From positions 1 through 54,410 of the IMG/VR virus record IMGVR_UViG_3300005602_000004: 54,410 nucleotides of DNA; one strand, 5' to 3'. Positions 1 through 54,410 of the stretch are shown piece after piece. A program made the translations under genes and the position numbers. Under the pieces are notes generated by a model. The model did no database searches, was not told the DNA's origin, and saw only the letters and a list, made by a program, of their open reading frames with translations. The DNA comes from a virus. Within the stretch, counting starts at the first letter, position 1, and the number at the start of each line of letters is the position of its first letter.

Positions 1-29
1 CGAAATTCGAAGGTCGGAGGACCGTCTAA
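1..29 (+). CDS. 3' end of the 163-aa gene that begins at 53858
   Basis: This is the last part of the coding sequence 53858-54349, duplicated here by the terminal overlap. It ends KFEGRRTV-stop with TAA at 27-29, and the A of the TAA is the first base of the next ATG. It is not a separate gene. Confidence 0.9.
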
Positions 30-90
30 TGGCACGAGGAAAACTGTTCGAGTACGCAGTTCTGTATCATCCAAAGCCGTCCAAGGATCA
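1..90. repeat. terminal direct repeat, left copy
   Basis: Bases 1-90 are identical to 54321-54410. The two ends of the window therefore overlap, which means the assembly closed on itself and the genome is complete as a circle or is circularly permuted. An overlap this short that also splits two genes at arbitrary points looks like an assembly k-mer overlap rather than a biological terminal repeat. Confidence 0.95.
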
Positions 91-250
91 GAATGATCGA
101 GGAGAGACGCCCAAGTCGGAACTCCTAATCGAGCCGAAGGTGGTGCTGGCTTCCAGTCCGGATCAGGTTGCGACTCTGGCATCGAGGGCGCTTCCTGAGA
201 CGCATCTGGATCGACTGGACGATATCGAGATTGTGGTGCGCCCTTTCTAG
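29..250 (+). CDS. small conserved phage-type protein (73 aa), upstream half of a possible frameshift pair
   Basis: A 73-residue soluble protein that begins MARGKLFEYAVLYHPKP and ends in IVVRPF. I recognise the type as a small protein seen in many tailed phages, but I know of no function. The start overlaps the stop of the gene before it (TAATG), and GGTCGGAGGACC just upstream supplies the ribosome binding site. The last two sense codons and the base before them form the heptamer C-CCT-TTC directly before the TAG stop. In the -1 frame, reading continues to 450. The same 5' end is repeated at 54349-54410. Confidence 0.85.
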   Translation: MARGKLFEYAVLYHPKPSKDQNDRGETPKSELLIEPKVVLASSPDQVATLASRALPETHLDRLDDIEIVVRPF

Positions 251-265
251 CCCAGGCGCTTGGGC
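241..265 (+). promoter_or_regulatory. candidate -1 ribosomal frameshift site with short hairpin
   Basis: Positions 241-247 read CCCTTTC. In the frame of gene 29-250 this divides as C-CCT-TTC, fitting the X-XXY-YYZ rule for -1 slippage, and TAG follows at 248-250. GCCCA (250-254) can pair with TGGGC (261-265) around a six-base loop. The spacer is only 2 nt, shorter than the usual 5-9, so the stimulator is weak. Whether the site is used is inference. Confidence 0.5.
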
Positions 266-450
266 AAAAGAAGGACGAGCGCCCATCAAAAGAATTGCAG
301 CACATCAAGAGCATCATTCGAGGGGCGAATTTCGGCGATCAGATTTTAACGGGGAGTAGTGGTAGTTCGCTTGCCGGACTCAATTACACATCAACCGTTC
401 CCGATACGGTGAGCCAGAGTTATGTTACGGCGAGTGTCGCCCGAAGTTAA
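247..450 (+). CDS. -1 frame extension of gene 29-250 (67 codons), or a separate gene without a usual start
   Basis: This reading frame is open from 199 to the TAA at 448-450. It encodes a protein-like sequence: Lys- and Glu-rich at first, then KSIIRGANFGDQILTGSSGS and a Ser/Thr-rich tail ending VTASVARS. It has no ATG or GTG start; a TTG at 295 has no convincing ribosome binding site. Slippage at 241-247 would join it to the 73-residue protein to give about 140 residues. The alternative is an unrecognised start or a decayed gene. No function is assigned. Confidence 0.45.
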   Translation, partial: LAQALGQKKDERPSKELQHIKSIIRGANFGDQILTGSSGSSLAGLNYTSTVPDTVSQSYVTASVARS

Positions 451-458
451 GGTGATCG

Positions 459-1262
459 ATGTCTGAGCGAATTTGCGTTTGCGGTCTCGGCAAGGTCGGC
501 CTCCCGATCCTGAACATGCTTCGGGAAAAGGGCTTCCGGGCCATCGGATACGACCGAGATTGGAAGAAGTCGGAGTCGAGTATCGGGGACGCGGTAAAGG
601 GTTCGGATGCCGCAATCTTCATTGTGCAAACGCCATCGAATGAGGATGGGTCCTTTTCGAACGATCACCTTGTCTCGGCACTCCACCGTTTCCACGACAT
701 AGCGCCAGCCGATTACCTGTACATCATTACCAGCACCACGACTCCCGGCAGTTGCGACAAGTTTCGGAAGATTGTTGGGGATAAAGTGGTCTACAAGCCG
801 GAATTCATTCGACTGGAGTACGTGGATGCGGACCTTCGAATGCCTGATTTCGTGTTGATCGGGGAGCACCGGAAAGAGGCGGGAGATCGGGCAGAAATAA
901 TCTACAGGGAGATTTCGCATTGTCCGGTCAAACGAATGTCGCTCATCGAAGCCGAACTTGCCAAGATCACGCTCAACTGCGCCCTGACCATGAAGATTTC
1001 GCTCGCCAATCAGTTACACCTCGTAGCGAGTAAACTCGGTGCCGATTCCGCAAAGATCATGGATGCTGTTGGAACCGATCCGAGAATCGGGAAGGCGTAC
1101 CTTACTCCCGGCTGGCCGTACTCCGGGCCGTGCTTGCCGAGAGATAATCGGATGTTCCAGTACGTTGCCGAACAGGTAGGAGTGAAAGCGGCGCTCTCGG
1201 AAGCCGCCGACGAAATCAATGGGATGATCTACGATGCCGACGCAACCGGCGCAAAAAGGTAG
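459..1262 (+). CDS. UDP-glucose/GDP-mannose dehydrogenase-like protein, lacking the third domain
   Basis: Enzymes of this family oxidise a nucleotide sugar to its uronic acid with NAD+. The 267-residue product has the N-terminal Rossmann motif GLGKVGLP (9-16), an acidic residue after beta-2 (YDRD, 31-34), a PEF...MPDFVLIG block (114-134), the helix ELAKITLNCALTMKIS (166-181) and a catalytic-cysteine motif GPCLPRD with Cys225. Family members run to about 400-450 residues, so the C-terminal nucleotide-sugar domain is missing. It opens the sugar-modification island and has the ribosome binding site AAGGTGATCG. Substrate unknown; it could also be an inactive or partner-dependent form. Confidence 0.8.
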   Translation: MSERICVCGLGKVGLPILNMLREKGFRAIGYDRDWKKSESSIGDAVKGSDAAIFIVQTPSNEDGSFSNDHLVSALHRFHDIAPADYLYIITSTTTPGSCDKFRKIVGDKVVYKPEFIRLEYVDADLRMPDFVLIGEHRKEAGDRAEIIYREISHCPVKRMSLIEAELAKITLNCALTMKISLANQLHLVASKLGADSAKIMDAVGTDPRIGKAYLTPGWPYSGPCLPRDNRMFQYVAEQVGVKAALSEAADEINGMIYDADATGAKR

Positions 1263-1273
1263 GTGATGCCACC

Positions 1274-1470
1274 ATGATAAAAAGAAACTCACTTGCGAGG
1301 AAGGCTATAAGCTGCAAGGCGAGTACTGTGTTATGCAGTTCACTACCCACGATGGTCCTACTGTTAATGGGAATGGTGAGATTCACTACCCCGACTCTTG
1401 CATGTCAACAGCAGTCGTCGGAGACAACACAGTCTCATGCAGCCACCCAGCCAAACCAGCAGGTGAATAG
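1274..1470 (+). pseudogene. small Cys-containing protein gene with an apparent 1-base frame offset at its start
   Basis: A well-placed ATG at 1274 follows AGGTGATGCCACC. In its own frame it gives an 82-residue Ser/Gln-rich sequence of poor protein character, running to 1522. The -1 frame, open from 1267 to a TAG at 1468-1470, looks far more like a protein: KKLTCEEGYKLQGEYC, then MQFTTHDGPTVNGNGE and a Cys-containing end. The join lies in an A5 run (1279-1283), so a single missing A or a slip on AAA would restore a 65-residue protein. An ATG inside the better frame at 1333 would give 45 residues. The 82-residue reading overlaps the next gene by ATGA and cannot be excluded. Confidence 0.45.
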
Positions 1471-1518
1471 CGAGGCCGGGGATGGCGCTAAACCGGAGCC
1501 GCTAGAGAGCGCCATTTT

Positions 1519-2283
1519 ATGAACAAGATTGAAGAGATCGAACGGTACTGGTCAGAATCTCCGTGTAACGTCCGGCACGGGACTGCCGAGGTCGGCTCGG
1601 CTCTGTGGTCCCATCAAGTAACCACTCGGAAGTACTGGGTCGAACAACACATCCCCGACTTTGCCGACTTCCCGCACTGGCAGGGGAAGCGAGTACTAGA
1701 ACTAGGATGCGGGATCGGCACCGACACAATCGAATTCGCCAAGTTCGCAGAGCACGTCGATGCGGTGGACATTTCGAAGGCGAGCCTAGACCTTGCCATG
1801 CAGCGGGCGGCAATCAATGGATGTAAGAATATCGGTTTCTATCAGGGGAACATCGAAGACCCGCTTCCCTTTACCGCGAACTGGTGGAACACCTACGATC
1901 TCGTGTACAGTTTCGGAGTCCTCCATCACACGCCGCGTCCCGAAATCGCGTTACAGAACGCCTACAAGTTCCTAAAGCCGTACGGCGAACTTCGGATCAT
2001 GCTCTATGCTCAATGGAGTTGGAAGCGGATCATGCATCATCAGCCGGAAGCGAAGTCGGGATGTCCATACGTCCGGTGGTATACGGCGAAAGCGGCCAAG
2101 CGGCTCGTTGAGACTTCGGGATTCAGGGTTATATCCATTCGAAAGACGCACATCTTTCCGTGGCGGATTTCGGAATACAAGAAGTATCGGTACGTGCGGG
2201 CATTCCCGTGGAACGTGGTTCCGGAACGCTGGCTCGAACCATACCTCGGCCATCAAATTTTGATTCGAGCGGTGCGGGTGTGA
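1519..2283 (+). CDS. SAM-dependent class I methyltransferase
   Basis: The 254-residue product has the SAM-binding motif I VLELGCGIGTD (59-69), an acidic motif II (DAVDIS, 80-85) and a motif IV-like segment DLVYSFGVLHHTP. This is the typical layout of small-molecule methyltransferases of the Methyltransf_11/UbiE type. In this neighbourhood of glycosyltransferases a sugar or glycan substrate is plausible, but that is inference. The next gene starts inside its stop codon (GTGA), so the two are probably translationally coupled. Confidence 0.85.
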   Translation: MNKIEEIERYWSESPCNVRHGTAEVGSALWSHQVTTRKYWVEQHIPDFADFPHWQGKRVLELGCGIGTDTIEFAKFAEHVDAVDISKASLDLAMQRAAINGCKNIGFYQGNIEDPLPFTANWWNTYDLVYSFGVLHHTPRPEIALQNAYKFLKPYGELRIMLYAQWSWKRIMHHQPEAKSGCPYVRWYTAKAAKRLVETSGFRVISIRKTHIFPWRISEYKKYRYVRAFPWNVVPERWLEPYLGHQILIRAVRV

Positions 2284-3332
2284 AGGCCGCAGTCGTTGTC
2301 ACCACGATCCACGATTGTACGGAACTCCTCGACGGATACCTAAAGAACTTCTCGAAGTATGGGCACGAGGTCAATTTTTATCTGATCCCGGATGTGAAGA
2401 CGCCTCGATTCGAAATTCCGACTGCTATAGGCGTTCCGAGTGACGGTCAACAAACGGCATTTCTCGAAAAGATTGGATTCCCTCCCGCCGACATTCCCTG
2501 GAACTCCGACAACCGGCGCAATGTCGGCTACCTCATGGCCCTTGCGGATGGAGCAGAGATGGTCGTCTCCATCGACGATGACAACTACTGCTCAGAGAAC
2601 GAGGATTACTTGCAAGCACATGAATACGGTTTTTCAAGGTCCGTGGGCTATGAAAACGAAGGACACTGGTATAACAATCTCGCTTTGCTGGATGCTCCTC
2701 CATACGAATATCCGAGAGGATTCCCTTTTTTTGCAAGGGGGACAGTAAAATCGAGAAAGCTACCGCTCACCGAATCTACCGTGAGAATCAACGCTGGGAT
2801 GTGGATTGGCGAACCCGATCTAGATGCGATGAGTTGGCTGCATCTTCCATTTCAGGCAATCCGATGCTCTAGCGAGTTAGTGCTTGGACCTGAAACTTGG
2901 TGCCCGATCAACTCTCAGAATACAGCGGTGCATCGAGATTTGATGGGCGCGTATTATTTCGTTCGTATGACCTCGCTGATGGATCGCTTCGGTGACATCT
3001 TCCAGGGATATTTCGCACTCAAAGTGGCAAAGCATATGGGTTGGACAGCCCGGTTCGGATCGCCTGTGGTCACGCATCGCCGGAACTCCCATGTGTACCT
3101 GAAGGATGTGCGGAAGGAAATCGAGCCAATTCTGCTCCTCGAAGAACTGCTCCCGAAACTGTTAGAGGTGAAACTAACCGGCACGACGGTCGAGGAAGCG
3201 TATTTGTCGCTTGCGGACTTTATCGAAAGCCAATCGTCGCCATTTTATTCCGAAACGGCTAGACTGATGCGCGTGTGGTCCGGCGCGATAGGGAGGATCA
3301 ATGGCAAAAGTCATTCTAGCCGGGGGGCCTAG
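2280..3332 (+). CDS. GT-A-like glycosyltransferase with a DDDN motif
   Basis: A 350-residue protein. I chose the GTG at 2280 because it overlaps the preceding stop as GTGA and the product then begins at the first beta strand, VKAAVVVTTIHDC. The segment DGAEMVVSIDDDNY (90-103) holds a DDD metal/nucleotide-sugar motif resembling the reversibly glycosylated polypeptide/UDP-arabinopyranose mutase group (GT75) and other GT-A enzymes. The N-terminal half also resembles that group, though weakly. An upstream ATG at 2160 would overlap the methyltransferase by 124 bases and is less likely. Donor and acceptor unknown. Confidence 0.65.
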   Translation: MKAAVVVTTIHDCTELLDGYLKNFSKYGHEVNFYLIPDVKTPRFEIPTAIGVPSDGQQTAFLEKIGFPPADIPWNSDNRRNVGYLMALADGAEMVVSIDDDNYCSENEDYLQAHEYGFSRSVGYENEGHWYNNLALLDAPPYEYPRGFPFFARGTVKSRKLPLTESTVRINAGMWIGEPDLDAMSWLHLPFQAIRCSSELVLGPETWCPINSQNTAVHRDLMGAYYFVRMTSLMDRFGDIFQGYFALKVAKHMGWTARFGSPVVTHRRNSHVYLKDVRKEIEPILLLEELLPKLLEVKLTGTTVEEAYLSLADFIESQSSPFYSETARLMRVWSGAIGRINGKSHSSRGA

Positions 3333-4662
3333 TTTCGCCCTGTTCAATCCGTCTCTCCATGCGAGTCTTGGACTACTATATCTCGCGGCATGCCTTCGGG
3401 AAGCAGGTCACGAAGTCAAAATCATCGACTGCCATAAAATCAGCACCTTCGACGCCGAAGCGAATAAACTGCGAGTCGATCCCGACAAAATGGAACCCTG
3501 TGACATCCTCGGTGTGTCGATTGTTACGCCGAACGCCGAATTCGGAGGGCAACTAGCCGCTCTCTGGCCCGCCAAGGTGAAGGTAGCCGGTGGACCTCAT
3601 GTGACCTATATCATCGAAGGTCCGCACCAGCAGTTCAAGCAGAAGAAGTATTTCGAAGGGTTCGACTTCCTGATGACCGGCGAGTGCGAGGAATCGTTCG
3701 TCCAGTTCTGCAATCTTTGGCAATCGGGCGGCGATGTAACGAGGGTGCCGGGAGTGACGTGGTTCGACTCCTTCGGGGTTCATCAGCTTTACCCGTCGCC
3801 GCCACTACCGGACGTAACAAAAATGCCCTGTCCAGCTTATGACCTCTGGGGGAATTATTCGAAGGGAGGATTACAAGTTGCGTCGATCAAGGGGCACTCC
3901 GTGGATGTCGCTGAACGAACCATCGGATCGCTCTGGACGGCCAGAGGGTGTCCGTATGGTTGTTCGTTTTGTGCGGACGCGAGGACTAAACTCCGAGAAG
4001 AAACCTTCGACCAAATCGAAGCCGAAGTCAAAGCCCTCGCCGAAATCGGAGTGACCGCCCTCCGAGTTTGGGACGATGTGCTGACCATCAAGGCGAAGCG
4101 GTGCCGGGAACTGGCTGCCCTTTTCCACGACTACGGGATGCTCTGGCGGGGATGGAGCCGGGTGAATCTGTTCGACCCGGAACTGTTCAAGGACCTTGCT
4201 CGCCTCGGCTGCACGGAACTCGGATTTGGCGTTGAGCACGGATCGTCCCGAATGCTAAAGGCAATGAACAAGGGCACGACGCCAGAAGCGAACACCCGAG
4301 GAATTCGCCTATGCCAAGATGCCGGAATCTCGGCACGGGCGTATCTTCTGATCGGGTTTCCGGGTGAAACTTGGGAGTCGATCCAGGAAATGCAGGATTG
4401 GCTCGATGACTGCCGACCGGATGCAGCCAGCCTGCACCAATTTCAACCATATCCAGGGTGTGAAGTTTGGAATCATCCCGACCGTTTTGGAGTCACAATA
4501 ACTGCCGATTCATGGTCTAAGCTCTGGGAATTGAACGACGAGGACCCCAGTACGATTGTGCTCGAACTTCCTACGATGAATAAGGCGGAGTTGTTCGCTG
4601 CTAGAAAGCAGTTGCACGATTGGGTGACTGAAAATATCTCCCTTCGACTTGCGAACCGATGA
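3301..4662 (+). CDS. B12-binding domain radical SAM enzyme
   Basis: A 453-residue class B-type radical SAM protein. The N-terminal half has a cobalamin-binding Rossmann-like fold: GLLYLAACLREAGHEVKIID (24-43), DILGVSIV (68-75) and KVAGGPH (94-100). The second half has the [4Fe-4S] cysteine motif CPYGCSFC (Cys217, Cys221, Cys224), then the TIM-barrel segments WSRVN, GFGVEHGS and LIGFPGET. Family members methylate unactivated carbons or rearrange substrates using SAM and B12. Lying between glycosyltransferases, it may methylate or rearrange a sugar. It overlaps the gene before it by 32 bases and the next by ATGA. Such an enzyme is unusual in a phage genome. Confidence 0.88.
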   Translation: MAKVILAGGPSFALFNPSLHASLGLLYLAACLREAGHEVKIIDCHKISTFDAEANKLRVDPDKMEPCDILGVSIVTPNAEFGGQLAALWPAKVKVAGGPHVTYIIEGPHQQFKQKKYFEGFDFLMTGECEESFVQFCNLWQSGGDVTRVPGVTWFDSFGVHQLYPSPPLPDVTKMPCPAYDLWGNYSKGGLQVASIKGHSVDVAERTIGSLWTARGCPYGCSFCADARTKLREETFDQIEAEVKALAEIGVTALRVWDDVLTIKAKRCRELAALFHDYGMLWRGWSRVNLFDPELFKDLARLGCTELGFGVEHGSSRMLKAMNKGTTPEANTRGIRLCQDAGISARAYLLIGFPGETWESIQEMQDWLDDCRPDAASLHQFQPYPGCEVWNHPDRFGVTITADSWSKLWELNDEDPSTIVLELPTMNKAELFAARKQLHDWVTENISLRLANR

Positions 4663-5369
4663 CACTGAGCATTGTCACTTCGGGCCGGAATGATCTGCAC
4701 GCCGGAGACTTCATTGACCGGATGAATCGTTCGTTCGAAACTCTTCCTTCCGATGCCGAAATCATTATGGTCGAATGGAATCCTCCCGAGGATCGGCCCG
4801 CGCTCGCATCGATGATTCGGCGAAATGGCGTTCGGGTCATTACCGTTTCACGGGAATTGCACAATCAGATGCACGGGCATGACTTGCTTCCGTTTTTCGA
4901 ATATCGGGCGAAGAATGTCGGCATTCGCAGGGCGCACGGGAACTGGATTTTATCGATGAATCCCGACATCATATTAGGCCAGGAAATGCTCGAACGTCTA
5001 GGGTACGACTTCGATCATCACTGCTGCTACGTGGCTCCGAGACATGATATTGAAGGCGGGAAACTCGTTCGGATTACGAGCGGGCCAGGAGACTTCGTTC
5101 TGATGCATCGGGATAAGTGGTCCGATCTTCGAGGGTATCTCGATATTGTTAGTTATTCGCATATCGATTCGCTACTACTATGGAATGCGGAGTCTATTGG
5201 CATTCCGATGGTCGAACTTCCCTGTCCGATCTTCCATCAAGAGCACGACCGTTCGGTGCATAAAGGGCGCATGTCGATCCATTCTTCCGACCTGCATTGG
5301 TTCGTTGGGCAGAAGAATGACCTAGATTGGGGATTTGCCAAACTCGACCTAGCGGAGACGCTGACTTGA
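4659..5369 (+). CDS. GT2-like glycosyltransferase
   Basis: A 236-residue protein that starts at the first GT-A strand (MTLSIVTSGRND). EIIMVEWNPP follows in strand 2, and GNWILSMNPDIIL replaces the usual DxD with NPD. Its size and strand order match the catalytic core of family 2 glycosyltransferases. An NPD motif occurs in active relatives, but metal dependence cannot be judged. It is coupled at both ends by 4-base overlaps: ATGA on entry and TTGA on exit. Donor and acceptor unknown. Confidence 0.65.
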   Translation: MTLSIVTSGRNDLHAGDFIDRMNRSFETLPSDAEIIMVEWNPPEDRPALASMIRRNGVRVITVSRELHNQMHGHDLLPFFEYRAKNVGIRRAHGNWILSMNPDIILGQEMLERLGYDFDHHCCYVAPRHDIEGGKLVRITSGPGDFVLMHRDKWSDLRGYLDIVSYSHIDSLLLWNAESIGIPMVELPCPIFHQEHDRSVHKGRMSIHSSDLHWFVGQKNDLDWGFAKLDLAETLT

Positions 5370-6343
5370 AAGTCGCATTACTCTACCCGACTGTAGCCGC
5401 TCTCGTGGAGAAGATGGGCGTACTTTTCCCCGGTCTGAACGTTATAGGCCCTCCATGCGATGCGCTGTACAGTTGGGACAAACGAATCCTCAATCTGGCA
5501 AAGGCGAAGGATCGTGGCAAGGAGTGGCAGGAAGTGGGTCTCGACATCCACTTTGAGGAAAAGCCGTACTCTGAATGCGACTTCTCGAAATTCGACCTGT
5601 TGATCGAATCGGTCGAAACATTCGACTATGCCGCCGACTGGAAGAACCATTGTCACCGTCTCGAATGCCCAACAATGGTCTTTGTGTGCTGGTATGACAA
5701 TCCGACCTATCTCCCATCGAACTATCAACAGAAGATCAAAAACTTGCCAATTAAGGTTGGGATGCCGTCGCTTGTTCCGGCATGGAAGTCTGTCTATCCC
5801 CAAGCCGAATTTGCTCCGGTTCCGGTGGGTGACTGGTGGTTCGAGCGGGAATGGAACGGGATTCGAGAAGAGGCGCTATTTGTTCTCGCCGGGAAGGATT
5901 TGTGGCGACCGGCAGACAAGTCAGTTTGCGGGGTTGATCTATTCGAAAAACTCTCGGAATCCTTTCCGGGAAAGATGCACCACCATGACGGGGCGATGGA
6001 GTTTAAGACCTCGAAGCAGATGGCCGAAATGTTCAGCGAGTACCGGGTATTCCTGAATCTCGATAATGCAGCGGGGAGACCGCTATCGACTTCCTTCACG
6101 GAGGCTCTGGCAGCCGGGATGCCGGTTGTGGCTCGGGACCTATCGGGACTCTCCTACTTTGACTACATCGAAGGGAATGGAATCGCAGCCTATAATTTAA
6201 GCGAGATTGCCGAATTCATCGCTCTCTGTTTCTCGGACATAGCATTCGCTCGAAGGTGTAGCGCCCGTTCTAGGCAGATTGCGAAGGCGGCGTTCTCGAC
6301 CGAAGCGGTTCGGCCATTCTACGAAATCGGAAGGTCGGCATGA
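5366..6343 (+). CDS. GT4-like (GT-B) glycosyltransferase
   Basis: A 325-residue protein. The TTG at 5366 is the likely start: it overlaps the preceding TGA as TTGA and puts LKVALLYPTVAALVEK at the N-terminus. The C-terminal half has the GT-B donor-binding features FLNLDNAAG, STSFTEALAAGMPVVARDLS (a family-4 type Glu plus Gly-Xaa-Pro-Val-Val segment) and a final helix. The N-terminal acceptor domain is less conserved. An ATG at 5327 would extend into the preceding gene and gives an unlikely N-terminus. The stop overlaps the next ATG by ATGA. Confidence 0.72.
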   Translation: MKVALLYPTVAALVEKMGVLFPGLNVIGPPCDALYSWDKRILNLAKAKDRGKEWQEVGLDIHFEEKPYSECDFSKFDLLIESVETFDYAADWKNHCHRLECPTMVFVCWYDNPTYLPSNYQQKIKNLPIKVGMPSLVPAWKSVYPQAEFAPVPVGDWWFEREWNGIREEALFVLAGKDLWRPADKSVCGVDLFEKLSESFPGKMHHHDGAMEFKTSKQMAEMFSEYRVFLNLDNAAGRPLSTSFTEALAAGMPVVARDLSGLSYFDYIEGNGIAAYNLSEIAEFIALCFSDIAFARRCSARSRQIAKAAFSTEAVRPFYEIGRSA

Positions 6344-6918
6344 CGATTTCAAAGAACCGAGAGGACGATCTAAGGAAACTGCAAGAGCATGCCATCGAGG
6401 AATATGAATCTGGCAAAAATCTCCAAGAGATCGGTGAACAATATGGATTTTCGGGCAGCACTGTCCTGCATATTCTTCAATATTTAGGTGTATCCAGAAG
6501 ATCAGGAACACCAATCCGTCACGGCCACAACCAAGTTGGGCATCGGACTGGAACTTATAATTCTTGGGACACGATGATTCAACGCTGCACCAATCCAAGA
6601 AACGATAACTATAGAAATTATGGTGCGCGTGGTATTACGGTATGTGAACGCTGGCTGATATTCGCTAATTTCCTCGCCGACATGGGAGAGCGCCCGGAAG
6701 GTCTAACGCTTGATCGGCTCGATAATTCTAAGGGATACGCTCCTGAGAATTGTAAATGGATAACAAGGAAAGAGCAGTTGAATAATAAGCGAACGAATGT
6801 AGTAATCGAATACATGGGCAAGAGTCAGACATTGGCTCAATGGGCCGTAGAACTTGGCGTGGACTATATGGCTCTCTGGCACAAATATCGGAGAAAGGGA
6901 ACATGGCCCCCGAAATAA
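6340..6918 (+). CDS. HNH-type homing endonuclease-like protein (first of two in the sugar island)
   Basis: A 192-residue protein. The N-terminus has a helix-turn-helix-like segment around LQEIGEQYGFSGSTVLHIL. The core follows the pattern YNSWDTMIQRCTNP, NYGARGITVCERW, TLDRLDNSKGYAPENCKW and EQLNNKRTN, typical of phage homing endonucleases often annotated HNH or AP2-like. A C-terminal DNA-binding-like repeat ends in KGTWPPK. It lies exactly between two glycosyltransferase genes, starts in the ATGA of one and ends 16 bases inside the other, and is more AT-rich than its surroundings. Probably a selfish gene. Confidence 0.75.
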   Translation: MTISKNREDDLRKLQEHAIEEYESGKNLQEIGEQYGFSGSTVLHILQYLGVSRRSGTPIRHGHNQVGHRTGTYNSWDTMIQRCTNPRNDNYRNYGARGITVCERWLIFANFLADMGERPEGLTLDRLDNSKGYAPENCKWITRKEQLNNKRTNVVIEYMGKSQTLAQWAVELGVDYMALWHKYRRKGTWPPK

Positions 6919-7739
6919 TTTCACTTCTCCTGCCTTCCCGGAAGCGCCCGACCATTCTTCGCCGGATGGTTAAGTCTGTCCGAGATACGGCGACTAACCC
7001 TGACCGCATCGAAATTGTAGTCCGATTTGATGATGATGATGAGGCTAGTGCGGAAGAGGCCCGCATGGATGGACTAGTAGTATTGGTCGGTCCACGCATT
7101 CGAAAGATGACTCAGTACTGGAATCTGTGTTTCGACGAGTGCTCTGGCTCTATATGTCAACAAGCCAATGATGATTATATAATAACTAGTAATGGATGGG
7201 ACGTTGCTCTCGAACAAGCGTTCGCAGAAGTGCCTGATAAGATTATGTGCGCGCATTTTTCAGACGTATATGGTCATGGATCGAATTTTGGCCCCCATGC
7301 ATTTACCAGCCGACGCTGGATAGAAACATTAGGTTACTTTATAGCACCGTACTTCAGTAGTGACTTTGGTGACGCTTGGCTTTTAGAAATAGCGAACATC
7401 CTCGGACGCCGAAGATTCCTACCCTTCAACATAGAGCACTGGCATTTTTCTCAAGGTCTCGCCGAGATCGACGAAAACACCGCCGAACGGTTGCAACGCC
7501 ATCGGGAGGACGATCCCGAAACTCTGTACTACAGTCCGGCAATGCAGGCCGAACGCCAGCATGACGCGCAAAAACTGGCGAAGTTAATGGACAAAACAAT
7601 CAGCACGAAGGGTTGGTGCCCGCCGCACAACAATATCCGAAGCGCCGGGATGTGTCCGAAGTGCGACAGTTTATCGACTGTGGCGGTCGGAGTAGGGCAG
7701 TTCCATTGCAATTGTTGCTCGCACATTTTTACGAGATAG
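6903..7739 (+). CDS. GT-A glycosyltransferase with C-terminal zinc ribbon
   Basis: A 278-residue protein that starts MAPEIISLLLPSRKRP, a typical first GT-A strand. The donor/metal motif FDDDD lies at 42-46 and NDDYI at about 87-91. The last 40 residues form a small zinc ribbon with MCPKC and HCNCC pairs, an unusual addition to a glycosyltransferase that recurs on the gene at 8241. The ATG at 6903 was chosen because upstream starts fall inside the HNH gene. Probably part of the sugar-modification pathway. Confidence 0.68.
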   Translation: MAPEIISLLLPSRKRPTILRRMVKSVRDTATNPDRIEIVVRFDDDDEASAEEARMDGLVVLVGPRIRKMTQYWNLCFDECSGSICQQANDDYIITSNGWDVALEQAFAEVPDKIMCAHFSDVYGHGSNFGPHAFTSRRWIETLGYFIAPYFSSDFGDAWLLEIANILGRRRFLPFNIEHWHFSQGLAEIDENTAERLQRHREDDPETLYYSPAMQAERQHDAQKLAKLMDKTISTKGWCPPHNNIRSAGMCPKCDSLSTVAVGVGQFHCNCCSHIFTR

Positions 7740-7747
7740 CGTAGGAT

Positions 7748-7801
7748 GGGGACACCGTGATTGGTCACGGCATCCCCGCAGGCTCAGTCAGTTAGGACTG
7801 A
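7748..7801 (+). promoter_or_regulatory. two-hairpin RNA element before the second HNH gene
   Basis: GGGGA (7748-7752) pairs with TCCCC (7773-7777), enclosing a small CA/CA internal loop and the stem CCGTGA/TCACGG (7755-7760/7765-7770) with loop TTGG. A second hairpin, TCAGTC/GACTGA (7784-7789/7796-7801), ends three bases before the ATG at 7804. No T run follows, so it is not a standard terminator. It resembles the paired hairpins of the 49-52 kb operon. Confidence 0.6.
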
Positions 7802-7803
7802 AC

Positions 7804-8244
7804 ATGCAAAATAGAACTTTATCACACAACTCAAATTATCGGCACGGCCATGCTCTCGCAGGCAAAGAGACCGCTACGTACATCTGTTGGAGAAACATGA
7901 TCTCTCGTTGCGAGAATAAAAATCAGAAAGATTACAAATACTACGGTGGTCGTGGGATTCAAGTTTGCGAAAGATGGAGAACTGATTTTACTTCATTCCT
8001 TAGAGATATGGGTGAAAAACCCAAAGGAATGTCCATAGATAGGATCGACAATAATGGTGATTATGAACCCTCTAATTGTCGGTGGGAAACACACACTAAT
8101 CAAATGAATAATAAGAGGAATAGCGTTCTAATTACGAGAGAAGGATTGACATTGAACGCTTCCGAGTGGGCTAGGAGAATAGGTGTGGACCATCACACTA
8201 TCGCAAGATGGCATCGGAAAGGTACGTGGCCGCAGGGAAAATGA
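7804..8244 (+). CDS. HNH-type homing endonuclease-like protein (second copy type)
   Basis: A 146-residue relative of the gene at 6340. It shares the same core: CWRNMISRCEN, YYGGRGIQVCERW, SIDRIDNNGDYEPSNCRWE and NQMNNKRN. It also has a C-terminal WARRIGVDHHTIARWHRKG helix-turn-helix and ends in GTWPQGK. It again sits between two glycosyltransferase genes and its stop overlaps the next ATG by ATGA. The coding sequence is AT-rich. Function as a homing nuclease is inferred from family resemblance. Confidence 0.75.
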   Translation: MQNRTLSHNSNYRHGHALAGKETATYICWRNMISRCENKNQKDYKYYGGRGIQVCERWRTDFTSFLRDMGEKPKGMSIDRIDNNGDYEPSNCRWETHTNQMNNKRNSVLITREGLTLNASEWARRIGVDHHTIARWHRKGTWPQGK

Positions 8245-8921
8245 AAACAAAGTGGGAATTATTGATTCTTACAATGCCAACTCGCGTCGAGTTTCTTCGG
8301 CGTTTATTGATTTCATTGGAGCCGCAATGTGCAAGTAATCCAGAAGTTTCGATTCGTATTCGAACTTGTGATCCACGATATACATTAGGAGAGAATCGTG
8401 AAATGTTGCGCCGCTCGTCGGAGGCTTCGTATCTTAGCTTCGTAGACGATGACGATGGCGTTGATCCAGAATTTGTTTCTACTATTCTTCCATTATTGGA
8501 TGGTATCGATTATGTGGGATTTGATGTTCAAGCATACATTGACGGAAAACCGTTGGTAAAAATCACTCATCATTCACTCCGATATGATGGCTGGTATGAA
8601 ACGGATGAATTTTACGCCCGAGACATCTCACATATAAACCCAATGCGTAGAGATTTAGTACTTCTGGAAGCCTTCGAAGGCGGTCACGGAGAGGACGTTC
8701 GATGGGCCGACCGGATGCGGGCGAGAGGTGTTCTGAAAACAGAACGCTACATAGATCGGGTTCTATACCACTACTATTTCCGGACCCGAAAGAACATCGG
8801 CAAGCCGTGCCCGAAGTGTGGGAGTACGTCCACAGTGCTCGTCGGCGAAGGAACGGTATGCAATGCCTGCTCGCTATCCTTTGACCGGCATCCGGAGCAA
8901 AAATCTTGTCTTTGGACTTGA
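8241..8921 (+). CDS. GT-A glycosyltransferase with C-terminal zinc ribbon (second)
   Basis: A 226-residue protein that starts MKTKWELLILTMPTR at the first GT-A strand. It has a DDDD motif (SFVDDDDG, 67-74) for nucleotide-sugar and metal binding. Near the C-terminus CPKC and CNAC pairs form a zinc ribbon like that of the gene at 6903. Last gene of the sugar island; a structured RNA with a T run follows at 8984-9080. The first 500 bases are AT-rich compared with the rest of the genome, like the adjacent homing gene. Confidence 0.68.
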   Translation: MKTKWELLILTMPTRVEFLRRLLISLEPQCASNPEVSIRIRTCDPRYTLGENREMLRRSSEASYLSFVDDDDGVDPEFVSTILPLLDGIDYVGFDVQAYIDGKPLVKITHHSLRYDGWYETDEFYARDISHINPMRRDLVLLEAFEGGHGEDVRWADRMRARGVLKTERYIDRVLYHYYFRTRKNIGKPCPKCGSTSTVLVGEGTVCNACSLSFDRHPEQKSCLWT

Positions 8922-8983
8922 CTTGGGCATCTGGATTTGCGAGTATCGTGGCCTGCGGGTAGGTAGGTTCTCCGGTTGAAAGG

Positions 8984-9080
8984 CGAGGGCGGGTGGGTAG
9001 CGAGTGGACCAACGTGGAGGGTGGACGGTTTGCCAGCACCCTTCGGCGGGTCGGACAAGGCTTAGGCCGCCCTCGTTTTT
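8984..9080 (+). ncRNA. closed-stem structured RNA ending in a T run (ncRNA or large terminator)
   Basis: CGAGGGCGG (8984-8992) is the exact reverse complement of CCGCCCTCG (9067-9075), and TTTTT follows at 9076-9080. The 74 bases between contain a further stem AGGGTG/CACCCT. The element lies between convergent transcription units: the sugar island from the left and the minus operon ending at 9079. The interior is not coding in any plausible frame. It could be a small stable RNA with an intrinsic terminator, or just an oversized terminator. I found no tRNA features. The stretch 8922-8983 shows nothing else I can name. Confidence 0.6.
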
Positions 9081-9225
9081 AAGCTTTCCAAGCGATATAG
9101 CCCAAAAGCAAAAGTTCGAGGATCATAGCGACCAGCATCGCTGCTCTGTACCACTTATCGATTAGAGTTTGCTTGTCAGCCATGTCAGTAGGAGGAGTAT
9201 CCCCGCGCTTACCAGTGTCACCCAT
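9079..9225 (-). CDS. small single-pass membrane protein
   Basis: 48 residues with a polar N-terminus (MGDTGKRGDTPPTD) and one C-terminal hydrophobic helix, AAMLVAMILELLLLGYIAW. The ATG at 9225 was chosen because GGGAGG lies upstream; an earlier ATG at 9426 would overlap the preceding gene by 173 bases in another frame. Last gene of the minus-strand operon 10413-9079. Function unknown. Confidence 0.6.
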   Translation of the reverse strand: MGDTGKRGDTPPTDMADKQTLIDKWYRAAMLVAMILELLLLGYIAWKA

Positions 9226-9253
9226 GCCGGTTGTTGCCTCCCGGTACCCCGCA

Positions 9254-9517
9254 TCACTCGTCCAGTAGGGGAAAGTCGGTTCCGTTAGAAGTGAAAAAGT
9301 CACAGACTCCGGTCGAGGATACCCCGTCTTTGTCGGTCTCTTCATCTCGGAATATTTCGCAGGTGTGGAACTTGTCGATGACCCGCTCGAAAAAGTGCTG
9401 ACAATATCGGCATTGTTCTTTGCCATCGGCTTCCCGGTAATTGACCTCTTCGGCGTCGAACTTAACGGGACGCGATTCGATCAATCTTTCGTAGAAATTC
9501 TTGCTCACCGTTGCCAT
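9254..9517 (-). CDS. small cysteine-containing protein
   Basis: 87 residues, acidic. CRYC (about 36-39), a later TCEIF and VCDFF give four cysteines that could form a zinc site. It overlaps the end of the upstream gene by 56 bases in a different frame. No family recognised. The Cys spacing and placement among other zinc-ribbon proteins suggest a small zinc-binding regulator or adaptor. Confidence 0.6.
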   Translation of the reverse strand: MATVSKNFYERLIESRPVKFDAEEVNYREADGKEQCRYCQHFFERVIDKFHTCEIFRDEETDKDGVSSTGVCDFFTSNGTDFPLLDE

Positions 9518-9839
9518 TGATTAACCTCGTGAATACCGGAGACGGAGTAAAAACGTGATCGATAATCGCTTCTCCGTAATGGCCAAGTACTGCATTGATC
9601 GATGCTTCGATATGTGGACCTAGTTCGATACTCGCTTCTCCGTAATGGCCAAGTACTGCATTGATCGATGCTTCGATATGTGGACCTAGTTCGATACTCG
9701 CATACTCACCAGTGTAGATTTCCGGAGGTGGAGGAGTCCAAATCTTGCTCCGGCCCATATCGAAAATCTTCCGGTTGGGATCAAACACAAACGGAGCGGC
9801 GGTCAGAAACGCCATGAACCTTCGTCGAGAGAGTTCCAT
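9462..9839 (-). CDS. Tat-signal-like protein with an internal 22-residue duplication
   Basis: 125 residues. The N-terminus, MELSRRRFMAFLTAAPFVF, has a twin-arginine motif followed by a short hydrophobic stretch, as in Tat export signals. Positions about 47-90 contain a perfect 22-residue repeat (ASIELGPHIEASINAVLGHY plus GE), encoded by a 66-bp tandem repeat. No family recognised. The arginine motif sits close to the start and the hydrophobic part is short, so export is a hypothesis. Confidence 0.6.
   Translation of the reverse strand: MELSRRRFMAFLTAAPFVFDPNRKIFDMGRSKIWTPPPPEIYTGEYASIELGPHIEASINAVLGHYGEASIELGPHIEASINAVLGHYGEAIIDHVFTPSPVFTRLINGNGEQEFLRKIDRIASR
9567..9698 (-). repeat. perfect 66-bp tandem duplication within a coding sequence
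   Basis: 9567-9632 and 9633-9698 are identical 66-bp units, a multiple of three, so the reading frame of gene 9839-9462 is kept and 22 residues are doubled. Perfect identity implies a recent duplication or an assembly artefact. Read depth or junction-spanning reads would tell them apart. Confidence 0.95.
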
Positions 9840-10241
9840 CTATTGAACCTCGGTGGGCGGCATCTCAATATCGGACGGTCTAGCCCGAGCCTTTGCTTCG
9901 AGAGCGGCAATCTCTTCTTCGGTTAGTTCCGGAACCGGAACAGCCGGTGCTCCGAACTTTCGGCCACACTTCCCGCAAAATCTATCGGATTTATCTCCGA
10001 TTTGTCCACATTCGCATTTCTGTGGAACGACCAGTTTTTCCCCGTCCGACCGGCAAAAGGAATCCCCGCTCCTTGGTTTCGTTGGGCATATCGGGCAAAT
10101 TAGCTCGTTCGATGAACCATTCCGTACCGGCTGGGTTGCACGCATAAGTTGCTGGACTTCTTTTCTACACAAGCAGCGGCATTGTGGATCGCGGCATTCC
10201 GCATGTTGGCCGCTAACACAAGACTCACAAAATCCCGGCAG
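9840..10241 (-). CDS. multi-zinc-ribbon protein, probable CTG start
   Basis: Translation from a CTG at 10241 gives 133 residues. They contain a Cys-rich block (LPGFCESCVSGQHAECRDP, then CRCLC), a second site (ICPICPTK...SFCRSDGE) and a double zinc ribbon (KCECGQIG...RFCGKCGRKF). The frame is closed just upstream of the CTG; AAGGAG lies 7 bases before it and there is no ATG, GTG or TTG until a TTG at 10172. That TTG would remove the first Cys cluster. The CTG start is therefore inferred. Role unknown; such ribbons usually bind DNA, RNA or protein partners. Confidence 0.65.
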   Translation of the reverse strand: MPGFCESCVSGQHAECRDPQCRCLCRKEVQQLMRATQPVRNGSSNELICPICPTKPRSGDSFCRSDGEKLVVPQKCECGQIGDKSDRFCGKCGRKFGAPAVPVPELTEEEIAALEAKARARPSDIEMPPTEVQ

Positions 10242-10413
10242 GTTCGTTCTCCTTCCGGCCCCAGCGTTTCATGGCAGCGTGTCGAGCTTTGAGCCGATTC
10301 GCAGCAGACTTTGCCGGACTCGATACCCGGCCCCCTTTAGCACCCCGGCAAGAAAGGCATGGAAAGGGCCGATTATGCAATTCGCAAATTCCGTTACTAG
10401 TTGTACCCCTCAT
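10225..10413 (-). CDS. small basic protein with a Cys/His cluster, first gene of the minus operon
   Basis: 62 residues starting MRGTTSNGICELHNRPFPC. The Cys/His spacing C-x2-H-x6-C-x2-C suggests a zinc site, and an Arg/Lys-rich tail follows (RLKARHAAMKRWGRK). The ATG at 10413 was preferred over one at 10437 because a TTGACT-17-TATCGT promoter ends 8 bases before it, implying a leaderless message. Probably a small nucleic-acid-binding protein. Confidence 0.55.
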   Translation of the reverse strand: MRGTTSNGICELHNRPFPCLSCRGAKGGRVSSPAKSAANRLKARHAAMKRWGRKENEPAGIL

Positions 10414-10421
10414 GCCCAAGC

Positions 10422-10450
10422 ACGATACACGAAACATTTGACAGAGTCAA
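10422..10450 (-). promoter_or_regulatory. sigma70-like promoter for the minus operon, leaderless start
   Basis: On the minus strand TTGACT (10450-10445), a 17-base spacer and TATCGT (10427-10422) are followed after 8 bases by the ATG of gene 10413-10225. It overlaps the plus-strand promoter 10438-10466 by 13 bases, so the two cannot be occupied together. -35 five of six, -10 four of six matches. Confidence 0.55.
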
Positions 10451-10466
10451 TGCCCAAGCGTATGGT
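10438..10466 (+). promoter_or_regulatory. sigma70-like promoter for the late operon, leaderless start
   Basis: TTGACA (10438-10443), a 17-base spacer and TATGGT (10461-10466) are followed after 7 bases by ATG at 10474. The predicted +1 falls on or next to the A of that ATG, so the first late gene should be translated from a leaderless message. The -35 is perfect; the -10 matches four of six. Confidence 0.6.
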
Positions 10467-10473
10467 GCTCTCG

Positions 10474-10734
10474 ATGGCCACCTTGCCGACCTGTGGAAAT
10501 TTCCTAGCTGGAACGTGCGAACGATCTGATGTCTACGTCTCGAAGGAGACGGACACTGCTTTTGTGATTGCCTGCCGGACGTGCGCCTCGGTGAACGTGT
10601 GGCCGAAAGACAAAAACGAATCTGCCGGGAAATACGAAGCATACCTTCGCCATCAAGCCGCCCGAGAAGCGCAGTACCAGTACGATTCAAGCCGACCAGC
10701 GTACTCGTTTCTGACCAGTGGAGATAAGACATGA
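10474..10734 (+). CDS. small zinc-binding protein, first gene of the late operon
   Basis: 86 residues starting MATLPTCGNFLAGTCERSD. Cys pairs CGNFLAGTC and ACRTC suggest one zinc site; the C-terminal half is a charged helix rich in Ala, Tyr and Gln. The frame is open far upstream, but those codons lie opposite the minus operon and do not look like protein. Start chosen from the promoter position; ATGs at 10451 and 10462 in the same frame are possible. The last four bases overlap the next gene (ATGA). Confidence 0.6.
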   Translation: MATLPTCGNFLAGTCERSDVYVSKETDTAFVIACRTCASVNVWPKDKNESAGKYEAYLRHQAAREAQYQYDSSRPAYSFLTSGDKT

Positions 10735-11261
10735 TGACCGCCGAGGCCCGAGCCTTGCAATCCGCGAAGATGAAGGAAGCATGGATTAAGCGCAAGGCTC
10801 TAAAGCAGGAAGTTCCCGCCGATCCGGGGATTCGGGAGGCGATGGCAAAGGTTCCGATGAATGCGGTAACACCAGCGGCATTGCCGACACCTACTCCACC
10901 TCCCCCGGAATCCGACACGCTCGATCAGAGCCACATCATCATCGAAGTCGATTGGGACCATCTCCCGATGTCCGAAGCGCAGCAGTTTTACGCTCACCTG
11001 AAAGAGAACTTCGAGCGGGCCGGTAAAATCCTGAATGCCCGGTCGATGGAACGAACTTCCGGATATACCTGCTTCATGTGTCACAAACACTTCCAAGGGA
11101 ATCCCGGTTTCACCGACCACAGCTACATCGATCCCGCAACTGGCCTATCCCCCCGAGTGGATTGCTGTGGCGAACTCTGTGTGATCAACTATAATTCCTT
11201 CCGAATCAACGAACGGCACCAACGGCAACTCGCCCAAGCTGCCGCCCAACGAAATGGCTAA
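10731..11261 (+). CDS. protein with proline-rich linker and zinc-finger-like C-terminus, possible terminase accessory
   Basis: 176 residues. The N-terminal third is a basic helix (RALQSAKMKEAWIKRKALK), followed by a Pro-rich linker (PTPTPPPPES). Later come YTCFMCHKHF and VDCCGELC, which could hold zinc. Located directly upstream of, and overlapping by 8 bases, the large terminase gene. That is the position of a small terminase subunit, but I see no recognisable small-terminase fold, so this role is inference from position only. Confidence 0.6.
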   Translation: MMTAEARALQSAKMKEAWIKRKALKQEVPADPGIREAMAKVPMNAVTPAALPTPTPPPPESDTLDQSHIIIEVDWDHLPMSEAQQFYAHLKENFERAGKILNARSMERTSGYTCFMCHKHFQGNPGFTDHSYIDPATGLSPRVDCCGELCVINYNSFRINERHQRQLAQAAAQRNG

Positions 11262-13044
11262 ACATAACGATCCGGTCTGGATGGATCGCTCCCGCCAGTT
11301 ACTCGCTCGCCTGCCGATTAAATCAAGGGAACATAATCAGATGACGCCTTTCAGCTTCTTTCCGAGTCAGGAAAGAAGATTCCAAAGGATGCGGGAGCAA
11401 TGGCGTCGAGAAGGGCACATTCGGATCATTGATCTGAAGAGTCGGCGTGTGGGATTTTCGAGTCAGACCGAAGGAATTTTTTGGTGCAGGGGACTGGGAT
11501 TCTCCAATATGAACATGAAGATCGTCGCCCATCTTACGACGAGCGCCGAGGAACTGTTTCGTGTTCCAGGCGATCTATCCAGAGGATTCCCAAACTTCCC
11601 GCTCGAAGACATCCAGCAAAAGAAAATCTATTTCCGGCATCCGAGTGGAGATAGCCATTTGACGGTTGCGACCGCTGGCACTCCATCGGCGGGGCGCGGG
11701 GGAACGCTCTCCGCGCTTCATCTTTCTGAAGCAGCTTCCTATCCGGATGACGAAATTTTCACGGCCATGATTTCGTCCGTGTCGAAGGGTCCAGGAAGCA
11801 TGATTATCATTGAATCGACGGCCAATGGCCGGGAAGGTCCGGGGGCGGCGTTTGCCGAATACTGGGATGAAGCGGTAGCGGGTCGAAATGGGTACATCCC
11901 CAACTTCGCATCGTGGCTCGAAGACCCGGCCTTCATTCGTCCGGAAGAAGAGGCGGAAGACGCTCCTCGGGACGACCTCGAAAAAGAGTTGATGAAGGCT
12001 CCATTCAATGCGACTCGGGAGCAAATCGCATGGATGCGTCGAACGAAAGCCGATGACTGCCGGAACATCGAGTCAAAATTCCTGCAAGACTTTCCGCACA
12101 CGCCCTCGGTAGCCTTTCAAGTATCGGGATACCCGGCTTTCCCGAGGGAGGAGCTTGCGTATGCGGAAAGCACGGTCAAACCACCGATCTGTCGAGGGTC
12201 TTTTCAGCGTATGGCTGGGAGTTCGGCTTTTAAGTTCATCGAGGACGATAACGGTCCTGTCCATATGTGGAAGAAGCCCGTCAACGAAAAAAATCGTCCA
12301 GATGGATTGCATTACTACATCGGAGCGGATGCTGCGCTTGGAACTGAAGAGGGTGATTTCTGCGCTTACGCGTGTATTTGTGGAGAGACCGGCGAACTCG
12401 CTTGCCGTTTTGCTGAACGAATTGCCCCCGAAGTCCTGGCGAATCAACTCGATATGTGCGGACAGTACTACAATCGAGCAATGGTAAATCCGGAATTGAC
12501 AGGGAATCTCGGGAGGTGGGCGCTTGTCAAGCTACGCGACGTATACCGATACCCGAACATCTACACTTGGAAAGGGCGAGACGACCGGAAAAAGGGTAAG
12601 AGCCGTAGTATTGCCCTTGGCTTCGAAATGACGCAGGCGACACGCCGATTAATCGTGGATGCGGCTCGAAGCGGCATTCGCATGGGGCTAAAGGCTGAAC
12701 CCGGAGCACTCGTCATCAATGATCGAGCGTTGATGGACCAACTCGGGATGATGACGGTGAAGGAATGGCGGTGGGACATTCTTCGGGGGCACGACGATAT
12801 TGCCGTAGCCTGGATGATTGCGGCTTTAACCCGTGAGCAGTATCCTCCCCCTCGAATGAAGTACGCACCAAAAAACTTAATGGACCCACAGAATCCAAAG
12901 GAAATATTGGCTGGATTGCCGCTCAAGGAAGAGATTGGACCGATGATCCAGCGAGAAATGAGACAATTTATGAATCAAGCCAAAACGCCTGCTCCGGGTA
13001 GTCGCGTACGGTGGAGCACAAGGGCACGACTGGCGGGAATATGA
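11254..13044 (+). CDS. terL: terminase large subunit
   Basis: The DNA-packaging ATPase/nuclease, 596 residues. An adenine/Walker A region IDLKSRRVGFSSQT (59-72) replaces the canonical GKT with a variant common in phage terminases. TLSALHLSEAA (about 148-158) is the motif II/III coupling region and IIIESTANG follows. The C-terminal RNase H-like nuclease has YIGADAALGTEEGD, the acidic NPELTGN segment and GHDDIAVAWMIAA supplying its acidic residues. Its product cuts and translocates DNA into the prohead through the portal. It overlaps both neighbours by a few bases. Confidence 0.9.
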   Translation: MAKHNDPVWMDRSRQLLARLPIKSREHNQMTPFSFFPSQERRFQRMREQWRREGHIRIIDLKSRRVGFSSQTEGIFWCRGLGFSNMNMKIVAHLTTSAEELFRVPGDLSRGFPNFPLEDIQQKKIYFRHPSGDSHLTVATAGTPSAGRGGTLSALHLSEAASYPDDEIFTAMISSVSKGPGSMIIIESTANGREGPGAAFAEYWDEAVAGRNGYIPNFASWLEDPAFIRPEEEAEDAPRDDLEKELMKAPFNATREQIAWMRRTKADDCRNIESKFLQDFPHTPSVAFQVSGYPAFPREELAYAESTVKPPICRGSFQRMAGSSAFKFIEDDNGPVHMWKKPVNEKNRPDGLHYYIGADAALGTEEGDFCAYACICGETGELACRFAERIAPEVLANQLDMCGQYYNRAMVNPELTGNLGRWALVKLRDVYRYPNIYTWKGRDDRKKGKSRSIALGFEMTQATRRLIVDAARSGIRMGLKAEPGALVINDRALMDQLGMMTVKEWRWDILRGHDDIAVAWMIAALTREQYPPPRMKYAPKNLMDPQNPKEILAGLPLKEEIGPMIQREMRQFMNQAKTPAPGSRVRWSTRARLAGI

Positions 13045-13457
13045 GCGCCTACAACCGTGGGGAATTGAGTCTAGAGGCGTATTTGGTCCGTATTCTGGCC
13101 GCTCTATGTCGGCAAAATGGAGGGGAACTTCGGATCAAAGGGGAACTCGTCGATGCGATCAATGAGCCGACCACGCTCCTGAAGGACTGGGATTCAAAAA
13201 CTCAGGAACTCGTCCTTCGCACCCACATGGGCAGTTTTGGGGAAGTTTTCCGTGTTGTGCCGGAGAAGCAGCCGACCAAAGAAGTGATTGCCGCCGATCC
13301 GATCAAGAAGTCCGAAGACCTGCCCCTTTTTACACAGAAGGGGTCCACACTTGATGACGAAAAGCTAAAAAAGCTAGAAACGGACTTGACTCGAAGACGT
13401 GTCGCAGCAATGATAACCGAAGATTTGAAGCGGCGTCGGGGCCAGCCGGAGGCATGA
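13041..13457 (+). CDS. conserved phage protein of unknown function
   Basis: 138 residues, starting MSAYNRGELSLEAYLVRI in the ATGA overlap with terL. The first 80 residues form an alpha/beta unit (ELRIKGELVDAINEPTTLLKDW) and the C-terminus is highly charged, LKKLETDLTRRRVAAMITED. It lies between terminase and portal. No function recognised. Confidence 0.65.
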   Translation: MSAYNRGELSLEAYLVRILAALCRQNGGELRIKGELVDAINEPTTLLKDWDSKTQELVLRTHMGSFGEVFRVVPEKQPTKEVIAADPIKKSEDLPLFTQKGSTLDDEKLKKLETDLTRRRVAAMITEDLKRRRGQPEA

Positions 13458-13458
13458 A

Positions 13459-13689
13459 ATGGAACAAGTTGTATTACGGACGATGCTTCTGACTTTCCAT
13501 CCCGACACGCTCGAATTGGACATCGATGCTCCGGATATGACCCTCGATTTTGGCATTGCCCTTCTCCAGCGGGCCAAGCACCTCCTCGAATTCCAGGAAA
13601 AACTTCTTTTAGCGAAACTGGTTCGAGAGCAGGATGTAGCAAATGAGATTCGGACGAATGATGTGATACGGAAGCTGAAACTCCAATGA
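13459..13689 (+). CDS. small helical protein
   Basis: 76 residues: a short beta-type N-terminus (VVLRTMLLTFHPDTLELDID), then a long charged helix with leucines (FGIALLQRAKHLLEFQEKLL). One base after the preceding stop and overlapping the next gene by ATGA. No family recognised. Confidence 0.65.
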   Translation: MEQVVLRTMLLTFHPDTLELDIDAPDMTLDFGIALLQRAKHLLEFQEKLLLAKLVREQDVANEIRTNDVIRKLKLQ

Positions 13690-13988
13690 GTGAAGATACG
13701 CCCAAAACGATCTTCGACCAAATCTGGAAGCAGTTCGCCGCTGACCGGAAAGATGGTAGGGCTGCCGCTGCCGTGAAATTGCAACGGGCGCTTGCCGAAC
13801 ACGCTTCCGATCTCGTTCCATCCTACGCGACGGCGAAGGAATTCATGTCGATGGTATTCGATTGCGAGCAGTTCACGAAAGAAGACAAGCAGGGGGATAC
13901 CGGCGATCCGTTGACGAATATCAGCGATTGGATCAGCGGAAAGAAAGACTTCTCCCGAATCTCGATGATTAAGGAGCGGACGCACTGA
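13686..13988 (+). CDS. hypothetical acidic protein
   Basis: 100 residues, mostly helical, from MSEDTPKTIFDQIWKQFAAD to ISMIKERTH. No Cys cluster, signal or membrane segment. Coupled by ATGA to the preceding gene; its stop touches the next ATG. Function unknown. Confidence 0.6.
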   Translation: MSEDTPKTIFDQIWKQFAADRKDGRAAAAVKLQRALAEHASDLVPSYATAKEFMSMVFDCEQFTKEDKQGDTGDPLTNISDWISGKKDFSRISMIKERTH

Positions 13989-14155
13989 TGCAGCCACAGT
14001 GTCCGTACTGCCAGCGTCCAATGCAACTGAACACGGCGTCAAGCACCGAAACGCAGCGGCAGTTTATTTGCGGATGCCGGGGATTCGTGTACTACGTGAA
14101 CGTCCCAAATTGGAAGCCTCCGCTCGAATTGAGAGGGAAACGTCATGGAGCGTAG
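13988..14155 (+). CDS. tiny zinc-ribbon protein
   Basis: 55 residues with CPYC near the start and FICGCRGF in the middle, the two knuckles of a minimal zinc ribbon. The ATG at 13988 overlaps the preceding TGA (TGATG), and the end overlaps the next gene by 11 bases. One of many such miniature zinc proteins in this genome. Confidence 0.6.
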   Translation: MQPQCPYCQRPMQLNTASSTETQRQFICGCRGFVYYVNVPNWKPPLELRGKRHGA

Positions 14156-14426
14156 AAAGCTACTCCAAGCACTGACCGCGCTACCGGCGATGGTGATAGC
14201 AGGTAAAGATGGCAACCCGGTCGGAGTGAAGTATGAGACCACACCGGATAAGCGATACGTCGTATTCCTGAATGCACGAATGGTAGATGTAACGGATTTT
14301 TGCGCTCCACCTTCTGAATCATGCCCTGCCGCACATACACTTCCTCCGGGAACTGTTGTCCATTGTGTCTATGTGAGTAAAGATGAATCAATGGACGAAA
14401 TCATCCGTATCTACGAGGTCGGATAG
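14145..14426 (+). CDS. small protein with Tat-like N-terminus
   Basis: 93 residues. The N-terminus MERRKLLQALTALPAMVIAG resembles a short twin-arginine signal. The rest is a beta-rich domain with VKYETTPDKRYVVFLNARMV and two Cys around position 60. It directly precedes the portal gene and shares its last base with the GTG. Export of a phage head-module protein would be unusual, so the motif may simply be a basic helix. Confidence 0.55.
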   Translation: MERRKLLQALTALPAMVIAGKDGNPVGVKYETTPDKRYVVFLNARMVDVTDFCAPPSESCPAAHTLPPGTVVHCVYVSKDESMDEIIRIYEVG

Positions 14427-16162
14427 TGTCCGTCACCTACGTCCAAGCGCCATTCATCGTCACCGAGGAGAAGAAAACTGTCGCTTTTACCGGAGATAAG
14501 AAAATATCGAAGCAACTCGATGAATTGCAGCGCATGTCGAAAAACGAACGGGAAAATAAGCAGGGAAGCAACCACTCCGATGAAATGCGGCAGTACTACA
14601 ACCTGAATTACTATCCATCGGTATCGACTCCCGCTTTCCGTCCCCGTGTCATTCTTCCCGAAGCGCAATTCCTGATGTGCTGTGAAGCGACCGAGCTAAC
14701 GAACGATACGCCCAAAGTTTACATCAGCGTGAATGGGAAGGCCGACGAGCAACGGGAGAAGGCATTCAACGCAGCATGGCGTCTCGGGATGTTCAATAAC
14801 CGGCTCTTTGACGGTGTTTTCTGGTCGCAATTCGTCAATCCATCCTTCATGCAGGTTGGCTGGAATCCCGACGCTCGAAACGGGAAGGGAATGGTTTGGA
14901 TCGCTGCCGACGATCCCGACACTATTTTCCCCGATCCGCACGCCAAGGATGACAAAACTTGGTCTTATGTCGTGAAGGAAAAGTACCTGTATGTCGATGA
15001 AATTAGGCGTATTTTCCCGGAAAAGGGGAAGTACGTCAAGATCGGCGGAGGGTACGACGATTACGAAGAGAATGAGATGGAAGGCTCCCATTTCGATCTT
15101 GGAATGGAACTTCCTCCTGGACCGCTTCGGATCGATGCCCCTCAAGGTTTCGAACATCAAAGGAACGGCCCTCGGGTACGCATCCGGTACGTATGGGTCA
15201 AGGATTATGCTCGGGATCGGGTGAAAGAGATCGCGGGACGAGAGGCCGGAGAAGGTTTCGAACTAGTAGTCCAGCCACGATTTAAGTGGAGGTATCCGAA
15301 CGGTCGATTCATCGTCGAGTGCAATGGGATTATTCTGGCTGATGGACCGAATTTCATGCCCCGATTGCCGGAGGATGATTTCGGTACTTTCCCGTTTATC
15401 GGCTTGTGGTCCATGCCGCACCTCGATTCGATGTACGGACCTCCCCCGATTCGGTACGTGAAGTCTCCACAGGACATTGCCGAGCGAATGTATACCCAGC
15501 TTATCGAGAACATGATCCGAACGAACAATGTGCAGTGCTGGATTCCTCGGGATGCGAATATCGACATCGATGCTTACGGCGGGTTGCCAGGAGAAGTGCA
15601 GGTTTACGACGGCGACAAGCCTCCGACCATGAGTTCGCCGCCACAGATTCCGCAGCATATGACACAGATACCGGAACTATTGCTGCAAAAAGTGGCGCGG
15701 TATTCGGGGACAACCCCTGAACGGCAGGGGCAGGCGGGTGGGGGAAACATTTCACCGGAACTGTTTGACGCTGCTGTATTTCAGGGTCAGACATTCGTTC
15801 GGATGAAAGCCCGCCTTCTTGCCGAATCGTATCAGCGGTTAGCACGACTCGTTTTTTACACAATGGCCCGGTTCAAGCGGAACGAAGATATGCTGATGCC
15901 CGAGCGCCGGAAGCAGAAATCATGTTCATGGTTGCCACTTCCCGATGGGGCGGAATGCGATCTCGAACTCGATTCAGTTTCATTACAGGCAGTTTCAAGC
16001 TCGATGATGAAGAATCTCGTTCTTTCGCTCTCGAAGACGGGCGCGTTGCCGCCGAAGTTTATCTTCGAGACGATGGGTTTCCCGCAAGCCGACCAATTGG
16101 CAGAAGATGCGCAAAATGCACAAGCATTAGCCGCGATTTCGAAATTGCGCCGTCCCCGGTAG
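14426..16162 (+). CDS. portal protein
   Basis: 578 residues, assigned from position between terminase and scaffold/capsid genes and from typical portal features. These are an N-terminal disordered segment, WYDD-like mixed alpha/beta wing regions with many aromatic residues, a long helix IAERMYTQLIENMIRTNNV followed by the loop region, and a final helical part (QADQLAEDAQNAQALAAISK). Portals form the dodecameric ring through which DNA enters and leaves the head. The GTG start at 14426 fits the end of the gene before. The closest type is probably the podovirus head-to-tail connector, but this is a judgement from sequence feel. Confidence 0.75.
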   Translation: MSVTYVQAPFIVTEEKKTVAFTGDKKISKQLDELQRMSKNERENKQGSNHSDEMRQYYNLNYYPSVSTPAFRPRVILPEAQFLMCCEATELTNDTPKVYISVNGKADEQREKAFNAAWRLGMFNNRLFDGVFWSQFVNPSFMQVGWNPDARNGKGMVWIAADDPDTIFPDPHAKDDKTWSYVVKEKYLYVDEIRRIFPEKGKYVKIGGGYDDYEENEMEGSHFDLGMELPPGPLRIDAPQGFEHQRNGPRVRIRYVWVKDYARDRVKEIAGREAGEGFELVVQPRFKWRYPNGRFIVECNGIILADGPNFMPRLPEDDFGTFPFIGLWSMPHLDSMYGPPPIRYVKSPQDIAERMYTQLIENMIRTNNVQCWIPRDANIDIDAYGGLPGEVQVYDGDKPPTMSSPPQIPQHMTQIPELLLQKVARYSGTTPERQGQAGGGNISPELFDAAVFQGQTFVRMKARLLAESYQRLARLVFYTMARFKRNEDMLMPERRKQKSCSWLPLPDGAECDLELDSVSLQAVSSSMMKNLVLSLSKTGALPPKFIFETMGFPQADQLAEDAQNAQALAAISKLRRPR

Positions 16163-16164
16163 CC

Positions 16165-16767
16165 ATGAACGCAGAAGAAAAACGCGCTAAACATACAGCT
16201 TATATGCGCGAATGGTATAAGCGTAAGCCGGGTTATAAATCTTCCGCTGATAGAAAATATCGTGAAAAATACAGAGAGAAGCTCAATGAATACGACAGAA
16301 AAAGGAGTCAATTTGATGCCGTGCGAATAGCAAACAGAAAAAGGTATAACGATACATATTTAGAGCTTCGCAAGGTGCCGGGTCCTGTCCGAGAAAAACA
16401 TCTAGCCTATTGCAAATCGTACTACGAGAAAAATAAGGATTATTACCGCCAGAAAGAGAAGGCTAGGAGGGCCAGATATACAGAACAGCAATGGCATGCA
16501 TTGCAGAGGCGGTACGGCCTAAAACATAGGCACAAACTGACTCCCGAACAGCGAGACGAAATGCTTCTGGCTCAAGGGGGTGTGTGCGCCATTTGTGGAG
16601 GTCCACCAACTGGACGGCAAAAGCGTTTTCATGTTGACCATGACCACAATACCGGCGTTCGTCGCGGACTCTTATGTTCGGCTTGCAATTTTGCAATGGC
16701 GCGGGTAGATCATTGCCCTGGCTGGTTACTAGCTGCTGCAAAATATCGACTGCGAGGCAAGCGGTGA
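16165..16767 (+). CDS. recombination endonuclease VII-like protein (inserted homing-type nuclease)
   Basis: 200 residues. The first 110 are strongly basic and repetitive (YMREWYKRKPGYKS, YREKYREKLNEYDRKR). The C-terminal domain has CAICGG, FHVDHDHNTGVRRGLLCSACN and VDHCPGWLLAAAKYL-like segments. That is the zinc-bound His-Asp-His core of endonuclease VII/HNH enzymes. Free-standing relatives in phages usually act as homing nucleases. It lies 2 bases after the portal gene; the frame is open well upstream but only because it runs against the portal coding sequence. Confidence 0.85.
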   Translation: MNAEEKRAKHTAYMREWYKRKPGYKSSADRKYREKYREKLNEYDRKRSQFDAVRIANRKRYNDTYLELRKVPGPVREKHLAYCKSYYEKNKDYYRQKEKARRARYTEQQWHALQRRYGLKHRHKLTPEQRDEMLLAQGGVCAICGGPPTGRQKRFHVDHDHNTGVRRGLLCSACNFAMARVDHCPGWLLAAAKYRLRGKR

Positions 16768-16937
16768 ACCAGCAAGGTCAATGGGTTCGAGTCGGCGATG
16801 CTGCGAGATATTACCAGACCACGACGCAGACTATTCGAAATTGGTGCAAAATAGGGCTGCTTGTACGTGTCGGCTGCCGAGTAATGCGTGATCCAAAGGG
16901 TCGATGGCGCATTCAACTCCCCGAAAGAATAAACTAA
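16764..16937 (+). CDS. MerR/excisionase-type helix-turn-helix protein
   Basis: 57 residues. The start is a GTG overlapping the preceding TGA (GTGA). WVRVGDAARYYQTTTQTIRN followed by WCKIGLLV is a winged HTH of the MerR/Xis type, ending in a GRWRIQLP wing. Such tiny proteins act as excisionases or transcriptional regulators. Its position among structural genes, right after a homing nuclease, suggests it may have travelled with it. Confidence 0.65.
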   Translation: MNQQGQWVRVGDAARYYQTTTQTIRNWCKIGLLVRVGCRVMRDPKGRWRIQLPERIN

Positions 16938-16977
16938 AAAATGCAAAATAGGCAAAGCGCAAGATTGACGTATCCGT

Positions 16978-17229
16978 GTGTCTACCCGCACTCTGTTTCG
17001 CGTGCAACATAAGTTCGAATTAATTCATCTCAGCGAGCACACGCATCCAGGGTATCTCACTCCGATCTATCTCGTTCAATTTGCCATCGATGGTCAAGTA
17101 GCTCCTCCTTTTTGGTCAACGAAGGCTGATCGTGTGCAAAGCGGAGAAGATGCATGGTTCGATGGGTTGAAATTGCAAGCCGAAGGCGCTCTTGCCGAAT
17201 GTGGCCCTTCGAAGGCTTTGACGAACTAG
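16978..17229 (+). CDS. hypothetical protein, start uncertain
   Basis: Up to 83 residues from a GTG at 16978. The protein-like part begins around VQHKFELIHLSEHTHPGY (GTG at 17002) and includes a Tyr/Phe-rich beta segment, YLVQFAIDGQVAPPFW. No clear ribosome binding site marks either start. No family recognised. Confidence 0.5.
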   Translation: MSTRTLFRVQHKFELIHLSEHTHPGYLTPIYLVQFAIDGQVAPPFWSTKADRVQSGEDAWFDGLKLQAEGALAECGPSKALTN

Positions 17230-17241
17230 GAGATTCATTTT

Positions 17242-17328
17242 ATGGCGCGAGGACGTAAAGCACGCGGCTCCATGAATACAAAAATGGCCGGACGGCACCC
17301 TGGAAGCAGGAAGGCTGGACGGTACTAA
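17242..17328 (+). CDS. tiny basic protein (28 aa)
   Basis: ATG at 17242 follows AGGAGATTCATTTT. The product, MARGRKARGSMNTKMAGRHP and eight more residues, is rich in Arg, Gly and Lys. It resembles the short basic peptides found among phage head genes. Coding status rests on the ribosome binding site and amino-acid bias only. Confidence 0.45.
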   Translation: MARGRKARGSMNTKMAGRHPGSRKAGRY

Positions 17329-17343
17329 TTTTTGTAAATCTAT

Positions 17344-17376
17344 CCGGGGGTCTCTCCGCATTTCGCGGATGCCCGG
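17344..17376 (+). promoter_or_regulatory. intergenic hairpin before a tiny gene
   Basis: CCGGG (17344-17348) pairs with CCCGG (17372-17376) around an inner stem TCCGC/GCGGA (17355-17359/17365-17369). GTCTC in the left arm can instead pair with GAGAC in the ribosome binding region at 17387-17391, giving a way to hide that site. No T run follows. Confidence 0.5.
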
Positions 17377-17397
17377 AAAACGAGAGGAGACACCAAT

Positions 17398-17436
17398 ATG
17401 GCTCGACGTAGGGGTCGGCACTCGAAGCGTAAGTAG
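17398..17436 (+). CDS. possible 12-residue basic peptide
   Basis: ATG at 17398 after GAGAGGAGACACCAAT encodes MARRRGRHSKRK and stops at 17434. The strong ribosome binding site and the RxxGRHSKR composition match other small basic phage peptides, but 12 codons is too short to judge by itself. It could instead be a translation-coupling leader. Confidence 0.3.
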   Translation: MARRRGRHSKRK

Positions 17437-17475
17437 TTGCGCTGAGAGAACAGAAGCGTGGAAGGCACTGCTGGA

Positions 17476-17508
17476 GGCGGGACACTGGCCGGTTCCCTTT
17501 GTCCCGCC
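17476..17508 (+). terminator. strong intergenic hairpin, terminator-like
   Basis: GGCGGGACA (17476-17484) is the exact complement of TGTCCCGCC (17500-17508) across a 15-base loop that contains GGCCGG. TTTC follows, so it is only a weak candidate intrinsic terminator. The next gene has its own ribosome binding site, GGAGGAAGAA, just downstream. Confidence 0.45.
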
Positions 17509-17526
17509 TTTCGCACGGAGGAAGAA

Positions 17527-17739
17527 ATGGGCACTGAACATAATGGTCGAAACGACCAAATCGATGTTGAGCAGATCGACCGAAACATTCTGACAACCGA
17601 AGACTCGACGCTAGAATCGCCATGGAACGAAGAGGTTATGTCAGGCGACGCAGATTGGGGACCGCAACTTTTCAACCAAATGCCAGAGGATCGAGTCGGT
17701 TTTATGACTAATGGTAGGAATCGGAGGGACCGGCGATAG
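17527..17739 (+). CDS. small acidic protein
   Basis: 70 residues from MGTEHNGRNDQIDVEQIDRN to NGRNRRDRR, acidic in the middle and basic at the end. Good ribosome binding site GGAGGAAG. Its last 32 bases overlap the 3' end of a minus-strand HNH gene, so its C-terminus may have been altered when that gene inserted. No family recognised. Confidence 0.6.
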   Translation: MGTEHNGRNDQIDVEQIDRNILTTEDSTLESPWNEEVMSGDADWGPQLFNQMPEDRVGFMTNGRNRRDRR

Positions 17740-18172
17740 TGCGATGTTCAATGCCATGACAAGTCGAACAGAGCCAAATTACATCGAGCGGGGAATTGTA
17801 TCCTCGGTGATGATGGCCGTGTGGTTTGCATTCCTTCAGACATTTCGAGCATTGATTAGGACGCACTACCAATCCTTTTCGGATGGCATCGAAAAGAGCC
17901 TTGCGAGCCTTTCTCTTCTCTGGATAGTAAATTGGTTTATTCCTGTCAATTTCACGCGCCTTTTCTGGGTTCTTAAGTCGCCATTCTCGGGAGCATTCTC
18001 TCAGATAATCGGCATGATCGATGTAATAGCGGTGCTGATATCCCTCCGCATTCTGTGTGTATTGTTTGAGTTTTTCCGGGTGTTCGCTACGCCATTGTAT
18101 TTGCCATTGGCGGCATTTTTCTCGGTTTTTGGAGCGCCATTCCCGGAGGTATTCAGCTTTTGAGTTGGGCAT
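17708..18172 (-). CDS. HNH-like homing endonuclease on the opposite strand
   Basis: 154 residues starting MPNSKAEYLREWRSKNREKC. The first 100 residues are basic tryptophan-containing repeats (EYLREWRSKN, EHPEKLKQY, DYLRECSREWRLKNPEKA). Then come CSKCLKECKPHGHHH and WLCSTCHGIEH, the zinc-bound His core seen in phage HNH-type proteins. It is the only minus-strand gene inside the late operon and interrupts a run of plus-strand genes, as expected for a selfish insert. An in-frame ATG at 18205 is less likely. Confidence 0.72.
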   Translation of the reverse strand: MPNSKAEYLREWRSKNREKCRQWQIQWRSEHPEKLKQYTQNAEGYQHRYYIDHADYLRECSREWRLKNPEKAREIDRNKPIYYPEKRKARKALFDAIRKGLVVRPNQCSKCLKECKPHGHHHRGYNSPLDVIWLCSTCHGIEHRTIAGPSDSYH

Positions 18173-18204
18173 GAGGGATTCTACAGCAAAAGGAAGGAAA
18201 CACA

Positions 18205-18393
18205 ATGGCCAAGGGAAACCACTTTGACATCTATGATACGCCCTACGAGACGCAACCTCCGAAGGGTTCTGCGGAAGGCACTATCGACTACGGTGGTGTA
18301 GCCGAGGTTGCGGATGATGCTCGCACCGATCCCTTGGGCGTGTTGCCCAAGGATGCGAAGCCGCGAAACATCGGGCCTAGCTCGAAGGAGTAA
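18205..18393 (+). CDS. small hydrophilic head-module protein
   Basis: 62 residues from MAKGNHFDIYDTPYETQPPK to IGPSSKE, Gly/Pro/Asp-rich and probably disordered. Ribosome binding site AAGGAAGG. The first plus-strand gene after the inserted HNH gene, before scaffold and capsid genes. No family recognised. Confidence 0.6.
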   Translation: MAKGNHFDIYDTPYETQPPKGSAEGTIDYGGVAEVADDARTDPLGVLPKDAKPRNIGPSSKE

Positions 18394-18398
18394 TGTGA

Positions 18399-18812
18399 GT
18401 GGCTTCTCCTCCAAATCCGCTAGGCGGTGGTGCCCCTCCGGGTGGAGGGATGCTCTCGACCATCCTCGGGGCGCTATCGAATCGAGCCTCGACGAATCCA
18501 GGGCAGGATTTGTCTCAACAGTCGGCGGCATTACAAGGTGCCGACCCTTCGATGGTTTTGCGTCAACTCGAACAGGTCAATCAGGTGCTCGGGGTATTGT
18601 TCGTCAAGACGTTCCAAAGTCTGCCGAACATGGCGAATCAGATCAGCGCCACGATGAAGGCGCTATCCAGAGCGATTAAGGAAGGGCAACAGGCCAGTAA
18701 TGTAACCGAGGCGGTCAGCAAGAACGAGGAAGGATCGAGTCAGCCGCCGATCAATTTCAGTGCAGTGAGTCAAGGGCAGGTTCCTGGTGCCGACCAGGGT
18801 GCGACAACTTAA
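18399..18812 (+). CDS. hypothetical virion-module protein
   Basis: 137 residues from a GTG after AAGGAGTAATGTGA. A Gly/Pro-rich N-terminus (SPPNPLGGGAPPGG) is followed by a helical segment LRQLEQVNQVLGVLFVKTFQ and a Ser/Gln-rich tail. Position before the scaffold suggests a head assembly role; no family recognised. Confidence 0.6.
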   Translation: MASPPNPLGGGAPPGGGMLSTILGALSNRASTNPGQDLSQQSAALQGADPSMVLRQLEQVNQVLGVLFVKTFQSLPNMANQISATMKALSRAIKEGQQASNVTEAVSKNEEGSSQPPINFSAVSQGQVPGADQGATT

Positions 18813-18830
18813 AAGGAGAAAACTGATTTT

Positions 18831-19634
18831 ATGGATGACATCAAGAAGTTCCTCGAAGACAAGCAGAACCATCCCGACAATACCCCTGTACGGATTGGGG
18901 ATACCGAGATTCCACTAGGTTCGCTTCGGCAATTGAATGCTTCGGAGCGACAGACACTTTCGGAAAGACTCAAGGGGATCGAAACTAAGGAAACGGAGCT
19001 TAATCAGCGGCAGGCGCAGGTTGTCGATCTCGCGCAGAAGGCGCAGCAGGCGTATAACGCCGCCGAAGAAGCCAGAAAAGTGGCGACGACGCGGCAGGCC
19101 GATCCTGGAAGCGATCCGTTCAACGATCCGTGGCTTCAACCAGTTAAAACGGCGCTATCGGAGCGGGACAAGAAGCTCGAAGAGTTCTCGAATATGGTCA
19201 AGGGCCTGCAATCGACTATCGGGCAGGCCGCTACGATTTGGGCACAGGATCGATGGGACCGGGAGTACGACTCGCTCAATTTTGGGAAGCGCGAAAAGAA
19301 GCCCACTCGGGATGAACTCCTGAAGTTTGCCCAAGAGCAGAAGCTTGTGGATCGGCACGGAATGCCATCGGTTCGAGAAGCATGGAACAAGATGTCGGAG
19401 GCGGATCGGCTAGAGGAAGCCCGGAAGGAAGCCATTGAAAAGGGTCGGGAAGAGGGCCGAATGGAAGCGATGGCCGCTCGTGTGACGGCTCCCGGCGTAT
19501 CTGGAATGGGGCAAGCGCCGATGGGTAAGGAAAAGCCGATCACTCCGAATACCGACATTCTCGGAGATTTGTACGGGGACGCAATTAAGGACCCCGAACT
19601 TAGGGCACTGATCGAACAGTCTGGTGTCGTGTAG
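18831..19634 (+). CDS. scaffold-like protein
   Basis: 267 residues, highly charged and mostly helical, with predicted coiled coil around ETKETELNQRQAQVVDLAQK and RLEEARKEAIEKGREEGRME. Directly upstream of the major capsid gene, the usual place of a scaffolding protein that templates the prohead and is later removed. Ribosome binding site AAAAGGAGAA. Function inferred from composition and position. Confidence 0.65.
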   Translation: MDDIKKFLEDKQNHPDNTPVRIGDTEIPLGSLRQLNASERQTLSERLKGIETKETELNQRQAQVVDLAQKAQQAYNAAEEARKVATTRQADPGSDPFNDPWLQPVKTALSERDKKLEEFSNMVKGLQSTIGQAATIWAQDRWDREYDSLNFGKREKKPTRDELLKFAQEQKLVDRHGMPSVREAWNKMSEADRLEEARKEAIEKGREEGRMEAMAARVTAPGVSGMGQAPMGKEKPITPNTDILGDLYGDAIKDPELRALIEQSGVV

Positions 19635-19650
19635 ACAAAAGGAGCCTTAA

Positions 19651-20655
19651 ATGGCGTTTACAGTCGGAACTGGCGTTAATCAACCCAGCGCGTTGCTGGT
19701 CAACACGCTTCAGTCGATCTCGCAGAAGATGATTTATCCGAAGGTTGCGGACCTCGTGTTCCAACCATCGCCGACATTCTCTTTCTTGAACCAGTATGCC
19801 AAGAAATACAATGCCGGAGCCGAAATCGTCTATCCCCTCCTCACGACCAAGATTACGACTCGCGGCTCCTACTGGGGCGACCAGCTTTTGCCGACCTCGG
19901 CAATAGACGCGATTCAACCGGCTGACCAAGTGTGGCGTGGCTATTTCCAAGCAACCACACTGCCGGTCATGGACATCGTGATCGGGCGCGGCGGGCCGGT
20001 AGGTCTCGATCTCGTGAAGACCTATGTACAGGCTGCCGCTGGTTCGATGCTCGACATGCTAGCCGAAGCGGTAGCCGGTAACGCGCCATTTAACTCAGCG
20101 ACCGACCTCGATTCGATCAATGCCTGGGTGCTACAAACCACGAATACGATTGCCGGGATCAACCGCACGACGAGCACGTTCTGGCAGCCACAGCCGAATC
20201 AGCCCATCTCCGGCCACTTGACCCCGATCAAGTTGCTTCCGGCCTACTTCCTGACGACCTATGGTTACGACGAGCCGAACCTGCTCATCCTGAACAACAC
20301 GGATTTTGCGAACTTCGAAGGGCAATTCACGCAAAACTCGAACGCAGCGGCTTCGACAACCATCATCCGCGCTACCGACAACTATGCGGATACGGCCCCA
20401 ATCCAGACTTCGTTCCGGTATCACATGCGGTTCAAGAATGCCGTTGTGCTTGCGGATCAGCACTTCCCGGCAGGGACGGGATACCTGTTGAACACTAAGT
20501 ACATATGGATGGTGTATAACATGGGTTCATATTTCAGAATGACCCCTTGGATAATGCCGTCCAATCAGGATGTTATCACATCGCGCATTCATCTGATTTG
20601 CCAACTCGGATGTAATAGGCCGATTGGTCAAGTGGCGTTGACGTTACTATCGTAA
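19651..20655 (+). CDS. major capsid protein
   Basis: 334 residues, immediately after the scaffold with ribosome binding site AAAAGGAG. The length, the mix of segments such as VYPLLTTKITTRGSYWGDQL, the spine-like helix VKTYVQAAAGSMLDMLAEAV and the C-terminal MTPWIMPSNQDVITSRIHLI fit an HK97-fold coat protein. Assignment is by position, size and pattern. A LAGLIDADG gene follows at once, a common target arrangement. Confidence 0.75.
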   Translation: MAFTVGTGVNQPSALLVNTLQSISQKMIYPKVADLVFQPSPTFSFLNQYAKKYNAGAEIVYPLLTTKITTRGSYWGDQLLPTSAIDAIQPADQVWRGYFQATTLPVMDIVIGRGGPVGLDLVKTYVQAAAGSMLDMLAEAVAGNAPFNSATDLDSINAWVLQTTNTIAGINRTTSTFWQPQPNQPISGHLTPIKLLPAYFLTTYGYDEPNLLILNNTDFANFEGQFTQNSNAAASTTIIRATDNYADTAPIQTSFRYHMRFKNAVVLADQHFPAGTGYLLNTKYIWMVYNMGSYFRMTPWIMPSNQDVITSRIHLICQLGCNRPIGQVALTLLS

Positions 20656-20681
20656 CGCGACGGGGTTGTTGGTAAAATGCA

Positions 20682-21179
20682 ATGATGGAACCAACACAGA
20701 TCGACTGGGCACGGCTCGCGGCTTTCATCGACGGCGAAGGGACGATTGTGATTAAGCCATATTTAGTGAAATATACACAATTGTTCGTTCGTATTGCCAA
20801 TACTGATCCCCGCCTTCCCTTGTGGTGCAGGAAATGTTTTGATCACGGGAAGGTATATGCCAGCGACAGTCAATCCAGGAAATTTCCTGGCCGCATGAGG
20901 GTGTATACATGGATTGTTCAGTCAAAAAAGGCAGAATTAATTCTCCGTGGATGCCTGCCGTATTTCATCCTAAAGAAGGAGCAGGCGGAGATTGCGCTGG
21001 CGTATCGAGAAACATTCAATCACATTAAGGGTAATACGCCATTGCAGGAACTTACTCCAGCTAGGTACGCTCTCAGGGAGCATTATAGGCAGGAACTGAG
21101 CCGTATAAAGAAAGAGCTTCCGCAACATGCGTTCGTGGGCGCACCAGAGCCGCCGAATCCGAAGGAAACGATTCAGTAA
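20682..21179 (+). CDS. LAGLIDADG-type homing endonuclease
   Basis: 165 residues. One LAGLIDADG helix is visible as WARLAAFIDGEGTI (9-22) with the catalytic acidic residue, followed by the sheet segment LFVRIANTDP. LRGCLPYFILKKEQAEIAL is a typical later part. One motif implies a homodimer. It separates the capsid gene from the next virion gene and contains an AT-rich first half, as expected of an inserted selfish gene. Confidence 0.8.
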   Translation: MMEPTQIDWARLAAFIDGEGTIVIKPYLVKYTQLFVRIANTDPRLPLWCRKCFDHGKVYASDSQSRKFPGRMRVYTWIVQSKKAELILRGCLPYFILKKEQAEIALAYRETFNHIKGNTPLQELTPARYALREHYRQELSRIKKELPQHAFVGAPEPPNPKETIQ

Positions 21180-21194
21180 CACGAGGAGAGCAGA

Positions 21195-21701
21195 ATGGCG
21201 ATCAACATTTCGGTACAGCGCGTATTCCCCGGATTTGGGGCTACCAGCCTTCAATCGATTCAGATTGCGGCGGGGATCGCGGTCACTTCGGGGACGACCT
21301 ATTTTGTTCCCGGAACGAGCCTGAACAGCGTGGCGGGGCTACTTGTCCCGACGATCACTTGTGGCCGTGTCCGGGTGAAGATTTACAACGGCACCGGCAC
21401 GACTCCGACGCTGACGAAGCTGCAAGTCCAGGCTTTCGATAACACGAATACCGTTGTGATCGCCGACTGGAATCCGTCCACTGCCGCGACGCTCTCCTCG
21501 ACGAGTTGGTTCGATAGCTATGCCGATTTCGTTGTCGATACGGCTCCATCGACGATTTCTGGTGGAGCGGTTGGTTGGTTGATCGGCAGCGCGAGCGCCG
21601 TAACCGGCAATGGCGGCATTACGTCCCTAAAGGTTATTCCGACGCTCGGTGGAACTGGGCCGGGCGCAACGATGGACGTGGAAGTGTTCGGCCTGATCTA
21701 A
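21195..21701 (+). CDS. virion protein, possible capsid decoration protein
   Basis: 168 residues, almost entirely beta-rich and Gly/Thr/Ser-rich, beginning MAINISVQRVFPGFGATSLQ and containing repeated strand-turn units such as GRVRVKIYNGTGTTPTLTKL. Placed after the capsid gene. The composition suits an immunoglobulin- or jelly-roll-like outer capsid protein, inferred from position. Confidence 0.55.
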   Translation: MAINISVQRVFPGFGATSLQSIQIAAGIAVTSGTTYFVPGTSLNSVAGLLVPTITCGRVRVKIYNGTGTTPTLTKLQVQAFDNTNTVVIADWNPSTAATLSSTSWFDSYADFVVDTAPSTISGGAVGWLIGSASAVTGNGGITSLKVIPTLGGTGPGATMDVEVFGLI

Positions 21702-21715
21702 AAACAAGTTTCTCC

Positions 21716-21774
21716 ACTGGTCGGCAACGGGCCGGGTCGGGCATCTCCCATGCTCGGTTCTGGCCCGTACCAGT
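21716..21774 (+). promoter_or_regulatory. long nested hairpin in the gap before the tail-adaptor gene
   Basis: ACTGGT/ACCAGT (21716-21721/21769-21774), ACGGGCC/GGCCCGT (21727-21733/21762-21768) and CGGGCAT/ATGCTCG (21738-21744/21750-21756) nest to give 20 base pairs with one G-U pair. The outer arm touches TTTTAGGAGCAC, the ribosome binding region of the gene at 21786. Possible stability element or translational control; TTTT at 21774-21777 also allows weak termination. Confidence 0.65.
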
Positions 21775-21785
21775 TTTAGGAGCAC

Positions 21786-23045
21786 ATGGCTACCACTCCT
21801 ATTGCGCTATTTACCGGGTCTCTGATCGGGGACGTTCTTATTCAGGCGCGAGAGACCGTTCCGGACATGCCCCCATCCCTCCCTGTCCCGATAGCAGCGG
21901 CAGTCGTAACGACTCCTGGTACTGGAACTCTTTCGGCAGGGACTTATTTTGTCGAAGTAACCCAATGGAATCAATGGGGAGAGACGCTTCCATCGACCGA
22001 ATCTTTGCAACTGACTGTGCTGGCAACGAATGGAATCCAGATCACTTCTGCCCTACAGGTCGGAGCGACGAAGATTCGGGCTTATCTAACTCAGGTGAAT
22101 GGACCATCGGGAAGCGAATCGCAGTACGTCGAATCGACCACTTCTCCGTTCACGATCCTTGTTAATCCGGTTCTGGCCGGGTCTCCTCCGGTACGTGGAA
22201 CGGCATGGCTGCCGGACTCGGACGGCGGTTTCATCTCGGCAGGAGCAATTTACCGCTGGCTGAATGCTGGTCTCGAACTCATTGCTCGTGGTACGGGAGG
22301 GTTTCAGGACTATTCAGCGGTGGGATCGACGATCAATCAACCGCTCTACCAGATTCCGGGGACGTGGAACGCGATCACGTCGATCTGGTATGACGGCTAC
22401 TGGATGCAGGGCGGCGATCCAGGCTATTTCTGGCGGCGCAACTCGATTACGAGCCAAGTTCTATCGAGCGCCCACGTATCGATCAGTTACGGGAAGACGG
22501 TTCTCGAAGTCTATCCGCAACCGACTCGAACTTCGATTGTGACGACGCTCTCGGCACCCATGCTTGCGACCGACACGACGGCGGCGCTTACAAACTCTAG
22601 TTTCACGCTGCCATTCGGATTCGTCTCGGTCGGTTCCGAGATTATGGCCTACGCGACGATTACCGCTGGCAGCCTGACCGGACTCATTCGCGGCATCGGT
22701 GGAACGACTGCCATCGCGCACACAACGAGCGAAGCGGTCATTGAATGCAATATCGCTTGGATGGGGAAACGGCAATCGAATCAGACCTACACTCCTGGGC
22801 AATCGACGTTAACGCTTCCTGTGACAAACGGATGGGACCAGCTTCTCGTCCAGTATATTGCCGGTCGAGCGAAGATCGTCGAGCATGACATGCAGTCGAT
22901 GCAGGCATTCAATTCGGACATGGAAAAATCGATCAAGGGATGGGCACAGACAACGAATACGGTGGTGCGCCGGAGGCAGGTGGGCGGCAATAACAGCCCG
23001 GTTGTGTACTACGGCGATCAGGCGGGAGGTCTAATCGTTCCCTAA
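21786..23045 (+). CDS. virion protein, possible head-to-tail adaptor with Ig-like domain
   Basis: 419 residues. Residues about 40-120 have a fibronectin/Ig-like pattern (GTYFVEVTQWNQWGETLPS, KIRAYLTQ). The rest mixes beta strands with an adaptor-like segment WDQLLVQYIAGRAKIVEHDM near the end. Position between capsid and nozzle genes suggests a gp4-like tail accessory role in a podovirus-like particle. Its last base is the first base of the next ATG. Confidence 0.6.
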   Translation: MATTPIALFTGSLIGDVLIQARETVPDMPPSLPVPIAAAVVTTPGTGTLSAGTYFVEVTQWNQWGETLPSTESLQLTVLATNGIQITSALQVGATKIRAYLTQVNGPSGSESQYVESTTSPFTILVNPVLAGSPPVRGTAWLPDSDGGFISAGAIYRWLNAGLELIARGTGGFQDYSAVGSTINQPLYQIPGTWNAITSIWYDGYWMQGGDPGYFWRRNSITSQVLSSAHVSISYGKTVLEVYPQPTRTSIVTTLSAPMLATDTTAALTNSSFTLPFGFVSVGSEIMAYATITAGSLTGLIRGIGGTTAIAHTTSEAVIECNIAWMGKRQSNQTYTPGQSTLTLPVTNGWDQLLVQYIAGRAKIVEHDMQSMQAFNSDMEKSIKGWAQTTNTVVRRRQVGGNNSPVVYYGDQAGGLIVP

Positions 23046-26000
23046 TGGCATACGCCGCGCAGTCCCAAGGACCTTGGCTCAAGGGGCTATTTGCCTCGAA
23101 TCAGCCGCTTACGCAACCGAAGGGATCGTTCCCTCGCGGGTCGAATCTTGTTTTGATGGAGCGTGGCGCTCTGACTCCGTGCGATGGCTCGGGGATTATC
23201 AACGCTTTTGGCGGAACTTCTCCCAGCAATCAAGGTAAATTCCTCGATATATTCCTATTCGAGCCTACCGGCGTAACCCCTTATTATCTTGCATTGCAGA
23301 GAGCGCCTGCGCATTTGGGGGCACCGGCAGGACTCGTAGCGACTTTGGCCGCAGGAGGAAGCCTGACCTCGGGGACGACGTACTACTATGTTGTGACTTC
23401 AATCGATGGGACGGGCGGGGAATCGGTAGCTTCGAGCGAGGTAAGTGCGACACCTTCGGCTGGCAATCTATCGGTCAAACTGACTTGGAATACGGTTCCG
23501 AATGCCTTTGGATACAATATTTACCGCTCAACCTCTCCGGGAGCGGAAATCAAACTCGTTGCTGCTGGTCTGCCTGTCCTTCAACCGTCCACGGCAACCA
23601 CAACCTTCACGGATACAGGCATTGTTTCGTTTACGACATTGACCTTCACGAACGTCTCGGCGGTAGGATCGACGAGCGGCGGGCAGAACTACATTCAGTT
23701 CACGCTTGCGGGATCGCAGACGTTTCCTTCTGGATCGATTATCGGATTGCCGCTCACAGCCACACTCTTTGTGCCGACTGGATTCAATGGTAGTTGGACA
23801 GTTTTCAGTCAGCCCGCACCTAATTCCGTCATCGTGCAGGGTGGTCCGGGTTCCGGCTCAACGGCTGGATCGAACATCTCGATTGGGCCGTTCAATGCCG
23901 GATCGGGCAGTAGTTTTACAGGGATCAACGTAGCATGGTCTAATCCTAATAATGTTACCAATGGCGGTGGAGGGAGTTTCGCAATTGCGAATGTCACACC
24001 GTCGAATCCAACGACCAATTTTCTTGGCGCAGCTAATTTCAGTGGATTTTCAGCCATTCCGATAGGCGCAGCTATCCTCGGAATCCAGATGGACATACAT
24101 CGCAAGGTTGCCCCTGCTGGTGCTGGTCTCGTGCAAGATGTTGGAGTTTTTCTAACGAAAGCGGGAGTTATTACTGGGTCGGATCATTCCTCCGGTACGC
24201 CGTGGCCGACGACGGCGGCATGGGTGCCGTACGGAGGTCCTACGGACCTTTGGGGCGCGGCGTGGACCGATACAGACATCAAAAACTCTGGATTCGGTGG
24301 AGGAACGACGGCGGAATATTTCGGTAGTTTGCTCAAATCAATTAATCCCGCCGTGGACGGCATTCGAATCACTGTTTGGTACTCGTCCGGTACTGGAGGA
24401 ACGCTCGTATTATCAAATACTTCCGCCGTTTCAAACCCTCCTACGATAGACACGACGACGCAGACAGTGCTCTTCAAAATGCCGAATTCCGGTGGACTGC
24501 CGATTCCCTATTCCTTCGCAAATGCCGTGGCTTACTATCCATCTGCCGAGGTTTCTCTTGGGACGCCTCCTTCGGGTGGTTCCGGTGGAAGCGGAACCAC
24601 TGGCCCTGGTACGCTTACGAATTCGACGAGTTCTACTCCTTCCGGTGGGATTATTGGATTGGTTGGACCGCTTCCCCAATTCAAGCAATTCACGAACCGC
24701 GTCATTATTGCTCTCGGAAATGGCTTTCCGATGCAAATTTATTGGGACCCTACAGGAACCGCCGTAAATCCTGCCCCGACCGGAACTATTGCGTCGGTTG
24801 TTAAAACGGGCGACCTAGTAACCGTAACGGTTTCGGGGGTCACTCTCAATGCCACAAATCCGAATGCTGTCGCTCCAGACCAATTCTTCCCCGTAGGAGC
24901 GAATGTAGTGCTTTCGAATATGTCGGACCCAACGTATAACGGGGCATTCGTAGTGATTTCCGTGCCTTCGGCAACGACTTTCGTAATCCGGAATCCATTG
25001 GCTTCGGGTGGTCCATCTACTGGTACATTTACGATCTCAACCACGCCGATTACGCCCGCCGATGAAAACTTCATCCCGGCATATCCGGTATGGACTGCTT
25101 CCACAGCTTATGCGGTAGGAGACATCATCGTTCCAGCAACGCAACCGCCGAAACCGATTTACGTAACCGTTCTTCAGGCTGGAACTTCAGGTTCAAGTGA
25201 ACCGGGATGGAATACCCCGCAACCAACCATCGGTGAGCAGTTCAAAGACAACAACATCATCTGGACGGTGACGGCTCTACTAAACAGCGCTGCACCACCG
25301 CCTCCTGGAGCCGGTCACATTGAAATTTATGCGGGATCACTGTGGGTGTTCAATACGTGGCCGATCAATACAGCAAATGGTCTAGATGGACCGACATCTC
25401 TTCGAATGTCGAATCTCAATAACCCTTTCGGCTGGAATCCGGTCAATCAAGCATTCCTCGATAAAGACGATGGCGCGGAGGGCATGGGACTCGGGAAGTT
25501 TACGATCACGGCGCAAGGTATTCCCCCCGAAGGCTCGTTGATCGCATTCAAGTACCGAGTCCCATATCAATTGATCGGAGTGTTCGGGGCGAATAACTTC
25601 GCAATTCAGCCGGTATCGAGCGATATGGGATGTCTCGCTCCCCGTTCGATCCAGTTTATTGCCGGAAACGGCCTCGTACGGTACACCCACCTCGGGATTG
25701 CGACTTTCGATGGTTGGCGGGATCAGGTGATCAGTGAGCAGATTCGTCCATTTATCTTTCCGGTGAACGATTTCGACGTTCAGGACATTGTGGTTGCCGA
25801 TGCAAACTACTTGCCGCTTTCATGGGGAGCACAGACAGCGAACCCGCCCATGTATACATTTGCGATGCCGATTGGAAACAGCGGCGGTCAACTGACCCGA
25901 ATCATGCTATACGATTTAATTCTGAAGTGTTGGGCGGCTCCGGTTGATTTGCCATTCCCGATTGGGTGCATGGTTCAGGTGCAGCCGGTCACGTCGAATC

Positions 26001-26428
26001 CGCTCACGATTATTGGCGGGTTTAATGACGGTTGCCTTCAACGCTGGCAGGCGGGCGATGTGCTTTGGTATACGGGCGGGGGCGCTGCCCAAATGGAGGT
26101 CGCATGGTCGGTTCGGACATCGACAATGGCCTCGCAGAATTCGAGTCAACGGCTATGGGCACGGAAACTGGTGATTCGAGGGACAGGATCGAATGTCGAT
26201 ACCGACCCGGCTATCGTGATGAACGTGCAAATCCGGCAAAGCGGGATCGTGAAGTCATCGATCAATTACACGGCCTCGAATCAAGGGGATTTCGATATTT
26301 TCGCCGACATTGGGCTGACGGGATTGCGGTTCGATGCCGTGATTAGCGGAACAGATCACTTAGAGCTTGACGGGTGGGATTGGGCGGTCGAACCGAGGCC
26401 GTTCGGTGTTCCGGTGCAGGCGGTATGA
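23045..26428 (+). CDS. large tail protein with Ig-like inserts and a C-terminal nozzle-like region
   Basis: 1127 residues, the largest gene. The N-terminus contains FPRGSNLVLMERGALTPCDG, a segment typical of phage DNA-stabilisation/tail nozzle proteins of the P22 gp10/T7 gp12 type. Residues about 90-330 hold fibronectin-type units (ATLAAGGSLTSGTTYYYVVT, NAFGYNIYRST), and another Ig-like unit lies near 600. The last 350 residues resume a beta-propeller-like pattern with repeated Trp/Asp motifs (SLWVFNTWP, SLIAFKYRVPYQLIGVFG, WDWAVEPRPFG). Probably a tail tube or nozzle with decorative domains inserted. Confidence 0.65.
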   Translation: MAYAAQSQGPWLKGLFASNQPLTQPKGSFPRGSNLVLMERGALTPCDGSGIINAFGGTSPSNQGKFLDIFLFEPTGVTPYYLALQRAPAHLGAPAGLVATLAAGGSLTSGTTYYYVVTSIDGTGGESVASSEVSATPSAGNLSVKLTWNTVPNAFGYNIYRSTSPGAEIKLVAAGLPVLQPSTATTTFTDTGIVSFTTLTFTNVSAVGSTSGGQNYIQFTLAGSQTFPSGSIIGLPLTATLFVPTGFNGSWTVFSQPAPNSVIVQGGPGSGSTAGSNISIGPFNAGSGSSFTGINVAWSNPNNVTNGGGGSFAIANVTPSNPTTNFLGAANFSGFSAIPIGAAILGIQMDIHRKVAPAGAGLVQDVGVFLTKAGVITGSDHSSGTPWPTTAAWVPYGGPTDLWGAAWTDTDIKNSGFGGGTTAEYFGSLLKSINPAVDGIRITVWYSSGTGGTLVLSNTSAVSNPPTIDTTTQTVLFKMPNSGGLPIPYSFANAVAYYPSAEVSLGTPPSGGSGGSGTTGPGTLTNSTSSTPSGGIIGLVGPLPQFKQFTNRVIIALGNGFPMQIYWDPTGTAVNPAPTGTIASVVKTGDLVTVTVSGVTLNATNPNAVAPDQFFPVGANVVLSNMSDPTYNGAFVVISVPSATTFVIRNPLASGGPSTGTFTISTTPITPADENFIPAYPVWTASTAYAVGDIIVPATQPPKPIYVTVLQAGTSGSSEPGWNTPQPTIGEQFKDNNIIWTVTALLNSAAPPPPGAGHIEIYAGSLWVFNTWPINTANGLDGPTSLRMSNLNNPFGWNPVNQAFLDKDDGAEGMGLGKFTITAQGIPPEGSLIAFKYRVPYQLIGVFGANNFAIQPVSSDMGCLAPRSIQFIAGNGLVRYTHLGIATFDGWRDQVISEQIRPFIFPVNDFDVQDIVVADANYLPLSWGAQTANPPMYTFAMPIGNSGGQLTRIMLYDLILKCWAAPVDLPFPIGCMVQVQPVTSNPLTIIGGFNDGCLQRWQAGDVLWYTGGGAAQMEVAWSVRTSTMASQNSSQRLWARKLVIRGTGSNVDTDPAIVMNVQIRQSGIVKSSINYTASNQGDFDIFADIGLTGLRFDAVISGTDHLELDGWDWAVEPRPFGVPVQAV

Positions 26429-26817
26429 AGATTCGCACACTACGGGAAGACGAAACTTTTCCGCAGCACCTCGGGACGGGATTCGAGTCGATGCCGGTAA
26501 TGAAGTCCTATTGCTGGATTGCCGAGCATGAAGGCCGAATAGTCGGGATATTGATGGCTGCTCCGTGTCATGGACTTGTGTACATCGTACGTCTCCGGGT
26601 CGAGGAAATGGCACCGACTATCACGGCAGCACTTTTGTTCAGGAATTTCATCCGGGATGTGAAGCAGATGGGCTTTGTTGGGTATTTCACTCACGTTGAC
26701 CCATCGAGAGAGAGTGAACGGTCGATGATTCCGATTTGCCGGAAAGCGAAGGGACTGCAAATAGCGATGATGCAGATTCCGCTTGCCGGTTCAATTCAAG
26801 AGGCAGCGAGGTTCTAA
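26425..26817 (+). CDS. GNAT-like acetyltransferase fold protein
   Basis: 130 residues starting in the ATGA overlap with the tail gene. The strand order, including YCWIAEHEGRIVGILMAAPC and a helix FRNFIRDVKQMGFVGYFTHV, resembles a small GNAT domain. The acetyl-CoA pyrophosphate loop is not clear. Similar small proteins occur next to podovirus tail genes. An earlier ATG at 26374 lies within the previous gene. Function uncertain. Confidence 0.5.
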   Translation: MKIRTLREDETFPQHLGTGFESMPVMKSYCWIAEHEGRIVGILMAAPCHGLVYIVRLRVEEMAPTITAALLFRNFIRDVKQMGFVGYFTHVDPSRESERSMIPICRKAKGLQIAMMQIPLAGSIQEAARF

Positions 26818-26821
26818 ATTT

Positions 26822-27253
26822 ATGCCATTTCTAGCGCCACTTGCAGCATTTTTGGCAGCCAATGCAGGTGCAATTGGGGCGGGGGCTTCGATTGCGGGAG
26901 CGGGCACGAGTATCGGAGAAGCGATAGCGAATTCAGGTGGTCCACCGAAACCAGGGGCACTTCCTGGTCCCACACCGCCGACTGCGGGTCAACTTCAAAC
27001 TGAGCGTGGTCTTGTGAGCCAACAGCTTCCGAACGTGATAGGAGCCACTTCGGGACTTGCGAATCCGGAATACGCCTCTTTAATGGCTCAGATTTTAGCT
27101 GGAACGCTTGGTCAACCGGGATCAACCGCTGCGGGCAATGCGGCAACGGGACAGAATTCTTCGAGTTTCACGCCTACGGGCACCAATCAGGCAACGAATG
27201 CAGCGATTCAAGGGAGTCCGATTCAGCTTTCGGACTTCGTGAATCAGATATAG
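26822..27253 (+). CDS. Ala/Gly-rich virion protein, possible ejection protein
   Basis: 143 residues. A hydrophobic N-terminus (MPFLAPLAAFLAANAGAIGA) is followed by a Gly/Pro/Gln-rich disordered part. The small hydrophobic protein among tail and internal genes resembles the ejection-type proteins of P22-like phages, inferred from composition and place. Confidence 0.55.
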   Translation: MPFLAPLAAFLAANAGAIGAGASIAGAGTSIGEAIANSGGPPKPGALPGPTPPTAGQLQTERGLVSQQLPNVIGATSGLANPEYASLMAQILAGTLGQPGSTAAGNAATGQNSSSFTPTGTNQATNAAIQGSPIQLSDFVNQI

Positions 27254-27260
27254 AGGCCGC

Positions 27261-27854
27261 ATGAGTGATTTTTTGGGGAGTATAGGCAATTTCTTCTCAA
27301 GTTCGGCAGGCAAAGGGGTCGAAACCCTAGCCGGTTTGGGAGCTACTGGTAGTGGTTTGGTCGGGAACTTGCTCGCCGACAAACAGCGTTCCGATGCGGC
27401 GAATCTTGCCAAAAAGAATGCGAATTTAACCCCCCAGCAACTCGGAGCAATGGTAACAGGAGCTACTCAGCCGCTCGACCGATCTCTTGTGCAAGCCATT
27501 ACCGGCAATGTTGATGCTTCGCTTGCCGAGCAAGGACTGTCGCAGGCTCCAGGACTCATTGCTACGGCTACATCTCAAGCACTAGCGCCATACCAACAAA
27601 TGAATCAACAAACCGCTCTCCAACTTGTGTTGCGTAAACTTGGCCTTCCTGCGGAGTACGCCGCTACAGTCCCTCAGAATGCCCAACTCGCTCCGCTGAT
27701 TGCGATGCTTTTTAAGGGTTTCGGAAATAATTCTACTCCTGCTCGGGGTGGAGCATTACCGGAAACAACTGGGCCAACGCTCGATCAGTTGGGCGCTCCA
27801 CCGACTTACGGTGATACGAGTGGTGATCCAAATAATTATGGGATCAATACATAA
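27261..27854 (+). CDS. virion protein, possible ejection protein
   Basis: 197 residues. A Gly/Ser-rich start (MSDFLGSIGNFFSSSAGKGV) is followed by helical Ala/Gln-rich segments (LVQAITGNVDASLAEQGLSQ) and a Pro/Gly-rich end. It belongs to the same group as its neighbours and probably lies inside the head or tail. No family recognised. Confidence 0.55.
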   Translation: MSDFLGSIGNFFSSSAGKGVETLAGLGATGSGLVGNLLADKQRSDAANLAKKNANLTPQQLGAMVTGATQPLDRSLVQAITGNVDASLAEQGLSQAPGLIATATSQALAPYQQMNQQTALQLVLRKLGLPAEYAATVPQNAQLAPLIAMLFKGFGNNSTPARGGALPETTGPTLDQLGAPPTYGDTSGDPNNYGINT

Positions 27855-27962
27855 CATAGGCGGTGACTTATTGGGTGGCTAGCTCGGGGACTCGGACAAT
27901 TCGGGAGTGATGTTGGCAGCGGCTATGATATCTCGCTCGGATGGAAGGAAAGAGCGCAGCAA

Positions 27963-28835
27963 ATGGCCTTGGCGAACGCTCGGCAGAAGCTTGCCGACGT
28001 GATGGGACCACTCCAAATTGCCGAGATTCAGCAAAAGCTGAAGCAGATGAATCAGGTTCAGCCTGCTGGAATCGAGAAATTGCCGACCGGAGCCATTTCC
28101 GGCGTGACATTCGATCCAAATACCGGGACGTACAGCCTTCAGAATCTTTCTCCCGGCGCTCCACCAGAGCCAAAGTTTACGACACTGCAAGCGGCAGCGG
28201 CGTATTACCTGCAAAAGGGGGATTTCGAGAAACTGAAACTGGTAAACGACGAGATTGCAAAAACAAAGCCTCCGGCGAAGGAAGAAAAGCCGGACACGCA
28301 GATTTTCGGAGGCTACCGCTGGCAATATGACCCAGAAAATAAGGTTCAGGGTCCTCGGGACAAAACAGGTCAGTACGTTCGGCTTGGGATTGCGAAAGAA
28401 CCGAGCGGATCGACTCCTCCAGGCGATCTCGATGCAATCTCATATGATGTTGCAACCGGCAAGGCGAATATGCCTACTGGGAATCTCGGCGTTCTCGTTG
28501 CTAACAATATGAAGAAATTAGGCATTGAGCCGCCATTAAAGAAGCCGCCGAAGGATATTCCGCCCGATGTGCTAGCAATGCTCAAATCGCCAGTTCCAGT
28601 TACTCCTTCCCCGGAGGAAAGCCGCAGGCTTGCGGATGCAGCGGATCGTATTTTTGGTGGGACAGCCTACAAAGAGGATTTGATAAAACGTGGACAGCGA
28701 TCTCCCTGGATGGGCCTGCGCGATCCCTACCGTGCAATTGCATATCCAAATGAAGAATATGCACGAATCGTTGGCCTGTTAAATAATTCAATCACGGAAG
28801 ACCTGAGCGACGTTGGTGGTAGGCCGGTACAGTAA
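27963..28835 (+). CDS. virion-associated internal protein, real start possibly a non-AUG codon upstream
   Basis: 290 residues from the ATG at 27963. The frame is open back to a TGA ending at 27866. The 31 codons from an ATT at 27870 (IGWLARGLGQFGSDVGSGYD and on) read as good protein, and AGGCGG lies 6 bases before that ATT. No ATG, GTG or TTG exists between, so either the upstream codons are unused or an ATT start is used. The product is charged with Pro-rich parts; probable ejection-type protein. Confidence 0.6.
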   Translation: MALANARQKLADVMGPLQIAEIQQKLKQMNQVQPAGIEKLPTGAISGVTFDPNTGTYSLQNLSPGAPPEPKFTTLQAAAAYYLQKGDFEKLKLVNDEIAKTKPPAKEEKPDTQIFGGYRWQYDPENKVQGPRDKTGQYVRLGIAKEPSGSTPPGDLDAISYDVATGKANMPTGNLGVLVANNMKKLGIEPPLKKPPKDIPPDVLAMLKSPVPVTPSPEESRRLADAADRIFGGTAYKEDLIKRGQRSPWMGLRDPYRAIAYPNEEYARIVGLLNNSITEDLSDVGGRPVQ

Positions 28836-28837
28836 AT

Positions 28838-30964
28838 ATGCCCGATCAAGACATGGTTCGAGTGCAATCGAGGGATGGGAAGCTGTGGGACATTCCGCGC
28901 TCACGTTTGTCCGAAGTTACATCGCAGGGTAGGGCTAAATTATATATACCATCATTGAATGCACCGGCAGCATCGAAGTTTCCAACTGGATCGATGCAGA
29001 CCCAACCCGGTGGTCCGATCTTGAATTATCGCGGATTGGCACCAGGAGCGATACAAAAATCTCCCGGTGGACCAATTATGAGCGGATTCCAACAAGAACA
29101 TCCGATCAGGGCAATCCCACCGACTATTTTGAAGTCATTTGGTATCGATCCATCGGATGTCGAAAACGCGCATAGCTATGCGGATGCTCTCAAATCGGGT
29201 TTCGGTGGTGCCGCTAGTGATGTAGGGGAAGGGATGCTCGAATCATTCAAGGCTGGACCACTCGCTCCCGCATATTTTGCTTTGCAGGGGATTGAGGGAA
29301 TATCGAAAAACATTCGATCCGGTAGCGAACAAGCCTATGAGTCATACAAAAATGGGGATCGATATGGGCTTGTGGAAGGATTGACACAAGTTGCAAGCGG
29401 AGTTGGACAAATCGCGGCAGCTAAGGCAGGAGAAGCTGGGGAGGGCGTGAAGAAAGTTCAAGCGAACGTCGGCAAGGGAATGGTAAATAATCCACTTGGG
29501 GATGTTCTGATTCGGAAACCAATTGCGGGAGCATTTGATGTTGGTAAGAATTTTGAAGAGCGGGCTATAAAGGAACATCAGGAAATTGTGGATACCATTA
29601 ATCGGGAATACGAGCAAAAGATACAACAGGAAGGGAAAAAAACAGTTGAAGGGGAAGCCGAATACCGTACCAAACTCGAACACGCACGGGATGATTTTTC
29701 GAAGAAGCTGGCGGAAATAGAGAAAAAGAAGAGTGATTTCCAAGACCCGGTAGAGAGAGCTAAGAACAGGAAGATCAATGATCCGGCGCGAGAAGAGGGC
29801 ACTTCCGTATCGGCTCGTCGAACTAATGCACAATTAAGGAAGAAATCTTTCACCACGCAGCCGCGTAGCGGTCCTGCATATCAGAGAATTGCAGGGATGG
29901 CGGATCAGGTTGCTACAGAGGACGTTCCTCGGCTCGACAGAGACGTTCGAACTGCACAAAATAATCGATGGACGGCCTTCCGGCAGGCGATTGGTGATCC
30001 TGGCAGAATGGTGGATTGGACTCCAGTTCAGCAAGCAGTTGTTGATGCGGAGACGAATATCCTTCAGGGATCGCCGGAGAATATCGCCATCTTCAGGAAT
30101 ATCCTCCGGGAAGGGGTCGATCCAACGCTAGAAAAAGCCACCGTTTTCAGGACAACAGGTGGAGCACTCGAAGATATATTGAAAAGCAAGAACTTAACGG
30201 AAGAAGGCCGCGCTAGGTTGATTAAACAACTCGGGGAAGAAGCTCAGTTCGAGGATCGAGGTGGAAGTGGTCCGGCTGCAAAGCAGAACGTTCAGATTCC
30301 ATTCGAGGATGCGCGGGGCTATTACACCGAACTGGGAGAAAAGATTGCCAAAGCTCGGTCTCTTCCGGGAGATGTTCGGAGGGCGCTTAAATTCGTGCAG
30401 GATGCCGCTGATACGAAATCAATTAAGCCATCCATCCCGAAAGGGCAGCTTTCGATTTACAACCAATTGAAGTCCGATTGGGCGCAGTATATGGGAGATT
30501 TTTACGATTCGGATGGTCCACTTGCAAAGTTAAAGAATTCCTTGAACTCTGATTCTCGTTTGAATCTCATTACCGGCAGTGAAGGTTCAAATATCATTGA
30601 TGCTCTCGGTCGATACGCTCGTCATAATCCGAATGTCGTCAATTTGACCGGACGGATTCGTTCGATGATGAAACAAGTCGAAATGCTCCCAACGGATGCG
30701 GGAGCGATCCCTGGAAGGCTTGAACCACCGAAGCTTCCAGAGCCTCCTGAGGTGACCCATCTATCCGAGCGCCCGAAAGGTCCAGAACCACTCGATGTAA
30801 CGAGAGAGAAGATTGAAAAACTGAACAAAAAAGCGGAGGAATGGTCCCAATTGAGGCCCTGGCAATTAAGGGCAAGGCAGATTCCTCTTGCCATAGCGGA
30901 AAGGGTCATAGCTAATCTTTTGTCCAGACCGGAAATTCAACGATGGATTGCCGGAGCGAAATAG
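28838..30964 (+). CDS. large internal virion protein, possible ejection protein
   Basis: 708 residues starting MPDQDMVRVQSRDGKLWDIP. Gly/Pro-rich segments alternate with long charged helices (HQEIVDTINREYEQKIQQEG, FSKKLAEIEKKKSDFQDPVE). The last 100 residues are Pro-rich, then a helix. No lytic motif is visible. Large helical internal proteins delivered with the DNA are typical of podoviruses; assignment by size and position. Confidence 0.6.
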   Translation: MPDQDMVRVQSRDGKLWDIPRSRLSEVTSQGRAKLYIPSLNAPAASKFPTGSMQTQPGGPILNYRGLAPGAIQKSPGGPIMSGFQQEHPIRAIPPTILKSFGIDPSDVENAHSYADALKSGFGGAASDVGEGMLESFKAGPLAPAYFALQGIEGISKNIRSGSEQAYESYKNGDRYGLVEGLTQVASGVGQIAAAKAGEAGEGVKKVQANVGKGMVNNPLGDVLIRKPIAGAFDVGKNFEERAIKEHQEIVDTINREYEQKIQQEGKKTVEGEAEYRTKLEHARDDFSKKLAEIEKKKSDFQDPVERAKNRKINDPAREEGTSVSARRTNAQLRKKSFTTQPRSGPAYQRIAGMADQVATEDVPRLDRDVRTAQNNRWTAFRQAIGDPGRMVDWTPVQQAVVDAETNILQGSPENIAIFRNILREGVDPTLEKATVFRTTGGALEDILKSKNLTEEGRARLIKQLGEEAQFEDRGGSGPAAKQNVQIPFEDARGYYTELGEKIAKARSLPGDVRRALKFVQDAADTKSIKPSIPKGQLSIYNQLKSDWAQYMGDFYDSDGPLAKLKNSLNSDSRLNLITGSEGSNIIDALGRYARHNPNVVNLTGRIRSMMKQVEMLPTDAGAIPGRLEPPKLPEPPEVTHLSERPKGPEPLDVTREKIEKLNKKAEEWSQLRPWQLRARQIPLAIAERVIANLLSRPEIQRWIAGAK

Positions 30965-30965
30965 G

Positions 30966-31115
30966 ATGCCAATGGAGCATTTCCAGGACGAGGAGAGTTA
31001 TCGGAAATACCGCGCCTATACCCATATCCACGGAATACCGACCCATGCCCGAGAGGTTGTAGTCGGGGGCCGTAAGCATAAGGTGAAGCATCACCGGAAA
31101 TCACGGAGGTCGTAA
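30966..31115 (+). CDS. small His/Arg-rich protein
   Basis: 49 residues starting MPMEHFQDEESYRKYRAYTH and ending in a basic run KHKVKHHRKSRRS. The ATG follows the preceding stop by one base; the TAA shares its last base with the next ATG. One of three consecutive tiny basic genes. Confidence 0.55.
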   Translation: MPMEHFQDEESYRKYRAYTHIHGIPTHAREVVVGGRKHKVKHHRKSRRS

Positions 31116-31327
31116 TGGCCCGAAAAAAGAAGGACAAAAAGTTCATCCAGAAGGCCGAAAAGCGCATGGAGGAGAAGGGTACAGTCGGAGCCTTTGGACC
31201 GGCCACGAAGTCGAATATCGCCGAAGGAAAGGCCGAGGGCGGCTTACAGGCCAAAAGAGCCAATTTTGCGGCGAACATGCGGAAGATCGCGGCGCGTCAT
31301 AAGGGCCGACATTCAAGGCGGCGCTAA
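31115..31327 (+). CDS. small basic protein
   Basis: 70 residues, MARKKKDKKFIQKAEKRMEE with an Ala-rich middle and a C-terminal HKGRHSRRR. The type is common in phage structural regions and probably binds nucleic acid; the family has no known function that I can name. Confidence 0.65.
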   Translation: MARKKKDKKFIQKAEKRMEEKGTVGAFGPATKSNIAEGKAEGGLQAKRANFAANMRKIAARHKGRHSRRR

Positions 31328-31429
31328 GTGTTCGATAACAAGAAGATTTCCGGCTCACAGAACGGTTCGTCGAGGGAAGTGAAGCGTCTAAAACGGCGGT
31401 CTAGGAGGAGGTATGCCGCCCGAAGATGA
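31328..31429 (+). CDS. tiny basic protein (33 aa)
   Basis: The GTG at 31328 directly follows the TAA of the gene before, with AAGGCGG nearby. The product, SREVKRLKRRSRRRYAARR at its C-terminus, is strongly basic. Its tail overlaps the next gene by 17 bases, and AGGAGGAGG inside it is the next gene's ribosome binding site. Weak evidence beyond composition and spacing. Confidence 0.45.
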   Translation: MFDNKKISGSQNGSSREVKRLKRRSRRRYAARR

Positions 31430-31622
31430 CCCGCACCGGCTCTGCAAGGTTGAGCTAAAGGTAGCTGTGATCGAGTCCGAGGCCAAGGGTACAGCCCAAG
31501 CTCTCGTTCTTGCTAGAAGCCTAGCGGCGGCGGAAAGCCTAAAAATGGCTTTGATTATGTCGGCAGTCGTCGGATGGCTGATTGCGATTGGCGGTATTTT
31601 ATTCGGAGTGCTACGTAGATAG
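31413..31622 (+). CDS. small membrane protein, holin candidate
   Basis: 69 residues: an amphipathic helical first half (CKVELKVAVIESEAKGTAQA) and one C-terminal transmembrane helix, ALIMSAVVGWLIAIGGILFGV, with Arg-Arg at the end. Very strong ribosome binding site AGGAGGAGGT. Single-helix membrane proteins like this can be holins or tail-fibre accessory proteins; not decidable here. Confidence 0.55.
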   Translation: MPPEDDPHRLCKVELKVAVIESEAKGTAQALVLARSLAAAESLKMALIMSAVVGWLIAIGGILFGVLRR

Positions 31623-31633
31623 GGAGGAGGTAA

Positions 31634-34111
31634 ATGAAGAAAATACTACAGATAGCAGTTCTCGTTCTGTGTGTGTCAAGCGTTGCCAGAGGGCAGCAAA
31701 AACTGCCTTTGACCGCTTCGGCGACGACCTGTACAACCACAAATACCGCGTGCCTCATTTACGGCATCGATTCGACGAATGGGGGAGCGACATTCACCAT
31801 TGGATCGAACTCCGGGAACACGGTCCAGTTCGAGGCTTCTGGTGACGCAGGGGCAACTTGGGTTGCGCTCAGTGTCACACCATCCAATAGCACGACCACC
31901 GTAACCTCGACCACCGGCACCGGCACATGGCAGGCAAATGTGGCCGGTTATACAACCGTTCGGATGCGCTGCTCGACGTTTGTAAGCGGCAGCGCAGTCG
32001 TCTCGATCATCACCTCTCTCGCTTCTGCCCGCGCAGGCGGAGGTGGGGGAGGTGGTGGAACGGTAACGGCAGTCACAGGTACAGGTCCAATCGTTTCCTC
32101 CGGTGGTGCTACCCCGGCGATTTCTTGCCCCACCTGTAACACGAGTGGAGCCACGATTGCTGGCACGGTCACTACGTTTCATATCCCGTACGCGAGTGCT
32201 TCGAACACGCTGAGCGATACCATCGGCAGCGCGGTTACGGGAGCAACGGGAGCGATTGCATTGACTGCTGGTGCGGATACGACAACACAGCTTTCTCTCG
32301 CGGCTCACTCCGCTACCCAATCGGCATCGCAACTAGATATAAACGCAAGTAGCGCGGGGTCCGCTACCGGAGTGCCGTTTGCTGTTAGGGGGAAAGGGAC
32401 TGGATCGTGGACTCCTGCCGGGGGCACGATGCTCGTGGAGTTTCTAGAGGATAGTTCCGGTACAGAGCCGGTCGGATGGGCTGTAAGAAATTTGAACGCT
32501 GTTGGATCGAGTGGAGTTCTGTCTGGAATATCCGCATTTGTGGATGACAACGGAGTTTCTTCGATAACGGGCGGGAATGCGGTTGGTGACTCAAACGGAC
32601 TGTACGCCAATGTGACTTTTGCTGCTAACCCCAGTTTGTACGGGGCTGCAAGTGTTGCCGGGGGCCTTGGGATAACAATCGAGGCAAACGGGAGAAGTAA
32701 CCAAATCCCGTTAACGATCTGGTCTGCCACTCAATCTGTAGGCTCGTCCAATGGAGATATGTTGGATATCACTAGGGGTACAACACCGGGGTTCCCGCTT
32801 GCCGGTTTTGACACTTGCGGCACCGCTTCTACGGCAGCTACCTGTAAGCTCTTTTTCGCTGGGACGACAAGCGGCAAGGCCACGATAAGTGCGGCTGCGG
32901 TAGCCGGAACTCCTTGTACCTTCCTGCTTCCTACCGTATCGCCTACCGCTGGTATTTTTCTCAATACAGCAGCCCCTTCGAGCGGAGCGTGTCAGACAGT
33001 TTGGGATACGCTACTTGTCGATAGCGGCTCTACGCTCAGCTACTCCGGGGCGAATGGGATTTCTACTACTTCGGATGGCGTGCATGCAGGACAGATTTCC
33101 CTCGTAGGGAATACGACCAATCCAGCGGTGCCTGCGAACACGGCGGGTATCGTAGGGCCTGCACTCGCTTCGTTTACGGCGTATTCGCTTCAACTTCCGA
33201 GTACGGGACCTACGAACGCGCTGCCGCTGCTTAGTTGCGCTACGCCTGCCAGTTCCGTCTCAGCGTGTACGTTCGTAGCTAATTCGGGTCTCGCGCCTGC
33301 GTTCAATACGATTACAAGCGGGACGAATACCACGGCGGCGATGGTAGTAGGTACGGGCGCTTCGCTTAAGAGTACGCCGGAATTCGACATCGGTGCGGTA
33401 GGTACGAACGGAGTACTGGGATTGAATGGCACTACAAGCGGGACGGCAAAGTTCACCGCACCGGCTGTGGCTGGAACTTCCACGAATGGCGTTACGATGA
33501 CGAACGTACTACTCGGACCTTTGGGTGCTGTAGGCACACCGACTTACTCAAGCTCGACAAACGCTGGCGATGGTATGTGGTTTAGAAGTTCGGGGACTGT
33601 AGATATCTCTACAAATGGATCGGCTCAAGAAGATTTTGCAGGAGGAGGGACAATAAAAGCATCCAGTACTGGCGTTTGGGCTTTTGCTAGCGGCGACCCT
33701 TCGATAACTGGTCCAGATACGGGAATCTCGCGTATTTCCGCAGGCGTGGTAGGCGTTGGGAATGGAACGGCGGCAAACGTAACTGGAACTATCGAGCCGG
33801 GTAAATACGCTACGGGTACGAACTGCTCGTCTAGCGCCGCGCCAGCCGTTTGCGGTTCGGCGGCGGCGGGTAGCGTAGTGGTAGCGGCTGCGGGAACTAC
33901 GGTGACTGTAAATACTACCGCCGTCACCGCCAACAGCCAAATCTTCGTGATGTACGATTCCTCGCTCGGGACGAAGTTGAGCGTCACCTGCAATGCGACG
34001 GAACCTGCTCTTTACGGCGTTACGGCTAGAACGGGAGGGACTAGCTTTACGATCACGGCAACTTCTCCGGTTACGAATCCGGCGTGCTTTAGTTTTTTTA
34101 TAGTCAACTGA
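31634..34111 (+). CDS. fibre-like protein with a Sec signal peptide
   Basis: 825 residues. MKKILQIAVLVLCVSSVARG is a clear Sec signal peptide with a likely cut before QQK. The rest is a repetitive beta-rich Ser/Thr/Gly protein, with a poly-Gly hinge near 135-143 and repeated fibre-like motifs (GTVTAVTGTGPIVSSGGATP; SFTAYSLQLP). It ends CFSFFIVN. Tail fibres normally lack signal peptides, so either the fibre is assembled in an exported form or this gene came from a cellular surface protein. A GIY-YIG gene follows, inserted near its 3' end. Confidence 0.7.
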   Translation: MKKILQIAVLVLCVSSVARGQQKLPLTASATTCTTTNTACLIYGIDSTNGGATFTIGSNSGNTVQFEASGDAGATWVALSVTPSNSTTTVTSTTGTGTWQANVAGYTTVRMRCSTFVSGSAVVSIITSLASARAGGGGGGGGTVTAVTGTGPIVSSGGATPAISCPTCNTSGATIAGTVTTFHIPYASASNTLSDTIGSAVTGATGAIALTAGADTTTQLSLAAHSATQSASQLDINASSAGSATGVPFAVRGKGTGSWTPAGGTMLVEFLEDSSGTEPVGWAVRNLNAVGSSGVLSGISAFVDDNGVSSITGGNAVGDSNGLYANVTFAANPSLYGAASVAGGLGITIEANGRSNQIPLTIWSATQSVGSSNGDMLDITRGTTPGFPLAGFDTCGTASTAATCKLFFAGTTSGKATISAAAVAGTPCTFLLPTVSPTAGIFLNTAAPSSGACQTVWDTLLVDSGSTLSYSGANGISTTSDGVHAGQISLVGNTTNPAVPANTAGIVGPALASFTAYSLQLPSTGPTNALPLLSCATPASSVSACTFVANSGLAPAFNTITSGTNTTAAMVVGTGASLKSTPEFDIGAVGTNGVLGLNGTTSGTAKFTAPAVAGTSTNGVTMTNVLLGPLGAVGTPTYSSSTNAGDGMWFRSSGTVDISTNGSAQEDFAGGGTIKASSTGVWAFASGDPSITGPDTGISRISAGVVGVGNGTAANVTGTIEPGKYATGTNCSSSAAPAVCGSAAAGSVVVAAAGTTVTVNTTAVTANSQIFVMYDSSLGTKLSVTCNATEPALYGVTARTGGTSFTITATSPVTNPACFSFFIVN

Positions 34112-34124
34112 TAATAAACGACTT

Positions 34125-34799
34125 ATGATAATTTACGCAATTCGTCACAGAGATAGCGGGAAACTTTATATAGGCCAGACTGGGCGTACTTTGCGGCAAC
34201 GATGGATAGGCCATCAATCTTCGGCGCGGAATGGATCGAAATTGCATTTCCATTGCGCCATTCGAAGATACGGAGCAGGCGCGTTCCACGCCTACGAGTT
34301 AGCAGAAGTTACGCCGGAAAATTGTGACGATGCTGAAAAGTTTTATATCGCTCTGTTTGGTTCGGTGATGCCGGAAGAAGGATACAACATAGCCTTTGGA
34401 GGGAATCGCGGTGAATTAAACGAAGCGAGCCGGAAGAAAATCAGCGATAGGATGAAGGGCAACAAGCACGCAGTCGGAGCGGTGCGATCTCCAGAAACTA
34501 GAGCGCTGATGGGCGCAGCTAAAAGGGGTTGTTCTGGATACAACAAAGGAAAAATTTTATCGGAAGAGACCCGTAAGCGTATGAGCGAATCGGCTAGTAG
34601 AAGAACTGATTTATTCGATCAGGGTCGGCGCTTAGGATTGTTCAATCGCGGTAGAAAACATACCCCGGAAGCTCGCGCTAAAATGGGAAAGCATTGTATC
34701 GGGAAAACCCACTCTCCAGAGACTATTCAAAAAATGTCAGAATCCAGGAAGGCTTATCACGCTAGAAAGAAAGTGGAATGTTTAGCTATTTCATCGTGA
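34125..34799 (+). CDS. GIY-YIG homing endonuclease with NUMOD3-like repeats
   Basis: 224 residues. The catalytic domain starts MIIYAIRHRDSGKLYIGQTG with the paired IY...YIG tyrosines, the catalytic Arg in LRQRWIGH and Glu in DDAEKFYIA. Three C-terminal repeats follow: ETRKRMSESASRR, TPEARAKMGKH and SPETIQKMSESRK. These match NUMOD3-type DNA-binding units. The gene is AT-rich and sits between two signal-peptide fibre genes. A diverged copy of the fibre's last codons lies at its 3' end. Confidence 0.88.
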   Translation: MIIYAIRHRDSGKLYIGQTGRTLRQRWIGHQSSARNGSKLHFHCAIRRYGAGAFHAYELAEVTPENCDDAEKFYIALFGSVMPEEGYNIAFGGNRGELNEASRKKISDRMKGNKHAVGAVRSPETRALMGAAKRGCSGYNKGKILSEETRKRMSESASRRTDLFDQGRRLGLFNRGRKHTPEARAKMGKHCIGKTHSPETIQKMSESRKAYHARKKVECLAISS

Positions 34800-34804
34800 A
34801 TTGA
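34778..34804 (+). pseudogene. remnant of the original 3' end of the fibre gene
   Basis: Read in its own frame this encodes MFSYFIVN-stop, matching the fibre's actual C-terminus CFSFFIVN-stop at 34085-34111. The DNA is similar but not identical. The best reading is that the GIY-YIG cassette entered the fibre gene near its end and brought a replacement 3' end, leaving the original behind. It overlaps the last codons of the GIY-YIG gene in another frame. Confidence 0.7.
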
Positions 34805-34813
34805 GAATCGAAC

Positions 34814-35446
34814 ATGAGAAAACTACTCGGCATTCTCGCGCTTCTCTTCGCACTGCAAACGTCCGCATTGGCGCAAAACGTCGCGTATCCGGGAGTCACC
34901 GGGGCAGGTTCGCCGGTTGGCGTAATCACTTGCGCCGCTGCGTCCAACTCCGGGCAAATCTACACCGATAATTCCACGGGACTCGTGTGGACGTGCGTTC
35001 CTCCCAATTGGCAACTGCCCGCGAAGCTGATGCTCACTTCGGCGTATACCGTCTCTTCGAATGTCTTTACGAACATGACGGGGCTTTCCATCCCCGTGGC
35101 GGCGAACACGAATTACGCGCTGATCTGTAATCTGGTGTACCAGGTTTCCAGCACGTCCACGATCCCGCAGATTCGCTTCACGGGTCCGGCATCGGTCACG
35201 GCGGTCAGCTATTCCTCGCTGTGGCAACAGACGGCCAGCGCCGCGCCGGTCTTTACCATTGGACCAGCGGCGGCTTTCAGTACTACACAGGGCGCGGCAC
35301 CCACCGCTGCGACGACGAATTTTACGCTGCTTCTGCATCTCGGTCTTATCAACGGCGCGAACGTGGGTACGATACAACTCCAAGGGGCTGCGTCTGTATC
35401 GGGATCGTTTACGGTACAGCCGACAAGCTGGTGTGCGGTGCAATGA
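34814..35446 (+). CDS. fibre-associated protein with a Sec signal peptide
   Basis: 210 residues. MRKLLGILALLFALQTSALA is a strong Sec signal with a cut before QN. A short segment with two Cys (VITCAAASNSG, VWTCVPPNW) resembles fibre tip sequences, and the rest is a beta-sandwich-like Thr/Ser/Ala-rich domain. It is the second of three signal-bearing proteins in a row and overlaps the next by ATGA. Confidence 0.65.
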   Translation: MRKLLGILALLFALQTSALAQNVAYPGVTGAGSPVGVITCAAASNSGQIYTDNSTGLVWTCVPPNWQLPAKLMLTSAYTVSSNVFTNMTGLSIPVAANTNYALICNLVYQVSSTSTIPQIRFTGPASVTAVSYSSLWQQTASAAPVFTIGPAAAFSTTQGAAPTAATTNFTLLLHLGLINGANVGTIQLQGAASVSGSFTVQPTSWCAVQ

Positions 35447-36867
35447 GGGTCAATCCATTTCGAAGTGCTGTTCTATTCGTATCATTCCTACTTATCGCGC
35501 TGCCGTCTTCAGCAACGGCTTATTTTCTAGCGACGGCTGCCGGTGGAGGGAACGACGCGAATAACGGACTCTCTGCTGGAGCGCCTTGGCTTACGCCAAA
35601 CCACGCTGTCAACTGCGGGGATGTAATCACGGCAGCTTCGGATACTACCTACGTCTTCACAAACTTCGCCCATAACTGGGGAACGGTAACGTGCGCGGGC
35701 GGAAACGATGTCGCATGGCTAAAATGCGCGGTGTTCGATACTTGCAAGATAAGCGTAAACGGGGGAAGTCTCGATAACGGTATGCTGATTCAAACGAGCT
35801 ACTGGGGCGTGCAGGGATGGGAAATTACCACCACGACGGCTTCTAGTGCCTGTTTTATTGTGTACCCGTACAATAACACCCCGGTTCATCATGTGATCGT
35901 CGCAAACAGCATTTGCAATGTAGCCGGACAAAGCGGATTTACGATTGCTCCGCGCCCGCCGAACGTGGAGGATTACGTCTTTTTCATCGGAGACATCGCT
36001 TACAACACCACCGGGGGCAGCACGAACTGCACCAGTGGATTCAACATGGGTAGCCAGAACCCTCTCGATACGCTAGCCGGTACGCACATCTACGTCGGCG
36101 GTAGCTTTGCCTGGAACAATGTTGACGGGAACCCGTGTAATGGGACTACGCCAACAGACGGTCAAGGATTTATGGTGGATACGGAAGTAGCGAATACCGC
36201 GCAGATCGTCTACGACAACAATATCTCCGTATTCAACGGCGGGCGCGGAGTAGAAGTGTTCAGCAGCCCGCAGGCGCACATCTATTTCCGGCATAATACG
36301 ACTTACGGGAATAATACGGACGTGAACCAGCCGAACCACGGCCCTTGTGGTGAGATCGAAGTTAACACAGTCTCCGACACCGAAGTGTTTTTAAATCTCG
36401 CGCAACAGTTCTTTAACGTGGGATGCGGTGGAGCAACGAACTACGCATATTTCGTCACTTCGGGCGACACGACGGATCACGTCTACCTAAACTTTGGCTA
36501 CAGTGCAGCCGGAAATAACACAGGCTTGGCAAATAACGGCGGGGGTTTTGCGTTCGGGCCGAATAACGTACTGGGGACGAATCCTAGTTTCGCTAACCCG
36601 GTCGATCCTTCCGCGCCCTCCTGTGGAGCCTTCGCCAGTGTTCCGGCTTGTATGGCGACGGTAATCGCCAACTTCACGCCGACGAACGCGGCAGCAGCGG
36701 GGTACGGCTATCAGCAGGTGAGTACTACGTCCAGATACGATCCGTTGTATCCGCAATTCCTTTGTACGGTAACGAATCTTCCTACTGGCCTTGTAACGCC
36801 TGGATGCCTTGTAGCAGATAGCGCAGGAACAGGCATAACTCTAAATTCTGGTACTACATTGCATTAA
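35443..36867 (+). CDS. right-handed beta-helix protein with a Sec signal peptide
   Basis: 474 residues. MRVNPFRSAVLFVSFLLIAL followed by PSSATA is a signal peptide. The mature part starts with AGGGNDANNGLSAGAPWLTP, the typical opening of pectate-lyase-like parallel beta-helix proteins. It is followed by repeated coils such as VHHVIVANSICNVAG, IYFRHNTTYGNN and VYLNFGYSAAGN. Such proteins bind or cleave polysaccharides and are frequent as phage tailspikes. No catalytic residues can be fixed. The start was chosen from the ATGA overlap. Confidence 0.68.
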   Translation: MRVNPFRSAVLFVSFLLIALPSSATAYFLATAAGGGNDANNGLSAGAPWLTPNHAVNCGDVITAASDTTYVFTNFAHNWGTVTCAGGNDVAWLKCAVFDTCKISVNGGSLDNGMLIQTSYWGVQGWEITTTTASSACFIVYPYNNTPVHHVIVANSICNVAGQSGFTIAPRPPNVEDYVFFIGDIAYNTTGGSTNCTSGFNMGSQNPLDTLAGTHIYVGGSFAWNNVDGNPCNGTTPTDGQGFMVDTEVANTAQIVYDNNISVFNGGRGVEVFSSPQAHIYFRHNTTYGNNTDVNQPNHGPCGEIEVNTVSDTEVFLNLAQQFFNVGCGGATNYAYFVTSGDTTDHVYLNFGYSAAGNNTGLANNGGGFAFGPNNVLGTNPSFANPVDPSAPSCGAFASVPACMATVIANFTPTNAAAAGYGYQQVSTTSRYDPLYPQFLCTVTNLPTGLVTPGCLVADSAGTGITLNSGTTLH

Positions 36868-36880
36868 GGTGGAGGAAAAC

Positions 36881-37474
36881 ATGGAAATCAGTAGAAGGAG
36901 TTTCGGGAAAATGGCAATAGTTCTAGCCGCAGGAATTCCCACTTTTATGACGGGTTGCGGAATCTTCTCCGATATTCTCGCTTGGACGAACGTAGCCGGA
37001 GTCGCCTTCGATGGAATCGTGAGGGCGCTTGGTGCTTTCCTGCCTCCAGGTGGTCTTGTTGCCATCAATGCGATCAAAATATTTCTACAGGACCTTGCCG
37101 GGGCTGTCACCGAATATCAGAATGACACGAATCCTGCGGATAAGGCAACATTGCTCGAAAAGATTCGGACGCTTCTCGGGGATATTGCGGCGAATTTCCA
37201 AACTTTCCTGTCACAACTGAATCTCGGGAATAATCCCATCGTGGCAGTCGTGCTTGGCCTCGCGCAGGTGATTCTGGCGGCGATTGGCGGATTCCTTGGG
37301 CAGCTTCCAGCGCCCACGACGCCTATTGTACAGGCGAAGATTGCTGCGGTCTCCGTTCCCGGCTATCCGCCATTGACGGTTACACCGAAATACTACAAAC
37401 GCGTCCAAGATTTCAAATCCGACTACAACGCTGTATGCATTTCTTATGGGCACACGGAATGGGAGATTCGATAA
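36881..37474 (+). CDS. Tat-signal lipoprotein-like protein
   Basis: 197 residues. MEISRRSFGKMAIVLAAGIP has a twin-arginine motif, SRRSFGK, then a hydrophobic core and a lipobox-like TFMTGC. The mature part is helical with hydrophobic stretches (VAVVLGLAQVILAAIGGFLG). A GTG at 36869 would add four residues, but the ATG after GGTGGAGG is preferred. Export as a lipoprotein is predicted, not shown. No family recognised. Confidence 0.6.
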   Translation: MEISRRSFGKMAIVLAAGIPTFMTGCGIFSDILAWTNVAGVAFDGIVRALGAFLPPGGLVAINAIKIFLQDLAGAVTEYQNDTNPADKATLLEKIRTLLGDIAANFQTFLSQLNLGNNPIVAVVLGLAQVILAAIGGFLGQLPAPTTPIVQAKIAAVSVPGYPPLTVTPKYYKRVQDFKSDYNAVCISYGHTEWEIR

Positions 37475-37478
37475 ACTG

Positions 37479-37551
37479 TGCTCGGGGAGTAAATAACGTA
37501 ATCGGAGCAAAAAACTAAAGGACTATTGCCGAGCAGCTTTATTTTTTACCA
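37479..37551 (+). terminator. possible terminator or structured spacer
   Basis: TGCTCGG (37479-37485) pairs with CCGAGCA (37529-37535) around a large loop, and GCTTTATTTTTT follows. The 100-base gap separates the lipoprotein gene from the lysis-type genes. The loop is long for an intrinsic terminator, so confidence is limited. Confidence 0.4.
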
Positions 37552-37574
37552 AAATTAAGTATAAAGGAGGCCGA

Positions 37575-37946
37575 ATGGACCCCACAGCATCAGTCCTGTT
37601 CTCGCATTTCACCTCGGCTGCTCTTGTCGTGTGGATGATCCAAGTATTGAAGAAAGCGTCGTGGTTCCCTTGGCTACAAATGGAGAGCCAAGCGGAAATG
37701 AAGCGATTCGTCAGCCTCGTGGGAGCGCTTGCTGCTCATACCGGGATCAATTATGTTTGGCACGCCAACGCATCTGTTCAGGGCGGCTATCAACTTATGG
37801 TGACAATTCCGCCATTACATCTGATCGCGCAATTTGTTTGGCGCTGGATCGGGCAGTACATCATGCAGGAGGGTTGGTACAAGCTAATTTATGATCGGCT
37901 ATCAGTTCCAGGAGTTCAAAGTCCCCTACCGGCCCCAAAACCATGA
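37575..37946 (+). CDS. membrane protein, holin candidate
   Basis: 123 residues with about three hydrophobic segments: SAALVVWMIQVLKKASWF, VSLVGALAAHTGINYVWH and IPPLHLIAQFVWRWIGQYIM. Ribosome binding site AAAGGAGG. Membrane segments plus nearness to the endolysin gene at 38843 suggest a holin; no family match is claimed. Confidence 0.55.
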   Translation: MDPTASVLFSHFTSAALVVWMIQVLKKASWFPWLQMESQAEMKRFVSLVGALAAHTGINYVWHANASVQGGYQLMVTIPPLHLIAQFVWRWIGQYIMQEGWYKLIYDRLSVPGVQSPLPAPKP

Positions 37947-38173
37947 CAGCGGCGCTTGACCGAAAATACCGTACGGTCCTGGACGAAGCGCACATCCAGC
38001 TTCTCTCGCTCGTCGTTTCGGCAATGCGAAAAAGTAAGGGAGAGGAAGCCCATTCGAACGACGTACACGATTGCCGGGATGTGCTCTTTGCTTTGACGAT
38101 TTCGGGGTACGCGGTAATCCCGCAAGGAGCCATCGACAGTCTGAAGGAAATTTTCGTCAACGGGGATATCTGA
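37943..38173 (+). CDS. hypothetical protein
   Basis: 76 residues, mostly helical: RKYRTVLDEAHIQLLSLVVS and VHDCRDVLFALTISGYAVIP. Joined to the gene before by ATGA, and its stop touches the next ATG. No function recognised. Confidence 0.6.
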   Translation: MTAALDRKYRTVLDEAHIQLLSLVVSAMRKSKGEEAHSNDVHDCRDVLFALTISGYAVIPQGAIDSLKEIFVNGDI

Positions 38174-38832
38174 TGGACTGGTGGGATGAATTTAAGCACA
38201 AACTTGATCGACTAGAGAGGGAATTTGCAGAAATTAGAATCCTTCTCAGCCGGATTGAGAAACTATTACTTCAGTCGTTTCCCAACTGCGGGAAAGCGGT
38301 TTCTGCGGTAATGGTTTTCATTAATGCCAGAGGAGAATCGCAGAAAATGGATATAACAGTCAATCTAACAGATGCACCCTTACAGGCATCACAAGTTGAA
38401 TTCAGCGGTCCAAACGGAACGGGAACCATCATTCCTGCCATTGGGCCAACGACCTATACTAGCTCGGACCCTACTATTTGTACAGTAGACCCGAACACCG
38501 GAAATCTAACCTACGTCACTGTCGGCGTAGTCACAATCAGCGGCAATAACGCTGGAAATAGTTTGAAATCCAGCGGAACCGTAACCATCGTGAGTATCGT
38601 CACAGCGCAGTCTGCTGTGATGGACTTTATTGCTCAGGGTGGAACGCTTACCGAAGCTCAGATGGCTACCTTGCTATCTGCGAATGCGGCTCCGGCACTC
38701 ACTCCGGCACAAATCGCGGCGCTGTTTCCTGTCGGCGGGCCGACAGCGGTCACTGTTGCTGTGGCGACGGCGACGCTCATAGCTGCCAATCTACCGTTGA
38801 CGGCGGCGCAGATTGCCGCTCTGAACTCGTAG
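38173..38832 (+). CDS. coiled-coil plus BIG2-like virion-associated protein
   Basis: 219 residues. The N-terminus is a coiled coil (FKHKLDRLEREFAEIRILLS). Positions about 60-145 have a bacterial Ig-like (BIG2) pattern, TYTSSDPTICTVDPNTGNLT. The last 60 residues are Ala-rich with repeated LTPAQIAALF and LTAAQIAALN units. An internal ATG at 38347 preceded by AGAGGAGAA could produce a shorter form lacking the coiled coil. Confidence 0.6.
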   Translation: MDWWDEFKHKLDRLEREFAEIRILLSRIEKLLLQSFPNCGKAVSAVMVFINARGESQKMDITVNLTDAPLQASQVEFSGPNGTGTIIPAIGPTTYTSSDPTICTVDPNTGNLTYVTVGVVTISGNNAGNSLKSSGTVTIVSIVTAQSAVMDFIAQGGTLTEAQMATLLSANAAPALTPAQIAALFPVGGPTAVTVAVATATLIAANLPLTAAQIAALNS

Positions 38833-38842
38833 AGAGGCTAGA

Positions 38843-39382
38843 GTGGGGGTGAGCGCTCACCTCCGCTTAAATTTTATGGACAATATTTCCGATGCTCGAC
38901 TCGCTGGTGTCCACCCACGACTTGCTTCACGTGTGCGCTCGATGGCTGAACAGCTTGCGACTGAAAACATTACCATTAAGGTCGTGCAAGGGTTTCGGAC
39001 ATGGCCGGAACAGGCCGTCCTATATAACAGAGGACGAGATGCTAATGGAAATGTTGTGGATAAGTCGAAAGTGGTGACGAATGCAAAGGCCGGAACAAGT
39101 TGGCACAACTTTGGACTCGCTGTTGACGTGGCTCCATTCGATGGAGGTGTACCCGACTGGAATGCGTCTCACCCAGCTTGGAAGCGGATCGTGGCTGTTG
39201 GAGAGAGCGTCGGCCTCATTTCCGGTTCCACTTGGCGTACCTTCCCCGACTGGCCCCACTTTCAGATGACTGGGCGCTATCCCGAATCACCGGACGATGC
39301 GGTGCGTTTCGTTTTCGAAACAGGCGGAATTGATGCGGTTTGGAACGACTCGGGACTTGATGAAACTTCCATCAGTGCCTAA
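38843..39382 (+). CDS. endolysin: M15/VanY-type peptidoglycan peptidase
   Basis: 179 residues. The metallopeptidase motif TSWHNFGLAVDVAPFD (His and Asp zinc ligands) and the distal WPHFQM (third zinc ligand) define an L-alanyl-D-glutamate or D,D-carboxypeptidase-type domain. It cuts peptide bonds in cell-wall crosslinks. The GTG at 38843 has GAGAGG six bases upstream; an ATG at 38876 starts MDNISDARLAGVHP, also a natural N-terminus but without a ribosome binding site. A 14-bp palindrome lies just after the GTG. Confidence 0.85.
   Translation: MGVSAHLRLNFMDNISDARLAGVHPRLASRVRSMAEQLATENITIKVVQGFRTWPEQAVLYNRGRDANGNVVDKSKVVTNAKAGTSWHNFGLAVDVAPFDGGVPDWNASHPAWKRIVAVGESVGLISGSTWRTFPDWPHFQMTGRYPESPDDAVRFVFETGGIDAVWNDSGLDETSISA
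38848..38861. repeat. perfect 14-bp palindrome at the endolysin start
   Basis: GGTGAGCGCTCACC is its own complement. As DNA it could be an operator; as RNA it could fold and hide the GTG start region, favouring the downstream ATG at 38876. The sequence alone does not decide. Confidence 0.6.
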
Positions 39383-40052
39383 ATTCATTCCCTTCATCCT
39401 CCTCAGTACTCTTGCGTGTGGTGCTCAGGAGCGTCCCTCTATCCTTATCGGTGCATCGGGCGGCGAGAGCTTCGGCAACTTGTCTCTCGGGCTAACGGTG
39501 GAGGTGGAAGCGCCCATCGCTCACTACTTCGAGCTAGACCTACGTGACACGTTCGATCCACTTGAGTCTCATATCTCTCTAGGCAGCGGTTACGATAATA
39601 TTGTGACCGTGGAGCCTGTGCTGTGGATCAAACACGGCTTCGGTCTCGACGGGCGAGTGGACTGGTCCCAGTACCACGTAACCAAGGTCTCGAAACATGG
39701 AACCTACGTCTATGGCGGTATATCTACCCGTGGAGTGTGGCTCGATGCTCCGGTGCGCGTGATGCTCGATTACTTCCGCGAGGTAAATAACGGCATCTAC
39801 GGGCATGGCATCGAAACGAGCCACTTACAGGGAGGATCGATGTACCTGGAAGCCCAGGTCGGCTGTTCGAAGCACGTCTGCTACTACACGACGCTGGAGA
39901 TGGCGGTGGGTGGATTACTCGAACAAGGCAACCCGCAATGCGATGGCAGCTTTAGCAGAGTAACGTGCCCACGCACACGCACCGTTAGCGGCAGTGGAAT
40001 TATGGGAGTTCTGATTGAGTTTTTTAGAAGTTCAGTAGGACGCGGACTTTGA
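39360..40052 (+). CDS. secreted lipoprotein-like protein, last gene of the late operon
   Basis: 230 residues. MKLPSVPKFIPFILLSTLAC has a signal peptide with lipobox LSTLAC. The mature part is beta-rich with an aromatic pattern, perhaps an outer-membrane beta-barrel-like fold. It overlaps the end of the endolysin by 23 bases, a position where spanin genes occur, but its length and composition are not those of a typical spanin. No family recognised. Confidence 0.6.
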   Translation: MKLPSVPKFIPFILLSTLACGAQERPSILIGASGGESFGNLSLGLTVEVEAPIAHYFELDLRDTFDPLESHISLGSGYDNIVTVEPVLWIKHGFGLDGRVDWSQYHVTKVSKHGTYVYGGISTRGVWLDAPVRVMLDYFREVNNGIYGHGIETSHLQGGSMYLEAQVGCSKHVCYYTTLEMAVGGLLEQGNPQCDGSFSRVTCPRTRTVSGSGIMGVLIEFFRSSVGRGL

Positions 40053-40058
40053 GCGCCA

Positions 40059-40081
40059 TATCGTTCGGCAGGCGGTGCCGA
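40059..40081. repeat. 23-bp repeat with hairpin, copy 1
   Basis: The 23 bases here, beginning TATCGTTCGGCAGG, recur identically at 40597-40619. TCGGCA and TGCCGA form a 6-bp stem. It lies between the end of the late operon and the last gene of the minus operon. Confidence 0.85.
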
Positions 40082-40083
40082 GC

Positions 40084-40248
40084 CTACGGTACAATCCAAA
40101 TCGTGAATCTCGCTTCGCATACGTCGCAGTGAAAGCTAAAAATGTGAGCATGTTGCGCTACTGCCGGAGTCTCTAGCTTTCCACCGCAGACGGGACAGTA
40201 ATCTGGCTCAAGGCGACGATCACCTTTCTTTGTCACCTCTTCGGCCAT
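40084..40248 (-). CDS. tiny zinc-ribbon protein
   Basis: 54 residues, MAEEVTKKGDRRLEP followed by DYCPVCGGKL and FHCDVCEARF, the two knuckles of a zinc ribbon. Last gene of the minus-strand early operon. Probably nucleic-acid or protein binding; exact role unknown. Confidence 0.65.
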   Translation of the reverse strand: MAEEVTKKGDRRLEPDYCPVCGGKLETPAVAQHAHIFSFHCDVCEARFTIWIVP

Positions 40249-40299
40249 TTCTACCGTTCCCCCTCTGCGCCCTTCGCCGGACGCTCGCGTGATTTGGAG

Positions 40300-40448
40300 C
40301 TACTTGGCCGGAAAATGGTCAATGCGTTCTTGGAGCACGCCTTCATATTGAACCATGATGTCGAATTGACGACGCAGGCGGCCCTGCTCATCTGACGGCA
40401 GGCTGTAGAATGTTGACGAAGGCGGCCCGTACTTTTCAGGTCTGCCAT
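40300..40448 (-). pseudogene. small protein gene with an apparent 1-base offset at its ATG
   Basis: AAGGGAGGCGGTAAATG at 40448 is an excellent start site, but its own frame (65 codons, to 40251) gives a Ser/Arg/Lys-rich sequence of poor protein character. The -1 frame gives a convincing protein of 48 residues, GRPEKYGPPSSTFYSLPSDE and on, ending at the TAG at 40302-40300, with no start codon of its own. An extra G after the ATG would join them. Either an indel or an unusual start. Confidence 0.45.
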
Positions 40449-40481
40449 TTACCGCCTCCCTTTCGTTTTAACGCTTAAAAT

Positions 40482-40577
40482 CTATCCCTTTCGACTAGCT
40501 TCTCGTATCGCTAGATATGCGGCCATAAAGAGAGCCATTACAAGCATGCCGAGCCAAAACGCTTCTTTAGTGCTCAT
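40482..40577 (-). CDS. small membrane peptide (31 aa)
   Basis: MSTKEAFWLGMLVMALFMAA followed by YLAIREASRKG: one transmembrane helix with a charged end. AAGGAG lies 6 bases before the ATG. Function unknown. Confidence 0.6.
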   Translation of the reverse strand: MSTKEAFWLGMLVMALFMAAYLAIREASRKG

Positions 40578-40595
40578 TACGCTCCTTATCCGCCT

Positions 40596-40904
40596 TTATC
40601 GTTCGGCAGGCGGTGCCGACTCCCACCATTGCAGATCAATCCCACAAAATGGACAGAAATTCAACATCACGCCTTTATCTGAAGTCTTCGCGGTATCACA
40701 GTAGCGGACTCCAATCAGGCGACTTGTGCCGGTTTTTACATTTAGGCTCGTTATCGATGTGAACCCGCGCCGGGTATCATTATGGAAATATCGGCTAAGG
40801 GCATCGCAAAAAATAGGGCGTTCACATTGCACTTGAATGTCAGCAGCATTGAGAACAGCCAAATCATGGGCCTCTGGGTCATCATGAAATGTATGCGGCT
40901 TCAC
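40596..40904 (-). CDS. hypothetical protein with a C-terminal Cys pair
   Basis: 102 residues. It begins KPHTFHDDPEAHDLAVLNAA from a GTG overlapping the preceding TGA. LNFCPFCGIDLQWW near the end is a rubredoxin-like knuckle, and further Cys occur in VQCERPIFCDAL. It ends in the repeated hairpin sequence (SAPPAER). Possibly a zinc-binding adaptor. Confidence 0.6.
   Translation of the reverse strand: MKPHTFHDDPEAHDLAVLNAADIQVQCERPIFCDALSRYFHNDTRRGFTSITSLNVKTGTSRLIGVRYCDTAKTSDKGVMLNFCPFCGIDLQWWESAPPAER
40597..40619. repeat. 23-bp repeat with hairpin, copy 2
   Basis: Identical to 40059-40081. Here it encodes the last residues (SAPPAER) of gene 40904-40596. At copy 1 the same bases lie after a stop codon, so copy 1 may be a remnant left by duplication or recombination of this gene's end. 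Confidence 0.85.
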
Positions 40905-40993
40905 CGTCCGCCCTCGTCTCGCATGTAGTCTTCCATAACGCGGCGTGCTGTCCTCAACTCGGCGAGACTCATATAGCTGTCGGGTGTGGTCAT
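40901..40993 (-). CDS. tiny protein (30 aa)
   Basis: MTTPDSYMSLAELRTARRVM followed by EDYMRDEGGR: one charged helix. The ATG overlaps the preceding stop and its own TGA overlaps the next GTG. The coupling on both sides argues that it is translated. Confidence 0.5.
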   Translation of the reverse strand: MTTPDSYMSLAELRTARRVMEDYMRDEGGR

Positions 40994-41100
40994 TTGCCTC
41001 TCGGGAAAAGCCAACAAACTAGCGTAAGCAGCGCGTTCCAGATGTAACCAAAGATAATTGCATCCGCGAGTCGGGCTGGTGTTATAGGATCGGTGGTCAT
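40990..41100 (-). CDS. tiny membrane protein (36 aa)
   Basis: MTTDPITPARLADAIIFGYI followed by WNALLTLVCWLFPRGK: one hydrophobic helix. Coupled by ATGA to both neighbours. Function unknown. Confidence 0.55.
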   Translation of the reverse strand: MTTDPITPARLADAIIFGYIWNALLTLVCWLFPRGK

Positions 41101-41318
41101 GCTCGTTTCCCCTTGGGGCGACGCTTCGGGCGCGGGCCGATCTCTCGGGCGGTAAGATGCCGGACGTGTTTGTCTTTCATTTCCACACTCGTCAGTTGTG
41201 CGGTAAGCGCGGCCATGAAGCGGACGGCGTGAAAATGCCCGTGATGCACCTTACGAATCCAAAGCAGGTCTGCTCCGTATCTAACGAACTGTCCAACCTT
41301 AAACTTCGGCTTACTCAT
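41097..41318 (-). CDS. hypothetical basic protein, KOW/SH3-like
   Basis: 73 residues. MSKPKFKVGQFVRYGADLLW begins like small SH3-like barrels (VGQFVRY), followed by VHHGHFHAVRFM and a basic tail GPRPKRRPKGKRA. No family assigned. Confidence 0.6.
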   Translation of the reverse strand: MSKPKFKVGQFVRYGADLLWIRKVHHGHFHAVRFMAALTAQLTSVEMKDKHVRHLTAREIGPRPKRRPKGKRA

Positions 41319-41362
41319 CTCCCCTCCAAAATCTCAATCCGCTGCTTCACTTTGTCGATCAT
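41315..41362 (-). CDS. possible 15-residue coupled peptide
   Basis: MIDKVKQRIEILEGR starts in the TGA of the truncated gene upstream and ends in the ATG of the next gene; its own codons carry that gene's ribosome binding site (GGAGGGGAG). It is best seen as a translational bridge across the damaged gene. Confidence 0.35.
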   Translation of the reverse strand: MIDKVKQRIEILEGR

Positions 41363-41412
41363 GGTGCGGGTTGATAATCATTACGCCAAGAACTAGCGAC
41401 GTACACCTTCAT
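41359..41412 (-). pseudogene. 5' remnant resembling a nucleoside 2-deoxyribosyltransferase-like gene
   Basis: 17 codons, MKVYVASSWRNDYQPAP, then a TGA. The sequence matches the start of phage nucleoside 2-deoxyribosyltransferase-like proteins, which normally run for more than 100 residues. Everything after the first strand and loop is missing, so it looks like a deletion remnant kept for coupling. Identification rests on one short N-terminal motif. Confidence 0.5.
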
Positions 41413-42017
41413 GGCTCGACCTTCCTTCCGAGAGCGCGTAGAAGTTCAGTGTCGGCAATCTTGCCGCATTTCTCGCATCGAGAAACGCCAATTGGCTGCG
41501 CACCGTGATACGGATATTCACATTCGCACAGTAATTTACGCGCAGCCTCGATGCGGGCGTCTTGGGTAGCCAGGGCCTTGTGCCAGCCCCATGATGCAGC
41601 GGCTTTGGGAGTGCTGAATTCGTCGATGGGCGTGAGAACCGTTGACGCCTCTTTCCATGCCTCCTCAAACGTCTGCCCCGTCACCGTCACCGTGAATGAT
41701 GGCCCTGCCGAGGATGGCATGCCCGTCCATGTGGTCACCGGCTTGGGCGCGGGTTCGGCGTCTCGGGCGGCAATCATCTCGGCAACTCTAGAAAGAACAC
41801 CTTCTGGCGTATCGTAATAGACTCCGGCAATCTCTTCCGCAAACTCCCTCGGCGTGCTGGTCTTGCCTGCTACCTCGGCGGCGCGTGATTCGGCGAGGAG
41901 TTCGGCGATCTTATTCGCAGCATCTCTTCTAGCCGCGTTGTTTGTAGAGTAATGGGTCGGTGCATAGAGCAACTCGACGATGCGCTCGGCGAGCTGGTCT
42001 CTCTCAGTTGGTTCCAT
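41409..42017 (-). CDS. hypothetical protein with a C-terminal zinc site
   Basis: 202 residues, helical and Ala/Glu-rich at first (RDQLAERIVELLYAPTHYST, ESRAAEVAG). Near the end come CECEYPYHG and RCEKCGKIAD, a probable zinc ribbon. No enzymatic motif is seen. Coupled downstream to the truncated gene at 41412. Confidence 0.55.
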   Translation of the reverse strand: MEPTERDQLAERIVELLYAPTHYSTNNAARRDAANKIAELLAESRAAEVAGKTSTPREFAEEIAGVYYDTPEGVLSRVAEMIAARDAEPAPKPVTTWTGMPSSAGPSFTVTVTGQTFEEAWKEASTVLTPIDEFSTPKAAASWGWHKALATQDARIEAARKLLCECEYPYHGAQPIGVSRCEKCGKIADTELLRALGRKVEP

Positions 42018-42030
42018 TTGTCGAAACCTC

Positions 42031-42411
42031 CTATACTGCCCACACGGATATGACCGTTCTCGGATTGTCGATATCCCGAGTCTTACTCATTCGAAGCTCG
42101 GTTACTTTTGCATCCGAGTCGATGATGGCCGAATAGACCAGGGAATCTAGCATTACCTTGGCGAAGTTATCCAAATCACCCTTCTGCTTCCTTCCGAGAA
42201 AGATCGAGATTCCGACTCCATAATGCTTCCATCGGATCGTCAGTTTCTTCGAATTGGCAATATGAAATACCAAGTCTTTGAATCGATTCGCTTCCTCGGT
42301 GACGTAGTGTCGGCCCATCTTCGTATGCCGGACGTAGGCATTCCCCGAGGGTGGTACTGCCGGAACCGAAAAGCTGATGCCCGCAGGCTTAGAAATGCGC
42401 CGGTTCTCCAT
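42031..42411 (-). CDS. rusA: RusA-type Holliday junction resolvase
   Basis: 126 residues. The central block KGDLDNFAKVMLDSLVYSAI followed by IDSDAKVTELRMSK has the acidic residues (Asp-Leu-Asp and a second Asp pair) that bind Mg2+ in RusA, and the RxxxT/S-type ends fit. It cleaves four-way DNA junctions during phage replication and recombination. It overlaps the HNH gene before it by 23 bases. Confidence 0.82.
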   Translation of the reverse strand: MENRRISKPAGISFSVPAVPPSGNAYVRHTKMGRHYVTEEANRFKDLVFHIANSKKLTIRWKHYGVGISIFLGRKQKGDLDNFAKVMLDSLVYSAIIDSDAKVTELRMSKTRDIDNPRTVISVWAV

Positions 42412-42730
42412 GATTGTCCAGTAAAACGTGGTGTCGCCAACATCGGCAGAATACCTGCTCCAAAACGTCCGAGCCTTCCGATTTACTCATAGCCGGGAAG
42501 TGGCTCATTTGCAAAGGCCCATCACACGCCACATCACTTTTGCTAGAATCGACACAACGCCCACGGTCACGTTCGAAACAGCGTTCTCGAAGGTTCGATT
42601 TGTCCTTGCCGAACAGGACGATCCGAGAGGTTCCGTCCATCCTTCGGAGTACAACGCTTCGAGGGTCAGTGAATCGTCCTGATTGTCGGTATTCACGGGT
42701 CAATGTCCTATCTAGGCTGCCGAATCTCAC
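42389..42730 (-). CDS. HNH-like nuclease, replication/recombination module
   Basis: 113 residues from a GTG overlapping the preceding TGA. The second half has LRERCFERDRGRCVD, CDGPLQMSHF and FCRCWRHHVLLDNHG. That is a Cys-rich HNH/NinG-like arrangement, where the H of QMSHF and the final HHVLLDNH would be catalytic. It precedes RusA, consistent with a recombination role rather than homing. Confidence 0.65.
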   Translation of the reverse strand: MRFGSLDRTLTREYRQSGRFTDPRSVVLRRMDGTSRIVLFGKDKSNLRERCFERDRGRCVDSSKSDVACDGPLQMSHFPAMSKSEGSDVLEQVFCRCWRHHVLLDNHGEPAHF

Positions 42731-42996
42731 GGAGTCTTCCCGTTCGATAGCCGCTCGAAGATTCGGTCCATGTCGGGATTCATCGATAGCAGCATTTCGT
42801 CGTACCGATAGGACTGCAATAGCACGGTCAACTCTTCGACATTCTTGAGCGCCGCATCTAGTTGAGCCTCGACATGTCGGCGCTGCGCTTGGAAGGCTTC
42901 AAAATACGGTCTCCTGCTCGGCTTTGCCATCTGTTCGAGCTTCGCTGCTACTTCCTTCACAATGGGAGGGGTGGGCGGCTTTTTTCCTGTGAACAT
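42727..42996 (-). CDS. helical protein of unknown function
   Basis: 89 residues, Lys/Glu-rich helices from IVKEVAAKLEQMAKPSRRPY to VEELTVLLQSYRYDEMLLSM. Linked by GTGA to the HNH gene. No family recognised. Confidence 0.6.
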   Translation of the reverse strand: MFTGKKPPTPPIVKEVAAKLEQMAKPSRRPYFEAFQAQRRHVEAQLDAALKNVEELTVLLQSYRYDEMLLSMNPDMDRIFERLSNGKTP

Positions 42997-42999
42997 TTT

Positions 43000-43290
43000 T
43001 CATACCCTCAATACATCATCGCTTTCCGTTCGTTCGAGTAGCAAAAGCAGGCATTCCCACACCTGGACCCGTGGTCCGACCGCTTGCGCAAACTTCGAAT
43101 CCGCACTAAAACTCTCCGGACTTACTCCATTCGCTAGAGCAAGTCTTTTGAATTGAACGATTAGGCGGATGTAGATTGGTTCTGGCAATTCTTGGTGGAG
43201 AGTTTTCCAAGTATCCGCCTCTTCTTTTGAACCGCCAGTTTGCACGTTCGACATATCCTTCCTTTTCCGTTGCATCGTTGATTGGGTCAT
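43000..43290 (-). CDS. hypothetical protein
   Basis: 96 residues from MTQSTMQRKRKDMSNVQTGG, chosen because AAGGAG lies just upstream (from GTGAAGGAGTAGAA); a start at 43329 has no such signal. A helical middle (TLHQELPEPIYIRLIVQFKR) and a C-terminal LLLLLERTE segment. Function unknown. Confidence 0.55.
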   Translation of the reverse strand: MTQSTMQRKRKDMSNVQTGGSKEEADTWKTLHQELPEPIYIRLIVQFKRLALANGVSPESFSADSKFAQAVGPRVQVWECLLLLLERTESDDVLRV

Positions 43291-43292
43291 TT

Positions 43293-43412
43293 CTACTCCT
43301 TCACCTCTCGAAACTGCGAGCACGGACAATACTTAACCCTAGCTGTATCAACGATAACGAGACAATCTTTTTGCTTGTGATGTTTGGTTTTTGGATGGCC
43401 GCACTTGCACAT
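43293..43412 (-). CDS. tiny zinc-binding protein (39 aa)
   Basis: MCKCGHPKTKHHKQKDCLVI followed by a short strand and KYCPCSQF. Two CxC knuckles plus His residues indicate a zinc fold. Its end carries the ribosome binding site of the next gene. Confidence 0.6.
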   Translation of the reverse strand: MCKCGHPKTKHHKQKDCLVIVDTARVKYCPCSQFREVKE

Positions 43413-43440
43413 TTGCTTGGCGTTTCGATAATCCGGTGTT

Positions 43441-43665
43441 TTAGTTGGGCATGAGTCGGTTGTCAAGGCTTTTCTCCGACCACAGTAATTTGCATCTCGG
43501 ACAGGTGAATGGTGCCCAAGCTGCGATCATTTGACACCCACAGAAACACCGCCGCTCGATTTTCCGAGGATGTACCGCCTTCTGAGAATTTCGACCAGTT
43601 CCGGAAGTGACGTGCTTGCGGTCGATTCGGACCGCACCTTTGCGATTGTGTGACCTTTTCCGCAT
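43441..43665 (-). CDS. small basic protein with a zinc knuckle
   Basis: 74 residues: a basic N-terminus (MRKRSHNRKGAVRIDRKHVT) and RRCFCGCQM...FTCPRCKLLW, a zinc ribbon. GGAGGTCGAAACG precedes the ATG. A second reading at 43703-43527, MNDCNCGCRRSKRCGKGH and on, overlaps in another frame; it starts with Cys pairs but quickly loses protein character, so I do not list it separately. Confidence 0.6.
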   Translation of the reverse strand: MRKRSHNRKGAVRIDRKHVTSGTGRNSQKAVHPRKIERRCFCGCQMIAAWAPFTCPRCKLLWSEKSLDNRLMPN

Positions 43666-43706
43666 CGTTTCGACCTCCGACAGCCACAGTTACAGTCATT
43701 CATGGT

Positions 43707-43862
43707 TCAATCCCTAACTTGGGCAAATCCACCATCGGGAGTGCGTCCGCTGTACCGTTTCCCTTTTTTGGCATTCTTTTCAATACATTCTGGACATTCG
43801 ACCCAAGCGCGGACGATAGTTCCCTCGGGCACTTCCGTTGACACAGATTTACCACACTCCAT
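43707..43862 (-). CDS. small zinc-ribbon protein, start uncertain
   Basis: 51 residues from MECGKSVSTEVPEGTIVRAW followed by VECPEC. The codons just upstream in the same frame, GIWC, would complete a CMEC knuckle facing CPEC, so the true protein may begin a few residues earlier. An ATG that overlaps the preceding stop (ATGA at 43878) is one base out of frame with it. Zinc binding likely. Confidence 0.5.
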   Translation of the reverse strand: MECGKSVSTEVPEGTIVRAWVECPECIEKNAKKGKRYSGRTPDGGFAQVRD

Positions 43863-43874
43863 GCACCAGATTCC

Positions 43875-44441
43875 TCATAGGGATTTCCTCGCGGCCAGTT
43901 TTGATACTTCGGCCATCAATTCGCGGTCGGCGCACATTGGCCCTGCTCCAACGTAGAGTTCCCTGGCAACCTCAGCTTCGACCTGTAAGCGCTTTTGCTT
44001 TGCTTCGATTTGCCGAATTTGCTCAGGTGAGTGGGAGCCGAGCCGGGGTTGCTCGGGTTTTGATTGCTTTAAGGACGGTTGCTTTAAGGACGGTTCGGGG
44101 GCAATGGGTTGCCCCCCCTGATGTCGCATTTTGCCCCCCTCTTGACGGATTTTGCCCCCGGCAAACTTTGCCCCCCTGTGGAAATATGCAAGACTGTAAA
44201 GGTTGGTTCCATGCGGACCCTTCCCGCGAGCACTTTTCAATTCGCCTGACTTCTCTAGTTTTCGTAGAGAGTATCGGACTTCGCGTTCACTCAAATGCGC
44301 TTCTCTAGCAATTGTGCGCAGACTAGGCCACGCGCCAGTGCCGTCATTTTTGGCGTGGTTAGCAATCGAAAGGAGAACGAGGCGAGCGCCGAGAGTGGAT
44401 TGTGATTGTTCTAAGACCCACGAAATTGCTTGGACTGACGT
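43875..44441 (-). CDS. helix-turn-helix replication-initiator-like protein, probable ACG start
   Basis: 188 residues. SVQAISWVLEQSQSTLGARL followed by a winged HTH (AWPSLRTIAREAHLSEREVR, LRKLEKSGELK) is the common N-terminus of phage replication initiators. The C-terminal part is Gln/Lys-rich, then helical (AKQKRLQVEAEVARELY). The natural first codon is ACG at 44441 with GAGGGGG five bases before it. A GTG at 44525 would add 28 residues that run through a GC hairpin and do not look like protein. It may open DNA at the phage origin; no other replication enzyme is recognisable. Confidence 0.65.
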   Translation of the reverse strand, partial: TSVQAISWVLEQSQSTLGARLVLLSIANHAKNDGTGAWPSLRTIAREAHLSEREVRYSLRKLEKSGELKSARGKGPHGTNLYSLAYFHRGAKFAGGKIRQEGGKMRHQGGQPIAPEPSLKQPSLKQSKPEQPRLGSHSPEQIRQIEAKQKRLQVEAEVARELYVGAGPMCADRELMAEVSKLAARKSL

Positions 44442-44446
44442 GGCAG

Positions 44447-44490
44447 CCCCCTCGAAAGGCCAACGGGGGCGGTGTTCGAGGCACCGCCCC
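44447..44490 (-). promoter_or_regulatory. switch-like leader hairpin of the replication-initiator gene
   Basis: On the minus strand GGGGCGGTG (44490-44482) pairs with CACCGCCCC (44474-44466), a 9-bp GC-rich stem. The adjacent CCCCC (44469-44465) can instead pair with the GGGGG of the ribosome binding site (44451-44447). The two pairings exclude each other, so the leader could turn translation on or off. No ligand or trigger can be named. Confidence 0.55.
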
Positions 44491-44493
44491 GGA

Positions 44494-44565
44494 TCAGCTT
44501 CGGCATAAGAACCTGACGGTCCCACGCCAACTCGTTACATCAAATTCAAGGCGCATTCTATTCAT
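44494..44565 (-). CDS. possible small leader peptide (23 aa)
   Basis: MNRMRLEFDVTSWRGTVRFL plus CRS. The ATG overlaps the TGA of the preceding gene (ATGA) and the stop lies just before the GC hairpin of the next gene's leader. Ribosome movement over it could affect that hairpin. Too short to be sure. Confidence 0.4.
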   Translation of the reverse strand: MNRMRLEFDVTSWRGTVRFLCRS

Positions 44566-44582
44566 TCCGGAACGGGTGTCAA
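44555..44582 (-). promoter_or_regulatory. sigma70-like promoter for the replication-initiator gene
   Basis: On the minus strand TTGACA (44582-44577), a 16-base spacer and TAGAAT (44560-44555) match the consensus in six and five of six bases. It lies at the end of the gene at 44774 and would give the initiator its own transcript with a leader of roughly 110 bases. Confidence 0.6.
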
Positions 44583-44774
44583 GTGTTTTTTTGCACCCAA
44601 AATGGATTCGAGGTCCTGAGCATGAATTTTGGCGAACGGCTCAATACTAAGGCCACGACTAATCAATAGCCAATGTTCCGGCAATCGGAAAAGTTGCTGC
44701 ATCTTCTCCTGAATCTCGGGCGGAGCCTGCTGGTCGGACATCCATTCTCGAAGCGTCTTTGGTTTAGTCATCAT
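44562..44774 (-). CDS. hypothetical protein
   Basis: 70 residues: MTKPKTLREWMSDQQAPPEI, a helical part with RLPEHWLLISRGLSIEPFAK and a Pro-containing end. Either of the first two Met could start it. No family recognised. Confidence 0.6.
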   Translation of the reverse strand: MMTKPKTLREWMSDQQAPPEIQEKMQQLFRLPEHWLLISRGLSIEPFAKIHAQDLESILGAKKHLTPVPE

Positions 44775-44778
44775 AGTC

Positions 44779-44907
44779 CTAGCTCAATTCTGAGCGAGTT
44801 TTCTTCGCTCGGCTTGCTTTTGTCGCCGGAACTGGCCTTTCGCCTTTCTTCGGAGGGTGAGGTCCAGTTCCGGCGTTTGCGCGGGGAAGGCAGTTGCGCA
44901 AAATCAT
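44779..44907 (-). CDS. small basic proline-containing protein (42 aa)
   Basis: MILRNCLPRANAGTGPHPPK followed by KGERPVPATKASRAKKTRSELS. The ATG overlaps the preceding TGA as ATGA; an in-frame ATG at 44964 would add residues that overlap the upstream gene. Probably disordered and nucleic-acid binding. Confidence 0.5.
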   Translation of the reverse strand: MILRNCLPRANAGTGPHPPKKGERPVPATKASRAKKTRSELS

Positions 44908-45197
44908 CGATTCTCGAATGTGTATCCCCCGCCACGTCGAGATTCGACCCAATTCAGTGCCCAAAATAGCCGATTTTCCGACATCGCATCGATCAAAGCT
45001 TCATTCCCGGACCAGCCGCCTGTCGAAATTCGAATCCAGCGCCGTCCGGGACGCCAAAGATTCGGCCAGCGCCATGCCTTTTGGACGAATTTCATAAGCG
45101 CCGTTCGCCCTTCCGCCTTCGAGCAGTCCCAAACCTTGATCGCTCGAAGCGTAGCCCTTGTCGGGTAGCCGTCTTTGTCGAATTCAGGTTCGGTCAT
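44904..45197 (-). CDS. conserved phage protein (97 aa)
   Basis: EFDKDGYPTRATLRAIKVWD, WRWPNLW and STGGWSGNEALIDAM...NRLFWALNW followed by RRGGGYTF: a pattern I recognise from many phage replication regions, function unknown. Trp-rich. Its ATG region overlaps the preceding gene's end by 14 bases. Confidence 0.7.
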   Translation of the reverse strand: MTEPEFDKDGYPTRATLRAIKVWDCSKAEGRTALMKFVQKAWRWPNLWRPGRRWIRISTGGWSGNEALIDAMSENRLFWALNWVESRRGGGYTFENR

Positions 45198-46032
45198 CAG
45201 CGAATGTCACCGTATAACCATGTTTTTTTGCAATATCTTGCAGTTCAAAAGCTAACGCTGCTTTGATGTAGTGAACTTTGTCGGCCTCATCTAACTTTAT
45301 ATCGAGAGCCTTGCGGGAACCGTCCGAAAGTGCAGCCCGGAAGACAGAGACACCAATGCCCTGTAATGCCAAATTCCCATTTTTCCACCGGACAAGCGTG
45401 ATGCTCTTTAGTTCGGCGTCTTCGCGTTCCTGATACCGTTGCTCGGCCTCAACTTGGGCAATGACGTTCGCTTCCTCGACGGGGGTCGGATCGAACCCGG
45501 CGAGTTTGATAATCCAGCCGTAGGTCAGACGATAGGCTTTACTCGCTGCCCGTGTAATCGCCATCGACCGCACGGCATACTCGTCAGCTTTTTCCCACTG
45601 GCCTTGGCGGGTACAGATCGAACTGGCAGCACCTACAATAGCCTTGTCACGCATCCTAACTAGCTGAATCTTAGCCTCATATCCTTGCGGAATCTCTTTG
45701 ACGTACTCTTCGACCGGCACGACACCCATCATGCCGCCAATGATCGACCAACCCTCGAACCAGACGTATTTCTTGCCCTTAATGACAGTGTAGAGCTTCT
45801 GGGCGGTGACAATTTCGGCCAGAGCATTGGCAATATCGACAGCCTCTTTGATGGCAGCCTTCGGGTCGTGACCACCAAGCCGACCGAGGAAGTAATTCGG
45901 TTGCGCTTCCCTTGATGGCTCGATAACGATTTCCTTTGGCGCTTCGGCATTCGGCTCAGGATTGCCCTTTGCTGGCGTTTCTAGGCTCGTAGGCGCGTTT
46001 TTGGGCTGGTCCTCGGCATTTGGGTCATTCAT
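45184..46032 (-). CDS. phage early protein, possible single-strand annealing/recombination type
   Basis: 282 residues from MNDPNAEDQPKNAPTSLETP (the ATG at 46032 overlaps the preceding stop region; an earlier ATG at 46089 lies inside that gene). The core, LYTVIKGKKYVWFEGWSIIG followed by DEYAVRSMAITRAASKAYRL and LAGFDPTPVEEA, belongs to a widespread phage family usually placed near recombination genes. A role in DNA annealing is a guess from context. The C-terminal 60 residues are a separate alpha/beta segment. Confidence 0.6.
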   Translation of the reverse strand: MNDPNAEDQPKNAPTSLETPAKGNPEPNAEAPKEIVIEPSREAQPNYFLGRLGGHDPKAAIKEAVDIANALAEIVTAQKLYTVIKGKKYVWFEGWSIIGGMMGVVPVEEYVKEIPQGYEAKIQLVRMRDKAIVGAASSICTRQGQWEKADEYAVRSMAITRAASKAYRLTYGWIIKLAGFDPTPVEEANVIAQVEAEQRYQEREDAELKSITLVRWKNGNLALQGIGVSVFRAALSDGSRKALDIKLDEADKVHYIKAALAFELQDIAKKHGYTVTFADDRT

Positions 46033-46238
46033 TCGGATTCCTCCTCTAGATCGTCCCGTGTAGCCGGTTCGAAGCATGGACATGGGCAAGCATATCCGCC
46101 GAATTCATCCATGAAGCATTGCGGATGGTTTTCGAAGATTCCGTGAGCATCTTGCTCGTGCCCGCAGTTTCGGCAAGGATGATCCGGTTCGAGCACGTCG
46201 GCATTGGCTCTGGATTCGAGTTCTTCGTCGGGGGTCAT
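46029..46238 (-). CDS. small zinc-binding protein
   Basis: 69 residues: an acidic start MTPDEELESRANADVLEPD, then HPCRNCGHEQDAHGIF, QCFMDEFGG and ACPCPCFEP. The CxxCGHxxxxH...C...CxC pattern is a compact zinc fold also seen at the C-terminus of the regulator at 53143. Start chosen from the overlap with the preceding gene. Confidence 0.6.
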   Translation of the reverse strand: MTPDEELESRANADVLEPDHPCRNCGHEQDAHGIFENHPQCFMDEFGGYACPCPCFEPATRDDLEEESE

Positions 46239-46723
46239 TTCGGCACCTTGGCGGCGATCGTTTCGGCCAAATTCATTAGTTTTTTGAAACTCCAGATTGC
46301 CGACCATGCGTCTTTCTTGACTTCTTCCGGCGTCCATGGATGTTCTTCGTGTGAGCGTTTCATTTGCGGGTATTTGAGTTCGTAGAACGGCATATCGCCC
46401 GCATGGCTGTAATCGTAGCCGTACCAGTAGAAGCCATTCGGGAAGTCGCCAGTTCCATCTTTGCCGAAGGTCAACCCGCCATGACACTCGACTGGTAGAT
46501 CGTCATAACTAAATCCTGCAAGTGGGTGACTCGATGGGATGCCCAAGTAGCAGTTGACCGAAGCCGGGCCGCGCAAAATCAGAACACGTATCCCTTCCTC
46601 GAAGTAATCGAAGTAAATTTTGCCAGGATTGTCGGCAGCACATTCCTTGAATCGTTTTGGAACTGGCATCAATCGTTTCCCTTCTGCCCGAGACAGGGCG
46701 CAGGCAAGTTCGAAATAATCCAT
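46235..46723 (-). CDS. hypothetical protein
   Basis: 162 residues from MDYFELACALSRAEGKRLMP. Aromatic and Gly-rich in the middle (GDFPNGFYWYGYDYSHAGDM) with a final helix AWSAIWSFKKLMNLAETIAA. An in-frame ATG at 46780 would overlap the upstream gene. No family recognised. Confidence 0.6.
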   Translation of the reverse strand: MDYFELACALSRAEGKRLMPVPKRFKECAADNPGKIYFDYFEEGIRVLILRGPASVNCYLGIPSSHPLAGFSYDDLPVECHGGLTFGKDGTGDFPNGFYWYGYDYSHAGDMPFYELKYPQMKRSHEEHPWTPEEVKKDAWSAIWSFKKLMNLAETIAAKVPK

Positions 46724-46724
46724 T

Positions 46725-46889
46725 TCAGTGCCTCGAATCGAGTTGCTGAATGGCTTGTTCGGCGGTGGCCCAAATATCATCGAGCGACTCGCCGCGTGCG
46801 CAAAGTATCTGGATCAGTTCGAGCAGATTCTTGATCGACTCGGCTCTACTGGTTCTTCGGCAATGCGTAAATAACACCCTCTCTCGCAT
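46725..46889 (-). CDS. small helical protein, start uncertain
   Basis: The convincing part is SIKNLLELIQILCARGESLD followed by DIWATAEQAIQQLDSRH, a helical hairpin. In-frame starts are an ATG at 46889 or a GTG at 46877, both inside the preceding gene; neither has a clear ribosome binding site. Confidence 0.45.
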   Translation of the reverse strand: MRERVLFTHCRRTSRAESIKNLLELIQILCARGESLDDIWATAEQAIQQLDSRH

Positions 46890-47106
46890 AAATTTTGTGG
46901 CTCCCTCGGTATTTCCGCTTGAGGGCTTGGACGAAGGCATTGATCGGGTTTCTGAGGTCCAGTTCCCCATTCAAGCGGATTTCGATGCTCTTTCCGTCCT
47001 CGATGTCCCGTACGGCGCTTTTCCATTCGGGTGTATTCCGAATGATGCCGGATTGCTTCGGGCGAGGAGGATTCTTGGCGGCTTTGACACCACGGCTTTT
47101 CGGCAT
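46846..47106 (-). CDS. hypothetical protein
   Basis: 86 residues: a basic start MPKSRGVKAAKNPPRPKQSG, then a small alpha/beta domain (VRDIEDGKSIEIRLNGELDL, INAFVQALKRKYRG, YAREGVIYALPKNQ). No family assigned; ribosome binding site AGGAGGAATTC. Confidence 0.6.
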   Translation of the reverse strand: MPKSRGVKAAKNPPRPKQSGIIRNTPEWKSAVRDIEDGKSIEIRLNGELDLRNPINAFVQALKRKYRGSHKIYAREGVIYALPKNQ

Positions 47107-47115
47107 GAATTCCTC

Positions 47116-47571
47116 CTAGGCGGCATCCGTTTCCGATGAATTGAGGTCGGTTCGAATTCCGGTGGTGTAATGGAATTTAATCTTCCGGCCAGCGACTTTG
47201 TGTGGACCCTTCGGCTTATGTGAGCCGAGACGCAAACTCTGCGGGAAAGTTTTGAGGGTATAGTCTCCCGGCGCAAAGCCAGCTTCGCGGTCGAAACTGA
47301 CAATCTCCCGCTGGACGGAATTCGGCACCCGGTAGCGAATGGCCTTTTTGCCTTTGATGACGTATGCCACACTGAGGGAAATAATGACTCCATCGGCTTT
47401 GGTCTTGCGTTTCGAAGCGACGGCCATTGCGCAAGAGGCATGGCTTCGGACAGCCGCCGAATTGGAATCATTGGCGGTCACTTCGATATTGAGTGGACTT
47501 TCTCCGTCCTCGACCTTTTCGACTTGCGGGAAATACCGCTTGACGATGATTAACGCTCGATCTATTTTCAT
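47116..47571 (-). CDS. conserved early protein, paralogue of the gene upstream
   Basis: 151 residues. It shares with gene 48065-47574 the segments YFPQVEKVEDGESPLNIEVT, DSNSAAVRSHASCAMAVASK, ADGVIISLSVAYVIKGKKAI, VSFDREAGFAPGDY and TTGIRTDL. These are two tandem copies of an unrecognised phage family. The conserved Ser/Cys and Arg-Glu-Ala-Gly-Phe segments could be functional. Confidence 0.65.
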   Translation of the reverse strand: MKIDRALIIVKRYFPQVEKVEDGESPLNIEVTANDSNSAAVRSHASCAMAVASKRKTKADGVIISLSVAYVIKGKKAIRYRVPNSVQREIVSFDREAGFAPGDYTLKTFPQSLRLGSHKPKGPHKVAGRKIKFHYTTGIRTDLNSSETDAA

Positions 47572-47573
47572 GG

Positions 47574-48065
47574 TTATTCAATCTCCACATCGGACCCAAG
47601 TGCTGTTCGGATGCCGGTTGTTTTGTGCTGGAAGCGCACTGGTTTCCCGGTCAACTTGCCTGGACCAAACTCTCTTTTTTCTCCGAATCGGTTTGCTGGA
47701 CTTTCGGGGATCAGTTGATAGGTTCCCGGCGCGAAACCAGCTTCCCGGTCGAAGCTCACAATTTCTTTTTGAGCGGACATTGGGACGGCGTATCGGGTTG
47801 CCGTGTTGCCCTTGATGATGTAGGCAACGCTTCGGGCAATGAGAACGCCATCGGCGTGCATCTTGCGTTTGCAGGCAACAGCCATCGCGCATCCCTCTTT
47901 GTTGCGAACGGCGGCAGAGTTCGAGTCTGCTTTCGTCACTTCGACTTGAAGCGGCTTATCGCCATCCTCGACTCTCTCAACCTTCGGGAAATACTTTCGG
48001 ACGTTTGCGAGCGCGATGGACTTTGGTCTGTGATTCTGCGGGATACGGTTCACTTTGGTTGACAT
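47574..48065 (-). CDS. conserved early protein, paralogue of the gene downstream
   Basis: 163 residues, colinear with 47571-47116: YFPKVERVEDGDKPLQVEVT, DSNSAAVRNKEGCAMAVACK, ADGVLIARSVAYIIKGNTAT, VSFDREAGFAPGTY and TTGIRTALG. Two bases separate the genes. The duplicate has a longer N-terminus and an extra loop near 125. Function unknown. Confidence 0.65.
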   Translation of the reverse strand: MSTKVNRIPQNHRPKSIALANVRKYFPKVERVEDGDKPLQVEVTKADSNSAAVRNKEGCAMAVACKRKMHADGVLIARSVAYIIKGNTATRYAVPMSAQKEIVSFDREAGFAPGTYQLIPESPANRFGEKREFGPGKLTGKPVRFQHKTTGIRTALGSDVEIE

Positions 48066-48076
48066 TCGATTCTCCT

Positions 48077-48460
48077 TTATCGAGCGACGTAGAATTTACT
48101 GCGCCGAGTAGCGGGTGCGGGACTCGGAATGAGTTGATCGTGGAGCCGGTCTAATTCCGACTCAATCGTTTGGCGCATCTTCGAAAAGGCATATTCGAGG
48201 AGCGCGGGTGAGATTTCGGTGAAGTGTCCATTCGTCGGCAAGTTGTGAAGCAAGTCCTTTCGGATTTTATTGAGTGGATTACCGACCTCATAGCCGGTCT
48301 TGACGTTCACGAGGACGTGCCCAGGGAATCTCTTTCGATGCCCGGTTTGTCCGGTTTGCGAAGCTACCCACATATTGCAGGTCTTGCAAATGTATTTGGC
48401 CTCGGGCGGAACCTTGCCATCTGCGGGAATATACTTATCCATGCGGGATACTGTTGCCAT
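48077..48460 (-). CDS. first gene of the minus-strand early operon, zinc-finger-like
   Basis: 127 residues. YICKTCNMW followed by TGQTGHRKRFPGH gives a C2H2-type zinc site in the first 50 residues; the C-terminal half is helical (EYAFSKMRQTIESELDRLHD). It would be translated first from promoter 48713-48685. A DNA-binding regulator is plausible. Confidence 0.6.
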   Translation of the reverse strand: MATVSRMDKYIPADGKVPPEAKYICKTCNMWVASQTGQTGHRKRFPGHVLVNVKTGYEVGNPLNKIRKDLLHNLPTNGHFTEISPALLEYAFSKMRQTIESELDRLHDQLIPSPAPATRRSKFYVAR

Positions 48461-48596
48461 GTGCGGTTCTCCAGTTCAAAGCGATTTTGGGCTTACTCGT
48501 TTGGCCTATAGGCGCTTTTAAAACTCCGGCAGAAAAATTCGCAGCAAAAACGATTCCTCGAAAATTCACCCGGATTTTTTGAAAGAGCCTGTAACC

Positions 48597-48657
48597 CTCC
48601 GAGGACCCGAAACCCTCGGAAAACGCCATTTTCGTTTGGATTGTCGGGTCCCCGGAG
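48597..48657. promoter_or_regulatory. alternative hairpins in the minus-operon leader
   Basis: CTCCG plus GGACCCGA (48597-48610) can pair with TCGGGTCC plus CGGAG (48644-48657). TCCGAGG (48598-48604) can instead pair with CCTCGGA (48614-48620). The two use the same bases and exclude each other, as in attenuators. The sequence lies in the long untranslated stretch 48461-48870, which also holds two promoters. On the plus strand GTCATAGGAGCAAACC at 48657-48672 matches the ribosome-binding box of the 49-52 kb elements but no gene follows it. Confidence 0.5.
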
Positions 48658-48684
48658 TCATAGGAGCAAACCAACTACAGGTAA

Positions 48685-48713
48685 AATCTACACTGTCAAG
48701 TGTTGTTTGTCAA
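48685..48713 (-). promoter_or_regulatory. sigma70-like promoter for the minus-strand early operon
   Basis: On the minus strand TTGACA (48713-48708), a 17-base spacer and TAGATT (48690-48685). The -35 is perfect, the -10 four of six. A second TTGACA sits at 48699-48694. The leader to the first ATG at 48460 is more than 200 bases. Confidence 0.55.
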
Positions 48714-48797
48714 CTGGCAAGTGTGGAAAATTTATACGGTAAAAACTTCCAACTAACATACGGACACGCAATAGTTTCCATACTTTACAGATTACGC

Positions 48798-48826
48798 TTG
48801 ACACTTTTCACGCATTGCTGTATCTA
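48798..48826 (+). promoter_or_regulatory. sigma70-like promoter for the plus-strand early operon
   Basis: TTGACA (48798-48803), a 17-base spacer and TATCTA (48821-48826). It is followed by a 4-bp hairpin GGGC/GCCC (48836-48850) and AGAGGAG before the ATG at 48871. It diverges from the minus promoter 85 bases away. CAAGTGT repeats lie at 48697 and 48718. Confidence 0.7.
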
Positions 48827-48870
48827 ATTTCGTGCGGGCGAATATTGCCCAACAAGAGGAGTAAAAACCG

Positions 48871-49194
48871 ATGGCAGAAAACGAACAAGTTATCCCGTTG
48901 CGTCAACCGCAAGTAGGGCGAAAGAACGTGATTCTCGGCAAGATTCTCACTAATTCGCAGATACACAAGGCTTTGGACATTCTGCGGGATGAAGAGTTAA
49001 CCGGAAATGATCGGTCTCCGGAGAGGATTACCGAAGAACTGATTCGTCCCATCATTTCGTACATCAACCGCGTAACGGGACAGGAGAATGACCCTGCCTA
49101 TCTCGGATACGCAATCGCGTTTGCCTTGCGTCCGCACATTATTGGAGCGGAGTCCGACCGCTTGGAGTGTGAAGACCCAAGCATATGCGAGTGA
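48871..49194 (+). CDS. conserved early protein
   Basis: 107 residues. NVILGKILTNSQIHKALDIL, RSPERITEELIRPIISYINR and DPAYLGYAIAFALRPHI: three helices and short strands. First gene of the plus early operon behind AAGAGGAG. No family function known to me. Confidence 0.65.
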   Translation: MAENEQVIPLRQPQVGRKNVILGKILTNSQIHKALDILRDEELTGNDRSPERITEELIRPIISYINRVTGQENDPAYLGYAIAFALRPHIIGAESDRLECEDPSICE

Positions 49195-49301
49195 TATGTG
49201 CGCTCATTTCGGTAGCCGTGCTCTTTTACCGGGAATGGTTTGGACCGGACTCGGAAGAGATAGCACGGCAAACGTGGGACGCATGTATGCGGAAGCGGTA
49301 G
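49185..49301 (+). CDS. small membrane-anchored protein (38 aa)
   Basis: MRVICALISVAVLFYREWFG, one short hydrophobic helix, then an acidic and basic tail PDSEEIARQTWDACMRKR. It overlaps the preceding gene by 10 bases. Function unknown. Confidence 0.5.
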   Translation: MRVICALISVAVLFYREWFGPDSEEIARQTWDACMRKR

Positions 49302-49309
49302 ATGCGCCT

Positions 49310-49378
49310 TGCGGGTTTCGCTCGGCAAACGAGCGATTCCCGGAACGTGCATAGGACGTTCCAATCCGAGACTGAGGA
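49310..49378 (+). promoter_or_regulatory. paired-hairpin leader element E1
   Basis: CGGG (49312-49315) and CCCG (49339-49342) enclose TTT, the stem CGCTCG/CGAGCG and ATT. Next comes GGAACGT/ACGTTCC (49342-49348/49356-49362), then GAGGAG before the ATG at 49389. Same plan as elements at 49759, 51255 and 51914. Confidence 0.75.
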
Positions 49379-49388
49379 GCAAACCAGC

Positions 49389-49736
49389 ATGACTTATGAC
49401 TTGTTTTTCCATGACTACGGGGTCCAGGGATTCACGCAACGCGGGCGAGACTTCATTGGAAACATTCTTTCCAAACGTCCGCTGTTTGCGCCGCTGGATT
49501 ACCGGGAAGCGGTCCGGGATGGACTACTCGTTTCCTTCCGGAATCGAGCGGTGGCGGACGCTGCACTCACTGATCCCGGCAGCACGTCAACCATCGAAAA
49601 CGGTGATGGACCTTTTGTGACGGACGTGGGAGTCGAAACCCCGGAAGGGCTTCCGCTTCCATTCGTTACCGAAGTACCTGCCACGATTGAGGACTGCGAG
49701 CTAGAGGACGATTCTCCAGACGCGGCCTTGTGTTAA
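49389..49736 (+). CDS. small acidic protein
   Basis: 115 residues from MTYDLFFHDYGVQGFTQRGR; the region AVRDGLLVSFRNRAVADAAL is helical and the end is very acidic (EDCELEDDSPDAALC). The ATG was chosen after leader E1; earlier ones lie inside the element. Function unknown. Confidence 0.6.
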   Translation: MTYDLFFHDYGVQGFTQRGRDFIGNILSKRPLFAPLDYREAVRDGLLVSFRNRAVADAALTDPGSTSTIENGDGPFVTDVGVETPEGLPLPFVTEVPATIEDCELEDDSPDAALC

Positions 49737-49758
49737 AGCGGGATGTAGTAGTCCCTTG

Positions 49759-49830
49759 CGGGTTTCCCATGCCCAACTAAAAAGCATGGGATTCCCGGAA
49801 CGGATTAACCGTTCCAATCTGACATAGGAG
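49759..49830 (+). promoter_or_regulatory. paired-hairpin leader element E2
   Basis: CGGG (49759-49762), TTT, CCCATGC/GCATGGG, ATT and CCCG (49794-49797), then GGAACGG/CCGTTCC (49797-49803/49809-49815) and the box GACATAGGAG (49821-49830). It is almost a sequence copy of E1 outside the loops. Confidence 0.8.
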
Positions 49831-49840
49831 AACAAACCAA

Positions 49841-50038
49841 ATGCCACGTACAGCGAAGAAAATGAGTCCCAAGGCGGCTCGGAAGAGGAATCGTCGGACT
49901 ACGAACGTGCATGTCCACATTCATCCCCCTGCGCAAGCCTCGGATGAGCAGTTCGAGCAAATGCTCGCGCAATTGGAGAACGGGGACGCTAGTCCAGACG
50001 GTCCGGACAGTGACCCGGACTCCGACCCGCTTTCCTAG
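49841..50038 (+). CDS. small basic/acidic two-part protein
   Basis: 65 residues: a basic start (MPRTAKKMSPKAARKRNRRT), a His-rich NVHVHIHPP and an acidic tail (GPDSDPDSDPLS). Composition like small phage proteins that bind nucleic acid and a partner. Follows leader E2. Confidence 0.55.
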   Translation: MPRTAKKMSPKAARKRNRRTTNVHVHIHPPAQASDEQFEQMLAQLENGDASPDGPDSDPDSDPLS

Positions 50039-50051
50039 TGGATTGCCGATA

Positions 50052-50106
50052 GGACTCCTTCGGGAGTCCCTTCGGGAATGCACACCAAAGCATTCCGACA
50101 TAGGAG
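50052..50106 (+). promoter_or_regulatory. paired-hairpin leader element E3
   Basis: GGACTCC/GGAGTCC (50052-50058/50063-50069) and GGAATGC/GCATTCC (50075-50081/50090-50096), then GACATAGGAG (50097-50106). The outer CGGG/CCCG pair of E1 and E2 is absent, so it is a variant, but the ribosome-binding box is identical to E2 and E4. Confidence 0.7.
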
Positions 50107-50115
50107 AAACCCCGC

Positions 50116-50487
50116 ATGAAACCAAAGCAACACAGGGAAATCGCGTCCGGGAAGTTAAAGCTCGCGGCATCGATCATCCGGGAAGCGATAACGGAAGCGA
50201 ACGAAGCGGCAGCACACAAAACCCTCGTCCGGAGACTTGCAAGAGCGGAATTAATGCTCGGCAGGGAAGCGGACGTTTTGAAGCAAAACAATCGGCTACC
50301 AGACTTGCATTACACCCACATGATGTACCGATGGGAGGACGGCGAATTAACGGAGGAGGAGACGAGCGAGCTATTCCAGCACCTTGTAGACACTGGCCTA
50401 GTGTGGCAGCTACAGGGGACGTACGGACGTGAGGCAGCGAGACTAATCGAAGCGGGCGAAATTCGATGGGTGCCGAATGCGCGTTGA
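50116..50487 (+). CDS. widespread phage early protein (DUF7417-like)
   Basis: 123 residues. LGREADVLKQNNRLPDLHYT followed by MYRWEDGELTEEETSELFQH and LVDTGLVWQLQGTYGREAAR is a motif set I recognise from very many phages, with unknown role. Starts after leader E3 and overlaps the next gene by 11 bases. Confidence 0.75.
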   Translation: MKPKQHREIASGKLKLAASIIREAITEANEAAAHKTLVRRLARAELMLGREADVLKQNNRLPDLHYTHMMYRWEDGELTEEETSELFQHLVDTGLVWQLQGTYGREAARLIEAGEIRWVPNAR

Positions 50488-50893
50488 GCTAACGCGTTCT
50501 GGGAAGATTCGGGCGACATCGATGATACCGAATCCGCAGAAGTGTGCAGCGATGCGGACTAAAACCTATCCCTACTGGGTGCGGATTGAGGGAACCGACC
50601 GCAAGCTTTCTCCGGAGGGGTACCTATTCAATAACGAGCGGATACAGAGCTATTTCGACAATCGTTTCGGGCATCTAGCCAAGCCATGGCGAGCGGAGTC
50701 CTGCGAAAACATGGCTCTAGAAGCTTGCAAAGACCTGTCCCGGATCATGCTTGACGAAGGAATAGACGTTAAGTGTGTGGAATGTCAGATACTTGGAAGT
50801 AATGGAGCAAAGATTCGAGGAATCTGGAACGCGCCGGGAGAGGAGCAAACTGGCCGTGAATCAATTTCTGAAAACGCTGTTAGCGGAATGTGA
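50477..50893 (+). CDS. conserved phage protein of unknown function
   Basis: 138 residues. TYPYWVRIEGTDRKLSPEGY, FLFNNERIQSYFDNRFG-like and PWRAESCENMALEACKDLSR: a conserved phage pattern with a central Cys. The first 30 residues may not be translated, since an ATG at 50552 precedes the conserved part. Function unknown. Confidence 0.55.
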   Translation: MRVELTRSGKIRATSMIPNPQKCAAMRTKTYPYWVRIEGTDRKLSPEGYLFNNERIQSYFDNRFGHLAKPWRAESCENMALEACKDLSRIMLDEGIDVKCVECQILGSNGAKIRGIWNAPGEEQTGRESISENAVSGM

Positions 50894-51044
50894 GCGAGAG
50901 CACAAGCAATCCGGGGACACCGGAGACTGGCAGACGTGGTATGCGTCCTACATGACTCCGCGTCTATCGGAATGGCTGTTAAACACATACGGGAGTTTTG
51001 CGGGCGAGATAGCGTGTCCGTACAAGCTTCCGGGAAAGGAATAA
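50856..51044 (+). CDS. small helical protein (62 aa)
   Basis: The GTG at 50856 follows AGAGGAGC. NQFLKTLLAECEREHKQSGD and TWYASYMTPRLSEWLLNTYG are helical with Trp/Tyr. It overlaps the gene before by 38 bases. No family recognised. Confidence 0.55.
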   Translation: MNQFLKTLLAECEREHKQSGDTGDWQTWYASYMTPRLSEWLLNTYGSFAGEIACPYKLPGKE

Positions 51045-51046
51045 CG

Positions 51047-51247
51047 GTGCATCGGAAGAGGCATTGGGTAGTCCGTTGTGCTCGCCGTTGCAAGGGATTC
51101 GTAATCCGAGCGGTAATCGTGACACTCGCCGTGCTCGCCATACTGATCATCATGGCGAACACAGGGGAAGTGGTATCGGTAGGAGTAGCAACGGAGCGAC
51201 TAACGGAAGCATTGGGTATGGCAGCGGCAGACACGTTTGCCGATTGA
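51047..51247 (+). CDS. small membrane protein (66 aa)
   Basis: A GTG after AAAGGA. A basic start HRKRHWVVRCARRCKGFVIR, a transmembrane helix AVIVTLAVLAILIIMANTGE and an Ala-rich tail. The positive charge before the helix predicts the N-terminus inside the cell. Function unknown. Confidence 0.55.
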   Translation: MHRKRHWVVRCARRCKGFVIRAVIVTLAVLAILIIMANTGEVVSVGVATERLTEALGMAAADTFAD

Positions 51248-51254
51248 TCGTCCT

Positions 51255-51313
51255 CGGGGACTCTCGAAATAGAGTCTCCCGGGATGCGTTCATAGGCGCA
51301 TCAGACATAGGAG
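51255..51313 (+). promoter_or_regulatory. paired-hairpin leader element E4
   Basis: CGGG/CCCG (51255-51258/51278-51281) enclose GACTCT/AGAGTC; ATGCG/CGCAT (51284-51288/51297-51301) follows, then GACATAGGAG (51304-51313). The metalloprotease-like gene starts 10 bases later. Confidence 0.75.
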
Positions 51314-51322
51314 CGTAAGCCG

Positions 51323-51814
51323 ATGAAACAAAGAGCGATAGTCTTAATCACGATTGACCCGGACGAAAAACCGCGTGCGAGCAACACGCAAAACCATGTA
51401 GCAACGAATCCGATAACTGGGGAATTAGCCGCATTGTTTGAGGTCAACATTTTCCGGAACGATGTAGACGGCAAGGACCCGGAAAAGCTAACCTCGGAAA
51501 GCATGAAAACGAGTCTCGCGCATGAACTAGGCCACGTCGTTGCTACGCTGGCAAACACCAAAGCAAACCGGGATGACCCTCGGAGTAAACCGATGGGCAA
51601 TCGGTGGACAGAGGAACCCGGGGAAGCGGTAGTCAATTCGGAGCGGGAAGCATGGGAAATAGCGCGTCTCATCGCGCCGGACCTAGACGAGCGGGAAGCG
51701 GAGCGAAACCTTGCCAGTTATGAGGAGGACCCGACACTAGACGGGCAATTGAGAATTGCTATCCTTGCGGACATGGTTGCACACCAAAACCCGGAGAAAG
51801 GAGGAATCAACTAA
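51323..51814 (+). CDS. zinc metallopeptidase-like protein (HELGH motif)
   Basis: 163 residues. TSLAHELGHVVATLAN contains HExxH in the form HELGH, the zinc and catalytic motif of many metallopeptidases. Downstream, NSEREAWEIA supplies a candidate third ligand Glu. The first 50 residues are beta-type. It lies in the early operon, so it could act on host proteins; that is inference. Leader E4 precedes it. Confidence 0.65.
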   Translation: MKQRAIVLITIDPDEKPRASNTQNHVATNPITGELAALFEVNIFRNDVDGKDPEKLTSESMKTSLAHELGHVVATLANTKANRDDPRSKPMGNRWTEEPGEAVVNSEREAWEIARLIAPDLDEREAERNLASYEEDPTLDGQLRIAILADMVAHQNPEKGGIN

Positions 51815-51816
51815 CC

Positions 51817-51903
51817 GTGATCACCGTAGCTTGGATAGTGCTCGGAATAGCGGCAATTCCGGTATTGTGGTGTCTCGTTCAGGAGAGACACACCCGGCAG
51901 TGA
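51817..51903 (+). CDS. tiny membrane protein (28 aa)
   Basis: A GTG after AAAGGAGG. ITVAWIVLGIAAIPVLWCLV, a transmembrane helix, then QERHTRQ. Two bases after the metallopeptidase gene. Function unknown. Confidence 0.5.
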   Translation: MITVAWIVLGIAAIPVLWCLVQERHTRQ

Positions 51904-51913
51904 GCCTGCATTG

Positions 51914-51950
51914 CGGGTGCGGCATTCGGAAGAGTGCCAATCCCGGAGGG
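51914..51950 (+). promoter_or_regulatory. paired-hairpin-type leader element E5 (short form)
   Basis: CGGG (51914-51917), TGC, GGCA/TGCC (51921-51924/51935-51938), AAT and CCCG (51942-51945), then GGAGGG before the ATG at 51958. The first hairpin and internal loop match E1 and E2; the second hairpin is lacking. Confidence 0.65.
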
Positions 51951-51957
51951 TAGGCGA

Positions 51958-52089
51958 ATGTGCGAGCTAATCGAAATGGTTATTGCTCTATGGTTTATCG
52001 CGGTTTTCGGCTTACTGGTTTTATGGGCAATCGTGCGCGTCGGGGTATGGCTTGCATTCGGACCGAAAGAGACAGGGAAGAAAACATGA
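51958..52089 (+). CDS. tiny membrane protein (43 aa)
   Basis: MCELIEMVIALWFIAVFGLL followed by VLWAIVRVGVWLAF: one long or two short hydrophobic helices, then PKETGKKT. Follows leader E5 and overlaps the next gene by ATGA. Confidence 0.55.
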   Translation: MCELIEMVIALWFIAVFGLLVLWAIVRVGVWLAFGPKETGKKT

Positions 52090-52241
52090 ATGCCCGCACA
52101 TTCGACACGCGCACACTCGCAGGTTTGAAAGCGGCAGAACGCTATCAGGCAAGGCTTTACAATTGTTTCGACAAGGTGACAGTCACGACAATTGGCCTAT
52201 ACCGCGTCCGCATTTCGGGCTTGACTCCGAAACCCCGATAG
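52086..52241 (+). CDS. small conserved phage protein (51 aa)
   Basis: FDTRTLAGLKAAERYQARLY followed by FDKVTVTTIGLYRVRISG: a helix and a beta hairpin, a type I have seen in other phages without a known function. The ATG overlaps the previous TGA. Confidence 0.6.
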   Translation: MNARTFDTRTLAGLKAAERYQARLYNCFDKVTVTTIGLYRVRISGLTPKPR

Positions 52242-52257
52242 GCGCATTCTCGGGCGC

Positions 52258-52617
52258 ATGGACCCGCGTTTCGATTCGACACACCCGAAATTCTTACCGT
52301 GGTGGACTCGCGCAGATCGGCACACATTCGAATATCAGCTTGCCCGGATGAAACGTGCATTGCCGTATTGCCGAGGACGCGCATCGGACCTAAGACCGCA
52401 TCTCGAATCGCACATCCGTTTTCTCGAATCAAAGCAACACATTTCGATTCAACAGCAAAGAGCAATCATGCTCGACACTTCGACACTCCTAGAACGCCTT
52501 GCCATTCGATATAACGTATCATTCCCCGTTTCGACACTTCGGACCCTCAAATCCGGAATAGGCCTCTTAAAACAGCACGCAAACTCCAGCAATGGCACGT
52601 CTACAGGCCGGTCTTGA
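52258..52617 (+). CDS. hypothetical protein
   Basis: 119 residues: FLPWWTRADRHTFEYQLARM, a His/Arg-rich helical part and a Ser/Thr-rich end. Its TGA overlaps the TTG of the next gene. No family recognised. Confidence 0.55.
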   Translation: MDPRFDSTHPKFLPWWTRADRHTFEYQLARMKRALPYCRGRASDLRPHLESHIRFLESKQHISIQQQRAIMLDTSTLLERLAIRYNVSFPVSTLRTLKSGIGLLKQHANSSNGTSTGRS

Positions 52618-52865
52618 GCGAATCGAGCAAAACACAACGTACGTCCGCTGCGACACTTGCTCGAATGGAAGTATGGAAGCGTACTCCGGCCCATGAACGT
52701 AAGCGTATCGGAATGCGCTTGTTTGCGATCTACAGCGGACGTAGGTCCCAACAAATGTATAGGTTACGTGGTATTGATCCGTTCGCGTACGCTCGGCAAT
52801 TCCGCTGGCCGAAGAAGAAAACAGACGAAGAAAAGACGCGCAGCAAAGTCCTACCAATTGGCTAA
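52614..52865 (+). CDS. hypothetical basic protein, TTG start
   Basis: 83 residues from a TTG overlapping the preceding TGA. Basic and aromatic: EVWKRTPAHERKRIGMRLFA, YSGRRSQQMYRLRGID and WPKKKTDEEKTRSK. Last gene of the plus early operon. Confidence 0.5.
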   Translation: MSESSKTQRTSAATLARMEVWKRTPAHERKRIGMRLFAIYSGRRSQQMYRLRGIDPFAYARQFRWPKKKTDEEKTRSKVLPIG

Positions 52866-53089
52866 CACACACATTCTACAGGTACATACGTTGGGCATTG
52901 TCGTATACTAAGTACTATGTTTACCTCACGCCTACGCTCGCGCCTAAGTCTCTCATTCTAAGCATGTAACGTCTCTGGGAACCCCATCGCGGATGTTCAA
53001 GCCCCGGGTTTGAGCACGCGGTTCGGGGAACTGGCTACCGCGAGGCCAATCCGTACAATCTGGTGGATTCATGCCCAACAAGGTTGATT

Positions 53090-53142
53090 TGTACCCACGA
53101 ATTCTCTTGACAACTGTACCCACAGGGCGTAGATGTACCCAC
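53090..53142 (+). promoter_or_regulatory. three TGTACCCAC repeats, probable operator
   Basis: TGTACCCAC occurs exactly at 53090-53098, 53115-53123 and 53134-53142. The first lies upstream of the -35, the second in the spacer and the third on the -10 and up to the ATG. Such an arrangement around a promoter for a ribbon-helix-helix gene suggests autorepression; untested. Confidence 0.7.
53107..53135 (+). promoter_or_regulatory. sigma70-like promoter, leaderless start
   Basis: TTGACA (53107-53112), a 17-base spacer, TAGATG (53130-53135), then seven bases to the ATG at 53143, so the message should begin at or next to its start codon. It would transcribe through the circle junction into the sugar island. 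Confidence 0.65.
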
Positions 53143-53559
53143 ATGAATGATGCGACGGTGAAGTTCCGGTTGCCGAGTGTGGAACTGGAGCGGTGGAGGG
53201 TGCAAGCAGCGGAGGCAGGGGAGTCGGTATCGGAGTGGATACGTAGCCGGTGCAACGACGGGGCAGGACTGCCGAAAGCAGGGTTGAGCGGTGTTGATCC
53301 GACCGATCTTGGGAATGAGGTTGGGGAGCCGTCAATTTCCAATTCTGCCCCGACCAAAACGGAGGAAAGTGGAGAAGATTATCGAGCGTCGGACGTGTCA
53401 AGGGGTGGAGAGGTACCTGCGCCTCGGAGACGGAAGTCTGTTTCCGTTGGACCTCTTGCCTCGATGCAGTGCAGTCATTGTGGGCACGGGAAGGCTGTGC
53501 ATCGAGGATTTGGAACGGCGTGCATTCAGGATGATTGTCGGTGTGGAGGATTCAGATGA
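53143..53559 (+). CDS. ribbon-helix-helix regulator with a C-terminal zinc motif
   Basis: 138 residues. NDATVKFRLPSVELERWRVQ followed by AAEAGESVSEWIRSRC is a CopG/Arc-type fold: one DNA-contacting strand and two helices. The middle is disordered. The C-terminus QCSHCGHGKAVHRGFGTACI, then DDCRCGGF, is a zinc-binding knuckle like that of gene 46238-46029. Start chosen from the promoter. Likely a transcription regulator acting on the TGTACCCAC repeats. Confidence 0.68.
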   Translation: MNDATVKFRLPSVELERWRVQAAEAGESVSEWIRSRCNDGAGLPKAGLSGVDPTDLGNEVGEPSISNSAPTKTEESGEDYRASDVSRGGEVPAPRRRKSVSVGPLASMQCSHCGHGKAVHRGFGTACIQDDCRCGGFR

Positions 53560-53732
53560 CGGAGACTCCGGACAAGGGGTTGGGGTATTTGCACAAGGAG
53601 TACAAGGAAATCGGGGTGCATGAAGCGGAATCGGTATGGCAGACGTGTATGTGTCGGTCGTGTCAGGATATTAGAGAACTTAGGCATCACGACAAGGGTA
53701 CGAGTTTTCGGCACAAGGACGAGAAATACTAG
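53556..53732 (+). CDS. small protein with Cys pair
   Basis: 58 residues from the ATGA overlap with the regulator. YLHKEYKEIGVHEAESVWQT followed by CMCRSCQDIRELRHHDKG: three closely spaced Cys and two His could hold a zinc ion. Function unknown. Confidence 0.55.
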   Translation: MTETPDKGLGYLHKEYKEIGVHEAESVWQTCMCRSCQDIRELRHHDKGTSFRHKDEKY

Positions 53733-53858
53733 ATGAAGGTTGGGCAAAGGCTGGTGAGCCGGGAACCGAGGGTAAGTGTACCGTGTTTAACCGGGCAGCA
53801 CGGGCATTGTTTTAAGCTGAATTGCTCGTGTACACGCCACGGAAAGAGGAGGCAGTGA
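53733..53858 (+). CDS. tiny zinc-binding protein (41 aa)
   Basis: MKVGQRLVSREPRVSVPCLT, then GQHGHCFKLNCSCTRHGKRR. The C...GxHxxC...CxC pattern equals that of the protein at 10241-9840. No space to either neighbour, and its stop overlaps the next ATG. Confidence 0.55.
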   Translation: MKVGQRLVSREPRVSVPCLTGQHGHCFKLNCSCTRHGKRRQ

Positions 53859-54349
53859 TGTGGTTCAAGCCGAAGTTGACTAGGGAACCAGTGGTGATCG
53901 ATCAGCCGGACGAATCGAGGAAGGCGCTCGCGGTCAAGGCCAGGGTGGTGTTGGGATACCTGGTGCTCGAACGAGAGATTCCAGGATCGAACGCGAAGAC
54001 TGAGGTCGAGACGGTTTTCAAGAAGTTAGGCATAGAGCCGCTTAATTTCGAGCGAGTCCAGAAGTATCAGAAGTGGTTTGCCAAAAAACATTCAGGAAGT
54101 TTCAGTTGGGAAAGAACAGTTTGGCATGAAACGCCGATTAGACAGTACGAGCATTTTATCCCCGAGTTTGCCCTATCGAGGGCAGTGGAGGTCAAGGAGC
54201 ATCTTCCGGCAGCCGAATTTACAATCGAGTTTCCGGTACGGGAGCAAATCGTTCGGCCCGATCCATTTATGGTGATACATTATAAAGGGACTAAGTATTA
54301 TCTCGATGTGTGGGATGAACCGAAATTCGAAGGTCGGAGGACCGTCTAA
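53858..54349 (+). CDS. hypothetical protein
   Basis: 163 residues from the ATG at 53858 that overlaps the preceding TGA. A helical middle (ARVVLGYLVLEREIPGSNAK) and beta-type C-terminus (EFTIEFPVREQIVRPDP, VIHYKGTKYYLDVWDEP). No family recognised. Its last bases are also the start of the window. Confidence 0.6.
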   Translation: MWFKPKLTREPVVIDQPDESRKALAVKARVVLGYLVLEREIPGSNAKTEVETVFKKLGIEPLNFERVQKYQKWFAKKHSGSFSWERTVWHETPIRQYEHFIPEFALSRAVEVKEHLPAAEFTIEFPVREQIVRPDPFMVIHYKGTKYYLDVWDEPKFEGRRTV

Positions 54350-54410
54350 TGGCACGAGGAAAACTGTTCGAGTACGCAGTTCTGTATCATCCAAAGCCGT
54401 CCAAGGATCA
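54321..54410. repeat. terminal direct repeat, right copy
   Basis: Identical to bases 1-90. See the left copy. Confidence 0.95.
54349..54410 (+). CDS. 5' part of the 73-aa gene that starts at 29 (partial copy)
   Basis: The first 20 codons of gene 29-250, cut by the window end. Present only because the circular sequence overlaps itself. Confidence 0.95.
   Translation, partial: MARGKLFEYAVLYHPKPSKD

Follow-up and report, generated by a model that had tools for sequence, protein, structure and literature searches.

MtdL, a maker of GDP-furanoses, represents the GT75 family in antibiotic biosynthesis together with Hyg20 (the A201A and hygromycin pathways), and the roles of its metal- and sugar-site residues, including an auto-glycosylated arginine, have been described (PMC9937993). 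Gentamicin biosynthesis, an aminoglycoside pathway, includes a C-methylation by a B12 radical SAM enzyme (PMC4340712, PMC4039129), and the cobalamin radical SAM methyltransferases PhpK, TsrM, TokK, CysS, MgmA and those of GenK type all combine a B12-binding domain with a radical SAM domain bearing a CxxxCxxC motif. Phage glycosylation islands are also known. The capsids of the F1 phage Che8 are reported to be glycosylated (PMC11256854, citing Freeman 2023); the mycobacteriophage Yoshi carries three glycosyltransferase genes in a row, and two such genes flank a methyltransferase gene in the Actinoplanes phage phiAsp2. In cyanophage S-T4 a GT75-like gene lies among glycosyltransferase and heptose genes, and in cyanophage Bellamy a methyltransferase gene adjoins a full-length UGDH gene (1239 bp). 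Neither of these two nucleotide-sugar regions has an annotated B12 radical SAM gene. Unlike the island described here, the parts of Yoshi and phiAsp2 that we examined encode neither a GT75 mutase nor UGDH nor a radical SAM enzyme. In the open-licence literature we found no paper on a phage GT75 mutase, or on a phage island joining a B12 radical SAM enzyme to glycosyltransferases.

Our window is the whole 54,410-nucleotide stretch of IMG/VR record IMGVR_UViG_3300005602_000004, which an exact 90-bp end repeat indicates to be a complete phage genome. The island at positions 459-8921 consists of a furanose-donor enzyme, four glycosyltransferases (GTs), a short UGDH-like dehydrogenase, a methyltransferase (MT) and a B12-type radical SAM enzyme (rSAM), together with two free-standing HNH endonucleases:

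459..1262, + strand: UGDH-like dehydrogenase, 267 aa (PF00984 1.9e-26, PF03721 3e-14, phrog_9148 3.6e-43)
1519..2283, + strand: class I SAM-dependent methyltransferase (MT), 254 aa (PF13847 9.1e-22, phrog_22502 2.2e-43)
2280..3332, + strand: GT75 NDP-pyranose mutase of the RGP/UAM/MtdL family, 350 aa (PF03214 1e-13)
3301..4662, + strand: radical SAM enzyme with B12-binding domain (rSAM), 453 aa (PF04055 9.8e-21, PF02310 6.7e-9)
4659..5369, + strand: GT-A1, glycosyltransferase of GT-A fold, 236 aa (from its model; PF00535 at E 0.02 only)
5366..6343, + strand: glycosyltransferase of GT-B type, 325 aa, TTG start (PF13524 1.1e-4, PF13692 1.2e-3)
6340..6918, + strand: HNH endonuclease 1 (phrog_3377 1.8e-49)
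6903..7739, + strand: GT-A2, with C-terminal zinc ribbon, 278 aa (phrog_14945 glycosyltransferase, 6.8e-24)
7804..8244, + strand: HNH endonuclease 2 (resembles HNH1 and HNH genes found in relatives)
8241..8921, + strand: GT-A3, with C-terminal zinc ribbon, 226 aa (phrog_14775 glycosyltransferase, 7.4e-32)

Every island gene lies on the plus strand without internal stops, and the Pfam and PHROG scores of the dehydrogenase, MT, GT75 and both rSAM domains are far above chance. The first-pass annotation had assigned these genes to one operon with 4-base overlaps between many of them. All were found intact, at or very near where it had placed them, and the overlaps are exact at five junctions (MT/GT75, rSAM/GT-A1, GT-A1/GT-B, GT-B/HNH1 and HNH2/GT-A3); GT75 and rSAM overlap by 32 bases. 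Four of its five glycosyltransferase-like proteins stand as such, the other (2280-3332) being the GT75 mutase. An open reading frame at 1274-1522, between the dehydrogenase and MT, was rejected as a gene: it has no family match, and the relatives L002-L005 have no space there. Promoter and terminator scans gave site numbers not above those of shuffled sequences. The island adjoins packaging and structural genes; the phage's MCP is encoded at 19651-20655.

Over 338 residues the mutase shares 42% identity with MtdL, and its profile match in the PDB is MtdL (7xpr/7yua, E 7e-67). All 12 of the MtdL metal- and sugar-site residues checked are present, including equivalents of the DDD motif, Arg159, Asp195, Ser228, Gln229, Arg257, Asp260 and His287; D87, R159, D195, S228, Q229, R257 and D260 are identical in the window protein and 10 close relatives, and the divergent copy of L012 lacks D87 and H287. 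Conversion of an NDP-pyranose to an NDP-furanose is a well-supported prediction. The phage enzyme differs from MtdL at one of three GDP-selectivity positions, since T13 and S86 are retained whereas Asn42 is lysine, and in its setting, a phage operon with rSAM and four GTs.

By sequence and modelled fold rSAM is a cobalamin-domain radical SAM enzyme. The first-pass annotation had described it as cobalamin-binding, with Cys217, Cys221 and Cys224, and the sequence agrees: the CxxxCxxC motif reads C217-PYG-C221-SF-C224, its three cysteines are invariant in an alignment of 12 homologues, PF04055 scores above the Pfam cut-off and the B12-binding PF02310 reaches 36.1 bits against a cut-off of 32.1. 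In the DxHxxG-like motif D43 and H45 are invariant and the glycine is replaced, mostly by serine. Profile matches in the PDB are AprD4, RimO, TsrM and TokK. The model matches MgmA, CysS, AprD4, TsrM, TokK and OxsB over its full length with about 14-18% structural-alignment identity, although at pLDDT 61 this fold match is support only, and the enzyme may belong to a family outside this list. No NCBIfam cut-off was reached, the best being PhpK (126 of 600 bits). The nearest solved sequence is AprD4 (5e-18, limited to residues 205-392), the apramycin diol dehydratase, which works on a sugar ring; with a sugar diol dehydratase as its nearest solved match, rSAM may in practice not bind B12. Methylation by rSAM is a plausible prediction.

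The UGDH-like protein has the NAD-binding and central domains expected from the original assignment, with the catalytic cysteine and lysine (K169, N173, C225 and D229 of the central domain are invariant in nine aligned proteins), but not the C-terminal UDP-binding domain: a Pfam search did not find PF03720 in its 267 residues. Its relatives end at the same point, the short form being kept throughout the nine aligned proteins, unlike the full-length UGDH of Bellamy. The dehydrogenase and MT genes strictly co-vary, both present or both absent in the same virus records, and the MT is 41% identical to that of Bellamy, which adjoins UGDH as in the island.

GT-A1 has no significant family match, yet its AlphaFold model (pLDDT 78, pTM 0.83) aligns with GT2 enzymes at Z 17. 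The GT-B protein had no match among phage records, and in a viral scan matched only contigs that also bear rSAM. Zinc ribbons had been noticed on two glycosyltransferases; these are predicted in GT-A2, where C251, C254, C269 and C272 are invariant in 12 sequences, and in GT-A3, where the DDDD motif and four ribbon cysteines are likewise invariant. The relatives of GT-A3 are GTs of phiAsp2 and of Mycobacterium and Gordonia phages. Those of phiAsp2, Yoshi and Avani share 34-38% identity with it, a range of 33-38% when LittleE is included. Both HNH genes are probably mobile insertions in the operon, and HNH genes occupy other gene boundaries in relatives.

A search for the same gene set in other phages, as the first-pass annotation had proposed, recovered it in 13 further IMG/VR contigs, so the set is not a chance arrangement. 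The rSAM, GT-B and GT-A3 genes are constant across contigs, and the zinc-ribbon GT-A2 is also counted in this core. The same rSAM also occurs outside the size class of the window phage, in a 119-kb phage (the 14th contig), where it lies next to GT75, GDP-mannose 4,6-dehydratase and an NDP-sugar-type C-methyltransferase; this copy carries an intein directly before Cys217. In a third phage, L039, GT75 is again accompanied by such a dehydratase and C-methyltransferase. The most conserved part of the enzyme set is rSAM, which is under purifying selection (dN/dS 0.04-0.08) and as tightly conserved as terminase. Island genes as a whole give dN/dS values of 0.04-0.29 where synonymous sites are unsaturated, and these values, with the intact reading frames, rule out the earlier concern that the radical SAM and dehydrogenase genes are inactive relics. 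The island is not decayed. Two relatives lack GT75, and the furanose may for this reason be dispensable to the island.

We looked for cellular counterparts in several ways. A pattern scan of cellular genome contigs, using only two short peptide patterns from the rSAM alignment, found no relative, and an rSAM profile detected none at E 1e-45 in 396 genomes from the phylum to which an Acidobacteriaceae locus belongs or in 299 from that of a Verrucomicrobia locus, both run with no positive control. Within these limited searches a close cellular copy of rSAM was not found. In the neighbourhoods of 75 cellular GT75 genes, tblastn detected no rSAM of the island kind, and a profile gave one weak partial match at a contig edge (L133). 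The island set was not found at any of these loci, so that a gene-for-gene match to an ordinary O-antigen cluster, which the first-pass annotation had named as a refutation, was not seen. Nor did any island gene match the families of O-antigen or capsule hallmarks (flippase, polymerase, membrane lipid-carrier GT), and no island enzyme has a clear transmembrane segment. A defence role was rejected, PADLOC matches being at superfamily level only.

These results bear on whether the island serves to alter a surface glycan of the infected host (O-antigen, capsule or S-layer sugar), for example so that other phages cannot adsorb. Sets of GT-A and GT-B enzymes with a dehydrogenase and a methyltransferase are typical of polysaccharide loci, S-T4 and Bellamy carry their GT75 and MT-UGDH genes in nucleotide-sugar clusters, and an 825-aa protein encoded at 31634-34111 has a weak polysaccharide-lyase match at its C terminus. 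We nevertheless think host remodelling unlikely: the island has no predicted membrane enzyme, flippase, polymerase, GtrA/B-like or acyltransferase gene, none of the 75 cellular loci shares its gene set, and GT-A2 and GT-A3, with their zinc ribbons, have phage-type relatives.

T4-like phages carry glucosylated or arabinosylated hydroxymethylcytosine, and known phage systems couple NDP-sugar enzymes to glycosyltransferases. The island could by analogy place sugar on phage DNA bases; its zinc ribbons could bind DNA, and a distant rSAM relative in Streptomyces phage SF3 adjoins thymidylate kinase and NUDIX genes. Such a function is very unlikely, however, as the thymidylate synthase/hydroxymethylase family is absent from the window and nine relatives in a search whose control was positive, the DNA glucosyltransferase family is unmatched in the island, and the island sits beside packaging and structural genes. 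A Tet/JBP search, in which no control matched, was uninformative. We give next to no weight to a secreted small molecule resembling the products of the A201A and hygromycin clusters. MtdL and Hyg20 do belong to antibiotic pathways, where B12 radical SAM enzymes are frequent, but the island has no scaffold gene (NRPS, PKS, aminocyclitol or nucleoside) or transporter, its neighbours are four glycosyltransferases, and its recurrence on contigs that also carry packaging genes points to a role in the phage particle.

We put at roughly even the chance that the island is a phage pathway for producing an unusual sugar donor and for its transfer, most probably to structural proteins of the phage itself; support is good for the sugar pathway, while the acceptor and the rSAM chemistry are inferred. 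The starting sugar would come from the host, because the island has no synthesis gene for a defined sugar. GT75 would convert an NDP-pyranose, probably a GDP-sugar, to the NDP-furanose through Arg146 (MtdL Arg159), a step well supported by sequence. In most, but not all, relatives the UGDH-like protein and class I MT would then oxidise and methylate the sugar, and rSAM would activate a carbon of the sugar or glycan that is otherwise unreactive, most likely for C-methylation. The lack of a substrate-binding domain in the short dehydrogenase speaks against this reading. The sugar is probably furanosyl and possibly C-methylated. The original suggestion that the set builds or methylates an unusual sugar holds for building (GT75, the UGDH-MT pair and the recurrence of rSAM with GT75), and its methylation by rSAM is plausible. 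A short glycan would be built by GT-B, GT-A2 and GT-A3, in most cases joined by GT-A1, as their families and folds suggest, and the zinc ribbons may tether GT-A2 and GT-A3 to one shared protein, either a partner or the acceptor.

By analogy with mycobacteriophages that carry GT-A3-related GTs, the acceptor would be a virion protein, and the likely benefit particle shielding. A virion protein seems to us a likelier acceptor than a host surface glycan because the relatives of GT-A3 lie in mycobacteriophages and phiAsp2, and because membrane, flippase and polymerase genes are missing. GT-A3 matches the GTs of mycobacteriophages at 34% identity across 64% of its length, which places them in one family but does not imply that they act on the same acceptor. 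What the island shares with Che8-type virion glycosylation is the presence of related GTs in a phage operon. That the phage's own cobalamin rSAM C-methylates or rebuilds a furanosyl sugar shown on the virion, a carbohydrate not made by the host, is a tentative and somewhat doubtful extension of the proposed pathway.

The island is a phage operon in which a furanose-donor mutase accompanies a type of radical enzyme best known from antibiotic pathways. If confirmed, the pathway would bring a new class of glycan, on virions or on phage products, would supply GT75 and B12 radical SAM enzymes that are tractable and of bacterial type, and would make the role of sugar decoration for a phage testable through gene removal. 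The island also points to a phage lineage in IMG/VR for which the host's supply of B12 could matter to the virus.

An exact 90-bp direct repeat occupies both ends of the window (1-90 and 54321-54410), which makes it most likely that this 54,410-base IMG/VR virus record represents a whole phage genome, 54,320 bp long. Every gene that the first-pass annotation had listed for a sugar-modification island was found there, each of them intact, upstream of the packaging and structural genes.

Island genes, after start correction, and downstream packaging and structural genes
459-1262, plus strand: UDP-glucose dehydrogenase-like protein (UGDH)
1519-2283, plus strand: class I SAM-dependent methyltransferase (MT)
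2280-3332, plus strand: GT75 protein, GTG start
3301-4662, plus strand: B12-binding-domain radical SAM enzyme; Cys217, Cys221 and Cys224 within CxxxCxxC, as first annotated
4659-5369, plus strand: glycosyltransferase GT-A1
5366-6343, plus strand: glycosyltransferase GT-B, TTG start
6340-6918, plus strand: free-standing HNH endonuclease inside the operon
6903-7739, plus strand: glycosyltransferase GT-A2, C-terminal zinc ribbon
7804-8244, plus strand: free-standing HNH endonuclease inside the operon
8241-8921, plus strand: glycosyltransferase GT-A3, C-terminal zinc ribbon
11254-13044, plus strand: terminase
14426-16162, plus strand: portal
19651-20655, plus strand: major head protein

Overlaps of exactly 4 bases at five of the island's junctions suggest that its genes are translationally coupled. 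Genes similar to the two HNH genes sit at differing junctions in different relatives, as would be expected of mobile insertions. An 82-aa open reading frame between UGDH and MT (1274-1522) has no family match, and four relatives (L002-L005) have no space for it at that position. Beyond the island, a 66-bp tandem duplication (9559-9690) lies within a minus-strand open reading frame (9462-9839).

Five glycosyltransferases had been proposed, of which four stand. The first large one matches Pfam RGP but has a much stronger match to the MtdL crystal-type entry of solved structures (E = 7e-67); MtdL is a GT75 enzyme that converts GDP-L-fucopyranose and GDP-L-galactopyranose to furanoses (PMC9937993); it is thus a GT75 NDP-pyranose mutase, its activity being predicted. 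Aligned to MtdL from the Marinactinospora locus, the window protein is identical at 16 of 17 compared positions, among them every one of the 12 metal- and sugar-site residues (Asp87, the DDD triad, Asn112, the auto-glycosylated Arg159, Asp195, Ser228, Gln229, Arg257, Asp260 and His287). At the three positions linked to GDP or UDP preference, the window protein retains Thr13 and Ser86 but has Lys in place of Asn42, on which basis the natural donor is probably a GDP-sugar. In the phages described next, GT75 genes keep to nucleotide-sugar enzyme neighbourhoods, as a pathway reading predicts. L013, a 119-kb phage contig, has its radical SAM gene directly followed by GT75 (39%), a nucleotide-sugar-type C-methyltransferase (PF08421/PF08484) and GDP-mannose 4,6-dehydratase (4e-90); a large phage without the radical SAM gene (L039) combines the same three functions, and in L045-L052 a divergent GT75 adjoins a glycosyltransferase-like gene and, where tested, a sugar epimerase. 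The L045-L052 members checked lack equivalents of Asp87 and His287, and their substrate may differ.

The radical SAM enzyme is the most conserved island protein, the aligned copies being 75-95% identical to that of the window; between the terminases of the window and of one relative, L008, identity is only 39%. Its dN/dS of 0.04-0.08, like that of the large terminase (0.05-0.07), together with synonymous sites near saturation in many comparisons, points to long-term constraint rather than recent exchange. In L013 the gene (8456-10873) is a single 805-aa frame with an insert directly before the first catalytic cysteine, starting CIVAGTLVTLHDG and ending YFANGVLVHN, immediately followed by the Cys of CPYGCYFC; this is the signature of an in-frame intein with Cys217 as its +1 residue. 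An apparent intein (CLSGNTRV...NGLITHN/C) also interrupts the terminase large subunit of L004 (17925-20768, one 947-aa frame), near residue 285, and the L005 terminase match stops at that same residue.

The B12-binding domain scores above the Pfam cut-off. The nearest solved proteins by sequence are AprD4, RimO, TsrM and TokK, and a model whose confidence is no more than moderate (pLDDT 61) matches the folds of MgmA, CysS, AprD4, TsrM, TokK and OxsB; no described subfamily cut-off was reached, the best being PhpK with 126 of 600 bits. Most of these proteins are methyltransferases, whereas AprD4 dehydrates a sugar and OxsB contracts a ring; we would put C-methylation first, if not beyond doubt. 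A distant B12 radical SAM gene in Streptomyces phage SF3 (7851-9350) adjoins thymidylate kinase and NUDIX genes and could be part of another pathway, one related to nucleotides.

Viral scans with the radical SAM protein, its alignment and a GT-B alignment yielded 14 further contigs with the window-type enzyme (L002-L015), and every contig returned by the GT-B scan carries it too. Whole-record profile searches found the radical SAM gene in 14/14, GT-A3 in 13, GT75 in 12, GT-A1 in 11, and UGDH and MT in 10 each. The last two occur in the same ten records and are both missing from L007, L013, L014 and L015; they therefore form a single linked sub-module. Gene order is conserved except in L012, where this pair follows GT-A3. 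An adjacent methyltransferase-UGDH pair is also present in cyanophage Bellamy (methyltransferase 41% identical) and, apparently, in LR756502. Bellamy's UGDH gene is full length (1239 bp), whereas the window protein and its relatives contain the NAD-binding and central domains, in which Lys169, Asn173, Cys225 and Asp229 are invariant, and lack the C-terminal UDP-binding domain. The protein falls outside canonical UGDH in a membership test; with a dN/dS of 0.08-0.19, it is a fixed short form under selection, not a fresh truncation. None of 75 cellular GT75 loci, fetched from many phyla, has a related radical SAM, GT-B or GT-A3 set adjoining GT75. No close copy turned up when 695 genomes from two phyla were searched with the radical SAM profile; within this limited search, run without a positive control, the lineage is seen from phages alone.

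We put at about even the chance that the glycan acceptor is a virion protein. GT-A3 is related to glycosyltransferases of Actinoplanes phage phiAsp2 (37.5%), of Mycobacterium phages Yoshi (three such genes in a row), Avani and LittleE and of some Gordonia phages, and GT-A2 resembles glycosyltransferases of Streptomyces and Pelagibacter phages. For such phage-type relatives there is a reported precedent, covalent glycans on capsids of the F1 mycobacteriophage Che8, as one source relates (PMC11256854, citing Freeman et al. 2023). For GT-A1 no family match reached significance; its model (pLDDT 78) clearly adopts a GT-A fold, with Z 17 against GT2 enzymes, and neither it nor GT-B matched any of 50,697 phage records. 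A virion acceptor is further favoured by the island's place next to packaging and structural genes that share its strand, and by enzymes in which no clear membrane segments were found, with neither flippase nor polymerase in the island. Action on a host glycan, suggested by a general likeness to polysaccharide genes in cyanophages, we consider unlikely. DNA modification would accord with the SF3 neighbourhood and with the zinc ribbons, which had been annotated correctly (four cysteines apiece, invariant in 12 homologues), but a search of the window and nine relatives for a thymidylate-synthase-family hydroxymethylase found none, and we regard it as improbable. The ribbon also forms the end of a short stand-alone protein at another site in four relatives (L141, 1744-1989, minus; L142, 2014-2433, minus; L143, 2050-2322, minus; L144, 1036-1212, plus), like a shared C-terminal tag; the pattern used found no further copy in the window outside GT-A2 and GT-A3.

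In conclusion, the finding is real: the island is a variant of phage glycosylation island that includes a furanose mutase and in which the radical SAM enzyme is more conserved than any other member.
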